Assembly: GCA_964019425.1 (NCBI GenBank)
Contig: OZ025813.1
Location: forward strand, 1,031,498 to 1,095,497
Length of the DNA: 64,000 nucleotides
Source of the DNA: Flectonema sp. DT1601
Lineage: Eukaryota; Euglenozoa; Diplonemea; Diplonemida; Diplonemidae
Direction: 5' to 3'
The notes under the pieces are model-generated. The model did no database searches, was not told the origin of the DNA, and was given only the letters and a program-made list of their open reading frames with translations. Position numbers and translations under genes: made by a program. Of the stretch, positions 1 through 64,000 are shown one piece after another (within the stretch, counting starts at the first letter, position 1; each line of letters opens with the position of its first letter).

Positions 1-2
1 AC

Positions 3-2261
3 GCCTTGGAAATTCCAACAAAGTCAGGATCGTATGTGTTCGCAATGTTTTATAAAAGGTTTTGCTGCACACGTCGGGATCGTCAAATTCTATTATTTCA
101 AATACTATTTCCCTGTATCTTTACTGTGATTGGATTATTAGCGAGACACTTTATAAAGCAATCGACGTCTTCTTCAGCTGATTTTCATCCTGTTTTGCCA
201 TACTCTGGAGTAAGGACTGCAGTGTACACTCCTACTTTATCAGAACAACAATTCTTACAGCGGGACTGGATTGGTGGAGATGTTGATTGGGGATTGTTTT
301 CAGGTAATAGTAGCTTACCATACAACACAACTGACTTAGTGTTAAATGCGACTTCTGTAATCACAAACAACTGGATTAGTAATTTTAATGTAATGTACGC
401 TGGCGACTTAAACTACGCTACTTTAGGATTCTGGCAAAACACCGTCGGATCATTATACCCAACACAGAATGCTGTGACTGAGTTTACAATTGGAAACCTA
501 CCACCTGCCCCATGGAGTGTAACCATGGCTGGTGATATGATTTTAATTATTAGTGTTGCTGTGGGTCTTTCATTTATGATGTCAGCTGCAGCTCTTTACG
601 TCGTTCGTGAGAGACACTTGGGATGTGTGAACTTACAGTTAGCTAGTGGAACACCTATTTTTATTTATTGGATGACAACACTCATTTGGGATTGCATTAT
701 TTCATTTGTCTGTACTGGGTTGGTTACATTGTTACTTCTGAGCCTACTCGACGATAATGAAAAGTTGCAGTCTTGGTATGTTTCAGCGATTTTGTATTCA
801 ATTGCGTCGTCTCTGTTGTCGTACGTGTGTTCATTTTTGTTTTCTGATGCGACGAAAGCTCAAATTGTAATATCTGGGTATCTGATTGGCCTTTGTTCTT
901 CTTTTGTGATTGCAGACTTAGCTGTGACTGCGAGTACTGGTTCGGGATCTTCAGCAGCTGAGATCATCCCAATTGTGTTTGCTTCAATTAACCCAACGTA
1001 TGCGATTGCTAAGATTCTTATGATTGAAGTAAATTTCCTCGGTCAGTATGAATTTTTGAAAACGAAAAGCAACGGAGACTATTTCAGTTATCATATTCTT
1101 GGAAAGTATCACAAGATCTTTGGTTACCAAATAGCTGGACTGATTGGATTATTAATATTTATTGAGCTTCCTATTAAAAGATGGTATCTATTTGCTAAAT
1201 TAAAGTTCTCAAATAACTCGAGAGGTAGTTCATCAGAACTCACTACTATTCTGAGTGGTAAACAACAACCTGTAATTTCAAAAATCACATCACCACAAGT
1301 GAGAATATCAGGACTGACGAAAAAATTTAAAAAAGGAAAAGCAACGGTTACTGTTGTCGACAATATTAGTTTGGATATTGCAAAAGGTTGTTTTGGATTA
1401 CTTGGTATTAACGGTGCGGGGAAATCAACGATGATAAAGATGTTGACTGGTGAATATCTCCCAACTTACGGTGATGCTGAAATAGTTTCAAAAGATGGAA
1501 CCCTCAAAAGTATTTTATTCGATTCTTCAAAAGTTCGTCAAAACATTGGATTGTGTCCTCAATTTGATACTTTCTTGTCAGAGATGACTGGATTTGAGAT
1601 AATAAAATTCCATTGTATGCTAAAAGGTGTCCCCCCGACTAATGAGAACATCTGGTCTTTCTTATCAATTGTTGGTATTCAACAATATGGTAAAAAACCT
1701 GCTGGAACATACAGCGGTGGTAACAAACGAAAACTCAGCTTAGCAATTGCGTTAATAGGAAGACCACCAGTCGTGTTTCTTGATGAGCCTAGTACTGGTG
1801 TTGATCCTCAAAGTAAGAGAACTCTTTGGGATGTTATTCAAAATGTTAGTTCTTCAAGAACAGTCATATTGACGTCTCATTCAATGGAAGAAATCGATGC
1901 TCTCAGTAACATGGTCGGAATTATGAAAGATGGAAACCTTCTCAAACTTGGAACTCCTCAACAACTTCGTTCAGAACTCTCTTCTGGTTACAGTCTTCAG
2001 TTTACGGTTGATCGTGAAGAGTCAGTTGGGGAAGTTATTAATAAACTACAGTCAGAATACTTTCCATCCTTAGTAGTGAACGAGTCTCATAAGAATCGTG
2101 TTGCAGCATTCGTACCGGGAGTATCACCCTCAGTAATCCTACAGACACTACGTGATATTCACATTGGAATTGTGGAGTACGCTGTTACTCAGACATCATT
2201 GGAACAGGTGTTTCTTGATAGCGTTGCTGATCATCAAAAAGATATTAAGGAAGAAGTTTAA
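3..2261 (+). CDS. ABCA-type ABC transporter, C-terminal half (5' truncated by window)
   Basis: The reading frame is open from the window edge, so the gene starts upstream. This is the second half of a full-size ABCA-family transporter, a group that moves lipids across membranes. A first membrane helix lies near residues 28-46, followed by a loop of about 120 residues with several N-glycosylation sequons. A cluster of helices follows to about residue 400, then a nucleotide-binding domain. That domain has Walker A GINGAGKST (about 470), the Q-loop in LCPQFD, the ABC signature YSGGNKRK (about 568), Walker B VVFLDEPSTG (about 590) and an H-loop His in LTSHSMEE (about 625). All catalytic motifs look intact. 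The LCPQFD form and the C-terminal SLEQVFL motif are typical of ABCA proteins. No intron is needed in the visible part. The substrate cannot be told. Confidence 0.93.
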   Translation, partial: ALEIPTKSGSYVFAMFYKRFCCTRRDRQILLFQILFPCIFTVIGLLARHFIKQSTSSSADFHPVLPYSGVRTAVYTPTLSEQQFLQRDWIGGDVDWGLFSGNSSLPYNTTDLVLNATSVITNNWISNFNVMYAGDLNYATLGFWQNTVGSLYPTQNAVTEFTIGNLPPAPWSVTMAGDMILIISVAVGLSFMMSAAALYVVRERHLGCVNLQLASGTPIFIYWMTTLIWDCIISFVCTGLVTLLLLSLLDDNEKLQSWYVSAILYSIASSLLSYVCSFLFSDATKAQIVISGYLIGLCSSFVIADLAVTASTGSGSSAAEIIPIVFASINPTYAIAKILMIEVNFLGQYEFLKTKSNGDYFSYHILGKYHKIFGYQIAGLIGLLIFIELPIKRWYLFAKLKFSNNSRGSSSELTTILSGKQQPVISKITSPQVRISGLTKKFKKGKATVTVVDNISLDIAKGCFGLLGINGAGKSTMIKMLTGEYLPTYGDAEIVSKDGTLKSILFDSSKVRQNIGLCPQFDTFLSEMTGFEIIKFHCMLKGVPPTNENIWSFLSIVGIQQYGKKPAGTYSGGNKRKLSLAIALIGRPPVVFLDEPSTGVDPQSKRTLWDVIQNVSSSRTVILTSHSMEEIDALSNMVGIMKDGNLLKLGTPQQLRSELSSGYSLQFTVDREESVGEVINKLQSEYFPSLVVNESHKNRVAAFVPGVSPSVILQTLRDIHIGIVEYAVTQTSLEQVFLDSVADHQKDIKEEV

Positions 2262-3425
2262 TCATTTTCATGATGTCGTTTTTTTTTGTTTTTAATTTTT
2301 AATTTTTTTTTTTAAAAATTATGAAGAAAATAAAAAACGTTTTTTTGTTTTCGACTCTCTCCAGATTATTCAGCATTAGCGTGCGATTGGAATCATTCTC
2401 CTTTGCTGTGTCGTCTGGTTGTTCCTTTGCCAGGATGATCACACTTATTGATCCCAACTATAGAGCTCATCCGGTCAATCAAAACTTCCCTCTTCAGTAG
2501 ACCAAACAATTTTAGTTGAGTGAAGGACTCTCTTGGGTTTGCCAAAGAGACCAACTGTTGTTTGTGTTTGCAGTCATATTACTTCCTTCCTTTCTAGTTT
2601 GAAACCAGTTGCGAACAACGGAACTTTGCATGATTTTGCATTTCGAGTGGCACCAACACTAAATGCGATTTGTGCAGTGAAGGAATCTTTTTGTTTGTTT
2701 TCTGTGTTTTACATACGTCGGCTGTTTGATATTGTTGATTGCCACTTTTTTTTATTTCCTCCCTATTTTTTCTGTTTTAATTCTTGAGATGTCCAATTCT
2801 GGTACTTATGAATTAGATTAGCTACACTGTGTTATTGCAACTGATTTATCAAAAGCAAAAAAAACGTCAACTCTTCGCTGAGGTGTTTTAAAAAAGAATT
2901 TTTTTTTTAGATTCTTTTATGTGATTTTTCCTTACAATTTTGTTGATGTTTGATTTTTATTATTTTTTTTGTTTTGATATTTCGCTGATAAAGCTGATCC
3001 AAACATATCAAAAGAAAAAAAATAAAATAAAACTAATCAGTGTCAACACTTTAAATCTACTAAGGTACTTTGGAACTTGCAATCCGAACATTAAAATGTT
3101 TCAAAGAAGTAATCATTTATTTGTTTCCCACAATTATTCCCTAACTCTTTACTGTTTTGGTAATTAAATCTACACTGATCGATGCACATTCTTAGTAGGT
3201 CATCGACGTGATTACGATGTCCGTATGCGTGTCGTGGTGTAGTGGAATGTGAAATTTAATTTTGAGTTTGCAGTCACAATTTATAAATATATTTCCATTC
3301 TGCAGTACAGACATAAATTATTTCTTGTTGTGTAACACCAGTGATCCTGTTGTTGTTATTGTTGTTGTTGTTGTTATTGTTTCTATGAAAAGGATAATTT
3401 ATCACAGAACTCAATCAACAATAAA
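2262..3425. other. Intergenic spacer
   Basis: AT-rich spacer with T and A runs. An AATAAA-like string about 65 bp after the ABC transporter stop could serve in 3' end formation. A GTT/GTTATT microsatellite near 3350-3380 lies just upstream of the next gene. Small open frames here have no recognisable content. Confidence 0.6.
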
Positions 3426-6400
3426 ATGAAATCAGCAGTACTCGGACTACTGCTGGCTGCGGGGACGACAGAGGCAGCCAATTGCGGGTGGGCGAAGCCT
3501 CACAATGCAGCGCAGTACCCGCTGTGGCCTTACTGCAACAGAAGACCTGGAGATGGACAAACACTATACCCATACATGGATGATACCATTCCTCCTGCAG
3601 ACGTTGCTCCATACACTTGTACTGGTGGTAAAGTACTTAGACATGACTCTCCTGGTCTTATCTGTGCTGACTACAATCTTGGAGATGAGTTTGCTGGTCC
3701 TTGTACTGATCAAACTTGTTGTGCTGAAGAGTTGTGCAGTACCTACACATGTCAACAAGGAACTCTAAGAGGTGGTGCTAATAAGATTAGCTGTACTTTC
3801 CCATGTAATGATGAAACATGTTGTATTGCTCCTGCTGGTGTACCTAATCATGATGCTCAAGGTTTTATATTCGTTGATAAGGATCCAGGATTATATAGAT
3901 TCGGAGGACAGGCTACTATTATTCGTGCTATGGATGAATCAGACATCACACATTACAGAGTGTATTGGGGATTTGCTTACAGTATTAGAAAGGTTCCTTC
4001 TTGTGGTTTAGGTAATCCAGTTTCATGGACTCAAGTGAAGTGGAGAGATCCAACAAAACTTTTTAAAGAATTTCCAGTTACAGGATGTGATATCACTTTT
4101 GACATCCCGATGGGAACGGCTCCAAATGAAAGGTGTCCAATATCATACGATAGACAGGAGCGTTCTACAGCTCACGCTGATAAGTGTAATCCTCATTATT
4201 TCTTAGTAGTTTCAGTTAATCAGAATGGTGAGAAACCAGTTCTTATCGACCAGTCTCAACAAGTTGGACCAAAGTACACCATCGTTGATTTTGAAGGTAA
4301 TAAAGGATTGCCATGTTTAGAAGCGGGGATTACAATGGGTCACGATTTAATGGGACCTGACGACATTCAATTGGGAGCTTGGAATGGTGTTCCTACTCCT
4401 CTGAAATGTCAGGAACTGTGTGCTGAACACAATGCTAAATTACAACCCGGTGGTATTCCTTGTAGACAATTCACTTGGTCATTAGATAATGGAGGAAGAT
4501 CTTCTGAGAGTTGTTGGATAGAAGCTCAGCTGCTTCAAAAACAACACTACACAGTTCGTTTTATATCTCCTGCTGTTTGTGTAACACCGAATGGTCAAAC
4601 TCCAACAGGTAAAGAGCAACCGAGATGTAGTCGGTGGATAAGACATCAAAATCTAGCGCCTTTTGCTGTAAGCACACGTGATGCATACAAGAATAAGGGA
4701 CCGCACTACGTTCAGTTTCCGAACTTACCAGATGTTCCACTTGGGAAATATGACAACGCAGAGTACTGTAGAAATATGTGTGACTTGGATGCTTTATGTA
4801 CAGGGTTTTCATGGATGAAGAAAGACCCAACTGACACATACTTCCATAAATGTTTATTACACAGAGCTGGTGATTACGAAAACAATTTAGAATCGAACAT
4901 CTTTTATGACACCTGGGTATGCAGCAGAGAAACTCATGCACCATTAATCTCTGGCTTTACTCTCCAAAAAAATCCTTATGGATACAAAAAGTGCAGCTCA
5001 ACACCAACCACTACTCAGTCACTCACAAGTTACGATTGCTGTGCAGAGGCGTGTCGTAATGAAGCTGGTTGTTCAGCTTTTACATTTATGGCTGATGGAA
5101 CTTGCACTACACACTCTGATTGCTCAGCTAAGGATTCTTTTCATAATATTGCAGGATGTACTTACGAGTCTTGCTTTGACGGATTCGGAGGAGCTACTTA
5201 TGTGGCGGATGAAGTAAAGATGCAAATTGTCGACAGATGGCCGCTAACAGGTAAGGGCTCAGCCGAGGGAATCACTGTTGCAGTCCAAAGTAACAGAGGT
5301 CTTGAGGGTGTTGTTGTTCACTGTGTCGCTAGCTTAGACTTAACACAAGTTCCCGTTACAGCTGAAGACCTAATAGCAGGTAACTCAGCACTTATACGAT
5401 ACAGCGCAACGATAACCAACGGAGTTGCGAAGATGATAATACTGAGTGAATACAAAACTTCTAGCAACCAACTAACTCCTGGTACTTATTATGGAGTTAG
5501 ATGTATGGTTGAGAATGCTCTTAGCAAAGGGCTCAAGGCCACGTACACAGAATTATGGATTCCTGTTCAAGATCCACCTGGTTACACTAAAGTAGGTAAT
5601 GGATTCTGTAGAACTTCAGGTTGTAATCCAATTGGAGAAGTTCCTAGTCAGTCTTGTACCTTCTTGGAGTGTAAGGCGTACTGTGACAACGCTCCCGTGT
5701 GTAGCGCTTTTTGGTGGCGTCGCAGTGATGGCTGGTGTCACATCAAAACCACAGCCTGTTCCTACACTTTCGTTAACAATGATAACAACATTCAGTGTTG
5801 GAAACCTGACTCTAATGCGAATGTAGTTCATTACCCTGGAGATACTTATTGTGCTAACTCCTGTCCTGCTACTTTTGGTATAGTTGATACCTGTACTCGA
5901 AAGAGAAGAATGGGTCAATATGATTCCAATTACTTTCTTCCTGACATCACTTCTATGAACTGCCCTATCAAGACGGCAGCGCCTACCTCGGTACCTACGG
6001 CTGTTCCAACAGTTGCTCCAACAGTTGCTCCCACAGCAGTACCTACTGCTGTTCCGACTTTGGTACCAACAGCTGTTCCGACGGTTGCTCCTACAGTAGT
6101 GCCGACAGCTGTCCCAACAGTTGCTCCTACAGCAGTGCCGACAGCTGTTCCGACCATTGCCCCAACAGGAGTTCCTGGTGTTCCGCCAACTGATATGCCT
6201 ACTGCTGTGCCGACTTTAGTACCAACAGCTGTTCCAACCTCTGTACCGACCGCCGTACCAACCGCTGTTCCAACCTCCGTACCGACCGCCGTACCAACCG
6301 CTGTTCCAACCTCCGTACCGACCGCCGTACCAACAGCTGTTCCGACTATTGCCCCAACGGGGGTTCCTGGTGTTCCGGCAACTGTTGTCCCTACCGCCGT

Positions 6401-7376
6401 ACCAACAGCTGTTCCCACCTCCGTGCCGACAACTGTTCCGACCAATACCCCAACAGGAATTCCTGGTGTTCCGCCAACTGCCACGCCAACTACCGTACCA
6501 ACAGCTGTACCGACCATTGCTCCTACGGGCGTTCCCGGTGTTCCGCCAACTGTAGTTCCTACAGCCGTACCTACGACTATTCCGACGGGAGTTCCTGGCG
6601 TTCCACCAACTATCGCACCGACAGCTATTCCGACTGTTGCTCCAACAGGTATTCCAGGCGTTCCACCAACTACCGCACCGACAGGTATTCCAGGCGTTCC
6701 ACCAACTACCGCCCCGACAGGTATTCCAGGCGTTCCACCAACTACCGCCCCGACAGGTATTCCAGGCGTTCCACCAACTACCGCCCCGACAGGTATTCCA
6801 GGCGTTCCACCAACTACCGCACCGACAGGTATTCCAGGCGTTCCACCAACTACCGCACCGACAGGTATTCCAGGCGTTCCACCAACTACCGCACCGACAG
6901 GTATTCCAGGCGTTCCACCAACTACTGCTCCAACAGGTATTCCAGGCGTTCCCCCAACTGACGTTCCAACTTCTGTCCCGGGCAGTGGCAATCCAGGAAA
7001 TACTTCTGCTCCACAGACAGCTATTCCAACCTCCGTACCTCTTGATTCGAATGGGGCTGGTCTGGGAGAGGAAGATGATAGTTCTAACAACTGGTGGATT
7101 ATTGTGATCATCGTTGTGGGATCATTATTAGTCTGTGGAATGATAATTGCCGGATTACTTTACAAAAGGAAGAAGTCAAATGAAATATATCTTTGTGACT
7201 TTCCAGATGTGCCTGAGAGTGAAGAAATGAGTGGCAGCCCCTATGTCAGTCCAGCTGCCAGCAGAAAGGACTCTATGGCTAGTTATCACAGTAGGAGGAA
7301 TTCAGCGATTCAGGATAGTCGTCAGGTCTCTCGTAGAGGAACTGGTGACTCGACTGCCTACTTTAGTACCTTATAG
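3426..7376 (+). CDS. Large type I surface protein: Cys-rich/PAN-like ectodomain, VPT-repeat stalk, TM helix
   Basis: A 1,316-residue single-exon protein starting at an ATG preceded by ataaa. Residues 1-17 form a signal peptide. A Cys-rich N-terminal part with paired cysteines (CCAEELC, CCIAP) follows. At least four PAN/apple-like modules are recognisable from CxxxC and CxxFxW spacing: about 295-375, 437-500, 522-575 and 725-800 (for example CQELCAEH, YCRNMCDLDALC, CCAEACRNEAGC, ECKAYCDNAPVC). PAN modules commonly bind protein or sugar. Residues about 850-1200 are a Pro/Thr/Val stalk of VPTAVPT units ending in nine PTGIPGVPPTTA units, likely extended and O-glycosylated. One membrane helix (about 1222-1246) is followed by a KRKK stop-transfer and a roughly 65-residue Ser-rich tail. 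An adhesion or cell-coat role is inferred. Ligand and family name are unknown. Confidence 0.88.
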   Translation: MKSAVLGLLLAAGTTEAANCGWAKPHNAAQYPLWPYCNRRPGDGQTLYPYMDDTIPPADVAPYTCTGGKVLRHDSPGLICADYNLGDEFAGPCTDQTCCAEELCSTYTCQQGTLRGGANKISCTFPCNDETCCIAPAGVPNHDAQGFIFVDKDPGLYRFGGQATIIRAMDESDITHYRVYWGFAYSIRKVPSCGLGNPVSWTQVKWRDPTKLFKEFPVTGCDITFDIPMGTAPNERCPISYDRQERSTAHADKCNPHYFLVVSVNQNGEKPVLIDQSQQVGPKYTIVDFEGNKGLPCLEAGITMGHDLMGPDDIQLGAWNGVPTPLKCQELCAEHNAKLQPGGIPCRQFTWSLDNGGRSSESCWIEAQLLQKQHYTVRFISPAVCVTPNGQTPTGKEQPRCSRWIRHQNLAPFAVSTRDAYKNKGPHYVQFPNLPDVPLGKYDNAEYCRNMCDLDALCTGFSWMKKDPTDTYFHKCLLHRAGDYENNLESNIFYDTWVCSRETHAPLISGFTLQKNPYGYKKCSSTPTTTQSLTSYDCCAEACRNEAGCSAFTFMADGTCTTHSDCSAKDSFHNIAGCTYESCFDGFGGATYVADEVKMQIVDRWPLTGKGSAEGITVAVQSNRGLEGVVVHCVASLDLTQVPVTAEDLIAGNSALIRYSATITNGVAKMIILSEYKTSSNQLTPGTYYGVRCMVENALSKGLKATYTELWIPVQDPPGYTKVGNGFCRTSGCNPIGEVPSQSCTFLECKAYCDNAPVCSAFWWRRSDGWCHIKTTACSYTFVNNDNNIQCWKPDSNANVVHYPGDTYCANSCPATFGIVDTCTRKRRMGQYDSNYFLPDITSMNCPIKTAAPTSVPTAVPTVAPTVAPTAVPTAVPTLVPTAVPTVAPTVVPTAVPTVAPTAVPTAVPTIAPTGVPGVPPTDMPTAVPTLVPTAVPTSVPTAVPTAVPTSVPTAVPTAVPTSVPTAVPTAVPTIAPTGVPGVPATVVPTAVPTAVPTSVPTTVPTNTPTGIPGVPPTATPTTVPTAVPTIAPTGVPGVPPTVVPTAVPTTIPTGVPGVPPTIAPTAIPTVAPTGIPGVPPTTAPTGIPGVPPTTAPTGIPGVPPTTAPTGIPGVPPTTAPTGIPGVPPTTAPTGIPGVPPTTAPTGIPGVPPTTAPTGIPGVPPTTAPTGIPGVPPTDVPTSVPGSGNPGNTSAPQTAIPTSVPLDSNGAGLGEEDDSSNNWWIIVIIVVGSLLVCGMIIAGLLYKRKKSNEIYLCDFPDVPESEEMSGSPYVSPAASRKDSMASYHSRRNSAIQDSRQVSRRGTGDSTAYFSTL
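5977..6972 (+). repeat. VPT-coding minisatellite inside the surface protein gene
   Basis: In-frame repeats coding VPTAVPT/VPTVAPT units (15-18 bp grain) that grade into longer PTGVPGVPPT units. The 3' part, 6648-6971, holds nine copies of a 36-bp unit (GGTATTCCAGGCGTTCC core) at 6648, 6684, 6720, 6756, 6792, 6828, 6864, 6900 and 6936. Several are identical or differ only at a wobble base, pointing to recent expansion. Its period of 3n also leaves a long false open frame on the opposite strand. Confidence 0.92.
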
Positions 7377-9993
7377 ATTTGATTGAAGTCATTCGACACA
7401 GGAAGTGACACCAACGTTCGATTCTAAGTCTAACTAGAAATTCCGTAAAAGGAGTCGCCCCATAACAGACGTTGCTAGGAATTCCATCCCAAACTCTAGC
7501 GTTTTAAAAGAACCACTCACATTGAATGGTATCATAACACTTCTTTCCTTTACCCTTCTCCCCCCCAGAAGAGTATATTATCTTATTATCTTCTTCTTAA
7601 GATGATCAGTAAATCTTTTGATATGTAGTCGGAAGATGTTGAATGCTGGTAGTCAAACAAGTATCTCATCTCGTTACGAAGGTAGTTTTTCTCTACCTTT
7701 GAGACGTTTTGAAAAAAAAAAAAAAGGATTTTTTTTATCCCAAAGCAAGAAGTGATTAGTAAATCACTTTCAGTTAGTTCCTTTTGAGTGAAGCATTCCA
7801 TACCGATGCCGAAGTTTTGTTTTTATCGATATGTGAGTCGCTCTCATCAACCAGCGATAAACAGATCCTTGCGATCGCAATTTGCAGATTACTATTTTTT
7901 CCCCTCCCACGATCGACTTTGCTTTATCGCAAAGGAACCCGACAATGTGAAATAAGAATCACCTTATAGCTTACCTTTTAACAACCTTTTGTAGGAGGAC
8001 CATAAAATTAAATACCCTCATAGACTAACGCACCCGAAACTCATCATTTGGATTGTAATAGACAACTCTCTTGATAATGTTATGGTGTTGGCGTTGTATA
8101 ATTAGTTAGGGTTATGTTGATGAGAAATCGGTCTCAAGGGACTTCACCTTTTGGTCAAAAAAAATTGAAAGAGACGGAAAATAAAGAAAAAATAAAAAAT
8201 ATATATATTGTGCTAGCGCTCACATTCTGGTAGTTTGTAAACCAAGAAACAGTAGTATTCTTAGCAAAACTATACATCGACGATGGTAGCTATAAATAAT
8301 TTGACGTGTTTTGTTTGTCCAGTATTAGATTGGATACACCGTCGACCTTCTTAATCTTTTTTTTTTTTTTTTTTTTTTGTTTCTTTTTTTTTTCTTTTTT
8401 TTTTCGTTCTGGTAAACGTGAAAAAAGACTCGGAATACTATTTTTTTTTTTTTTTTTTTTTTTGAGTTTTATTCATTTCATTTCATTTCGTTTTTTTCTT
8501 AAAGTCTGGATAAGCAGTACTTGGGGATTTTGCACTTTCCATGTTCCTCCCGATCGAGTGCTCTCAAGAAGACTGGACGCACTAGAGGGTCGAATTGATA
8601 CAAAAATATTTATAAATTTATTTCCTTTCCACCCGTTCCTTATCCCAAACGATTCGGGCGTCAAATCGACCCGACAGAACCTTTCAACAAGAACCAGATT
8701 TCTCTTCTTTACTCAAAACGTTAACGTAGCTACAATACAAGCGACTCCTCTGCTTAGCGAAGTAGTTGTCTTGTCAGCCACCTGACTAATTAATTGTACC
8801 TCCTTGGTGAACCCTTCCTCCTGTCGCTCGGTAGTTTTCGAAACTGGACGAAGTTTATGTTTGAGAGAAATGGTGTCTTTGAGTAGTCTTGAGACTGCCA
8901 CTCAAGGAAAATCTATTCTTTCCTCAGAGTGGTTGTTTCTGATTTTACTTTATCATTGTCTGTGGTCAGTGCGTTTATTTTACGCTACTGAATAACTCTG
9001 CTTCCTGAAGGAAAGCTCTTGATTCCAACAACTCTTTTTCTAGGCGTGAATTCCGACTCATAACTAATGATAGTCTATCAACTCGCCAAATACTCTATGT
9101 TTTACCCACTGGAGAACTCCGGTAGGGAAAATTATTTTTTTTTTCTATTTCGTGCCAACGATAAGTTGTACAGATGCCACTTAGTCAGATCACAGCAAGC
9201 AATTTAACTCCCACAGGAAGACTTTTTATCCATTTTGTTTCTGTTTAACAAAATAATTGGAGAAAATAATCCTGTGAGAGCGATGGCTATTTATTGGCTT
9301 TCTGGACTTCTTTTCGGACACTCTATGTTTTTTTTTTTTTTTTTTTTTTTTTTTTTGACATGTTGTTGTAATTAGTTAAAAATATGAAGAAGCGTCAGAT
9401 CTCATCGCAGAAACACACGGGAAAAAAAGGTTTTAATTTTAATTTCTGCAAGAGTTCATACTGCTTATTGAACTCGCAGTCTTATTTTTTTAAAACTTTT
9501 GAGACGGTCTTAGTGAACAGTCAATTCTGGTGGTGGAAACATACTGAGTAACTTCAGCTTATTTTTTTTTTTCTTATTATTATTATCTTCAATAATGTTA
9601 TAAGTCAACTATTTGTTTTTTCCTCCAGCTTGCCGATTTTTTTTTCACATCAAAACAAAAAAAAATATATATTTTCAACTTTATAACAATTACTCTGATT
9701 AGTGAAATGTTGTATGTGTGTTGTCTTCTGTTTGTTGTGATTCAGATATACGGCATTCTAGTATTTGTGATTAATAATGATCACCTTGAATTCTAAAGCT
9801 TCCCCTCCACCGACACCATTTTATGTTTTGTTCTTATTATTTTAGGTGTGTTCGTTTGTCTTTTTTTTTTTTTGCTTTCCCCTTTAATTTCCTCGTTTTT
9901 TTCTTTTTTTTTTGGTTTAATCGTCTGAGCATATCTCTTTACGCCTAACGTTCACCTCCTCGCTACGCATATGTTTGATATTGGAATTCGGTC

Positions 9994-10028
<35 letters not shown>

Positions 10029-10688
10029 AATACCTAATTTGATGTGATTAGTTTCAATGAAACTTTTGTTCACATATTTTTTTTATTGCAAATAAAAAAA
10101 TTAAGCGTCGAATTTCATTTTTTTTTTAGTGTACCGCAATAAAAAGCTTATTGTTTGTTTTTTTTTTAACCCGCTGTTGTCTTCCAAGCACGCCTTAGGT
10201 GTTTTTTTTTTTTTTTTTTTTTTTGCACCGACAAAGTCGGAGAAGAAACTAACTAACTATTCAAATTAAAAGAGCCGTTTTTATTTATTTATGGTCAAAA
10301 TGTTATCTATTTTCCCTTTGCGCAAGTAATACTGTCTCTTGATCAACAAAAATATATAAGGCTTCTTCTTTTTGTTGTTGTTCGAATGTTCAGTCAAACC
10401 TTTCGTTGAACGCTTCGAAAAGGGTTGGAGAAAACATCTGTTTTGATGGAAATTATATAAAATATGAATTACTCGACTCGACGACTGGTCAGCTATTCAT
10501 TTAGTTTGCTTAAATAATGAGTGACGTCGTTTTCGTTTTAATCTCATTGTTAGTTGTTTTGATTCGATAAAATACTGTACTCACACACCCCAAAAGTGAG
10601 CATAAGTTTTAACCTATTTACTTATTATAGTATTATGGAGTTTATGTTGTCAACCTATAACCCGATCAAGATCAAATTATCCCCCCCC

Positions 10689-10810
10689 ATCGATACCAAC
10701 TGTTGATTTCTTATATTGCAACCAGGTTTGGCCGAACCCTATTCTCGTTTTTGCCAGTTTCAAGTTGCTTTCCATTTAATATTAGTATCAAGTTACCCCC
10801 CAGATAGATA
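10689..10810. repeat. Direct repeat copy 1 (about 122 bp)
   Basis: Runs from ATCGATACCAACTG through AAGTTACCCCCC to AGATAGATA. It recurs at 11184-11305 with only a few base differences, 495 bp downstream. Partial relatives of its last third (TTAAT..TAGTATCAAGTTACCCC) are seen near 45013-45038, and of its middle (CTTCAAGTTGCTTT) near 30099. This suggests a dispersed non-coding repeat family of unknown origin. Confidence 0.85.
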
Positions 10811-11183
10811 CAAGAGATTTTTTTTTTTTTTTATTATGAACATGAAACTTAAAGTAACTACATTCCAGTCCTGCAAACTGGAATGACTCAGTCTCAACAT
10901 TTGACTGACTTACTTCTACACCATACTGGAATAGAGGTATATGGATTACTCTCGAAACCTAAATAGTTACTTTATTATACTAAGTTGCGATTCACCCTTA
11001 GTCACTGTATTTAAAACTAATGTTAAATTGTCTTTATGTTTTTATGATACAACACAGTTGTAATTTTTACAAAATCGAACATACAACCTCCCCCCGATGT
11101 AACGGGCTACAGGACATGGGGCGCTCAACCTGTAGTACGTGGCCCCCGAATCCCCATATTCGACAGCACATATGGGATTTTTT

Positions 11184-11305
11184 ATCGATACCAACTGTTG
11201 ATTTGTTATATTGCAACCAGGTTTGGCCGAACCCTATTCTCGTTTTTGCCAGTTTCAAGTTACTTTCCATTTAATATTAGTATCAAGTTACCCCCCCGAT
11301 AGATA
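11184..11305. repeat. Direct repeat copy 2 (about 122 bp)
   Basis: Second copy of the 10689-10810 sequence. Differences include TTTCTTATAT versus TTTGTTATAT, and AAGTTGCTTT versus AAGTTACTTT. The stretch just before it (about 11090-11160, with CTCAAC and GTAGTACGTGGCCCC) is similar to 49920-49955 (CTCAACTGTAGTAAGTGGCCCC), so the repeated unit may be larger and fragmented across the window. Confidence 0.85.
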
Positions 11306-11790
11306 TAACTCAGGACTACTCTTAGTTAGTATCTCGTTTGTCAATATTCTATTGTAGAACTGTGTTAGAGGGTTACATGATTAACCATGTTGTTGATGTC
11401 ATGAGTTTGCGGAGAAGGGCAAACGTAACGAATAGGAACAAGACTGATGCCGTCTACTCCCCCCCCGCTACCATAGTGAATCCGGATTAAATAAAAATTT
11501 ATGGTCGCTATGTGAACTATTTTTCACTAAAGACTTTCTTTTTAAGCAAGGGAACCTTGCTCTCCGCTTCCCCTTCTCCTCATTAACTAAGCAAAATGAG
11601 GAAACCGATTTTTTCATTTTTTTTTTTTCCTATCTGCCGAAAAGCAATATTTTTATTCTAGCGGCAGAACTTTATTTGATCGCAAAAAAAAAAAAAAAAA
11701 AATCCTTCGGAGAAGCAGAATTATATATCTTTTTTTTGTTTTGTTTGTCCCATTCATTATTTGCTTGAAATAATATAGGGAATTTCAGCA

Positions 11791-11878
11791 CCTTTCGGTG
11801 GGCCACAGTTAGCTTTGCTTCGCCCAACAAGTTAGACTTGTTGGGCAGAATTCATGAACTAGCTGTGCGTGTCGAAGG
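11791..11878. ncRNA. Candidate structured RNA (long stem-loop)
   Basis: Inner stem: 11822-11832 (GCCCAACAAGT) pairs perfectly with 11836-11846 over a 3-nt TAG loop. Middle stem: 11804-11812 (CACAGTTAG) pairs with 11859-11867 (CTAGCTGTG) with one G-U. Outer stem: CCTTTCG at 11791 pairs with CGAAGG at 11873-11878 with one bulge. Three co-axial stems fit an expressed structured RNA or the end of a small mobile element. I match it to no known RNA family; strand is undetermined. Confidence 0.3.
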
Positions 11879-12347
11879 TTCTGTTGACGTCTTTTTGTGG
11901 CGAAGAATGAGTCACAGCTCTAAGTAGTTTGTCTGATGTTAGACGCAGGCAGTTTATTCCCTCATTTTTTATGGAAAACTTGTTTTTCCCCCCACTATTT
12001 ATTTTTTTATCCTTGAAACCCCAAACTCAAACAACGAACGGAAGCGCAAGCAATTAGAAAGCACAGCTTTTAAGTATCAACAACATGGGCAACTTATATT
12101 CTATTTGGGAATTTTGCAAACTTTCACTCGCCTTGATGATATCTTTCTGAGGTATTATCAAGATCGCGGCTATGCTTTTCGACATTGTACTGACTCAGGT
12201 AATCTTGTTGATTATTAATCGTTATTTTCCTTCAGGTTACTTCCCATCAATAATAATAATAATAATATTTCTTTACCTCATCTAATAGGAATTTTGTATT
12301 AAATATTTATTTTTCGTAATCAGTTCAGGACATGTAAGAAGAAGAAC

Positions 12348-15300
12348 ATGAAACCATGGCGCGTGGTTCCATTAGTTCTACTGCAGGCTGTGATCGGATC
12401 CACAAACTGCATAGATCCAGAAACTGGGAGACCTTGCAGTCCCCAAGTATTAGGTTCTCCATATTACAAAGGCTCTCCTGACTATAAGGATGCTCCAATA
12501 CATGATACAGGATCGCCTGTTTCATCACCAGCTTATCAAGATTCTCCCCAGGGCAAGTTTGACAAGACACCGCAGGGTCAGCATGTAGACACTCCCGAAT
12601 TTAAAAGTTCACCTCAGTTTGCGCAGTCACCTGAGAGCCAGTCCAAGACACCTGAAAACCAATACATGATGTCACCTGAATTCAAGGATACTCCCCAAGG
12701 GAAGTTCGATAAGACCCCGCAAGGTCAGCATGTTGACACTCCCGAATTCAAAAGCTCACCTCAGTTTGCACAGTCGCCTGAGAGCCAGTCCAAGACACCT
12801 GAAAACCAATTCATGATGTCACCTGAATTTAAGGATTCACCGCAGGGTAAGTTCGATAAGACACCTCAGGGTCAACACGTAGACTCTCCCGAGTTCAAGG
12901 CTTCACCAGAGTACATCATCTTCTCACCTGAGAGTCAGAATCTGAGTCCTGAACATCAACACATGAATACACCTGAGTACAAGGATTCTCCGCAGGGTAA
13001 GTTTGACAAGACACCTCAGGGTCAACACGTAGACTCTCCAGAGTTCAAGGCTTCACCTGAGTTCTCGCAATCACCTGATGGCAAGGCTCTAACACCTGAC
13101 AATCAATATCTTGCTTCTCCTGAGTATAAAGATTCACCGGATTTCTTCATCACCACTCCAAGAGGACAGCAGGTAGGATCTCCTGAATACAAGGATTCCC
13201 CTCAAGGTAAGTTTGATAAGACACCTCAAGGTCAGTTCGTTGACACTCCTGTGTACAAAGATTCTCCTGCTTTCCTGAAATCGCCTGCTGGTCAAGCACT
13301 AACTCCTGAAAACCAATATCAGGCATCACCTGAATACAAAGACTCACCTGATTTCTTTATTACGACACCGAAGGGTCAGCTAACAACCACTCCTGAATAC
13401 AAAGACTCTCCGCAGGGTAAGTTCGATAAGACACCTCAAGGTCAGCACGTAGACTCTCCCGAGTTCAAGGCTTCACCAGAGTACATCATCTTCTCACCTG
13501 AGAGTCAGAACCTGAGTCCTGAACATCAACACATGAATACACCTGAGTACAAGGATTCTCCTCAAGGAAAGTTTGACAAGACACCGCAGGGTCAACACGT
13601 AGACACACCCGAGTTCAAGGCTTCACCAGAGTTCTCGCAATCACCTGATGGCAAGGCTCTGGCACCTGACAATCAATATCATGCTTCACCTGAGTATAAA
13701 GATTCACCGGATTTCTTCATCACTACTCCAAGAGGACAGTTGACAACGTCACCTGAATACAAGGATTCCCCTCAAGGTAAGTTTGACAAGACACCGCAGG
13801 GTCAGATCGTTGATACTCCGGAATACAAGAATTCACCAGTGTTCTGGAAGTCACCTGCTGGTCAAGCACTAACTCCAGAGAATCAATATCAGGCATCACC
13901 TGAATACAAAGACTCGCCGGATTTCTTTATTACGACACCGAAGGGTCAGCTAACAACCACTCCTGAATACAAAGACTCTCCGCAGGGGAAGTTTGATAAG
14001 ACACCACAAGGTCAGCACGTAGACTCTCCCGAGTTCAAGGCTTCACCAGAGTACATCATCTTCTCACCTGAGAGTCAGAACCTGAGTCCTGAACATCAAC
14101 ACGTGAATACACCTGAGTACAAGGATTCTCCTCAAGGAAAGTTCGATAAGACACCTCAGGGTCAGCAGGTAGACACACCAGAGTTTAAGGCTTCACCTGA
14201 GTTCTCGCAATCACCTGATGGCAAGGCTCTGTCACCTGACAATCAATATCATGCTTCTCCTGAGTATAAAGATTCACCGGATTTCTTCATCACCACTCCA
14301 AGAGGACAGCAGGTAGGATCTCCTGAATACAAGGATTCCCCTCAAGGTAAGTTCGATAAGACTCCTCAAGGTCAGTTTGTTGACACTCCTGTGTTCAAGG
14401 ATTCTCCTGCTTTCTTGAAATCGCCTGCTGGACTATCTCTGACCCCAGAGAATCAATATCAGGCATCACCTGAATACAAAGACTCACCTGATTTCTTTAT
14501 AACGACACCGAAGGGTCAGCTAACAACCACTCCTGAATACAAAGACTCTCCGCAGGGGAAGTTCGATAAGACACCACAAGGTCAGCACGTAGACACACCC
14601 GAATACAAGGCTTCACCAGAGTTCATCATCTTCTCACCTGAGAGTCAGAACCTGAGTCCTGAACATCAACACATGAATACACCTGAGTACAAGGATTCTC
14701 CGCAGGGTAAATTTGACAAGACACCGCAGGGTCAACACGTAGACACACCCGAGTTCAAGGCTTCACCTGAGTTCTCGCAATCACCTGATGGCAAGGCTCT
14801 AGCACCTGACAATCAATATCATGCTTCTCCTGAGTATAAAGATTCACCGGATTTCTTCATCACCACTCCAAGAGGACAGTTGACAACGTCACCTGAATAC
14901 AAGGATTCCCCTCAAGGTAAGTTCGATAAGACTCCTCAAGGTCAGATCGTTGACACTCCGGAATACAAGAATTCACCAGTGTTCTGGAAGTCACCTGCTG
15001 GTCAAGCACTAACTCCTGAAAACCAATATCAGGCATCACCTGAATACAAAGACTCGCCGGAATTCTTTATTACGACACCGAAGGGTCAGCTAACAACCAC
15101 TCCTGAATACAAAGACTCTCCGCAGGGGAAGTTCGATAAGACACCTCAAGGTCAGCACGTAGACTCTCCCGAGTTCAAGGCTTCACCAGAGTACATCATC
15201 TTCTCACCTGAGAGTCAGAACCTGAGTCCTGAACATCAACACATGAATACACCTGAGTACAAGGATTCTCCGCAGGGTAAATTTGACAAGACACCGCAGG

Positions 15301-18300
15301 GTCAACACGTAGGCACACCCGAGTTCAAGGCTTCACCTGAGTTCTCGCAATCACCTGATGGCAAGGCTCTGTCACCTGACAATCAATATCATGCTTCTCC
15401 TGAGTATAAAGATTCACCGGATTTCTTCATCACCACTCCAAGAGGACAGCAGGTAGGATCTCCTGAATACAAGGATTCCCCTCAAGGTAAGTTCGATAAG
15501 ACACCTCAAGGTCAGTTCGTTGACACTCCTGTGTTCAAGGATTCTCCTGCTTTCTTGAAATCGCCTGCTGGACTATCTCTGACCCCAGAGAATCAATATC
15601 AGGCATCACCTGAATACAAAGACTCACCTGATTTCTTTATCACGACACCGAGGGGGCAGCAAATCAATACCCCTGAATATAAAGACTCACCTCAAGGAAA
15701 ATTTGATAAGACACCACAAGGGCAGTTTGTTGACACACCTGAATACAAGTCATCTCCTCAATTCGCTTTGTCACCAGGAAGTCAATCACTCACACCTGAT
15801 AATCAGTACCACGAATCCCCTCAATACAAAGACTCACCAGTTTATTTCGTAAAAACACCTGAAGGGAAGTTAACCACTACACCTGAATACAAAGACTCTC
15901 CGCAGGGTAAGTTCGATAAAACTCCGCAAGGTCAGCACGTAGACTCTCCCGAGTACAAGGCTTCACCAGAGTACATCATCTTCTCACCTGAGAGTCAGAA
16001 TCTGAGTCCTGAACATCAACACATGAATACACCTGAGTACAAGGATTCTCCGCAGGGTAAATTTGACAAGACACCGCAGGGTCAACACGTAGACACACCC
16101 GAGTTTAAGGCTTCACCTGAGTTCTCGCAATCACCTGATGGCAAGGCTCTGGCACCTGACAATCAATATCATGCTTCTCCTGAGTATAAAGATTCACCGG
16201 ATTTCTTCATCACTACTCCAAGAGGACAGTTGACGACGTCACCTGAATACAAGGATTCCCCTCAAGGTAAGTTTGACAAGACACCGCAAGGTCAGATCGT
16301 TGACACTCCGGAATACAAGAATTCACCAGTGTTCTGGAAGTCACCTGCTGGTCAAGCACTAACTCCAGAGAATCAATATCAGGCATCACCTGAATACAAA
16401 GACTCACCTGATTTCTTTATTACCACACCACGAGGACAGTTGACGACTTCTCCTGAATACAAGGATTCCCCTCAAGGAAAGTTTGACAAGACTCCTCAAG
16501 GTCAGTATGTTGATACACCAGAATTTAAGAACACCCCGTCCTATGACAAGTCACCGGAATCCTTGGCTGCTACTCCTGAACACCAATTCCTGCAATCGCC
16601 TGAGTACAAAGACTCACCTGATTTCTTTATTACAACACCGAAGGGTCAGCTAACAACCACTCCTGAATACAAAGACTCTCCGCAGGGGAAGTTCGATAAG
16701 ACACCTCAAGGTCAGCACGTAGACTCTCCCGAGTTCAAGGCTTCACCAGAGTACATCATCTTCTCACCTGAGAGTCAGAACCTGAGTCCTGAACATCAAC
16801 ACATGAATACACCTGAGTACAAGGATTCTCCGCAGGGTAAATTTGACAAGACACCGCAGGGTCAACACGTAGACACACCCGAGTTTAAGGCTTCACCTGA
16901 GTTCTCGCAATCACCTGATGGCAAGGCTCTGGCACCTGACAATCAATATCATGCTTCTCCTGAGTATAAAGATTCACCGGATTTCTTCATCACTACTCCA
17001 AGAGGACAGTTGACGACGTCACCTGAATACAAGGATTCCCCTCAAGGTAAGTTCGATAAGACACCTCAAGGTCAGTTCGTTAACACGCCCGTTTTTAAGA
17101 ATTCTCCCGACTTTTTCGATTCACCAGCTGGTCAATCTTTGTCTCCCGAAAATCAGTATCACGGAACTCCTCAGTACAAGGATTCACCTGATTTCTTTGT
17201 AACCACACCAGAGGGAAAGCAAACTACTTCACCTGAATACAAGGACTCTCCGCAGGGTAAGTTCGATAAGACACCACAAGGTCAGCACGTAGACTCTCCC
17301 GAGTTCAAGGCTTCACCAGAGTACATCATCTTCTCACCTGAGAGTCAGAACCTGAGTCCTGAACATCAACACATGAATACACCTGAGTACAAGGATTCTC
17401 CGCAGGGTAAATTTGACAAGACACCGCAGGGTCAACACGTAGACTCACCCGAGTTCAAGGCTTCACCTGAGTTCTCGCAATCACCTGATGGCAAGGCTCT
17501 GGCACCTGACAATCAATATCATGCTTCTCCTGAGTATAAAGATTCACCGGATTTCTTCATCACTACTCCAAGAGGACAGTTGACAACGTCACCTGAATAC
17601 AAAGATTCCCCTCAAGGTAAGTTCGATAAGACTCCTCAAGGTCAGTTTGTTGACACTCCTGTGTTCAAGGATTCTCCTGCTTTCTTGAAATCGCCTGCTG
17701 GACTATCTCTGACCCCAGAGAATCAATATCAGGCATCACCTGAATACAAAGACTCACCTGATTTCTTTATAACGACACCGAAGGGTCAGCTAACAACCAC
17801 TCCTGAATACAAAGACTCTCCGCAGGGGAAGTTTGATAAGACACCACAAGGTCAGCACGTAGACTCTCCCGAGTTCAAGGCTTCACCAGAGTACATCATC
17901 TTCTCACCTGAGAGTCAGAACCTGAGTCCTGAACATCAACACGTGAATACACCTGAGTACAAGGATTCTCCGCAGGGTAAATTTGACAACACACCTCAGG
18001 GTCAACACGTAGACTCACCCGAGTTCAAGGCTTCGCCTGAGTTCTCGCAATCACCTGATGGCAAGGCTCTGGCACCTGACAATCAATATCATGCTTCTCC
18101 TGAGTATAAAGATTCACCGGATTTCTTCATCACCACTCCAAGAGGACAGCAGGTAGGATCTCCTGAATACAAGGATTCCCCTCAAGGTAAGTTTGATAAG
18201 ACACCGCAAGGTCAGTTCGTTGACACTCCAGTATTTAAAGATTCCCCGAGCTTTTTATCATCTCCTCAGGCTCTCAGTTTCTCTCCTGACAACCAGTTCA

Positions 18301-21300
18301 TGAAAACTCCTGAATACAAAGATTCTCCTCAATTCTTTATAAGTACTCCTGAGGGTAAATATACTAACTCACCTGTGTACAAGGATTCCCCTCAAGGAAA
18401 GTTTGACAAGACTCCTCAAGGTCAGTATGTTGATACACCAGAATTTAAGAACACCCCGTCCTATGACAAGTCACCGGAATCCTTGGCTGCTACTCCTGAA
18501 CACCAATTCCTGCAATCGCCTGAGTACAAAGACTCACCTGATTTCTTTATTACAACACCGAAGGGTCAGCTAACAACCACTCCTGAATACAAAGACTCTC
18601 CGCAGGGTAAGTTCGATAAGACACCTCAAGGTCAGCACGTAGACTCTCCCGAGTTCAAGGCTTCACCAGAGTACATCATCTTCTCACCTGAGAGTCAGAA
18701 CCTGAGTCCTGAACATCAACAAATGAATACACCTGAGTACAAGGATTCTCCTCAAGGAAAGTTTGACAAGACACCGCAGGGTCAACACGTAGACACACCC
18801 GAGTTCAAGGCTTCACCTGAGTTCTCGCAATCACCTGATGGCAAGGCTCTGGCACCTGACAATCAATATCATGCTTCTCCTGAGTATAAAGATTCACCGG
18901 ATTTCTTCATCACCACTCCAAGAGGACAGTTGACAACATCACCTGAATACAAAGATTCCCCTCAAGGTAAGTTTGATAAGACACCTCAAGGTCAGTTCGT
19001 TGACACGCCCGTTTTTAAGAATTCTCCCGACTTTTTCGATTCACCAGCTGGTCAATCTTTGTCTCCCGAAAATCAGTATCACGGAACTCCTCAGTACAAG
19101 GATTCACCTGATTTCTTTGTAACCACACCAGAGGGAAAGCAAACTACTTCACCTGAATACAAGGACTCTCCGCAGGGTAAGTTCGATAAGACACCACAAG
19201 GTCAGCACGTAGACTCTCCCGAGTTCAAGGCTTCACCAGAGTACATCATCTTCTCACCTGAGAGTCAGAATCTGAGTCCTGAACATCAACACATGAATAC
19301 ACCTGAGTACAAGGATTCTCCGCAGGGTAAGTTTGACAAGACACCTCAGGGTCAACACGTAGACTCTCCAGAGTTCAAGGCTTCACCTGAGTTCTCGCAA
19401 TCACCTGATGGCAAGGCTCTAACACCTGACAATCAATATCTTGCTTCTCCTGAGTATAAAGATTCACCGGATTTCTTCATCACCACTCCAAGAGGACAGC
19501 AGGTAGGATCTCCTGAATACAAGGATTCCCCTCAAGGTAAGTTTGATAAGACACCTCAAGGTCAGTTCGTTGACACTCCTGTGTACAAAGATTCTCCTGC
19601 TTTCCTGAAATCGCCTGCTGGTCAAGCACTAACTCCTGAAAACCAATATCAGGCATCACCTGAATACAAAGACTCACCTGATTTCTTTATTACGACACCG
19701 AAGGGTCAGCTAACAACCACTCCTGAATACAAAGACTCTCCGCAGGGTAAGTTCGATAAGACACCTCAAGGTCAGCACGTAGACTCTCCCGAGTTCAAGG
19801 CTTCACCAGAGTACATCATCTTCTCACCTGAGAGTCAGAACCTGAGTCCTGAACATCAACACATGAATACACCTGAGTACAAGGATTCTCCTCAAGGAAA
19901 GTTTGACAAGACACCTCAAGGTCAGCATGTAGACTCTCCAGAGTTCAAGGCTTCACCTGAGTTCTCGCAATCACCTGATGGCAAGGCTCTGGCACCTGAT
20001 AATCAATATCATGCTTCTCCTGAGTATAAAGATTCACCGGATTTCTTCATCACCACTCCAAGAGGACAGTTGACAACGTCACCTGAATACAAGGATTCCC
20101 CTCAAGGTAAGTTCGATAAGACTCCTCAAGGTCAGATCGTTGACACTCCGGAATACAAGAATTCACCAGTGTTCTGGAAGTCACCTGCTGGTCAAGCACT
20201 AACTCCTGAAAACCAATATCAGGCATCACCTGAATACAAAGACTCGCCGGATTTCTTTGTAACGACTCCAAGAGGACAGTTGACGACTTCTCCTGAATAC
20301 AAGGATTCCCCGCAGGGTAAATTCGATAGGACACCTGCTGGGCAGTTTTTTGACTCCCCAAGTTTCAAAAATTCTCCGTCATTTGCACAATCACCGGATT
20401 CGCTTTCACAAACACCTGAAAACCAGTACTTACAAACGCCTGAATACAAAGACTCACCTGATTTCTTTATTACGACACCGAAGGGTCAGCTAACAACCAC
20501 TCCTGAATACAAAGACTCTCCGCAGGGGAAGTTTGATAAGACACCACAAGGTCAGCACGTAGATTCTCCCGAGTTCAAGGCTTCACCGGAGTACATCATC
20601 TTCTCACCTGAGAGTCAGAACCTGAGTCCTGAACATCAACACATGAATACACCTGAGTACAAGGATTCTCCGCAGGGTAAATTTGACAAGACACCGCAGG
20701 GTCAACACGTAGACACACCCGAGTTTAAGGCTTCACCTGAGTTCTCGCAATCACCTGATGGCAAGGCTCTGGCACCTGACAATCAATATCATGCTTCTCC
20801 TGAGTATAAAGATTCACCGGATTTCTTCATCACTACTCCAAGAGGACAGTTGACAACGTCACCTGAATACAAGGATTCCCCTCAAGGTAAGTTCGATAAG
20901 ACACCTCAAGGTCAGATCGTTGACACTCCGGAATACAAGAATTCACCAGTGTTCTGGAAGTCACCTGCTGGTCAAGCACTAACTCCAGAGAATCAATATC
21001 AGGCATCACCTGAATACAAAGACTCACCTGATTTCTTTATTACCACACCACGAGGACAGTTGACGACTTCTCCTGAATACAAGGATTCCCCGCAGGGTAA
21101 ATTCGATAGGACACCTGCTGGGCAGTTTTTTGACTCCCCAGTTTTCAAAAATTCTCCGTCGTTTGCGCAATCACCGGATTCACTTTCACAAACACCTGAA
21201 AACCAGTACTTACAAACGCCTGAATACAAAGACTCACCTGATTTCTTTATTACGACACCGAAGGGTCAGCTAACAACCACTCCTGAATACAAAGACTCTC

Positions 21301-24300
21301 CGCAAGGAAAATGGGACAGAACTCCTCAGGGAAAACTGGACGATTCGCCTTTGTACAAGTCTTCACCGGAATACATCATCTTCTCACCTGAGAGTCAGAA
21401 CCTGAGTCCTGAACATCAACACATGAATACACCTGAGTACAAGGATTCTCCTCAAGGAAAGTTTGACAAGACACCGCAGGGTCAACACGTAGATTCACCC
21501 GAGTTTAAGGCTTCACCTGAGTTTTCGCAATCACCTGATGGCAAGGCTCTGTCACCTGACAATCAATATCATGCTTCTCCTGAGTATAAAGATTCACCGG
21601 ATTTCTTCATCACCACTCCAAGAGGACAGTTGACGACGTCACCTGAATACAAGGATTCCCCTCAAGGTAAGTTCGATAAGACACCGCAAGGTCAGATCGT
21701 TGACACTCCGGAATACAAGAATTCACCAGTGTTCTGGAAGTCACCTGCTGGTCAAGCACTAACTCCAGAGAATCAATATCAGGCATCACCTGAATACAAA
21801 GACTCACCTGATTTCTTTATTACCACACCACGAGGACAGTTGACGACTTCTCCTGAATACAAGGATTCCCCTCAAGGAAAGTTTGACAAGACTCCTCAAG
21901 GTCAGTATGTTGATACACCAGAATTTAAGAACACCCCGTCCTATGACAAGTCACCGGAATCCTTGGCTGCTACTCCTGAACACCAATTCCTGCAATCGCC
22001 TGAGTACAAAGACTCGCCGGATTTCTTTATTACGACACCGAAGGGTCAGCTAACAACCACTCCTGAATACAAAGACTCTCCGCAGGGGAAGTTCGATAAG
22101 ACACCTCAAGGTCAGCACGTAGACTCTCCCGAGTTCAAGGCTTCACCAGAGTACATCATCTTCTCACCTGAGAGTCAGAACCTGAGTCCTGAACATCAAC
22201 ACATGAATACACCTGAGTACAAGGATTCTCCGCAGGGTAAATTTGACAAGACACCGCAGGGTCAACACGTAGACACACCCGAGTTTAAGGCTTCACCTGA
22301 GTTCTCGCAATCACCTGATGGCAAGGCTCTGGCACCTGACAATCAATATCATGCTTCTCCTGAGTATAAAGATTCACCGGATTTCTTCATCACTACTCCA
22401 AGAGGACAGTTGACGACGTCACCTGAATACAAAGATTCCCCTCAAGGTAAGTTCGATAAGACACCTCAAGGTCAGTTCGTTGATACTCCGGAGTACAAGA
22501 ACTCTCCAGATTTTTGGAGCTCTCCTGAGGGGCAGGCGATAACACCTGAAAATAAATATATGCAAACCCCCAAATACAAAGATTCTCCTCAATTCTTTAT
22601 AAGTACTCCTGAGGGTAAATATACTAACTCACCTGTGTACAAGGATTCCCCTCAAGGAAAGTTTGACAAGACTCCTCAAGGTCAGTATGTTGATACACCA
22701 GAATTTAAGAACACCCCGTCCTATGACAAGTCACCGGAATCCTTGGCTGCTACTCCTGAACACCAATTCCTGCAATCGCCTGAGTACAAAGACTCACCTG
22801 ATTTCTTTATTACGACACCGAAGGGTCAGCTAACAACCACTCCTGAATACAAAGACTCTCCGCAGGGGAAGTTTGATAAGACACCACAAGGTCAGCACGT
22901 AGACTCTCCCGAGTTCAAGGCTTCACCAGAGTACATCATCTTCTCACCTGAGAGTCAGAACCTGAGTCCTGAACATCAGCACATGAATACACCTGAGTAC
23001 AAGGATTCTCCTCAAGGAAAGTTTGACAAGACACCGCAGGGTCAACACGTAGACACACCCGAGTTTAAGGCTTCACCTGAGTTCTCGCAATCACCTGATG
23101 GCAAGGCTCTGGCACCTGACAATCAATATCATGCTTCTCCTGAGTATAAAGATTCACCGGATTTCTTCATCACCACTCCAAGAGGACAGTTGACAACATC
23201 ACCTGAATACAAAGATTCCCCTCAAGGTAAGTTTGATAAGACACCTCAAGGTCAGTTCGTTGACACTCCAGCTTTTAAGGATTCTCCTGCTTATGATACG
23301 TCTCCTGATTGGGTAGCTGTGTCTCCGAAGCAGCAGTACTTAGGATCACCTGAGTACAAGAATTCTCCAGATTACTTGATTACAACACCTCAAGGACAGT
23401 TAAGTGCATCACCTGAATACAAAGATTCTCCTCAAGGAAAGTGGGACAAAACACCGCAAGGACAATACGTAGACACTCCCGAGTACAAGGCTTCACCAGA
23501 GTACATCATCTTCTCACCTGAGAGTCAGAACCAAAGTCCGGAACATAAATATACGAATACACCTGAGTACAAGGATTCCCCTCAAGGAAAGTTTGATAAG
23601 ACACCAGCTGGTCAATACTACGATTCCCCTGATTATAAGATTTCCCCAGACTTCAGTAATTCTCCTGCAGGACAAGCAATGTCTCCATTAAATCATTACC
23701 ACACTTCACCTGAATATAAAGATTCACCTGATTTCTTTATAACAACACCAAAGGGTCAATTAACTACTACTCCAGAGTATAAAGATTCCCCTCAAGGAAA
23801 GTGGGATAGAAGTCCTCAAGGTCAATATGTTGAATCTCCTGATTTCAAGAATTCTCCAAACTATGATGTCAGCCCTGAAGCGAAGTGGAGAAGTCCAGAA
23901 GAGGGTTTTAAGAGATCACCTGAATACGTGTTAAGTCCAGAATACTATGCGAGTACTCCTGAAGGTAAGTTTGCAGCGTCTCCAGAGTTCAAGGATTCAC
24001 CTCAAGGAAAGTTTGTAGACACCCCGTTAGGTAAATACGATGACAGCCCAGCCTTTAAGAGTTCTCCCTCGTATTACGACAGCCCTGATTGGAAGCGTCA
24101 CCTTCCAGAAGAAGATAATGACGACACAAGTCTAATTTGGTTAGTTCCTGTCTTACTTTCTGTTGTTGCCTGCTGTGTTCTCATTATTTTTCTCGTCTGG
24201 CGCCGCAGACGCAGACTCCAGAACCAGGCGAAGTTGCACAAGGCCACTCAGGAATTCTTAGTTGACGTTGAAGGAGAGGTTTGTTTATTTTATTCTTCTG

Positions 24301-24544
24301 TTGTGTTTCCTTTGGATTGGTGAGATCACAATTAAAAGTTCCAGTGGCAAACCGACCCACTAAATAATAAAAAAACAAAACAAAACAGGATATGGAATTA
24401 GTTTACGTCTTTGATGAGAAGGAAGGAGAAGCGCAAGAATTGCAGGAACTCTCAGACGGTTCTAGTGACATCTATAGACCTCCTTCAAGAGTGCAATCTG
24501 ACAAGCCAACTTCAGAGGCAGCCTCTGACAACGCGTTGGATTAG
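12348..24544 (+). CDS. Giant S/T-P repeat type I membrane protein (about 4,028 aa, two exons)
   Basis: Exon 1 is 12348-24278, the intron is 24279-24388 (GTTTGT...ACAG, phase 0), and exon 2 is 24389-24544. Reading through the intron would end the protein at 24323 in low-complexity residues. Splicing instead gives a 51-residue acidic tail, so the spliced model is preferred. Residues 1-21 are a signal peptide (MKPWRVVPLVLLQAVIG). The ectodomain of about 3,900 residues has a Ser-Pro or Thr-Pro every 6-8 residues (units such as TPEYKDSPQGKFDKTPQG), almost no cysteine, and alternating acidic and Lys residues. One membrane helix near 3925-3948 (LIWLVPVLLSVVACCVLII) is followed by RRRRR. I recognise no family. 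An extended, possibly glycosylated or phosphorylated filament, coat or adhesive is an inference. It shares the topology of the 3426-7376 protein upstream. Confidence 0.9.
12450..24100 (+). repeat. Higher-order coding repeat, 570/780-bp superunits
   Basis: The module coding ASPEYIIFSPESQ occurs 17 times, starting at 12901, 13471, 14041, 14611, 15181, 15961, 16741, 17311, 17881, 18661, 19231, 19801, 20581, 21361, 22141, 22921 and 23491. Steps are always exactly 570 or 780 bp. A 570-bp superunit is 50+70+70 residues, and the 780-bp form has one more 70-residue block. Some distant blocks are near-identical (for example about 12961-13440 and 19291-19770, 6,330 bp apart). The first and last few hundred bases are more diverged. 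Confidence 0.93.
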
Positions 24545-25928
24545 ATGATTGACGTTAAGGTCATCTTTGATTTCTTATTATTGGTAAAATCAATTGGTGA
24601 ACGAAAAGTTATTCCCTTTTGTTTTTGTCTACAAAAAAGTGAGTTCTCATTATTTCGAATGAGTTCCTTCGTCGCTCAATAGCCTTCTTTCCTGTGTTAC
24701 TTTTGTTTATGTTGTAGGAGGGTTTTCGGGGAATTTTTTGTTTCGGTTTTGTTACAGCTATCATCACATTTACGTTCGGCGTGTTTGGTTTTAGTTTTTT
24801 GTTTTCTATCATTTGCCCTCTGTTACATCCGTAATGACCTTTTTTTTATTTTATTTATATATATTACATCCATAGATTATAATTGTATTATTTTGTTGAT
24901 ACGATTGCCACGTGTTGTTCTTTCTAACACAACATTTGATGGTTCTCTTTGTGATGCTCTTGAACTTGAACGACAAAAAGTATCCAAACTTCTCAATTCT
25001 GTTCTCAACAAATAGAAGTTGTTAACATCACTTTGAGTTGTTATTTTATGGAAACGAGTTTCCTCAACAAAGGTCAGGTGATCCATTTTGTTACTGAACA
25101 AAGATCCAATATAGTTGGTTGTGAGCATGCGTTTGCATCGATTATTCATTTGTAAAAAAAAAAAAAAAAATACACAATTTTGTTGTGCTACTTTAGATAT
25201 TCTTAAAAAGAAAAGAGTCCTGTAATGTTCCTACTAACTAACTATAGTTCTGGATTAGTTTCCAATCGATAGAACGGAAAGAGGCTGCGAAACAAAAAAA
25301 AAGTTCTTTGCCAATCTGGCAAACGAGAATAACCAATTCTGATTCTGTTCAGAGACTCTCTTTTGAATTGGAGAACTGAAATATGATGCGGCCGCATATT
25401 TCGTTCATTAATTTGTAACGAAAAATCTTAAATGTCACGTTTGAGGTAAGCAAGTGATCCTTTTATTTTATTTTTTTGGTCTGAATTAAACAGCTAAGAA
25501 CGTGTTCATTTTAGAACAAAATCGTATCCACGTCGTTTGCTTCATCATTTGACATTTTTAAAAGACGTATCATCTTGTTTGGTAGTCAACGATTCATTCC
25601 GCCAAGTGTTTTGGGTGTATCACTTCTATAACATAGTATGTGCACAGTAAAATAAATAAAGCACGAAAAAAAAAAAGAAAAAAAAAACATTAAAAAAAAA
25701 AAAAAAAAAAAAGAGCTCACATTATTAGGCAGTTTATGTTTTGGGAGAAATCGTGTGAAACGTTTTTCCAATCAACGAACAGGCGCCTGGATAATGATTT
25801 CTTTACTTTTTTTATGGAAAGTTTTTTTTTTTTTTTTCAACCGGACTCTACTGAGCTTACAACAGCACATCAGTAGTACCACAACCACAACAATAGAATT
25901 ATTTATAATTACAACAGTACACAATACT
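24545..25928. other. Intergenic spacer
   Basis: Spacer of about 1.4 kb, T/A-rich, with A runs at 25154-25170, 25668-25687 and 25693-25712 and a T run near 25820-25836. Open frames at 24749-25149 lack recognisable content. The last 60 bases before the next ATG are rich in ACAACA-type sequence, probably the 5' UTR. Confidence 0.55.
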
Positions 25929-28241
25929 ATGATTAAGCTAAGTAGGAAAGGGAAGACAAAGCGAATTGAATGTCCAACTCCTGGAATGAGTTACGACCAA
26001 CTTACGCAGCGAGTCCATCAAGAGTTTAGCAACTTGTGGGTCTCGAGATTAATAGTTTCAGGGAAGACACTACGAGATGGTGACGTAGTAGCAAAGGGTA
26101 AAACAGTAATGGTCGTGGGTGAAGAGAGGGTAACATCAAGTGGCAAAGACCCTTGTCAGATTTATAACGTCTGCGATGTCATGGGTGTTGTCTTTGCATT
26201 TATTCCTCTGGCGGTTGTGAGACTTCGATGTGCACTCGTCTGCAGCGAATGGCATGAAATGTTAGACGTGGCAACCCAACAACACCCTCAGAGATATGTT
26301 GTTAATGGAACATTTATATTTGATGTACTTCACCAGGAAAGAGTTTCTCTCAGTGAGGAGCTCTCAATTAACCCAAGTGAAGTAGTGTATTGTAAAGCCT
26401 ATGAAGGAGACATGTACATCGTTAGCTCTCCTGATACTAATCAAGATGATGACGACGAAGATATTGAAGACGATGAAGAGAGTCACGCTGCTAAAGATGC
26501 TAACTTGTTATGGGATCTCGGGATTCACGATCTCGATGAGTATCAAATAGAATCAATTCTTCATAAACCAGTCAGACAATACCGACTCGACAACGAACAG
26601 CAGGTTTCCTCACAAAAACGCTACGAAATAACTCTTGTTCGGATATTCCAACACACACCTGTTTGGCATAAAGTCTGCGGACAATTCGAAGGACAACTTC
26701 CATTATTATCTGTTGAAGCTTGTTCTAAGGGATTGGTGTTGGCTTTTCCTAATAAGATTGCGATGTTTTGTAAAAGGAACGGTGTTGTTATTCAGGAGCT
26801 AACTCGCATGTCGGAGTCTCTGTTCTCTAAACCATTCTACACTTCTGACGAGCGATTCGTATTAGTGACGCAGGGAGAGAGATTACATGTGATTTCGATA
26901 GATGACGGCTTGCCAACAATATCTCGAACCTTACCACTCGGATTCGATTCGTTGTCTGTTGAGAAATATTTAAAAAGTCCAGACTGCTACAGAGTAATCG
27001 TGAGAGCCATGAATTGTCTGAAGTTGGTTAAAATCACTCCATCTAAAAAGAGTGTTGTAGAAGTGCAGGAGTTTCAACTCGAAACAGAGTTTCTTCATCT
27101 TTCAGAGACTAATGTTCTTTCTCTATCTCCTAACGGTGAAGCCGTATTAGAAGATGTTGAGGCCAGTCACTTTATGATGAATTTCGAGGGTCGGGGAGGA
27201 CGCGTTATTTCTCTTTTAGAATCCAGTCCACCCGACTACTTTGCTGAAGGAGTATTCATTCATCAGAATGTTGATGAGACTCTTACTGAACGACACGGAT
27301 TTCGTGCTGCATTCATGCAACAGGAAGATCTCAAAAGTCGAGTGCACCACGTGTCACCTGAAGAGTGGTCAGAAATGGCATTAACTGATACTTCAGAAAC
27401 ACATCGTTTTGCTACAAACAAATCTATATATCCAGCTGCCCCGCAATGGAATGAAATACAAGCAATTCGGGATTCTGCGCCAAAGACTGGAACGAAATTT
27501 GACCCTCGTCTTCCAATGAATTGCCCTGAGAATTTGGAAGCCAGGAGGTATGCGGCATTCATTAATGAAATAGATCGTCGGGAAGACGAATCGATGAAGG
27601 CGTGTGTTGAAAACACAGAACTCTCATCTATTGCTTTGTCTTCCATAACAAGACAGCAATGCGTTACTCGTGACAATCTGGAAACCCGATATGAAGTCAA
27701 GCGAGATCTCGCTGACGTCTGGTCCATCAAAATCCCATTCAAGTTTACACCGTATTCAGATATTAGACGACTTCGTTATTTTAGGACTCCAACAGTTCTC
27801 TACGTAGCTCTCTTAGATCCTCCTCGAGTCGGTGTTTTTGCTGTTTCCATAGATAGGGGATTTCTTAAGTGGAGGAGAACGTGGGAACAAGAAGAGTATG
27901 TTTTCTTTAAATTGAAAGAAAATTTTAATTTGGAAAAATAAGTTAATCGTTCGCGTGGAATAAAAAAAAAAAAAAAAAAAATTAAAACAGCTGCACAGCC
28001 ATCACTTTGGATGTCGTCGGTGCCGTAGTCATATTCGGACACTACTCTCATGAGAATCGATATGTATGTTCAACAGTACAATTTTGTTTTTTTGTGTTAA
28101 ATTCAAAAACTGTTTTCTTATTAAAATTAACAATTTCAACAGATTACTGTTATTGGTCAAGATGGTGCAATACGAAACACTGATATGATAGCCGGAGTAG
28201 GAATGACTATGACAATGGATGTCGATTCTGATGAAGATTGA
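25929..28241 (+). CDS. UBL/F-box-like protein with acidic linker (712 aa, three exons)
   Basis: Exons are 25929-27895, 27991-28063 and 28143-28241. The introns, 95 and 79 bp, start GTATGT and end ACAG, and splicing keeps frame to a TGA at 28241 with an acidic end (MDVDSDED). The start at 25929 is chosen because the upstream in-frame extension runs through a poly-T tract. Residues 1-68 resemble a ubiquitin-like fold (RLIVSGKTLRDGDVV). Residues about 80-120 look like an F-box (VFAFIPLAVVRLRCALVCSE), the adaptor motif that binds SKP1 in SCF ubiquitin ligases. An Asp/Glu-rich stretch lies near 173-190. The remaining about 500 residues have beta-strand-like patterns that may form a propeller for substrate binding, but no clear WD signature is seen. 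The F-box call is moderate. Confidence 0.75.
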
Positions 28242-28611
28242 GCTGTTTTTAATTTCTGAAATTTCAGAAGTACTGTACGAGACTATTGTCTCATCACTAA
28301 TATAGATTACTGAGGTAGGTGTGTCTCTCTTGCCTGTAGGCATCTGACACAACAATTATTGTTTTATATTACGTAAGCAACTCATTATGATTACAATTCC
28401 TCTGGGAAAAGTTGTTATTCTTTTGGTTTGGTCTCGTTCTTATTATTTTCTTCTTTTTTTTTTTTTTTTGGGATATTGTGGCGGACAAAAATAGCAAATC
28501 TAGCAAACCTGCCTACTCGAACACTCTGCACCAAAAGATAATGAGAATTAGAAGTTAACTTGTGAGAGCAGTTGTTGTTCAAATTGTATCATTCACTTAC
28601 AGATAAACAAA
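28242..28611. other. Intergenic spacer
   Basis: 370 bp. It includes a T run near 28452-28469 and, just before the next ATG, CACTTACAG followed by ataaacaaaATG. That resembles a splice acceptor and could mean an unseen upstream 5' UTR exon or a trans-splice site. Neither can be shown from this sequence. Confidence 0.5.
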
Positions 28612-29895
28612 ATGCCTCCGCCGCCCGCACCTCCAGCTCTGAAGGTTGCGCCACCACCGCCAGCGCCACCTTCGAAGTTAATGGTGTCGCGAGCGCCTCC
28701 CCCTCCTTCAGTTCCGAAGGTTGCGCCACCACCACCACCACCATCGAGGGCACCTCCGGTGCCTCCGCCGGCACCTCCGGGGGTGACTCGAGCGCCTACG
28801 TTCGTTGCTCTCCGACCACCACCACCACCACCACCGGGAGCACCACCACCACCACCGGGAGCACCACCACCGCCACCGGGAGCACCTCAAGTTCCCCCTG
28901 CACCTGTTGTTTGTCGTTTTTGGAAAGTACCGAGTGGTCCGCTTCCACCGACTCCGGCAGGGGTATCGTGCAGACCACCAGCAATTGTTAAAAAGGTTTT
29001 CATAGAGTCCGTCGTGTTTGATAGATCATCGCTGATTGACAGCGACAGTTGCGATTTTGAAATTACATACAAAAGTGAGAGTATAAGAGTTCACAAAATA
29101 TTTTTATTTGGAGTGTGTGGATACTTTGATAGCATGCTGTCGATGGATTGCAAAGAGTCGAATGAAAATTGCGTTGAAATTGGAGACATCGATGGCGTCA
29201 CATTTGATCACTTCCGATGGATAATTAATTATATCTATGGGAAAAGACAAATCATTTTAGTATCAGACATGTTGTTCATGAGCACACTTGCGAAGTATCT
29301 TCAACTTGAGGAAGTAAGAGAGCTAGTCCTCAAGAGATTAAAGGAAGCTTTAATTACAAGTGATGACTTACTCGGTAACGGTATTTGTGGAGAAACGCTC
29401 GATAAACTTCAAGGATATGGATTTAGTGAATCAAATATCTATCCTCCGCACATTCCGAAGTTAGTAAAGCTGAATTCTAATATTGTTCTGGCTGCTTGCG
29501 GTCGTTGGATGGCAGCAAACTGCTCTAGTGTTAACCAAAGTCAGATCTTGGAAATGCCTGTTGCTCAAGTGGTCGGTTTTTTTTCATCCCGAAAACTGTT
29601 TAGTCGAGTCTTCCGAAATGAAACTCAAATCATAGAAGTGATGATTGAATATTGTAAAGTACATAGTTTGGAACTCTCTGAACAGGTAACGTTGGCTGCT
29701 GAATTGAAACTCGAAGCTCTTTGCAGGGAGGGAATTAATATAGCAAAGAATTGGGAAGCTGTTAGTCCGCTCAGTTTGATTGATGCGGTAACTGAAAAAG
29801 CATTTAATCCTCGATTCACGTCATCGAGAATCTTCTTGTGGGGGACATGTAATTGTCTGCTGTGTGGTCACAAGTTGTTAACCTCTCTCAAATAA
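28612..29895 (+). CDS. Proline-rich BTB/POZ protein
   Basis: A 427-residue single-exon protein with ATG in context caaaATGcc. Residues 1-105 are a proline tract (APPPP, GAPPPPPGAP units) of the kind that binds profilin, SH3 or WW domains in actin regulators. Residues about 125-245 fit a BTB/POZ domain: CDFEITYKSESIRVHKIFLFG, then YFDSMLS, then FRWIINYIYG and LAKYLQLEEV. BTB domains dimerise and often recruit cullin-3. Residues about 245-400 are helical and could be a BACK-like region. The last about 25 residues (WGTCNCLLCGHKLL) look unrelated and may be intron read-through, though no clear donor is seen. The gene follows the F-box-like gene on the same strand. A role as ubiquitin-ligase adaptor or actin-linked scaffold is inferred. 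Confidence 0.82.
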   Translation: MPPPPAPPALKVAPPPPAPPSKLMVSRAPPPPSVPKVAPPPPPPSRAPPVPPPAPPGVTRAPTFVALRPPPPPPPGAPPPPPGAPPPPPGAPQVPPAPVVCRFWKVPSGPLPPTPAGVSCRPPAIVKKVFIESVVFDRSSLIDSDSCDFEITYKSESIRVHKIFLFGVCGYFDSMLSMDCKESNENCVEIGDIDGVTFDHFRWIINYIYGKRQIILVSDMLFMSTLAKYLQLEEVRELVLKRLKEALITSDDLLGNGICGETLDKLQGYGFSESNIYPPHIPKLVKLNSNIVLAACGRWMAANCSSVNQSQILEMPVAQVVGFFSSRKLFSRVFRNETQIIEVMIEYCKVHSLELSEQVTLAAELKLEALCREGINIAKNWEAVSPLSLIDAVTEKAFNPRFTSSRIFLWGTCNCLLCGHKLLTSLK

Positions 29896-30513
29896 GCAAA
29901 TACCACTCGTAGTAGTCCCTGAAGACAGTGATGTTCTTCCCTGGCCTCGTAGTCTTCGTCTGGTTTACATGTTGGCATCGTAGCCAACATAACGGAGATG
30001 AGTTGCTTATTTATTTTTTCCCCGTTCTTTCTTTTTTCTTTTATTATCTTTCTCCCAAATGGCAATCAGGTTTTGAACTCTTTATTTTAGTTTTCAGCTT
30101 CAAGTTGCTTTTTATTTAACAACTGTTCCGACATTATCTCCCTAGCCGCAAGAACTACTCAGAAGTTTGGTTCGATCGAGTTTCTGACCGGTTGTCGTTT
30201 TCTTTTGAATATTTTTTACATTACTTCCCCTAGCCCTCTTGTGTGTTCTTTTCGATCACTTTACACAATCTCTTGATTTGAGAATTCAGATTTCCAAGTG
30301 ATTGGATAAACTGTTTACGCAAATCACTTTTGATTCAGTCACTGGTCTCTTCTCGCTTATGACTTTTTGTATCTTCCAATGCTATCTAGTAGTGAGGAAT
30401 ATTTTACTTGTCCTTTTGGTTTGCTAAGTATTTAGCGACCGTTTCCTGGGCTTGAAAGTTAATAATAAAATGAAATGATTAAAATTTGTTTGCTCAGAAT
30501 AACAACAACAAAA
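29896..30513. other. Intergenic spacer with a small inverted repeat
   Basis: Contains a perfect 8-bp inverted repeat, ATGTTGGC (29969-29976) and GCCAACAT (29983-29990), with a 6-nt loop 74 bp after the BTB gene stop. It may be a 3' UTR element. A short match to the 122-bp repeat family (TTCAAGTTGCTTT) lies near 30100. Nothing else is recognised. Confidence 0.5.
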
Positions 30514-31449
30514 ATGGCAGCTTTCAGATTCTCTAGAATGAGCCGCGGTCGCTGGGGAGCATTTGGAGTCGGTTTGTTAGGAGCAGGTATGGGTTTAGGT
30601 CAGACTGAAGCGTCAGCGTTCTTTTGGGATACAAAAAAGCCAAAGTTGGAAATCGACCTTACGAAGATTAGAACCGAACTGGAAGATGTGATTTCTGATG
30701 AGATGGCGGGACCAGAATTCGTTAGACTTGCGTGGCATGCTTCCGGCACTTACAACAAAAAGACATGTGACGGTGGTAACCATGGTACCATGGACAAGGC
30801 ACCAGAATGTAACGATGGGGCAAACGCCGGTTTGGGCCGCGCACGTGGTCTTCTTGCAAAGATCCACGCTAAGTACCCAGGTATTACAAAGGCTGACTTG
30901 TGGGTATTGGCGTCACTTGTTGCAATTGATGAAATGGGAGGCCCAAAGATCCCTTTCTACTTCGGAAGAGATGATGCCGCAAAGTGTCCTCCAACTGGTC
31001 GTCTACCAGACGCTTCTAAAGCTCAAGATCACATCAGAGATGTGTTTACTGGACAGTATGGATTTAACGATCAGGAAATCGTCGCTTTGATTGGTGCGCA
31101 TGCTGTGGGACGTTGCAACAAAGATCGCAGTGGCTACGAAGGACCATGGACTAACGATCCTTATGGTTTTTCCAACAGCTTCTTTGTTGAACTGCTAGAC
31201 AGAACTTGGCAGATAAAGCCTTCATCAAAAGGAACACCTAACGAGCAATACGAAGACGCGGAGTCGAAGAAGTTGATGATGCTTCCTGCGGATATGGCAC
31301 TTACTAAAGATGCTGAATTCATGAAATGGGTAAAAGTTTATCACGATGACAACGACAAGTTCTGTGAAGACTTCTCCAAAGCATACGTAAAACTTGTTAA
31401 CCTCGGCTACGATGTTAGTGCATTGGGTGGACCGACTACCGACTATTAG
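30514..31449 (+). CDS. Class I haem peroxidase (cytochrome c / ascorbate peroxidase type)
   Basis: A 311-residue enzyme that reduces hydrogen peroxide. The ATG at 30514 (acaaaaATGgc) is preferred over the in-frame one 39 bp earlier. An N-terminal Arg-rich stretch and a Gly/Ala-rich hydrophobic segment (about 15-35) look like a mitochondrial bipartite presequence or membrane anchor. The distal haem site is RLAWHASGTY (about 70-79; catalytic Arg, Trp, His). The proximal haem ligand is the His of GAHAVGRC (about 195-202). The proximal-side Trp is in YEGPW (about 209-213). All catalytic residues are present and the length suits the family. Sequence alone does not settle cytochrome c versus ascorbate as electron donor. 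It is probably the most conserved housekeeping gene in the window and shows no intron. Confidence 0.93.
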   Translation: MAAFRFSRMSRGRWGAFGVGLLGAGMGLGQTEASAFFWDTKKPKLEIDLTKIRTELEDVISDEMAGPEFVRLAWHASGTYNKKTCDGGNHGTMDKAPECNDGANAGLGRARGLLAKIHAKYPGITKADLWVLASLVAIDEMGGPKIPFYFGRDDAAKCPPTGRLPDASKAQDHIRDVFTGQYGFNDQEIVALIGAHAVGRCNKDRSGYEGPWTNDPYGFSNSFFVELLDRTWQIKPSSKGTPNEQYEDAESKKLMMLPADMALTKDAEFMKWVKVYHDDNDKFCEDFSKAYVKLVNLGYDVSALGGPTTDY

Positions 31450-32454
31450 TAATTCTATCTTTTTTAAACGGATTTAGTCGTTCATTTTATATTTTTTTTA
31501 ACAAAATTGTTTTATTACATAGCTGGTGAAAAATAAATCGGCCTCTCCTTTGTTTTTTTTTTTTTTTTTTTTTTTTAAATCTTTTCTCGTCAGGTTCTCT
31601 TTTATTATTTTTACACAGCATTATGAGCAGTTTCTGAGGCATAAAAAGAATGTTTGACAAATTGCGAACGTTTACAAATGTCCTCAAAGAAAGCTCGGTG
31701 TGGCTGTTGAATAAATGCACCCTCCTACTCACTCGACGGTTGCTGTAGGAGATCTTTTCCTTCCTCTCTTTAATGTTTTTTTAAAAAACATAAAACATAA
31801 CTAATAATAAATAATAAAAGACTCACTCTGATATGGGTCATTTTCGTTCGCTGTTGCTCTTAAAAAAAAAGAAAGAATGAAAAAAAAAAAAAAAAAAAAA
31901 TGAAAAAAAAATAGTACAAAATAAGACTTAGGAACAAGCAAGATTTCATTGTTTTATATGTGCAGAACTTTATTTCTGTTTGGTGAGTACGCCTTTCCTC
32001 AAGGATCGAGAGATGCACTTTTGGCTCTCACGGCACTAACCCCTGAAACGAGAAATCAAAGATTATGGAGTACACTAACAAACTGTTAAAAGAATAATAG
32101 CTGAGCGGTAGTTTTAGACATTTCGAGCATCTCCTGTCAAACCCGCTGTTTAAAGAAAAAAAAAAAAAAAAAAAAGGAAAAAAAAAAGAGAAAGAAACAA
32201 AACCTTTCGGAATAAGTAGCAATTAGACCATAAATTGTTTTCTTTTTCTTTTTCATTTTTTTTTTTTTTTTTGAAATTAAACCTTTTATTTACTTCAAAC
32301 AGGTCGCATCAATCTGAAGGAAGTAATGAAGTAGGGAAGGTATTTCATTGTTGGTATAAACCTCCCGCCTATAGCTAGTATTGGTTAATAAATTAATTTA
32401 TTGATTGACAACAAAACCTTTTTTAAAAAAGTAAAATAATATGAAATCAGAATA
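31450..32454. other. Intergenic spacer
   Basis: 1.0 kb. T run at about 31552-31576 and several A runs (31861-31869, 31879-31900, 32155-32174), plus a T run at about 32258-32272. No gene is supported; minus-strand frames here are poly-K/poly-F artefacts. Confidence 0.55.
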
Positions 32455-35022
32455 ATGAGGTCGAGTATTCAGACTTCAGACATGAAACCAACAAGAAAAG
32501 GAATAAATGTTCACATCACCATTCTCATTGTTGTGACTACGGTGATGTCAATCGGAGCTTCACTCGGAGGAGGTCTTTTGATGTATTTCGAGTCACTTAG
32601 TTCGCTTGAGAAAACTATTCGAGAAGTTTCCAACGCTGAGTGTGATGGGCTTCGGAGAGAGATTTTAAAATCTGTTGAGGAATGTATGTCGGCACCACAG
32701 AAATTTCAGGTTTTCTTGTACTCTCCAGATGTGTTATCAGCAATGCCAGTCTCTCGAGACGAAGATGGATTTCTAAATTACAGCGCAGCTGATCAGCAGT
32801 CGTGGGATACGCTCATCCGCTGGTATATTTTTAGTTCCATTTCGCGGTCGGACTACTTGTGGGCTATCAGTTTCATTGGAGGTTCCTATAACCCAATTGA
32901 CCCGAGTAACATGTACGTCGGCATTTGGTACGACTTGAAGGGTGATGACTCTCGTGAATACGCATTTGCGAGAACTGGGAAACACATCTACCCTGACAGG
33001 TATGCTTTTACTTTAATCTCTTTCCTTAGTCGGTTCTGCTGCGAAGTTTATTTTTGTTCCAAACTCAAACAAATCAGTAATGACACTTATCCAGTTGTAA
33101 AGACTACAAAGATTGATGAGTTTACGGGTGAGATTATGGAAGAACTGTACAACTGGTCAGCAGAGTTCTACGTCACAGCTCCGGAAGCGCAAAATTGGAA
33201 TCCACCAGAGGAAGGATCAGATACGTTGAATTTTTCAGCGTGGCCGGATAATTACGTACCAAAAGGTTGGAGTCCTGGTCCTTACGATAAAGGAGCAGTG
33301 ATGCACAAATGGAGACATCCCCAGCCATGGTACGCAAGTGACGGAAATGCTTACGTTTATCAGTCATTTGATATCGTGTTTCCTCCTCCTGATCCTCCGC
33401 ATCCGTTGTCTTCATTTCGATATATTTGGTTCGGAGGCTTCTTTATCTACTCAAACTGGGAAGAAGCAGCAGTTCAGTATGGCAACAATCACTCTGACAC
33501 AACTGTTGTAATAATCGATGCGCAGACAGATATCGTCTACGCATCGAGCAACGGTGATGCGTATGTTGATCAGAATTGTTTTACAGAAAACAGATGGCAG
33601 TCAGGACTAGGAGAGTGTACTAATAAAGTAATAAATATGTCCAAGACTGTTCAAGATGCCTGGAGAGAAGTAAAGTTAAATAACAACGACGATGTTTTTC
33701 AGATAGTTTCTGGTCACTTTGTTAGAAGGATGAAACTATTTTCATATGTTCCTGTGGAACCAATTCCAGACGAGGTTTACATCGATTCGAAGATTCTGTG
33801 GCTTCGATCTCTTTCATCTGTTCGATCGCAGGTTGAGAGAGCACTTCTCGTTTTTATATTTTTCGGAGTTAGCGTTTTGATATTTGACTTCCTGATGGCA
33901 GTTCTTGAAGTTATGTTGGTAGCACTCCCACTTCGAAATCTTTCAACTGCGATGGAGTACCTCCGACGAATGGAACTCGGAGAGACTTGGTGTTATACTT
34001 GTAAAGCTAATAAAGAAATAGTTGGAGTTCAGGAAGTTAATCAAGTTTGTAAAGGATTAGCTTTCGCTATTAGAAGTTTACAGGAATACAAATCATTCAT
34101 GCCTAGCACTCTCTTTAATAAACAACAAGAGGAGGATCCTGCCCAGGTTCCTGAAGAACCTGGGCAGCCGATTGCTAGTGCAGTTTCTGTTAATCCACTT
34201 GTTGTTTCTTCCAAAGTCGGAGTATCAGCAGCAGTGAAGTTGAATCAAATTGTGGCTCGAGGATCGGTAGTTAGTTTTCAAATACTCGATCCGGATATTA
34301 TTATTGAGAATCAAGTTGTTGCTACGTTGTTTGGTCGTATTCTCAGTGTTATTCAATCAGAAACTTGTACCAGTCGTGGAATAGTTCACAGTCTCACAGC
34401 ATCAAACATCCGCTGTATTCAAGTCTCATGGGGCCTCGATAGAAGGAACAGTAATGCTGAACAGTGTGCTGCTGACACAATTCTTGCAATCAGACGACAG
34501 ATGGGATCTAAATTAGCAGCGTCTTCTCTATTCGGACAGTTCAAAACTGGAAATGTGGGTTCGAAGACGTTACGAGGCTTTTCTGCTTCGGGTTGCAAAC
34601 TTGAAGTGGTGCTTCCTTCGATGCTAACGTTATCAGCGAAACTAACCAACGCCACTGACGAACTCATTCCCATAATTAATAAACAAATGGCTGATTCTTT
34701 AGTAAACAGGTACCTTATAAAGGTTATTTGCTTCCTTTCTGAGCAAAACGAGCTCGTGTTTGAACTCAACGGAAAAGCTGACCAGAAGAAGTCTGAAGAC
34801 TGGATGTACGATATGGATATTAATATTTATATTGATGATCCTTTTAACGAAGTTTTATTAAAAAGCGGGAATGACGTTGCTGTAGACGCAAATTTATTTT
34901 CAGAGGCTCAGAAGATTATTTACAACGACGTCAAGGGAAGTCCTGCGAGCAATTTTGTTTGGGAATTTGGAGGCTCTTTCATCCAAGAGCCCCGCGTGCG
35001 TGTATCAGATGTTCAAGAGTAA
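32455..35022 (+). CDS. Two-helix membrane sensor with degenerate class III cyclase-like domain
   Basis: An open frame of 855 residues. A probable 78-bp phase-2 intron at 33000-33077 (CAG/GTATGC...ATCAG) is removed without breaking the frame, leaving 829 residues. An N-terminal helix (about 18-42) is followed by a roughly 400-residue extracellular region with Trp/Tyr-rich, Cache-like character. A second helix sits near 460-485 before a HAMP-like stretch (LPLRNLSTAMEYLRRMELGE). The C-terminal part resembles a nucleotide cyclase: it keeps a GNVGSKTLRGFSASG-like segment. The two metal-binding Asp motifs seen in active enzymes (FxDIxGFT and GD) are replaced by FQILDPDI and ASNIR-like sequence. I infer a ligand-sensing pseudocyclase or regulatory subunit. 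A perfect 12-bp inverted repeat lies in the linker (34139-34167). Start codon uncertain: ATG 32455 or 32482. Confidence 0.72.
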   Translation: MRSSIQTSDMKPTRKGINVHITILIVVTTVMSIGASLGGGLLMYFESLSSLEKTIREVSNAECDGLRREILKSVEECMSAPQKFQVFLYSPDVLSAMPVSRDEDGFLNYSAADQQSWDTLIRWYIFSSISRSDYLWAISFIGGSYNPIDPSNMYVGIWYDLKGDDSREYAFARTGKHIYPDRYAFTLISFLSRFCCEVYFCSKLKQISNDTYPVVKTTKIDEFTGEIMEELYNWSAEFYVTAPEAQNWNPPEEGSDTLNFSAWPDNYVPKGWSPGPYDKGAVMHKWRHPQPWYASDGNAYVYQSFDIVFPPPDPPHPLSSFRYIWFGGFFIYSNWEEAAVQYGNNHSDTTVVIIDAQTDIVYASSNGDAYVDQNCFTENRWQSGLGECTNKVINMSKTVQDAWREVKLNNNDDVFQIVSGHFVRRMKLFSYVPVEPIPDEVYIDSKILWLRSLSSVRSQVERALLVFIFFGVSVLIFDFLMAVLEVMLVALPLRNLSTAMEYLRRMELGETWCYTCKANKEIVGVQEVNQVCKGLAFAIRSLQEYKSFMPSTLFNKQQEEDPAQVPEEPGQPIASAVSVNPLVVSSKVGVSAAVKLNQIVARGSVVSFQILDPDIIIENQVVATLFGRILSVIQSETCTSRGIVHSLTASNIRCIQVSWGLDRRNSNAEQCAADTILAIRRQMGSKLAASSLFGQFKTGNVGSKTLRGFSASGCKLEVVLPSMLTLSAKLTNATDELIPIINKQMADSLVNRYLIKVICFLSEQNELVFELNGKADQKKSEDWMYDMDINIYIDDPFNEVLLKSGNDVAVDANLFSEAQKIIYNDVKGSPASNFVWEFGGSFIQEPRVRVSDVQE

Positions 35023-35304
35023 TCTCATCTGGAGTGTGCTGTCTGCGAGTCAACTTCAATGCTCTGTTTGTTTTGCTTTACAGCAAAAAACCGAATTGAT
35101 GTATTTGTTGATGTGTTAACTTGCTTTTTTTTTTTTTTTGTTTCCTTTTTCTAATTTCCTTTTCCGAGGCTCTTACACAATTTCGCTTGTCTGCTGTAGT
35201 TTTTCTTTTGATCAGATTATTTGCTTTTGAGATATTGAAATTATTATATTCACCAGATTAACTCCTCACATGTTTAGTTAGTTTCGTGAAATTATCTGAC
35301 GAAG

Positions 35305-36633
35305 ATGGTGGTCAGCATCAATCCGACATCGCTGTGTCGTCGGAGACTCGAAGTCGCACTGGGAGGGTGGAGGGAGAATATTGAACTGGGGTCTATTGCT
35401 GATTATCTTGGTGAGGATATCTGGGTGGATAGAATTTGTCAGGTTAGAGGGTCTCAGTTTAGCACTCACTCATTAAGAGGTCAGGGTGGTGCTAAAGTAC
35501 CCACAACTGGAGAACAGGTTACTATCTCATGCAACATGTGGGCAGAAGGGCAGGGTTCGAACTTAACTCTGTCGTCAACTGGAGATGTGTCTTTATCAAA
35601 AGAAAACACTTTTTGGATGTTGCAGCCTCACTCTCTCGATCACGACGACTCAGATCCAGTGCCAACAGTAACCATCCACGCCTCAGTCGGTGGGCTTCAA
35701 CTTTGTATTGATAACAAGATGAATATAATTATTGCACCACCTGAATTGTTCCCTCAAATAAATTATCAATTTACTACCTTTGTGAATGAACACTCTTCGA
35801 GTAAATCTGAGGGACAAAAGTTTTTAATAATTCCAAAACTCTGCAAAGGATACGCTTTGAGGGGAAGTCTTTCAGGTGGACTGTCGTTTTATAGATTTCG
35901 ATCAGGTCGAACTCTTACGAAGTGGGTAGAAGGACTCAGCGGTGCGGTTGATGATTTCATGTGTCCAAACACCTGCGAGTGGACGATATCACCAAAACCG
36001 AGATCGTACCAAAACAGTTCCCAAATAAAGATTATCGAGCAGGCTACTCGTCACCACCAATTGGGATTAGATAATAACCATCACTTGTTCTCATTTAAAA
36101 ATTATGAATCAGGAAAACTTCTCTCACAAGCTGAGGCACAAATAAAAGTTGTTAAGAGATGTGTTGCTACCCCTCTCGAGTTGTTTTCTGCGAAATATAT
36201 TCAAGGCAGTTGGAATCTGACGTGTGCTGATCCATTAAAGAGTTCCTTAACACTCGTAATCATGAGAGCTAAGAAAAAAGGGAAAAGTGATTCGATGTAC
36301 GTACTTCGAAACAACTCACTTCAGTACCTCAACTGTTCTTGTGGAACACTCTCTTACTCAGATTATCCCACAGAAGAAGCACTCTGGACTATAAATCCAT
36401 ATTTCCACGAGTCACTCTCTCAACTCTCTCGCAAGCTCCGTCAGCATGTTGGACTATTTCCGTCTAAGGGGAATTCAAAATCCCTTTTGGCAATCGCACG
36501 TTCAGGTTCCCTATCTCGAATGGAGTTGCGTAAGAATGCCTCTGCTGCCGCACAGGCAGCTGCATTAAATGACGAAGAAATAATAAAAGTTCTAAAACAC
36601 AGAGTAAAGAAGTTTAAAAATGTTCCCTCCTGA
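35305..36633 (+). CDS. Unrecognised 442-aa protein with three W-x-[IL]-x-P repeats
   Basis: Starts at gaagATGgtgg 282 bp after the sensor gene. There is no signal peptide or membrane helix. Three similar sites, FWMLQP (about 104), EWTISP (about 225) and LWTINP (about 361), sit about 121 and 136 residues apart. Each follows a segment of short predicted strands with Leu-Ser or Leu-Gly turns (LTLSSTGDVSLS, GYALRGSLSGGLSFY, SMYVLRNNSLQYL). This spacing suggests three beta-trefoil-like domains of the fascin or MIR type, but that is inference from pattern only. The C-terminus is basic and Ala-rich (ASAAAQAAALN, HRVKKFKN). The stop is immediately followed by GAGGTAAGG, a good donor-like string, so an alternative 3' exon is possible. 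Confidence 0.72.
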   Translation: MVVSINPTSLCRRRLEVALGGWRENIELGSIADYLGEDIWVDRICQVRGSQFSTHSLRGQGGAKVPTTGEQVTISCNMWAEGQGSNLTLSSTGDVSLSKENTFWMLQPHSLDHDDSDPVPTVTIHASVGGLQLCIDNKMNIIIAPPELFPQINYQFTTFVNEHSSSKSEGQKFLIIPKLCKGYALRGSLSGGLSFYRFRSGRTLTKWVEGLSGAVDDFMCPNTCEWTISPKPRSYQNSSQIKIIEQATRHHQLGLDNNHHLFSFKNYESGKLLSQAEAQIKVVKRCVATPLELFSAKYIQGSWNLTCADPLKSSLTLVIMRAKKKGKSDSMYVLRNNSLQYLNCSCGTLSYSDYPTEEALWTINPYFHESLSQLSRKLRQHVGLFPSKGNSKSLLAIARSGSLSRMELRKNASAAAQAAALNDEEIIKVLKHRVKKFKNVPS

Positions 36634-37126
36634 GGTAAGGAATATCATTATAACCAAATAGTAGTAATTGTGACCGCGGCTATCGTTGTTATGAAAATCT
36701 CTCGTCCTGAAAGTCAAGGAATTGGAGTTTACTTCTCAGAATTGAAATCAACTTTCTGACAACTTGTCGGAAAAGTTTTTATTCGATTTAAATAAATAGT
36801 TTTTTTTTATTCTTTCTAAAAAAGTAATTCAGTTCCCTCTTTCTTAGTAAAACAGTTTCCTCTTTTTCTTATTGTCACCCGCATGGCTCGGAAAAATTGT
36901 GAGCCTGAGAATGGTACTTACGTGCCGTCCGTGGGTGAAATAGGTTTTCTCGCAGCCATCATGAGAGTTAATTTATATGTTAGTTTAATTATTCATACAG
37001 CCATATGATTGCGTACTGTAGTATTTAACTTATGCCTTATGACACCTGGTCAGCCTGTAAGGAGTGAGTCGAGCTAAGGCAATCACATTATCTATAAACA
37101 GCTTTAACCCACTACACTACCACAAG
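36634..37126. other. Intergenic spacer with a possible folded RNA
   Basis: Contains the 36876-36937 three-way-junction candidate described separately. The rest is AT-rich. The 5' UTR of the next gene probably lies in the final 60 bases (cactaccacaagATG). Confidence 0.5.
36876..36937 (+). ncRNA. Candidate small RNA with three-way-junction fold
   Basis: CACCCGC (36876-36882) pairs with GTGGGTG (36931-36937), seven pairs with one G-U. Inside are two hairpins: GGCTC (36885-36889) with GAGCC (36901-36905), and GGTAC (36913-36917) with GTGCC (36922-36926) over a 4-nt loop. The closing stem and first arm recall a tRNA, but at 62 nt there is no T-arm or anticodon arm. It lacks the hammerhead ribozyme core. 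Could be a regulatory fold in the 5' region of the next gene, or chance. Confidence 0.22.
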
Positions 37127-38190
37127 ATGGCCTCTACTGGCAGCTTATGCAGCAGCGGCAGCAGTGTTGATAGTCATAGTGAACGGAGGCTTCGTACCCT
37201 CCTACAAACTGTATGTTCTTATTTATTTGGGTATTCGGAGGAGAAAATTCTAATTGAGTCTTCTCAGTGAATGAAATATAAAAACAGGTCGGAGGAGTTC
37301 CTGATGACGTAGCCGTCGGTATTGAAAGAGCAGTTCAAAGTGTTATGACTGATACGGTTCTTCTAAGCAGAGTTCAAATACACGCAGAACACGTATCTGA
37401 GGAAGTACAACGGGCAACTGAAAACGAACGTCTCAGCGAGAATCCATTCAACGCGATTAACAGAAGAGTTGGTTCTCACAGAGGAGCACCAATTGGTCCA
37501 GCTCCAGCAGTTCCACCAAGAGATAGATCTTCGAGTATGACTAGTACTGGATCAGATGCTACCTCAGATGATTTCATAAGATATAAAATGGAAGGCGGTT
37601 GGCCAGTTGAGGAAGCGGGAACCCCTTCCCAGGGTGATGAGAGTGTCGAGTGTGATCAAATACTGGCGCTTGAGGAGTTTTTAGATTCGGCTTTAGGAAC
37701 TCCAAAAGCAGACTCTGATAGCAGCCCGGAACCAACTGCGCACTTAAGAGTTCCCCTTGGTGATGGTCAGCAAATTACTTTCGATTTGGGGCCTATTCAA
37801 GAGAGTGCCGTACTCACCAAAACAGACAGCGTTTGGGATCATGTTCGCTCTATTTGCAGCCGTTTGTATGCTTCTCTTCTTTCTCTATTCGACCTCGAAG
37901 GATCTGACAACGAGCCAAACCCTAAAAAGTTTTATCGTTCAACTGTAGTCCTCGCAGTGTTTCTTCTCGTTGGCTTTGGTGCTGCGCGGGCACTCGGCCC
38001 GATGGGCCGAAGATTTCTTGTTGCAGTTATTCAATTCGTTGGATCCCTTTCGAAATCACTCGCCAGGTAAGTAGCTACCAGTTGGGATAGAAAAGATATT
38101 TCTAATCCAACAGTAAGAAGTAGTATTCTTCTATTGAGGTCAATAGCTGTGAATTTCTTTAGTTCTACCGAAGATAAATCGCTTATTTGA
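37127..38190 (+). CDS. Unrecognised Ser/Pro-rich protein with C-terminal membrane region (two or three exons)
   Basis: Exon 1 is 37127-37210 and exon 2 starts at 37288. The 77-bp intron (GTATGT...ACAG, phase 0) joins LRTLLQT to VGGVPDD in frame. The upstream open frame begins at a GTG, so the ATG at 37127 is used. Exon 2 either stops at 38070 (288 aa) or splices at a strong donor (CCAG/GTAAGT, 38067) to an acceptor at 38161-38162 and stops at 38190 (296 aa). I prefer the latter. The N-terminal 200 residues are Ser/Glu-rich and probably disordered. A hydrophobic region near the end (STVVLAVFLLVGFGAA, then FLVAVIQFVGSL) suggests a tail-anchored or hairpin membrane protein facing the cytosol. 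No family is recognised. Confidence 0.7.
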
Positions 38191-39340
38191 ATATGGAAAG
38201 CTGCTAATTACTCATCGCTGAAATCTTTCGCTGTTGAGAAAACAGTCGTCTGCTTTCGTTGCATTGAAATCTTGTTCGCGTTCCTCGAAGTGACGAGTTT
38301 GCCGTCTCCATTCGCTTAGAGGTTGCGGTACTCCAACCATGTGAAGCCATTGAATAAATACAAGAGAGAGTTGTGTGTTGATCTTAGAGCTGATCTCGTC
38401 AGAATCTTTTTGTTGTATTCTGCGGGTGGCATTACAAAATACCACCCACACACTTCTCTCGCTTTTTCTCATTCACGGACCAGCGTTGGATCCAAGCACA
38501 TTGCTGTCGGGTGTTTGTTTCTCACTTCATGTTATATTTTGTGTTCTTTAAGTTTTGAGTGACTTCTCTTTTCTTAATCTATTGCGGTGGTTCGCGTAGT
38601 TCTTTCCAATTTTTGTTGGTCGTTGGTGTGCTCGAAGCAGCTTCCTTGGAAAGGTTTGCATCTCAAGTCAGTTTTTGCAACTTGAGAGATGTCACCAATG
38701 CCGTTCCGATGGTAAAGAAGTTTCTTTTTTAACAGAGCGTCTAACAACTTCCAACAGTCACTTTTTATCATTTCTAGACCCTCCTGGAGATGGTTACTTG
38801 GGAATCGGGAAGTCTGGTACATTTCCAGTACCAAAGGCTTGTTGGTTCTCTCAAGTGGATTCCGTTTGCTCGCTGACGGCTAAGAAGTTCTCCTGTACTT
38901 TCGCACAGGAAGAATGTTAAAACGATGCAAAAAAAAAATTGTATTTTTATTTTTATTTTTAAAAAATTTACTTTTCTGGCTTTAGCTGGAAAGATTTTTA
39001 CCCTAATTTATTTACCCTTTTTTTGTTCCCTCTCCCGTTACATTTTATAATGCTTCCCTCCCATTGATGTTGGTAAGCAAACATTACTAAGAACACGTTG
39101 AATAGCGGCGGTGTATTTCTTCTCAAAGTACTTCGAGTTGGAAATCACAATTCTGTTCGACTTCCTTGTAGTGTTGGAATGAATGTTGTATAAAACATGT
39201 GTTTAGTTATGACTTTATAGTTTTGAATTACTTTTCTCATTGTAACCATGAACTTGTCTGATTAGAAGAAGAGTTTTTTTTTTTTTTTTTTTTGTTGTTG
39301 CGATAATATCCACTCCCTTCTGTTCGATAGTATTTTTAGT

Positions 39341-39373
<33 letters not shown>

Positions 39374-39504
39374 GTTCTTCCTTCCCAAAACTTTATAGAT
39401 TCTAATAAAAAGTGTACCTTGCCTTAAACTGTCTTCTTCTTATTATTCGTCAATTGTTTGGGAACCGCTTCCTCGGGGTCTTAGCAATTTCTCTCCTTTA
39501 ATAC

Positions 39505-39536
<32 letters not shown>

Positions 39537-39723
39537 CTCCACCCTCCTTCCCTTTCTTTTGATTTTTTTTTTTTTGTTCAAAAAAGTATCCCTCGTATAT
39601 GATGTTATAGCTTGGCAAAATATTCTTTTGAGTTTGACGACCTGAAGCTCTGGTCGGTTCTTTCTCTGGTGACAAATAGAAAGTATTAATTAAGTTATGG
39701 AACCACAAGACGGGTTCAGTTTC

Positions 39724-39762
<39 letters not shown>

Positions 39763-41094
39763 TAGACATACAGTGGCTTTCGGTAATAGTTTTGTTGCCT
39801 CAGATTATTTGATCAAAAAAGAAAGTCTTAGAATGATTTAACAAAACGTAGCACGACATGCTGAGATCGTTATTCCTGACCTGTGTTGGAAATGTATGGA
39901 GAAAACGTTATTCATCAGTCATCAGGCTCGGCTCTTTATTCACGAAATCTTATAAAACCTTTATCCGATGGCGGGGGGTAGTTTCGGAATCCTGTTCTTT
40001 CGGCACTGAGATGCCTACTTTTTTTCTTTCCATATTTTTCTTGTCCGTTAGAGTCGAGGAAAAGTTGTGCAGTGACTGTACTTCTGTTCAGCAGTAGCTG
40101 AACGAGTTGTTAAGTCACATGCCTGTTCCATATTTAATAAACAACAACAACTATTTAGTATATCTTAAGTGAGAATCTATAGTACACCCTGTCCCTCTGT
40201 GGTGTGTGTTGTGACTGTAGTACTTTACTGCACATTTAGTTGGATTTTTTAGCCCGAGCGCTGTTTCATTCAATTACTGTTTTATATACCAATCGACGAA
40301 TAACTTCTGAGAATGTGTTGACCACTGGCTGGTGGGTTTTCTCTAATCACAATTTCTTGATGAACGAATTCATTGCTGCTTGCAAGCTGTAATGAATTGG
40401 TATCAAGAAGATGTTCGTACTGACTCTCCAAAATGCCTTCCTTTCCAAAACAAGTTTGGCAGTGGAGGCGATTCACAACATTCTCGTGTTTCATAAGAAA
40501 ACTGATCTCCAGTGAGTATCTTTATTTAGATTATCTGATTCACTTTTCACTTCCCTTCACTAACTGTTCCATATGTATTGAAAAGGTCACTGCTCACCAA
40601 TGCAAACCTCAATAATCAACTCATGGCTGTATCAGCCAGTAGTTCCTGCGGGCTATCGGTGCTGGACAGGAACAGCAAACACTTCTTACCATTTTAGACT
40701 CTATGAAGTTATGCCTCACTCCTTTATCTGAAGGCTGTCAACACTGATCACTTACCACCCGAGGAAAGTAATGACAACAACAACAACAATAATAACAACA
40801 ATAACAACAACACGTATAAGTAAGTAAGTTAATTCGCTACCTGTTACATATGACTCCTCTCCCACCTGCACATTTGTCCAGCACTGGCTGCACTTAAGTC
40901 TTTTCGTTTGAGAAAGTTGCGCTCTCTGATAGCCGTAATATTAAAATTAATTCATTTTCAGAACCCTACTTTAAATAATTTTGAGAGATTGCAGTTTTTT
41001 TTTTTAATTTAACTTAAACGCAAAAATTAAATATTATGAGAGAGATACTTTTTTCTTTTTCGTTCAGTTTATATTTTTAATTACAACACACACA
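38191..41094. other. 2.9-kb intergenic region rich in poly-T tracts
   Basis: T runs of about 18-30 bases near 39274-39292, 39342-39372, 39506-39533 and 39726-39752. A CAA/AATAAC microsatellite lies at about 40769-40811. Open frames at 38323-38920, 39858-40097 and 40433-40615 are short, lack motifs, and mostly begin at non-ATG codons, so no gene is called. The last 30 bases (aattacaacacacacaATG) look like the 5' UTR of the next gene. Confidence 0.55.
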
Positions 41095-42903
41095 ATGGAG
41101 ATTACAGTTCGTTTTCCTGCAACTGATGAGATATTAATGTTCGAAGTTGGATGCGATGATCTTACAAAGACATTGAAAGATAAGATAGTAGAAGAACGAG
41201 GATTGGTATCAACGAAGTGTATCACTTTACTCTTTGAAGGATGCGAACTCCACGATGAGAAAACTGTTTTATCGTACGGGATTGTACACGACAGCGAGCT
41301 TACAGCCGACTTCTCGAAAGTGGGAATGGCGGAAACAAAATTAAAGAACCTCGGAATTGAACCGACAGTCAGAAGTTTTATCTGCCGCATAAAAAACAAG
41401 AAAACATTCTCAACTGTTCCTGCATTGATATTTGCGATACCAGATTTAAATGTGTGCGACGATCTCAAATATCCAATTACTGAATCAGTAAAAAGAGGAG
41501 CTTTCTGGATAACAAAACTTCTGGTTGATGAAGGTGTTGAAGTAAATATGCCACCAAACAGAGTATTGCAACCACTGTATTCTGCTGCATTACAAAGTAG
41601 ATATGTTAAATTAACTAAACTTCTACTTGATGCTGGAGCTGACCCAAATGGATTATCAGTTGGTTACCTGACTCCGTTAATGGCGGGTTGTTCAGCTAAA
41701 TATAATCTTAAGACTGTTGAACTCTTAATACAAAGTGGGGCTACTGCAGATGCAGTTAGCAGTGATGGTCAAACTGCGCTCATGAAGGCGATTCGGTGTT
41801 CTGAAGATAACGCGAAGTATCTTATTGAAAATGTTCAGAATTTAAAAGTCAATAATATCAACACCGTTGGTCAGTCAGCATTGTCATTGGCAATTGCCGG
41901 GAAGTTGAATGAACTCGTCAGAAGCCTTCTCGAAATAGGAGCAGATCCAAACATTGATACAATAGCAAAACACAAACCGCTTGTTGAAGCAATTCGCGCT
42001 AGGAATTTGGAAACAATTAAATTGCTGTTGGACAGCGGGGCAGAATTAATATGCAACAAGAGTAACGCTATTTGTACAGCTTGTGAATACCACTGCACAG
42101 ATGCTCTCGAACTGATACTTAACCGATTAAAAGAACAATCGATACCTCTCGATAATTACATTAACAGCCGTGACCCTGAAACACAGTTCACTCCTCTCAT
42201 GCAGGCAGCAAAGTCAGTCTACCGAATAGGAGAAAATGAAACCAGCAGATCGCTGTTCATATTGTTACTACAGAACGGAGCTGACCCAAATGCTGTGATG
42301 CATGTGAGGGGATACGAAGGAAGTACTGCTCTTCATATTATTTGTTCAAACCACAGCAATGATGAGAGCATCATAGAAGTACTGTTAGAACATGGAGCTG
42401 TTTTTGATATAAAGAACGCCCAAGATAGAACCCCACTTGAAGCGAGTGCAATGCGTTATTCAGCGTCGAAAGTATTGGCAAAACTGACGACCGACAAAAG
42501 AGAACTCTCGAGTTGTTTACAAGTAAATGAAGGAAGAGATTCTGTATTCTCATCCTTACTTATGGAGCTGGGCGCAGATCCAAATTTCTTACCATACAGA
42601 GGCCGTGGTATTCGAAGAAGGAGGCCCTTCACTGTCAATAGTGCTCGAAGTAGTACACTATTCGCGCAAGCGTTGGATTGTGGAGGTGACATCAACGCGA
42701 CAGGTGAGGATGGTGTCACTCCATTGATGGTTGCGTGCTCGTCCGGATGTGTCACAAATGTTAAAATACTTCTTGAAAAGGGTGCACATCGGAATCTGAT
42801 GGACCAAAGTGGGCGCACTGCCGCAAACTATGCATCGAAGAGGGCCATCGCTGAGTTAATGAACGTCGAGTATCGGGAGGGTAGATGTTACTATACTTTA
42901 TAA
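41095..42903 (+). CDS. UBL-ankyrin repeat protein (602 aa)
   Basis: ATG in context cacacaATGg. Residues 1-80 fit a ubiquitin-like domain (MEITVRFPATDEILMFEVG, then ITLLFEGCELHDEKTVLSYGI, matching the K/LxFxGxxLxDxxTLxxYGI pattern). From about residue 150 come about ten ankyrin repeats with typical TPLMxAA, VxLLLxxGADPN motifs (for example KLLLDAGADPN, SLLEIGADPN, LLLQNGADPN, VLLEHGAVFD, ILLEKGAHRN). Ankyrin arrays bind proteins, and the UBL may dock on proteasome or ligase components. The next gene on the same strand is a divergent paralogue of the same architecture, implying tandem duplication. No membrane segment and no intron. Confidence 0.88.
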   Translation: MEITVRFPATDEILMFEVGCDDLTKTLKDKIVEERGLVSTKCITLLFEGCELHDEKTVLSYGIVHDSELTADFSKVGMAETKLKNLGIEPTVRSFICRIKNKKTFSTVPALIFAIPDLNVCDDLKYPITESVKRGAFWITKLLVDEGVEVNMPPNRVLQPLYSAALQSRYVKLTKLLLDAGADPNGLSVGYLTPLMAGCSAKYNLKTVELLIQSGATADAVSSDGQTALMKAIRCSEDNAKYLIENVQNLKVNNINTVGQSALSLAIAGKLNELVRSLLEIGADPNIDTIAKHKPLVEAIRARNLETIKLLLDSGAELICNKSNAICTACEYHCTDALELILNRLKEQSIPLDNYINSRDPETQFTPLMQAAKSVYRIGENETSRSLFILLLQNGADPNAVMHVRGYEGSTALHIICSNHSNDESIIEVLLEHGAVFDIKNAQDRTPLEASAMRYSASKVLAKLTTDKRELSSCLQVNEGRDSVFSSLLMELGADPNFLPYRGRGIRRRRPFTVNSARSSTLFAQALDCGGDINATGEDGVTPLMVACSSGCVTNVKILLEKGAHRNLMDQSGRTAANYASKRAIAELMNVEYREGRCYYTL

Positions 42904-43043
42904 GTTTTCTTCGCAATGATGGAAATCTTGCTCTTTCGCTTTCTAGCCAGGCGAAGCTTTATTTTTAAATTGTTCCCGATGGCAGCATGTCTTCACTAGT
43001 TACTTTTGCTGAATTCCACAGTTCCAGTTTTAGAACAACAAGA

Positions 43044-44393
43044 ATGATGCAGATATACCTTCGAAGCGAGTGTGGGAGGATTGAAGCTGTCGAAGTTGGG
43101 TACGACGCTACAGTTGGTGACATCAGGCAACTAGCAGGAGCAGTGTCTGGTAAAGTTTCTCGGTTTTTGGAGTTGGTTGGGGAAGATGGAGCAACATGGA
43201 CTCAGTTTTGCAATGAAACACCTCTCAGTGACACCGGAATCGGTGGAGAAGAAGTAATTAACATAATCGAAAATGAATCAGCGAAAGCCAAAGAAGCTGC
43301 GATGAAGAAATTTAAGAAGTTCTTAGACAGTCGAACTCACTCAGAAATCTTCCGACTCGCTATCGTTGAGGAGGATATCGAATTACTCTACGCCGTTGCG
43401 GATGTGTTTGATACGAAGAAGTTACCCTACGATGCTGTCTCTCTTTGTGTACATCACTCAACACTTCTCCCAGTCATGAATGATATCGGACTTTCATTTA
43501 ACTGTCCAGGAGATCCGTTTAAAGGAACTCCATTAATGATTGCTGCGAGTGAGGATCTGGTGGATGTCATTTCTCAACTAATTCGATTCGGTGCAGATGT
43601 CAATTTCTCAGACAGATTCAAAAGAACTGCGACAACGACAGCGGTCACCCTGGGAAAGGTTGCTGCATTGGAAGTCCTTGCCAGTCACGGGGCCAAGTTA
43701 CAGTTTGAGTCGTTTTTTGGGAATCCGCTTTTTATCGCTGCGGCAGCACATCACCTCCACATCATCAGAAAACTACACGAGCTGGGAGTTCCAATTGACC
43801 ACAGGGATAATCTCGGAAGGACTGCACTTCACAGATTACTTGAAGCTGGAGATGTAAGTTGTTGGGGTAGCGCACTTACTCTTATTGAGTTGGGTGCTTC
43901 AACTTCGACAGTTAATTCTCTTCAAAGAACTCCTTTAATGAAGTTAGCAGCAGATGGTAACGTTTCTATGATTCGCCTTCTCGCACCGTTAGTCGATGTT
44001 AACTTTCAGTCAGTTTTTGGATCTGCTCTTCAGTCTGCCATCCATCGCTGCACTCACAATCGTATGGACACAGTTCGATGTCTCTTATCACACGGTGCTG
44101 ATATAAATACTACTGATATGTACTGTACTCCACTAGTTCACTACTCAGATGACCCCGTCTTAACAAATTATTTACTTTCACAGGGCGCATCATTTCGCCC
44201 TCGCAGAGTTGAACTCTTCCCGTTTGTGGTGTTGGCTTTCATTTTATTTGAGGTGTTTTTCGTTTCATTCTTTGGTAAGTATGCTGCGGTGATGAGATCA
44301 GCGCTGATAATAATCTTATTATCAGCTATCAATCCGGTATTGAGATTCTCTCGTAAAGTGTATCGCAACTGGAGAAGAGTTCAAACAATGTAG
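43044..44393 (+). CDS. UBL-ankyrin protein with C-terminal membrane hairpin (449 aa)
   Basis: The frame is open from an ATG at 42987, but the ATG at 43044 is preferred. It places the ubiquitin-like strand (MMQIYLRSECGRIEAVEVG) at the N-terminus, as in the neighbouring paralogue. UBL covers residues 1-80. Ankyrin repeats cover about 150-395 (GTPLMIAASEDLVDVISQLI, RTALHRLLEAGD, TPLMKLAADGN, CLLSHGADINTTD). Unlike the paralogue it ends with two hydrophobic helices (FVVLAFILFEVFFVSF and SALIIILLSAINP), so it is probably anchored in a membrane with the UBL and ankyrins in the cytosol. It lies 140 bp after the first paralogue. AATAAA at about 44462 could be its polyadenylation signal. Confidence 0.85.
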   Translation: MMQIYLRSECGRIEAVEVGYDATVGDIRQLAGAVSGKVSRFLELVGEDGATWTQFCNETPLSDTGIGGEEVINIIENESAKAKEAAMKKFKKFLDSRTHSEIFRLAIVEEDIELLYAVADVFDTKKLPYDAVSLCVHHSTLLPVMNDIGLSFNCPGDPFKGTPLMIAASEDLVDVISQLIRFGADVNFSDRFKRTATTTAVTLGKVAALEVLASHGAKLQFESFFGNPLFIAAAAHHLHIIRKLHELGVPIDHRDNLGRTALHRLLEAGDVSCWGSALTLIELGASTSTVNSLQRTPLMKLAADGNVSMIRLLAPLVDVNFQSVFGSALQSAIHRCTHNRMDTVRCLLSHGADINTTDMYCTPLVHYSDDPVLTNYLLSQGASFRPRRVELFPFVVLAFILFEVFFVSFFGKYAAVMRSALIIILLSAINPVLRFSRKVYRNWRRVQTM

Positions 44394-45079
44394 TTGGCCA
44401 GCATCGATTACTTTCCAACACAATCGAGTGCTGTGCATCTTGAGTCGGTTGGTGAATCTGAAATAAAGATTTGCTTTACTTTATTGTAAAGTTGTATTAT
44501 CTGCCGATGTTTGGGGGCTTCTTTTTTATTTCGGACTGCTGCGGTCAACTATTCCCGTTGGTCTTTTATTCACATTTACAACGCGTTTCGTGTATTTTGT
44601 TTTCTTTTAATTTTGTTCTCTTTTTCGTGAAAAGGAGGTGAATTCTTTCCTTCTGTGTGCGTATTCCAGTTACGCTGTTTTTTATATCTGACTTGAGTAC
44701 AGGTGACCGTAACAATCATTTCTCATCAGCATTGGAGTCCACTGTCCCATTTTATATTACTGCACTGAATATGACACACATGGTGACTTGGTGACCAGTT
44801 CGAAGAAAATGTTCGCAGTGTAATCTTTTTGTTTGACAAGGTTGTGGATTCCAGAAGATTGAGTGAATTCCTTCTTTCCTTTTCCACATCCAGCAATGGG
44901 ATTCCGTTGGTGACTTGTTGCGTCTCAAGAAGTTTCATCACGCGCTGCTTCTCTTCTTTCAATGGGGATGAGACAGCTGTGAGTGAATCTCAGTTATGTC
45001 CCCTCCCCATATTTAATCATAGTATCAAGTTACCCCAGACGTGATATCTCTTATTCTAAAACAGATCAAATGTAGTTCA
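44394..45079. other. Intergenic spacer
   Basis: 686 bp. Contains AATAAA near 44462. Around 45013-45038 there is a fragment (TTTAATCATAGTATCAAGTTACCCC) related to the end of the 122-bp repeats at 10.7 and 11.2 kb. CTAAAACAG just before 45065 resembles a splice acceptor ahead of the next start codon. Confidence 0.5.
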
Positions 45080-46835
45080 ATGCTTTATCGCTCACTCCCA
45101 AGACACAGCGCTAAGGTACTCGCGGGATGGCCCCAGTCCGACTACGAGGCTAGTTTAATGATATCAAATAAGTTTACTGAAGCTGTACATAAACATCGAC
45201 GAGACAAAGACTACTATAGAACAAGGAAATTACGACTTCAGTTTTTTAGTGATTTCAGAAAATTAAGAAAGAGTGGAGTAGTAGGTGTTCTTGCTTACAC
45301 TGAGGGTTTGAAATTTTTTGGTAAATTAGGAATGTCGGCGAGGTCTCAAGCACTGCTGGACACAGCCCTAGAAGATCATATTTCTCCAACAACAGGAATG
45401 TATTTACGAGTCATGCAGTCTTATGCTCATACGTCAGATCTGGCTGGGATGACACACACGTTAAAAGTCTCGCGAAACTTCACTTGCAGCCCAGGAGTTG
45501 CAGGGCGTTTTATCCACTTCTTAGCGATAGGTCTTCACAGAGGAGGGTATCTTAAGGAAACTTTTGAAATCATTGCTTCAACGTGGCCAATTCATCTAGG
45601 AAGCAACACCATCTACACAACAATCTTACAGTGCTCTCGGTCATTTGAAGATTCGCTTCTTATAATTGGAGACTTGGAGGCGGAGAAGCGAACCATTAAA
45701 ATGACTGAATGGGGTGCTTTCATTGACGCACCCAGTACCCAGGGTGACATTCGCTCTTGTCTTCGTATAATGGAAACAATGCGCCAGCAGTACAAAGTGG
45801 TGCCATCAGTGATTCATTTGACAAGTCTCTTGATGTCCTGTATGAATGTTGGTGATGAAGTTCTTTTCCGCAAAGTGTTTCAAATCATAAATGACAAAGG
45901 CATTGAACTCGATGTAGTAGCGAGACGCATGCAACTCCGTTTTGCTGAGCTAACCGGATCTGGTATGTTTCTATTATTCTGTGAGCCAAAACATGTTATC
46001 GGCGGGTGTTGAACAATAACAAAAAAAAATAGATGAAAATACGTCAAAAGACAATCGTGGTGGGATTCGTTTGGTCGAAATCCGTGTGGGGATTCAAGCT
46101 ATGAAAGGTGACTTCGCAGCTGCTGAGAAAGAATATCATAAACGGCTGCTCGTGTTGGGCACCACGAAGACGTGGGCGGTTTTGGAATCACGATTATTAT
46201 CAGCAGCTTTGTATGACTGGATGAAGCTGAAAGGGATGAGCGGCAGTCTGTTGCAGTACATGTTATCAAAATTTAACTGGCTCATCCACGAGAAGTTTGG
46301 TGTCAATGAGTCAATCTGGATGGCTGTCACAACTTGCAGTAAACTAAATTTTGGGTACGGATCTCTTCTTTTATACAAAACAGTGGCCCCATTATTAGAG
46401 GAACAGTATGATGTAAAGGTGCGGAGGCTCACAATATATTCTCTGCTGAAACTTTGTGATTGCCTTGCTGTCAGAGTTCGTCACTTAATGTCTTTGCGAG
46501 ATGGCTGGCCCCCTGCTGAAGCTGTGTCTGCTGCGAGAGAACACTTTGAGGCACTAATGAAAATATACAACGCAGTCTTCAACAACAGCCCTTACCACGC
46601 ATCAAAATTGTTATCGCCGCTGATACTTGCTCACGTTGCTCTCAATCTCACAGAGTCCATTGTGAAGATATTTAGAACACTCCTCCTTGCATCTCATCCA
46701 TCTCACATGTTAGAGCATGCGAGTGTTTTTACTGAAATTTTTAAAATTCGGCAAGATGAGGTTGCTGTTAGTCAAATTAATATGCTTCAAGAACAACAGC
46801 AAGAAATCCTCACAATGACGGAGCTCGTTATTTAG
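45080..46835 (+). CDS. PPR-like helical repeat protein, probably organellar (561 aa, two exons)
   Basis: Exons are 45080-45962 and 46033-46835. The 70-bp intron (GTATGT...ATAG, phase 1) contains stops in frame, and its removal joins ELTG to DENTSKDN. The ATG at 45080 is preferred over the upstream GTG. The N-terminus (MLYRSLPRHSAKVLAGW) is basic and lacks acidic residues, typical of a mitochondrial presequence. The body is entirely helical, with paired-helix units of about 35 residues, for example GDIRSCLRIMETMRQQYKVV then PSVIHLTSLLMSCMNVGD and FRKVFQIINDKGIELD. These resemble pentatricopeptide repeats, which bind RNA in organelles. Repeats are degenerate, so a TPR-like or other alpha-solenoid fold cannot be excluded. 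AATAAA near 46932 may mark the 3' end. Confidence 0.72.
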
Positions 46836-47007
46836 TTGTTGTGACATAGGGGAGGGGAGTTGTTCTACCTTGACCTAAGGGGGGGTATCTTGTAACTAAA
46901 CTTTTGTGAAGAGCTCCGAATACCGTCTTTTAATAAATAGATAACGTCACTGTAAATCCGTTTTGCACATATTGTTCAGAAAAACTTTCCTTTCAGCAGA
47001 CTCAGGG

Positions 47008-47477
47008 ATGGCAGCTGGCGATGGGATCAAGTGTAATATTTCTTCTTCCATTATGTGTACTATGTTGTGTCACACTACACTCGTCCAGCAAGTAACTACA
47101 TGGGAGCACTGGGGACATGGAAGGCGGATGCACAACAATTTATCATCCCACCACCACCTGAAGATGATCCACTCGAAAAGTGGATCATCTTTGGGACAAT
47201 TGCAGGAAAGACTACCCCACTTACAGTTCGATCAGTGACGTGGAATTGTGTGGGTGAGACGTACCCACGGAAGACGAAGATACTTCGAATGGGTTTTAGC
47301 GATACAATTTCAGAAGTTATTTTAGAAGAGATTACTGACGTGACCTCAACAACAGAAGATTACGGCGTTGACTACGAATTCCACACGCAATATGGAAGCA
47401 GTGATGTATTGGATTTGACAATATACGTTGTTAAGGATAATATTACTACAGAACACATATTGGCGAGGGATCAATGA
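47008..47477 (+). CDS. Small unrecognised protein (about 125-135 aa)
   Basis: The secure part runs from the ATG at 47100 to the TGA ending 47477 (125 aa). A short first exon at 47008-47030 (MAAGDGI) could join through a 62-bp intron (GTGTAA...CAAG) to 47093, giving 135 aa in frame, but the acceptor is not ideal. The protein begins with a Pro-rich segment (IIPPPPEDDPLEKW) and then alternates predicted strands with many Thr and acidic residues (VTSTTEDYGVDYEFHTQYG). No signal peptide, membrane helix or known motif is seen. It lies 172 bp downstream of the PPR-like gene on the same strand. Confidence 0.5.
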
Positions 47478-47799
47478 GGAATATGAGTATTACTACACTT
47501 TGATGATGCAGTGGGATAGAAAATTTAATAGCGACCCAGCAGGTGAATCGTAAATCTGGAACTCACATTGTACTTTGACCGCAAATCTCGTCCTCTGGAT
47601 TTAGACTTGGGTCTGGGTGGGTTTGTTGTTCACATCGGGTTAGATTTTGTGAAAAAAAGTAGTCCTTTGTTTGTGGTTCATGCGGATATTTTTGAAATCG
47701 AAAAATACCCGCCGTATGATTATTTATCTATTTTCTGTTAAGCTACTCAATTTCGTTCATCATTTCAGGTGGCGGCGCCCTCATAGATGTCCTCATTGT

Positions 47800-48426
47800 A
47801 TGTCCCACACACATGCAGTAATAATGTGTGTAGTGATGATGGTGCAGTTAACTCTGGGGTGCTTGATGGCGGTAGAGTACCCAAGTGGGTGTGATGAAGC
47901 CGAGAGAATAGTGTCAGCTGTCAATGGGTGCCATGAAGGCGTCCACACGTATTGCAGGGATGGTGAGAATCAAGTGTATCAGCAGTTAGGGTGCGACGGC
48001 AATTGTCAAAATTGCAACGGTGAGTTGAATGTTGCTGCAAGCTGCAGTAACAGCAGCATCGGAAAACGTTTTCTAATGTGCACCAGCAGTCTTTGCGTCA
48101 CCGACCTCTCTCCGCAGCAAACAGTGAACACCGCACTTGTAGCTGTTGTAGTGTCGGGAATATTTATTATAATTCTCATTGCGTTCGTTATAGCTCGTTA
48201 TTTGGTCAGCTCCACTCGTCGTGACATGGCAATAGCCAGCCCAACTGGAGGACGTCTTTCAAATGTATTTAGTCACAGTATCTCCCACGTCCACGACAAT
48301 ACCGAAATGAGCTGTGCTAGTTCCCTTGATAAAGAGTCATTGGAAAACGAGACTTGTGAAAATAATATGACATGTGGGTCAGTCTATAATGATGCAGATA
48401 CGGTTACATGTGTAACTGAAGACTGA
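47800..48426 (+). CDS. Small Cys-rich type I membrane protein (208 aa)
   Basis: The ATG at 47800 gives a signal-peptide-like start (CVVMMVQLTLGCLMAV). In-frame ATGs upstream (47680, 47710) would add a stretch crossing a splice-acceptor-like CATTTCAG, so the true first exon may lie further 5'. The ectodomain of about 85 residues has ten cysteines (YCRDGENQ, CDGNCQNCNG, CSNSS, CTSSLC) and sequons. One membrane helix lies near 110-135 (LVAVVVSGIFIIILIAFVI). A Ser/acidic cytoplasmic tail of about 70 residues follows and has further cysteines. No family is recognised; a small receptor or surface antigen is plausible. Confidence 0.66.
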   Translation: MSHTHAVIMCVVMMVQLTLGCLMAVEYPSGCDEAERIVSAVNGCHEGVHTYCRDGENQVYQQLGCDGNCQNCNGELNVAASCSNSSIGKRFLMCTSSLCVTDLSPQQTVNTALVAVVVSGIFIIILIAFVIARYLVSSTRRDMAIASPTGGRLSNVFSHSISHVHDNTEMSCASSLDKESLENETCENNMTCGSVYNDADTVTCVTED

Positions 48427-49110
48427 CTAATGGCTCTGCTTTACAACAGAATAAGTTTTGTTATTGTCCTTTAAACTCTTTGCTATAAGGTACGTCACTA
48501 GTCCTGTAGCTCATGTCCTCCTTATCACCAGTAGGAACCTTGGTTCCAATCCAGTCTGTTTTGTTTAGTATTTGTCTTATTTCTTTTTTGTTCTCATTTC
48601 CGTGCAAAACCTGTTTTTATGCTACGATCCAACACACTAGTTTGGAATTACTGTGAAAATAGAAAACACCCCCCCATCAGACAGCATTATCTCATTCACG
48701 ATTGTCACCTTGACCTGTCGATCCGAGTCTTTACTTTGTATGATTGCTACGAATATCTGTGTTACTTTTCTAAAGCACTGCAAATTTTAAAGACCTGAGG
48801 GGGGAAAAACACAACTGACGAGAACAAGATATTATGATTCAAGCTGCCAAGATGGCAATATTTGAAATGCAGCTTCCCCTTGATAATGTTCAATGCCTCC
48901 TGTGTCATGGTGTCAGTACTTTTATTTTTTGTGCAAAAGACCTGCAGTATTCTTCCCAAATCTTTTCGTATCGTACTAAATTTCCCCCCTGAAGGGTGAC
49001 AACAATGGATAACAGTGTAGCTTAGTGGCTGTCGAGTAGTGGAGATTTATTTTTCAATCATGTTCCTGACACTATTTCTTGTACAGGCCTTTTGAAAAAA
49101 AGCCGCACAA
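48427..49110. other. Intergenic spacer
   Basis: 684 bp. A TAGCTCA...GGTTCCAATCC string near 48509-48557 looks superficially like a tRNA, but the stems do not pair. C runs occur at 48667-48674 and G runs at 48797-48803. No gene is supported. Confidence 0.5.
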
Positions 49111-49678
49111 ATGAGTGCACCCGTTGGAGCAGTCGGGCAAGCTGTGCCGCAGCATAGAATACCACAAACTGTTGATGAGGTTTGTAGTTATTTTTGTAGT
49201 TGAACGTCAGTTTTATTCCAAATTGAACCAACACTGCAAACAGCTTCCTGGAAAGCGGCCCCAGCATCCGCTTTACAAAACTGCAAGTCAGGAGTATGGG
49301 AAGGGAGTGACAGAAGCAGCTGTCCCTATTAGTTCCGGTCGAAAGGGATGCTTCACAAAGGAATTTGTAGGGGGACCTGTTCGTGATTGCGGTCTCAATG
49401 TGAGTGTCGATAAGTCACGGGTATGTTTTCTTAGCTGCGCATAAACAAACGTCACTTTCAGAAAAAAATAACTACAGGTGGCTAAGAACCCGGGCCCGTT
49501 GGGAACTGGTCCTTCGAATCTCTTGTGAGGAATGTATTATAAGTTTATGTGGGAGTGTTTTCAGACATTTTTTGCGACTGAAATATCCACGTAATCCATT
49601 TGGAAGATTTTCATTTCCATCTAAAGTTTTGTCCCACAATTTTTTGTGATCACCTTTTTTTTGTTTTACAGGAAATGA
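49111..49678 (+). CDS. Short multi-exon gene, possible axonemal protein (about 92 aa)
   Basis: Four exons are proposed: 49111-49179, 49244-49399, 49478-49524 and 49672-49678. All introns are GT-AG (64, 78 and 147 bp; donors GTTTGT, GTGAGT, GTGAGG; acceptors ACAG) and the lengths sum to whole codons. The product starts MSAPVGAVGQAVPQHRIP and contains HPLYKTASQEYGK. A P-x-Y-x-T-x-S-x-x-YG pattern of this kind recurs in small ciliary microtubule inner proteins, so a flagellar role is suggested, with low certainty. The last exon is the weakest. The Gly/Pro-rich C-terminus could instead splice onward: an acceptor-like CTAACATTTTCACAG at 49767-49781 precedes an open stretch ending at 49875. Confidence 0.55.
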
Positions 49679-50409
49679 TTTGAAGAATGCGTAGAAAATG
49701 CCCCGCAGATCTTCTTCACTTAATGCTTCGTACGCAATACGGAAAACTATGCATTTTCCTCACGCTAACATTTTCACAGGCAGTGGAGGGAGTAACAGGT
49801 ACCTTGGCACAGCCTTGGCTGGCGAACCAAATCAGAGAAACACTATCTACATTAAAAGAGCTAACAGCGTCATAGAAAACGTACAATAAAAAAGAACAAA
49901 AATCTAAATCAGTTGTAAGGTACGAGGAGCTCAACTGTAGTAAGTGGCCCCTGGATATTTAAAAACTGTTATGAATACAGTAATGATCTTTCCTTGAGCT
50001 TCCGATGCAGGGATGTCTGTAGACAGCACCTAAAGTAATGCCGTCTGAAGTAAATGAATGAAGGAGAGTTACGTCTTATTTCTTCAAGTCACATGCTGCT
50101 GAAACTACCATGTGTTCCGGACATGAGAAACAACAGGACTCGCACAGCGCATCACACCAAAAGAAAGAAACCAGGCAGTTAATTCTTAAAAAAAAGGGAA
50201 TTCAGTTTCTAAGCAACTCAATACCAAGTGGACGCCTTTTCTCCGTATTTAAAGAACCGAACCAACCAAATACGTCTCACCGCAGTGTCCTTGCATCGTT
50301 TCATACAGAGAACTGCGGGTAATTTGCATCACAGATTAGAAGGACATCACAATTACGTCACGTAGTCATATGTGTCTTTGCAAACGATCTACGCAAAGAA
50401 CACTAACAA
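49679..50409. other. Region without a clear gene
   Basis: An open stretch at 49687-49875 with a strong acceptor-like sequence inside (ends at 49781) may be a terminal exon (LAQPWLANQIRETLSTL) of the preceding gene or another transcript. A fragment at about 49920-49955 resembles sequence near 11105-11150. Otherwise nothing recognisable. Confidence 0.4.
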
Positions 50410-50847
50410 ATGTCCAGTAGTTTTGCAGTACCTTATTTAAAAAGTGTGCAGCCTACGTTGCGCAGCACTAACGAGGCTGTGGCTTCCTATATCAAAGGAA
50501 TGCAAAGGATGTTCCTTTTTGAGGCAATTCGCGATTCGCGATTCGCTGCTAAAAATTCTGATGTGACAATTAGGTATGATCTTAACGTTGGAAAAGTACT
50601 CAAGTTCTTGATAGACGTCAAAAAGGATTACTGCCGCTCTCATCTATGTTCTTCCAAGTTTCAAACCCGGAGTAATGTGAACATCAGTCACCAGCAAGAA
50701 GTGATCGTGAGCCCGAAGCTAACCTCATTTTGGATGGCGCCCTCGAAGGAAGACTACGCGACAGAAGGAGGAAAGGCAACGAACGTTTGTTGGCGTATTG
50801 TTTGGACAAGGGTTTGGACAAGGGGGAGCATGGTATTATTTCGGTAA
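50410..50847 (+). CDS. Hypothetical ORF (145 aa), doubtful
   Basis: Opens at an ATG (acaaATGtcc) and has mixed, non-repetitive composition (LKSVQPTLRSTNEAVASYIK, VGKVLKFLIDVKKDYC). A second frame (from about 50730) continues as plausible protein (NERLLAYCLDKGLDKGEHG, FKFSNYRPVGAPTFNVE) up to the start of the duplicated segment. Together they may be a frameshifted or intron-containing gene or an old element broken by the duplication at 51008. No motif is recognised. Confidence 0.3.
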   Translation: MSSSFAVPYLKSVQPTLRSTNEAVASYIKGMQRMFLFEAIRDSRFAAKNSDVTIRYDLNVGKVLKFLIDVKKDYCRSHLCSSKFQTRSNVNISHQQEVIVSPKLTSFWMAPSKEDYATEGGKATNVCWRIVWTRVWTRGSMVLFR

Positions 50848-51007
50848 ACCTCCTCACTCTGGACTTCAAATTCTCTAACTATAGACCTGTTGGTGCCCCA
50901 ACATTTAATGTTGAACTATGTAACTCTCATGTTATTCCAACTTATTTTGGACATTACTACCTTAATTTATTTAAGGCGAGTTCTCCACTAGTAGTGTGCT
51001 ACGAATT

Positions 51008-52270
51008 ATTTCGTACCTTTCTTTTAAAGTCTAGCGAATGGCATTCCTTCCGTGTGGTGATTCCCCTGAACGCACAAACAAATACGCCTTGCGTGTCGGG
51101 GTCGGGGGGGAAAGGTTTTGCCGCTGACTTTTGGCTATTAATTTGTTGTTTGTTCTGTTCGTTTGTTTGCAATCATTCTTTCTTCTTTTTATTATCAGAA
51201 AGGACATGTCACAAGTGATGTGGTGGAGAGGGGAGAGTAAGTTAAGTGGAAAATGGTACCACTTGCCGTGTGATGGAAGGAGGGATCATTGAGAGGGCTT
51301 TGCGGTGATGGTGACATGAGAGGGTGTTTGCAATTTTGTAACTTTTGTATATATTTTCATTTTTTTTTAACAGGAGCTGAACTTATGATGAGGTGAGCAG
51401 AAGCTTCACTGAACCTCCTCTCGGTGTGTGTGTATGCATGTATGTGTTGTGTATTGTTTGTTGAAACTCTGACGAGTTCTCATTACTCTTTGTGTGTGTG
51501 TGTTGTGTGTTCATATGTGTAGTTTGAGTGCTCGTGTGTCTGTGTCAGATGTTTCTGTGAAACTATTTCTTTTGCCTTCCTTGAATTTACTGAACTTGTT
51601 CTTCGTGTTGTGATTTGTGGTGAAGTTGTGTTGTGTTTGTGTTGGAATTAAGTGTCGTGTTGTTTAACTCTGATGAGTTCTTATTGTGGTTTGAGTGCTG
51701 GTGATTTTTGCACGTGTTTCGTTTTTGAGTGCCCATTGGTTTGTGTGTGTCGCGTGTCCCGGGGGGGTGGGCATGTTTGATCTGTGTGGAACTATTTCTT
51801 ATTGATTGTTAACCATAAATCTGCTTTTTAAGATTTTACACCTTTCCTTGATTGAACTGAACTTGCTTCGTGTTGTGATTTGTGGTGAAGTTCGATAAGT
51901 GACGTGGGAGTGGAATGCTTTATGTGGTATGTTTTGTTATATCAATATTTCCCGCCTTCAGCCGCGCACAAGTCGATAAGTGACGTGGGAATGGAATGAT
52001 TTATTTGATATGTTTTATGGTTCTTATTGATTTGTGGCTACCAATTCTGATAGGTTACCTTCTTTTGTGAGCTTCTTATAATATACCGCGGTGTGCCTTC
52101 TCCATGATCCCCAAATGGGCCCTCATTATTCCTCAGGATTCTCAGTTGGAAATGTACTCTCTTTTGGTGGTAAAAGCAAAGTTCAGATCTCTTGATATTT
52201 TATTGCTGGATTGGCATGATGTTACTTCCTTTCCTTCTATCAGGCTTAAGACAAAACAAAGCACAAAAAA
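51008..52270. other. Non-coding part of duplicated unit, upstream of the 389-aa gene
   Basis: GT-rich sequence with TGTG microsatellites (about 51420-51545). Internal repeats include CTTGCTTCGTGTTGTGATTTGTGGTGAAGTT-like phrases (near 51600 and 51868), and GATAAGTGACGTGGGA occurs twice (about 51894 and 51973). A poly-T plus ACAG acceptor-like site lies at about 51360-51373. It may be the promoter and leader of the gene that follows. Confidence 0.5.
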
Positions 52271-53440
52271 ATGTTTGCCATCATCGGATTTGTGGGAGTA
52301 TTCTGGTGGACGGTGTTCTGCTTTGGATGCGGTCTGCCTGACTTGCCTCCAGTTGGATTGATGCTGGGAATGTTCGAAGAGCCCGCCGAAGTTGTTGCGA
52401 CAACGACGACGACGACGAACACCACCACCACCACCACCACCACTATTATCGACAAGTGGTGTTGTATTATCGACAACAACACCTCCACTGACGCCAACTC
52501 CAGCTCCAGCGACAACGCCAACGCCAAAGCCAACGCCAAAGCCAACGCCAACGTCAACGGCAACACCAACGTCAACGAGTCTGCGTGTCATGCTGACGTG
52601 CCGCACTCTGTTGGTAAAAGTATTCCGCACCGTGTGGGTGACACGATGAGGAGGGCGTTTGGTTCCGCGAGCAGAGTGGCCGTCGAAGAGCTGATGAGGA
52701 GCAGCCAATGCTCCGATCACAGTGCCACCGATAGACTCGTGAAGTGCTTCGGGATCCGGTTCGCGATAACCCGGGTGAAGCTTCTCGATGTGGTGCGCAC
52801 TTGTGAAGCGGAACTCTCCGACATCACGCACGGTGTCTGGGGTGCGCTTGAGCTCGAGTGTGTCAGGTTTGCTGACCTCGTAATGGCTTGGGTGAATGAA
52901 GCAGCCAGTTCAGCGGCTGACTTCATGTTCTCTGTACTTTCTCTGTTTGATCGGTTTCTCTTGTTTTCGAGAAGCGTTCGCTCCGAACTGGAGGCATGTT
53001 TCCTTTCTTTTTTTGCTGGACCCATTGGTGCTTATCGCTCGGTCGAGGCAGATCTGAAGTCTGCGTCCGAGGTGATTCGCGGGGGGTTCGGGAAAGTGGT
53101 TGCATGTACGGAGATTGCTGACCAGAGTGTTAAGCTGTTTTGCATCAATCACCGGATTGATCAGAGCAAGAAACACTTGGAACGCATCTTCAGGGGATGG
53201 AAAGTCGAGGCGGCAGCCGTAGTCAATAAAGTTGACATTAAGTATTTGTTTGAAGCTGTCGCCGCGCTTTCCGATGCCTGTTCTTTTCTTCTTTGGATTG
53301 TTTTGTTGTTGGTATTGCTCTCCTTTGAAATTGTCAATTTCTTGGGTTTGTTTGCCGGCATGAGTAGCGGAGAAAAAAGGAAGTTTCGGCTTGCGCAGCA
53401 GCTGTTTGCGGCTTGTGTTTTTCATGTTTGTTGTCGTTAA
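52271..53440 (+). CDS. Secreted/membrane protein of the duplicated unit, copy 1 (389 aa)
   Basis: ATG in context aaaaaaATGttt. Residues 1-25 are a strong signal peptide (MFAIIGFVGVFWWTVFCFGC). Residues about 42-105 form a low-complexity Thr/Asn/Ala linker from trinucleotide repeats (TTTTTTNTTTTTTTT, NANAKANAKANANV), likely glycosylated. Residues about 120-330 are helical and mostly amphipathic with scattered cysteines (EVIRGGFGKVVACTEIADQSV). A membrane helix lies near 338-360 (FLLWIVLLLVLLSFEIVNFL), followed by a basic stretch. No family is recognised. The only base change from copy 2 inside the gene (52288) is silent in this frame but changes residues in the overlapping frames, which weakly favours this frame. 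Duplicated surface genes next to satellite arrays are often variable antigens or adhesins; here that is inference. Confidence 0.68.
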   Translation: MFAIIGFVGVFWWTVFCFGCGLPDLPPVGLMLGMFEEPAEVVATTTTTTNTTTTTTTTIIDKWCCIIDNNTSTDANSSSSDNANAKANAKANANVNGNTNVNESACHADVPHSVGKSIPHRVGDTMRRAFGSASRVAVEELMRSSQCSDHSATDRLVKCFGIRFAITRVKLLDVVRTCEAELSDITHGVWGALELECVRFADLVMAWVNEAASSAADFMFSVLSLFDRFLLFSRSVRSELEACFLSFFAGPIGAYRSVEADLKSASEVIRGGFGKVVACTEIADQSVKLFCINHRIDQSKKHLERIFRGWKVEAAAVVNKVDIKYLFEAVAALSDACSFLLWIVLLLVLLSFEIVNFLGLFAGMSSGEKRKFRLAQQLFAACVFHVCCR

Positions 53441-53854
53441 ATGAATTCTGTTATTGTTTGAAAAAAACAGCAGCCCAACAAAAAAAAAAAGCAAAACCAA
53501 AACCAAAACCAAAACCAAAACCAAAACCAAAACCAAAACCAAAACTAAAACTAAAAAAAAAAAAAAAATAATAATAATAAGCGACCTTTGTACCAACTTC
53601 CCTTTAACCCAATTAATATGTGCGTATAATTATTCAAAAAAAAAAAAAGAAACAAAAACGATCGACTCCAACAAAAAAAAAAAAAAAAAAAAAAAATTCA
53701 AAACAAAAAGAATGTACCGCACACTTTTCTTTTTTTTTTTTTTTTTTTTTCCTCCTTTCATTTTTTTCATCTATCCTCCTCCTTGTTTTCCTTCCTGTTA
53801 TGAAGAAAAATACCGTATTAAACTTTGAAGACAATTAACTAACTCTGCCATGAG

Positions 53855-53891
<37 letters not shown>

Positions 53892-54130
53892 CCATGTTTT
53901 TTTTTCGTTTGAAGTTCAAAGAAAAATGGTTCTGTCTTTTTTTTTTTTAGTTGTTTTCTAGTTTTTAGATGCCGCTTCTTCATTTCTGACAGCTGCAATT
54001 GCATTGCTGCTTTTGTGAATTAAGGTAGGTGAGATGGATTTCCTTTACACGAACTTCTCTTTTCTTTTTTTTTTTCCCCCGACAAGTAGTAGTAGAAAGT
54101 ACGGGCCATTCACATCTGGGTTAGTAAGTT

Positions 54131-54161
<31 letters not shown>

Positions 54162-54545
54162 TTGTTGTTGTTGTCTTGTCGTCGAGCGAGAGAGTACAAC
54201 TACTCTCTCGGCCGATAGACATTTTCATTTTCATTTTTCTCATAACCAACAACAAGAAATTTTCTTTAACAACACGGGGGCGAGATGTGAATGGTCTTTT
54301 GGAGAATTGTGTCGGATTTTATTTTATTTTATTTTATTTTATTTTTTTTTTTTTTTGCTGGCACACGAAAACTAATAAACGCACTGAAAGAAGGAAAACC
54401 GGAACCCGGAAGTTGCAACTCCGATGCTCTGGCTCTTCACTTCGACGAACAACAAAAGGCTGAAAAGAGAGAATATTATTATTTTCTTGATTTGCTTTGA
54501 GATTGTGGAGTTTTTGTGTCCAATTTTTCATTTCTTCTTTTCAAT
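53441..54545. other. Microsatellite-rich 3' part of duplicated unit
   Basis: Successive simple repeats: (CAAAAC)n at about 53489-53545, A run at 53554-53568, ATA at 53568-53580, A run at 53674-53695, T run at 53731-53750, (GA)n at 53853-53887, (GTCGTT)n then (GTT)n at 54130-54172, and (TTTTA)n at 54317-54343. The inverted pair GAGAGAGTA/TACTCTCTC lies near 54188-54208. Open frames here are simple-repeat artefacts. Confidence 0.8.
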
Positions 54546-56292
54546 TTAACCCATTAAGGACGGGGGGTCCACTACAGTGGTTATTTTGAAATTTTATTTT
54601 CGCTAAGGGGAAAACCCGGCTAACGCTACCCAGGGGGGGTGTAATCGAGGCCGTTTCGCGCCGAATCTTGGGTGGGATGGCGTGGTTCGCTGTGTTTTTA
54701 TTCATGAAATTCAAAACTAATAATCGAAATTTTACCACCTAACAAGAAGTTTCGTGTGCCTGTTGAAATTGATACAAGTTCGGCGTCCTATGAAAGTCTG
54801 ATGATGATGGATTCTGTATCGGAGTCGTCATCTGACAGCAACACAGCAAAGGTATCAAAGTGGGGGGGCAAAACCAAGAGAATCCCCAGGGAAAAACGGA
54901 AAGGACCTACCCAGAGTGTGAGCGACTTTAATGAAATGAGCGAATTGAAGGCATCCAACTCATTTTCACTGATCATGTGCTTAAAATGATATTTCGACAC
55001 ACTCTTGCCTACCCGATTGACAAAGAGACGTCCATGAAGTCACTAGAAGTTGGTGAACTTAATATACTTTCTCCGTAATTTCCACACTGCTAACAAACAC
55101 ATTCCTGCTTCTTATGTTCATAGTCTTGTTAAACCCCATAATAATTAAGGGCATTGGGTGACGTTTGACAATTTCAATTCGTCATACGCATTTCTTGTTT
55201 TGATGTTAGCGAAAGGGTTCCACTGTGTTGGAACAGCCTGACGGAACAGAAAGGGAGTTCTGTTGATGTTACAAAACCGAAGGCTACCCCTGGACCGGGA
55301 CGACTAAGCAAATCGGAAGTGAAAGAAAAACCGAAGAATCTTTCTGCTTCTTACCTTCAGTCAAGCACGGCATCCACCATATAAAGTGGAGAGACTCAAA
55401 GGATGTGCATCTTTTCAGTACTCTTCCCTTACGTGAGCACTGTGTCGATGTATATCGCTGGATTAGGAAGAGAAATAAAAAAGAAAAAGTGCCGATCAAA
55501 CTACCGTGCAAGTAGACAGGTACACCAAAACGATGGGAGGTGTTAACCTGATGGATAGCGTGAAGGGAAGGGCGAACAGAAACCTTCAAACTAAACGATG
55601 GCATCTAAAGGTTTTCGACTACTTGCTGAAAGTTTCAATGTTCAACACGTTTACCCTTCAAAAGAAATGCGGTAAGGATACTGGTACCTACATACGGTAT
55701 GTAGAGGAGCTCGCTATGCAACTCGTCAGTGACGGGACGTCGAGAGACAAGACAACCAATACCACATCTACTATTGACTCGGGTTCGCACTTTTCACACA
55801 TGTTCAGCACCACTGAGCACTATCCATCAATATTTGGCGCTGCTAAACAATGTAAGTATCACAATACTCGAGTGAGGACTACTTATGGATGCCAGGGGTG
55901 TAAGGTTTTTATGTGTCCTGCACCCTGTTTTGGCAAATACCACTTAAATCTTACAAAGGGGAGAACATTTGCGTCCCATACCACTACCTCTGTGTCGGGA
56001 GGTGCTATCCGGGAAGAATGTACGAAGGGGAAGACCCCTGCACTCACAACAACATCAAAATTGAAGAGGCGCAGGGAGTCATAAGAACTGAGCTTATTTT
56101 TGTCTTTGGTGGTGTTTTCATTTGTTCTGTTCACCCTTTAGGTGGTGAATGTGTGTGTATTTTTAACGGGCAGGCAATGGCGGTTCACTTTGTCACATCA
56201 CCTTTCCGAGCCCCCCTACCCCTTTTCCCCGTTAGCTCTTTTTTCAAAAAAAGTCAAAAAACCGGGTTTTACCCCCGTCCGTAATGGGTTAA
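54546..56292. mobile_element. piggyBac-like DNA transposon, decayed, with TTAA target sites
   Basis: TTAA at 54546-54549 and again at 56289-56292 flank a 1,739-bp body. The ends are inverted: the left starts CCCATTAAGGACGGGGGG and the right end's complement starts CCCATTACGGACGGGGG. Similarity continues inside (GCTAAC, GGGGAAAA, AAAACCCGG blocks). TTAA duplication with CCC ends is the hallmark of the piggyBac superfamily. The inner transposase is broken and shorter than the usual 2.4-3 kb element, so the copy is non-autonomous. It predates the segmental duplication, because 75 bp of its left end is present in the second copy. Confidence 0.93.
54756..56084 (+). pseudogene. piggyBac-type transposase remnant
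   Basis: Recognisable pieces in order on the + strand. An acidic/Ser-rich N-terminal part starts near 54756. Around 55168-55235 a DNFNSSY..L...GFHCVGT-like piece corresponds to the family's DNFFTS..GT region. Near 55380 a KWRDSKDVHLFST piece matches the W-D-K-V-LLST block. At about 55515-55560, YTKTMGGVNLMD matches the diagnostic MGGVDLMD. Near 55850-55950 is a Cys/His zinc-ribbon (CKYH, TTYGCQGCKVFMCPAPCF) typical of the C-terminus. The pieces lie in different frames, with a stop and frameshift between the LLST and MGGV blocks, and most of the central catalytic part is deleted. The enzyme cannot be active. Confidence 0.88.
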
Positions 56293-58174
56293 CAAAAAAT
56301 AAAAATAAAAAAACCTTAAAAAATTTAAAAAACAAAAAAGATCCCATCCCTCGGTACCAGTCGCGGAAAAAACGTTTATTTTCTCTTGGCAGTGCAAGTC
56401 TGGAGAGACGACCTGCAAAGGCTCTCTCTCTCTGGCATTCACCCATGAGGAGATTGTATACCTTTCTTTACTTTGTTTTGTATACCTTTCTTAACTTTGC
56501 TTTATATACCTTTCTTTATTTGTTTTGTATACCTTTCTTTATTTGTTTTGTATACCTTTCTTAACTTTGTTTTATATACCATTCTTTATTTGTTTTGTGT
56601 ACCTTTCTTAACTTTGTTTTATATACCTTTCTTTATTTGTTTTGTGTACCATTCTTTACTTTGTTTTGGATACCTTTCTTTATTTGTTTTGTGTACCATT
56701 CTTTACTTTGTTTTGGATACCTTTCTTTATTTGTTTCCGCGGGAGGGAAGGCACACGCTGCCGATCCCCCCGCTCCAATGTTGTTCTCGTTGATGTTGTG
56801 GATGTGATGGTCCAGTCTGCTGTCTTCCTTTTTTTTTTTCCCCTTCTCTTTTCTCTCACTCTCTCGCGGTGGCAAGTGCTCTGGTCTTTTGAGAGGCTGG
56901 GAAAAAGGAAAACCAGTTTTGCTGAGTTTCACCCTTTTTTTTGTTTTTACTGCGAGAGAGACGGAACGAGAGATACAGAGAGAGAGAGAGAGAGAGAGAC
57001 AATGCAAAGAAAACAAAACTGACCTTTTACGTATTGAGAGAGAGAGAGAGGAAAAAAAGAAAAACAATTTCACCCTGGTTTTGTTTGTGCTGCTCCTCGA
57101 TCATAGGGATACTCTTGCGGCAGTTGCCGAGTATCCCGTAAAAACTACCACAACAAAAACAACAACAACATTTACCAACTCGATTCTCACTTCCTGTTCC
57201 TTGGTGAGTTTTAGCAAAAGCTGACCAACTCGACTCACGCAGCAGCTGCAGTTCCTCGCCGAGACGGAACCAGCCTCAATGATCCGAGTTGAGCGCCCAC
57301 TCAGTTGGTCATCGGAGTGTAGTTATCAGCGGATTTCCTGGTTTCTCGCACAGAGAGCTAGGTTTCCCAACATAGCAACGCTCGTGGCAAAACTTGTCGT
57401 GGGAGGCTACTCGGGATTGGAGGTTGGCAGGTAAATGGGGGAAGTGAATGAAGAGAGGGGGAGACGCACGAGAGAGAATGGCAATATGTATGCGAGTGAG
57501 CCAGCTGCTGCTGCTGTGATTTGATTGGTATTTTTGCTAAGCAGTGTTTTCTTGCTCTGTGAACTGTTTTTGATGTTCAGGACGTGTTCATATTACTGAG
57601 GAAGGAGCCACCATCTGAGATCATGATCATGATGATGATGATAGTAGTGGTGGTGGTGTGCGGTTAAATCTCTAATTTTGGTAAATGAAATTCAATCTTT
57701 TGCAGCAATATACTTATCGTCTCTCTCTCTCTGACATTTTCGATTTAGAAAAAGTAAAATCCTGTGATCAGTACTGCTTTCATTCGTCACCCATGTGGGT
57801 TGTTGTTGTTGTCTTGTCATTTTTCTTCTTTTTTTTCGTGCCTGCCGTCGTTGTCGTTGTCGTTGTGGTTGTCGTTGTCGTTGTGATGACGGCCTCACGG
57901 CAGTTACAAGTCTTCAGGGGTGGGGGGTTGTGTGTTTCCTTCTTCACGCAGGAGTCACGCCCCCCTGGTGAGAAATAATAATAATAAAACTAACAATGAT
58001 AATGATAATATTGTACTTTTGTATAGGTACTGTATTGTAATAACGCGCGATTGTTTTGCAATGTAATCAGTTCACTTTCACATTTCAATTGAATTCCCCA
58101 AATGACCTTCCCGGCGCAACATTTCTTTATTTTCTTTTTTTTAAATAATTTTTATAAACACTTTCTTTTCGTTG
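56293..58174. other. Unique part of the tandem unit: low-complexity, no clear gene
   Basis: Contains the 56457-56745 minisatellite, GA/AGAG tracts (56950-57000 and 57034-57050), (GTT/GTC)n at about 57800-57885, and GAT/GTG repeats near 57630-57660. A splice-like region around 57100-57450 has no frame of note. Open frames of 60-146 codons here are repeat-driven. It is not repeated after copy 2, because the second unit is truncated. Confidence 0.55.
56457..56745. repeat. Minisatellite with about 20-nt units
   Basis: About 13 imperfect units of the form TACCTTTCTTTATTTGTTTTG / TACCTTTCTTAACTTTGTTT, with variants in the TATACC, TGTACC and GGATACC segment. Alternating unit types give a roughly 40-60-nt higher-order rhythm. 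Its period leaves the frames open as YTFLYLFCIPF-like artefacts. Confidence 0.85.
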
Positions 58175-59437
58175 ATTTCGTACCTTTCTTTTAAAGTCTA
58201 GCGAATGGCATTCCTTCCGTGTGGTGATTCCCCTGAACGCACAAACAAATACGCCTTGCGTGTCGGGGTCGGGGGGGAAAGGTTTTGCCGCTGACTTTTG
58301 GCTATTAATTTGTTGTTTGTTCTGTTCGTTTGTTTGCAATCATTCTTTCTTCTTTTTATTATCAGAAAGGACATGTCACAAGTGATGTGGTGGAGAGGGG
58401 AGAGTAAGTTAAGTGGAAAATGGTACCACTTGCCGTGTGATGGAAGGAGGGATCGTTGAGAGGGCTTTGCGGTGATGGTGACATGAGAGGGTGTTTGCAA
58501 TTTTGTAACTTTTGTATATATTTTCATTTTTTTTTAACAGGAGCTGAACTTATGATGAGGTGAGCAGAAGCTTCACTGAACCTCCTCTCGGTGTGTGTGT
58601 ATGCATGTATGTGTTGTGTATTGTTTGTTGAAACTCTGACGAGTTCTCATTACTCTTTGTGTGTGTGTGTTGTGTGTTCATATGTGTAGTTTGAGTGCTC
58701 GTGTGTCTGTGTCAGATGTTTCTGTGAAACTATTTCTTTTGCCTTCCTTGAATTTACTGAACTTGTTCTTCGTGTTGTGATTTGTGGTGAAGTTGTGTTG
58801 TGTTTGTGTTGGAATTAAGTGTCGTGTTGTTTAACTCTGATGAGTTCTTATTGTGGTTTGAGTGCTGGTGATTTTTGCACGTGTTTCGTTTTTGAGTGCC
58901 CATTGGTTTGTGTGTGTCGCGTGTCCCGGGGGGGTGGGCATGTTTGATCTGTGTGGAACTATTTCTTATTGATTGTTAACCATAAATCTGCTTTTTAAGA
59001 TTTTACACCTTTCCTTGATTGAACTGAACTTGCTTCGTGTTGTGATTTGTGGTGAAGTTCGATAAGTGACGTGGGAGTGGAATGCTTTATGTGGTATGTT
59101 TTGTTATATCAATATTTCCCGCCTTCAGCCGCGCACAAGTCGATAAGTGACGTGGGAATGGAATGATTTATTTGATATGTTTTATGGTTCTTATTGATTT
59201 GTGGCTACCAATTCTGATAGGTTACCTTCTTTTGTGAGCTTCTTATAATATACCGCGGTGTGCCTTCTCCATGATCCCCAAATGGGCCCTCATTATTCCT
59301 CAGGATTCTCAGTTGGAAATGTACTCTCTTTTGGTGGTAAAAGCAAAGTTCAGATCTCTTGATATTTTATTGCTGGATTGGCATGATGTTACTTCCTTTC
59401 CTTCTATCAGGCTTAAGACAAAACAAAGCACAAAAAA
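58175..59437. other. Non-coding part of duplicated unit, copy 2
   Basis: Same content as 51008-52270, with one base change noticed (58455). GT-rich, with the repeated GATAAGTGACGTGGGA string. Confidence 0.5.
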
Positions 59438-60607
59438 ATGTTTGCCATCATCGGGTTTGTGGGAGTATTCTGGTGGACGGTGTTCTGCTTTGGATGCGGT
59501 CTGCCTGACTTGCCTCCAGTTGGATTGATGCTGGGAATGTTCGAAGAGCCCGCCGAAGTTGTTGCGACAACGACGACGACGACGAACACCACCACCACCA
59601 CCACCACCACTATTATCGACAAGTGGTGTTGTATTATCGACAACAACACCTCCACTGACGCCAACTCCAGCTCCAGCGACAACGCCAACGCCAAAGCCAA
59701 CGCCAAAGCCAACGCCAACGTCAACGGCAACACCAACGTCAACGAGTCTGCGTGTCATGCTGACGTGCCGCACTCTGTTGGTAAAAGTATTCCGCACCGT
59801 GTGGGTGACACGATGAGGAGGGCGTTTGGTTCCGCGAGCAGAGTGGCCGTCGAAGAGCTGATGAGGAGCAGCCAATGCTCCGATCACAGTGCCACCGATA
59901 GACTCGTGAAGTGCTTCGGGATCCGGTTCGCGATAACCCGGGTGAAGCTTCTCGATGTGGTGCGCACTTGTGAAGCGGAACTCTCCGACATCACGCACGG
60001 TGTCTGGGGTGCGCTTGAGCTCGAGTGTGTCAGGTTTGCTGACCTCGTAATGGCTTGGGTGAATGAAGCAGCCAGTTCAGCGGCTGACTTCATGTTCTCT
60101 GTACTTTCTCTGTTTGATCGGTTTCTCTTGTTTTCGAGAAGCGTTCGCTCCGAACTGGAGGCATGTTTCCTTTCTTTTTTTGCTGGACCCATTGGTGCTT
60201 ATCGCTCGGTCGAGGCAGATCTGAAGTCTGCGTCCGAGGTGATTCGCGGGGGGTTCGGGAAAGTGGTTGCATGTACGGAGATTGCTGACCAGAGTGTTAA
60301 GCTGTTTTGCATCAATCACCGGATTGATCAGAGCAAGAAACACTTGGAACGCATCTTCAGGGGATGGAAAGTCGAGGCGGCAGCCGTAGTCAATAAAGTT
60401 GACATTAAGTATTTGTTTGAAGCTGTCGCCGCGCTTTCCGATGCCTGTTCTTTTCTTCTTTGGATTGTTTTGTTGTTGGTATTGCTCTCCTTTGAAATTG
60501 TCAATTTCTTGGGTTTGTTTGCCGGCATGAGTAGCGGAGAAAAAAGGAAGTTTCGGCTTGCGCAGCAGCTGTTTGCGGCTTGTGTTTTTCATGTTTGTTG
60601 TCGTTAA
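59438..60607 (+). CDS. Secreted/membrane protein of the duplicated unit, copy 2 (389 aa)
   Basis: Protein identical to that of 52271-53440; the single base difference (59455, third base of a Gly codon) is silent. It has the same signal peptide, Thr/Asn-rich linker, helical body and C-terminal membrane helix. It ends 1.2 kb before the octamer array. If both copies are expressed they give the same product. Function unknown. Confidence 0.67.
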   Translation: MFAIIGFVGVFWWTVFCFGCGLPDLPPVGLMLGMFEEPAEVVATTTTTTNTTTTTTTTIIDKWCCIIDNNTSTDANSSSSDNANAKANAKANANVNGNTNVNESACHADVPHSVGKSIPHRVGDTMRRAFGSASRVAVEELMRSSQCSDHSATDRLVKCFGIRFAITRVKLLDVVRTCEAELSDITHGVWGALELECVRFADLVMAWVNEAASSAADFMFSVLSLFDRFLLFSRSVRSELEACFLSFFAGPIGAYRSVEADLKSASEVIRGGFGKVVACTEIADQSVKLFCINHRIDQSKKHLERIFRGWKVEAAAVVNKVDIKYLFEAVAALSDACSFLLWIVLLLVLLSFEIVNFLGLFAGMSSGEKRKFRLAQQLFAACVFHVCCR

Positions 60608-61027
60608 ATGAATTCTGTTATTGTTTGAAAAAAACAGCAGCCCAACAAAAAAAAAAAGCAAAACCAAAACCAAAACCAAAACCAAAACCAAAACCAAAAC
60701 CAAAACCAAAACCAAAACTAAAACTAAAAAAAAAAAAAAAATAATAATAATAAGCGACCTTTGTACCAACTTCCCTTTAACCCAATTAATATGTGCGTAT
60801 AATTATTCAAAAAAAAAAAAAGAAACAAAAACGATCGACTCCAACAAAAAAAAAAAAAAAAAAAAAAAATTCAAAACAAAAAGAATGTACCGCACACTTT
60901 TCTTTTTTTTTTTTTTTTTTTTTCCTCCTTTCATTTTTTTCATCTATCCTCCTCCTTGTTTTCCTTCCTGTTATGAAGAAAAATACCGTATTAAACTTTG
61001 AAGACAATTAACTAACTCTGCCATGAG

Positions 61028-61060
<33 letters not shown>

Positions 61061-61299
61061 CCATGTTTTTTTTTCGTTTGAAGTTCAAAGAAAAATGGTT
61101 CTGTCTTTTTTTTTTTTAGTTGTTTTCTAGTTTTTAGATGCCGCTTCTTCATTTCTGACAGCTGCAATTGCATTGCTGCTTTTGTGAATTAAGGTAGGTG
61201 AGATGGATTTCCTTTACACGAACTTCTCTTTTCTTTTTTTTTTTCCCCCGACAAGTAGTAGTAGAAAGTACGGGCCATTCACATCTGGGTTAGTAAGTT

Positions 61300-61330
<31 letters not shown>

Positions 61331-61714
61331 TTGTTGTTGTTGTCTTGTCGTCGAGCGAGAGAGTACAACTACTCTCTCGGCCGATAGACATTTTCATTTT
61401 CATTTTTCTCATAACCAACAACAAGAAATTTTCTTTAACAACACGGGGGCGAGATGTGAATGGTCTTTTGGAGAATTGTGTCGGATTTTATTTTATTTTA
61501 TTTTATTTTATTTTTTTTTTTTTTTGCTGGCACACGAAAACTAATAAACGCACTGAAAGAAGGAAAACCGGAACCCGGAAGTTGCAACTCCGATGCTCTG
61601 GCTCTTCACTTCGACGAACAACAAAAGGCTGAAAAGAGAGAATATTATTATTTTCTTGATTTGCTTTGAGATTGTGGAGTTTTTGTGTCCAATTTTTCAT
61701 TTCTTCTTTTCAAT
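60608..61714. other. Microsatellite-rich 3' part of duplicated unit, copy 2
   Basis: Counterpart of 53441-54545. The (CAAAAC)n tract is one unit longer and the (GA)n tract 4 bp shorter, the expected fast-changing sites in a recent duplicate. Confidence 0.8.
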
Positions 61715-61793
61715 TTAACCCATTAAGGACGGGGGGTCCACTACAGTGGTTATTTTGAAATTTTATTTTCGCTAAGGGGAAAACCCGGCTAAC
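61715..61793. mobile_element. Truncated left end of the piggyBac-like element
   Basis: TTAA at 61715-61718 plus 75 bp of the element's left end (CCCATTAAGGACGGGG...). It stops abruptly where the octamer array begins. The rest of the element and everything to its right in the first unit is absent here. Confidence 0.93.
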
Positions 61794-64000
61794 CCGCAAA
61801 CCCGCAAACCCGCAAACCCGCAAACCCGCAAACCCGCAAACCCGCAAACCCGCAAACCCGCAAACCCGCAAACCCGCAAACCCGCAAACCCGCAAACCCG
61901 CAAACCCGCAAACCCGCAAACCCGCAAACCCGCAAACCCGCAAACCCGCAAACCCGCAAACCCGCAAACCCGCAAACCCGCAAACCCGCAAACCCGCAAA
62001 CCCGCAAACCCGCAAACCCGCAAACCCGCAAACCCGCAAACCCGCAAACCCGCAAACCCGCAAACCCGCAAACCCGCAAACCCGCAAACCCGCAAACCCG
62101 CAAACCCGCAAACCCGCAAACCCGCAAACCCGCAAACCCGCAAACCCGCAAACCCGCAAACCCGCAAACCCGCAAACCCGCAAACCCGCAAACCCGCAAA
62201 CCCGCAAACCCGCAAACCCGCAAACCCGCAAACCCGCAAACCCGCAAACCCGCAAACCCGCAAACCCGCAAACCCGCAAACCCGCAAACCCGCAAACCCG
62301 CAAACCCGCAAACCCGCAAACCCGCAAACCCGCAAACCCGCAAACCCGCAAACCCGCAAACCCGCAAACCCGCAAACCCGCAAACCCGCAAACCCGCAAA
62401 CCCGCAAACCCGCAAACCCGCAAACCCGCAAACCCGCAAACCCGCAAACCCGCAAACCCGCAAACCCGCAAACCCGCAAACCCGCAAACCCGCAAACCCG
62501 CAAACCCGCAAACCCGCAAACCCGCAAACCCGCAAACCCGCAAACCCGCAAACCCGCAAACCCGCAAACCCGCAAACCCGCAAACCCGCAAACCCGCAAA
62601 CCCGCAAACCCGCAAACCCGCAAACCCGCAAACCCGCAAACCCGCAAACCCGCAAACCCGCAAACCCGCAAACCCGCAAACCCGCAAACCCGCAAACCCG
62701 CAAACCCGCAAACCCGCAAACCCGCAAACCCGCAAACCCGCAAACCCGCAAACCCGCAAACCCGCAAACCCGCAAACCCGCAAACCCGCAAACCCGCAAA
62801 CCCGCAAACCCGCAAACCCGCAAACCCGCAAACCCGCAAACCCGCAAACCCGCAAACCCGCAAACCCGCAAACCCGCAAACCCGCAAACCCGCAAACCCG
62901 CAAACCCGCAAACCCGCAAACCCGCAAACCCGCAAACCCGCAAACCCGCAAACCCGCAAACCCGCAAACCCGCAAACCCGCAAACCCGCAAACCCGCAAA
63001 CCCGCAAACCCGCAAACCCGCAAACCCGCAAACCCGCAAACCCGCAAACCCGCAAACCCGCAAACCCGCAAACCCGCAAACCCGCAAACCCGCAAACCCG
63101 CAAACCCGCAAACCCGCAAACCCGCAAACCCGCAAACCCGCAAACCCGCAAACCCGCAAACCCGCAAACCCGCAAACCCGCAAACCCGCAAACCCGCAAA
63201 CCCGCAAACCCGCAAACCCGCAAACCCGCAAACCCGCAAACCCGCAAACCCGCAAACCCGCAAACCCGCAAACCCGCAAACCCGCAAACCCGCAAACCCG
63301 CAAACCCGCAAACCCGCAAACCCGCAAACCCGCAAACCCGCAAACCCGCAAACCCGCAAACCCGCAAACCCGCAAACCCGCAAACCCGCAAACCCGCAAA
63401 CCCGCAAACCCGCAAACCCGCAAACCCGCAAACCCGCAAACCCGCAAACCCGCAAACCCGCAAACCCGCAAACCCGCAAACCCGCAAACCCGCAAACCCG
63501 CAAACCCGCAAACCCGCAAACCCGCAAACCCGCAAACCCGCAAACCCGCAAACCCGCAAACCCGCAAACCCGCAAACCCGCAAACCCGCAAACCCGCAAA
63601 CCCGCAAACCCGCAAACCCGCAAACCCGCAAACCCGCAAACCCGCAAACCCGCAAACCCGCAAACCCGCAAACCCGCAAACCCGCAAACCCGCAAACCCG
63701 CAAACCCGCAAACCCGCAAACCCGCAAACCCGCAAACCCGCAAACCCGCAAACCCGCAAACCCGCAAACCCGCAAACCCGCAAACCCGCAAACCCGCAAA
63801 CCCGCAAACCCGCAAACCCGCAAACCCGCAAACCCGCAAACCCGCAAACCCGCAAACCCGCAAACCCGCAAACCCGCAAACCCGCAAACCCGCAAACCCG
63901 CAAACCCGCAAACCCGCAAACCCGCAAACCCGCAAACCCGCAAACCCGCAAACCCGCAAACCCGCAAACCCGCAAACCCGCAAACCCGCAAACCCGCAAA
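61790..64000. repeat. Perfect octamer array (AACCCGCA)n reaching the window edge
   Basis: About 2.2 kb, roughly 276 copies of an 8-bp unit with no variant seen. The complementary strand reads TTTGCGGG, a T-then-G-rich unit like a telomeric repeat. The G-rich strand is the minus strand, so its 3' end points left into the genes. A normal telomere at the right end would have the G-rich strand on the + strand. All three minus-strand frames are open because 24 bp is a whole number of codons and units, so the roughly 740-codon frames there are not genes. The array may continue beyond 64000. Confidence 0.97.

Follow-up and report, generated by a model that had tools for sequence, protein, structure and literature searches.

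A giant Ser/Thr-Pro repeat protein with an exact 50/70-residue register and a predicted membrane anchor in a euglenozoan genome

What kind of protein carries a Ser-Pro or Thr-Pro dipeptide every few residues along almost its entire length, and what could such a chain be for? The question is posed by a giant open reading frame on the plus strand (12348..24323; 3,991 aa if unspliced) of the window, by which we mean the whole stretch of DNA analysed here, the final 64 kb of contig C34 in a source genome of 89.5 Mb and 92 contigs. An initial annotation of the locus had proposed that the product could form an extended coat filament, an adhesive or a mechanical stalk. As described below, the giant Ser/Thr-Pro repeat itself is confirmed, and this interpretation is partly supported.

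The open reading frame and its ends

The five other frames across 12348-24323 contain 147, 410, 217, 257 and 161 stops, and their longest open run is 104 aa. The 61 copies of the repeat core comprise 40 distinct nucleotide sequences, which together with the single open frame rules out an artefact of assembly or frame. The Ser/Thr-Pro array (12438..24086, plus strand) spans 3,883 residues and contains 542 Ser/Thr-Pro motifs (340 SP and 202 TP) within residues 31-3912. This bears out the initial description of such motifs every 6-8 residues over about 3,900 residues: the 541 spacings are of 8 (212), 6 (209), 7 (107), 15 (11), 13 (1) and 4 (1) residues. In 500 composition-preserving shuffles, the mean number of motifs was 102.5 and the maximum 132. 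Every one of the 554 prolines of the array follows Ser (340), Thr (202) or Ala (12), so that Pro-Pro does not occur, and the Pro-to-Pro distance is 6, 7 or 8 almost throughout. The net charge of the array is -201.

The ends of the protein suggest how it is placed in the membrane. Residues 1-20 (12348..12407, plus strand) are hydrophobic and constitute a candidate signal peptide, judged by hydropathy. A signal peptide had been claimed outright; the N-terminus is indeed hydrophobic, with a modest hydropathy peak of 1.36. The segment that follows, Cys21...Cys30 (12408..12437, plus strand), contains the sole cysteines of the predicted ectodomain, since the other three in the frame (residues 3942, 3943 and 3979) lie in the helix or in candidate intron sequence. 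With five cysteines in 3,991 aa, the protein has indeed almost no Cys. Beyond the array, a juxtamembrane acidic run, EEDNDD (24108..24125, plus strand), precedes a predicted transmembrane helix with a CC pair (residues ≈ 3929-3951; 24132..24200, plus strand), and RRRRR follows directly (24201..24215, plus strand). The single strongly hydrophobic stretch, covered by 19-residue Kyte-Doolittle windows starting at 3925-3936, agrees with the one membrane helix reported previously, as does RRRRR after it.

The initial assignment of an acidic tail and of an end at 24544 depends on the splicing of a candidate GT-AG intron (24279..24388, plus strand; GAG|GTTTGTTT ... CAAAACAG|GAT); the unspliced frame stops at 24323. 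Removal of this intron would yield a protein of 4,028 aa with a candidate last exon at 24389..24544 (plus strand), a stop at 24544 and the tail VEGEDMELVYVFDEKEGEAQELQELSDGSSDIYRPPSRVQSDKPTSEAASDNALD, an acidic cytoplasmic tail that ends in SEAASDNALD. The end coordinate given initially agrees with this intron. Other GT-AG pairs nearby give longer products, two of which share the stop at 24544, and our choice of intron is therefore a judgement.

The same elements bear on topology. Ser/Thr-Pro is the minimal site of proline-directed kinases, and the array could in principle serve such kinases in the cytoplasm if the topology were reversed or the protein not secreted. The hydrophobic N-terminus and RRRRR right after the helix predict an N-out orientation by the positive-inside rule, and we regard a cytoplasmic array as highly improbable.

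Several features bear on the source of the genome. A pattern for the spliced-leader end, CAGTTTCTGTACTNNATTG, has 719 matches in the genome, and its reversed control has 0. Among the matches listed, those on C16 and C20 lie in tandem arrays with units of ≈ 623 and ≈ 610 bases, respectively; the 623-base unit (C16:1432300-1434000, L052) contains AACCAACGATTCTAAAGCTACAGTTTCTGTACTTTATTG followed by GT, and a 5S rRNA gene. Group 14 among euglenozoan leaders is, we assume, that of Diplonema. An ascorbate peroxidase found its best PDB matches in 7opt, 7oqr and 3riv, which we take to be kinetoplastid proteins. Fifteen of the 19 open reading frames of ≥ 250 aa in the window are on the plus strand, as expected under polycistronic transcription; the four on the minus strand are antisense to a repeat or within the satellite. 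The group 14 leader, as given in an excerpt of PMC3795323, differs from the leader here at 2 of 39 bases. That the genome is euglenozoan is well supported, and it is likely to be that of a diplonemid.

Register and constraint of the repeat

Modules were counted by the motif [ST]P-x4-[ST]PQGK[FW], which occurs 61 times (12525..24086, plus strand). The 60 spacings take three values only, 49 (2), 50 (17) and 70 aa (41), and after two 49-aa modules they are always exactly 50 or 70. The order is mostly 50-70-70 or 50-70-70-70, and the final module extends up to the membrane anchor. There are seven Ser/Thr-Pro motifs in each module of 49 or 50 aa and ten Ser/Thr/Ala-Pro motifs in each module of 70 aa, which accounts for the mean of 7.0-7.14 residues per motif; the spacings of 15 arise because column 42 is Ala-Pro in 11 of the 41 modules of 70 aa. 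The unit of the array is thus an exact modular register of 50 or 70 residues instead of the loose TPEYKDSP/SPQGKFDK/TPQGQ grammar that had been read from it.

Could copies as uniform as these arise with little regard to their sequence? If the protein were a generic mucin-like spacer or coat brush, its length and hydration would matter and its sequence would not, and recent duplication or gene conversion would explain the likeness of the copies. Homogenisation of this kind is indicated by the DNA: the 17 superunits are 80-99% alike, the membrane-proximal last one being at 68-72%, and some distant pairs are 98-99% alike, which suggests block duplication or conversion inside the array. Also in line with a spacer, the differences between modules, which fall mostly at third codon positions, show a third-position excess (1.56); of the four comparator frames taken from the genome, C8 is lower at 0.54, and the other three have similar values (C76, 1.42; C33, 1.66; a neighbour with a PAN domain, 1.55). 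This indicates that constraint at the protein level is shared with those frames, and that register and composition are what is particular to the giant array.

The divergence of the cores argues against a mere spacer. In pairwise comparisons, which are non-independent among repeat copies and in which dS is close to saturation, the 61 cores (22 aa) have reached a dS of 1.30 at unchanged length with few replacements (dN 0.060, dN/dS 0.047). The corresponding dN/dS was 0.119 among the 17 modules of 50 aa and 0.127 among the 41 modules of 70 aa; within three positional classes of the latter it was 0.169, 0.189 and 0.170.

Residues are also held at particular positions. In 41 of 41 modules of 70 aa there is Ser at columns 7, 35 and 56, Thr at column 63 and Tyr at columns 4 and 53, and Thr occupies column 15 in 40 of 41. 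The Ser codons at columns 35 and 56 are TCN except for a single AGY at each. Other positions are freer: columns 1, 23, 29, 42 and 50 exchange Ser and Thr (column 42 also admits Ala), and columns 26, 32, 47 and 59 exchange Phe and Tyr. The shorter modules provide exceptions: column 4 is Phe in a single one of the 17 modules of 50 aa, and the second 49-aa module has both Phe at that column and Thr at column 7.

The composition and spacing of the array likewise speak against a generic brush. Aromatic residues make up 12.0% of the giant protein versus 1.5-1.9% of three giants of the same genome and 7.2% of the PAN-domain neighbour, and the largest gap between aromatics in the array is at most 19 residues, against a minimum of 36 in shuffles. 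Two Pro-rich giants of the genome have 15 and 5 distinct anchor-motif spacings versus 3 here, for anchors that were hand-chosen and of different kinds. We consider it unlikely that the protein is a spacer whose sequence is of no consequence.

An extended stalk and alternative functions

A glycosylated stalk or scaffold fits the data best. The protein is probably a type I plasma-membrane glycoprotein whose ectodomain is a single chain, extended and unfolded, in which 61 modules place a Ser/Thr-Pro about every seven residues. Its N-terminus would enter the ER, and Ser and Thr adjoining Pro would be O-glycosylated, with members of the PF11397 family as candidate enzymes. Sugars, prolines and net negative charge would together hold the chain extended, and the regularly placed aromatics may be points of lateral contact or of contact with a partner. 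The Cys pair (21 and 30) would then lie at the distal tip, the helix and RRRRR would serve as the anchor, the short acidic tail would be on the cytoplasmic side, and the repeat count would set the length of the stalk.

By arithmetic, the 3,883 residues of the array have a contour of ≈ 1.2 μm as a polyproline-II chain. The stalk had been put at hundreds of nanometres; the extended form that this presupposes remains our reading, but the figure is below the maximum. AlphaFold2 gave no fold for two superunits (380 residues; mean pLDDT 31.1, pTM 0.12, no residue ≥ 50), which is consistent with an extended form. The input consisted of nine rows from one gene, 77-97% identical to the first, and the low confidence is therefore weak evidence for disorder. 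On the same prediction (mean pLDDT 31) we rejected a folded β-helix, which the regular triplets of 21-22 residues had brought to mind.

How heavily the chain might be glycosylated is less certain. Usual mucins are not known to be rich in charged and aromatic residues, and these make up ≈ 36% of the giant protein, which makes heavy glycosylation uncertain. The mucins of Trypanosoma cruzi are small proteins, and the enzyme that puts α-GlcNAc on them is presumably a PF11397 member. PF11397 (GlcNAc-transferase family) has 11 matches in the genome on five contigs (C33, C35, C9, C2 and C16), all above the cut-off and with a best E of 4.1e-76; one of the 11 contains an in-frame TAG. No match was obtained in 14 control genomes. 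According to an excerpt of PMC3769586, the T. cruzi enzyme acts on mucin threonines, whereas 340 of the 542 sites here are Ser, which speaks against a glycosylated stalk. The T. cruzi mucins resemble the giant protein as euglenozoan surface proteins with O-glycosylated Thr, a modification only proposed here, and are set apart by description, being GPI-anchored and Thr-rich (PMC3769586, in part).

That glycosylated Pro-rich chains can build filaments of hundreds of nanometres is known from Chlamydomonas. There, as reported in an excerpt of PMC11015965, the mastigoneme core protein MST3 (Cre06.g309951) has 8,572 residues, and its 42 repeats, each of 19 nm, lie in a filament ≈ 800 nm long. Compared by description, both proteins are giant, membrane-anchored and extended, with dozens of Pro-based repeats, and in both the repeat number is proposed to set length. 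MST3 differs in having P11-P13 blocks and a PKD-like membrane domain; the giant protein has neither, has a single helix and contains many charged and aromatic residues. MST3 may thus serve as the nearest working analogy, and the giant protein falls outside an MST3-like class for want of poly-Pro blocks and a PKD-like domain.

By this analogy, the protein might be a structural ruler or scaffold in which each module binds one copy of a partner and filament length follows from the module count. The exact register over the array, the conserved Tyr and the position-specific Ser and Thr would suit such a role, and for MST3 itself the repeats were proposed to set a maximum length and the proline patterns to bind partners (PMC11015965, in part). 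Against this, the array has no Pro-Pro, Pfam detects no PKD-like domain, and the partner is hypothetical. We know of no flagellar hairs in diplonemids. In an excerpt of PMC8061765, mastigonemes in Euglenozoa are mentioned for kinetoplastids only. An MST3-like ruler is conceivable but doubtful.

We also entertain, as a speculative proposal, a ruler that evolved independently, in which each module of 50 or 70 residues would bind or template a single unit of a filament on the cell surface or flagellum; the choice of Ser versus Thr, together with Tyr, would then be a site-specific modification code and not generic O-glycosylation. A stalk of up to ≈ 1.2 μm from one gene, with a strict register and site-specific Ser, Thr and Tyr, could open up the study of filaments on the surface or flagellum of this lineage. 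It could also be a natural system for how repeat number sets filament length and for how modifying enzymes tell Ser-Pro from Thr-Pro.

The aromatic residues raise the alternative of an adhesive or cross-linker that works through the Tyr of its EYKD motifs, converted to DOPA, dityrosine or sulfated Tyr, together with Lys and Ser/Thr-Pro. The motif [S/T]PEYKD has Tyr in 90 instances and Phe in 3, and there are 193 Tyr in the array. Mussel foot protein 1, a secreted protein that has no membrane anchor, has a decapeptide repeat with Tyr, Lys, Ser/Thr and Pro and is similar in composition to the short repeat here. Yet Phe (265) is more frequent than Tyr and takes its place at several columns, and the hydrophobic stretch with RRRRR points to a membrane-anchored protein, unlike a secreted adhesive of the mussel type. 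An adhesive thus appears quite improbable. The stalk proposed above can also be compared, by description, with the filamentous proteophosphoglycan of Leishmania, a filamentous modified glycoprotein of another euglenozoan, which differs in being Ser-rich, secreted and phosphoglycosylated.

Relatives within the genome and neighbouring sequence

The initial annotation had recognised no described family, and our searches agree. A Pfam scan of the giant frame returned only CcmH, below threshold (12.9 bits versus a cut-off of 25, at 3926-3968), and no match to PF04886 (PT); the repeat had no match in the PDB at E ≤ 1, and the literature text searched by repeat strings contained none. Scans of a viral contig collection (one pattern match, 0 confirmed) and of a collection of prokaryotic genome contigs (four pattern matches, 0 confirmed) led us to reject a viral or prokaryotic origin. 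Giant Pro-rich surface stalks are known as such; what sets this one apart is its repeat, which was not found in Pfam, the PDB or the viral and prokaryotic collections scanned.

Almost all copies of the repeat in the genome lie in the giant gene. A 190-aa repeat query gave at least 26 matches, every one inside the giant frame. The divergent last module gave at least 63, of which 61 were in the giant frame and the others were weak (C36, E 0.0033; C5, E 0.087). The C36 match lies in a 74-aa frame, flanked by one frame with a repeat domain and another with a membrane anchor; used as a reverse query, the C36 piece returned at least 95 matches, itself and rows in the giant frame (best E 7.1e-4). On C5, the match falls within a Cys-rich frame of 1,131 aa, in its juxtamembrane stretch. 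Both weak matches may be due to distant relationship or to chance. Since both adjoin membrane anchors, the array may have grown out of a short juxtamembrane stalk, which we offer as a lead only. Short Ser/Thr-Pro stretches with aromatics near the membrane anchors of other proteins (L068 and L067) are possible relatives of the array.

The end of the protein has more counterparts than the repeat. A genome search with its 62-aa tail yielded 21 matches at E ≤ 1, 20 of them non-self (best E 5.5e-7, on C73), in frames of up to 5,049 aa. The giant protein combines an acidic/Asn run with a Trp close to where the helix begins, Cys within the helix and basic residues following it. Of nine non-self loci, chosen partly by their similarity to the tail, all nine have Cys in the helix, seven a Trp near its start and five three or more Asp/Glu ahead of it. 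The C33 tail agrees with this style, as does L067, which was reached by another route; L068 lacks the Trp, and two C8 frames lack both Trp and Cys. The common style among large single-pass proteins here could reflect convergence. Several of the matching frames that we inspected contain CAP, EGF-like, TSP1-like or other Cys-rich modules, read by eye, and Thr/Pro stalks.

Accounting for the giant protein as an isolated oddity is therefore not tenable, because the same genome encodes further single-pass proteins of large or giant size; many share a similar anchor, and several have Cys-rich modules and/or Thr/Pro stalks. One is the window neighbour at 3426-7376, a frame of 1,316 aa with a PAN domain, a long PT repeat (PF04886, 44.5 bits; cut-off 26.2) and the anchor style of the giant protein. 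This neighbour and the 5,049-aa frame on C76 are, like the giant protein, large or giant single-pass proteins with a Pro-rich stalk and a similar anchor. The C76 and C33 stalks differ from that of the giant protein: they carry little charge and few aromatics, their Pro mostly recurs every 1-7 residues, and their unit spacing is more variable. Three of the tail matches lie within 20 kb on C8 (C8:641000-664500, L043-L045) in frames of 2,623, 1,894 and 1,357 aa; two of these have Thr-rich repeats and near-identical ends.

The right-hand part of the window is repetitive. A direct 3.6-kb duplication (51008-54611 and 58175-61780) is 99.7% identical with 10 gap positions and has a 389-aa frame in each copy. 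Between the copies, a 192-aa frame (55506-56084) looks like a transposase remnant, by a motif that we take to be of the piggyBac type; Pfam gave no match at 1e-3. A satellite with the 8-base unit AAACCCGC occupies 61781-64000 at the contig end, and a 24-mer taken from it matches the genome 115,729 times, on both strands. A telomere is not supported, because the plus strand is C-rich at this right-hand end, the reverse of the usual telomere strand orientation; a subtelomeric satellite is likelier.
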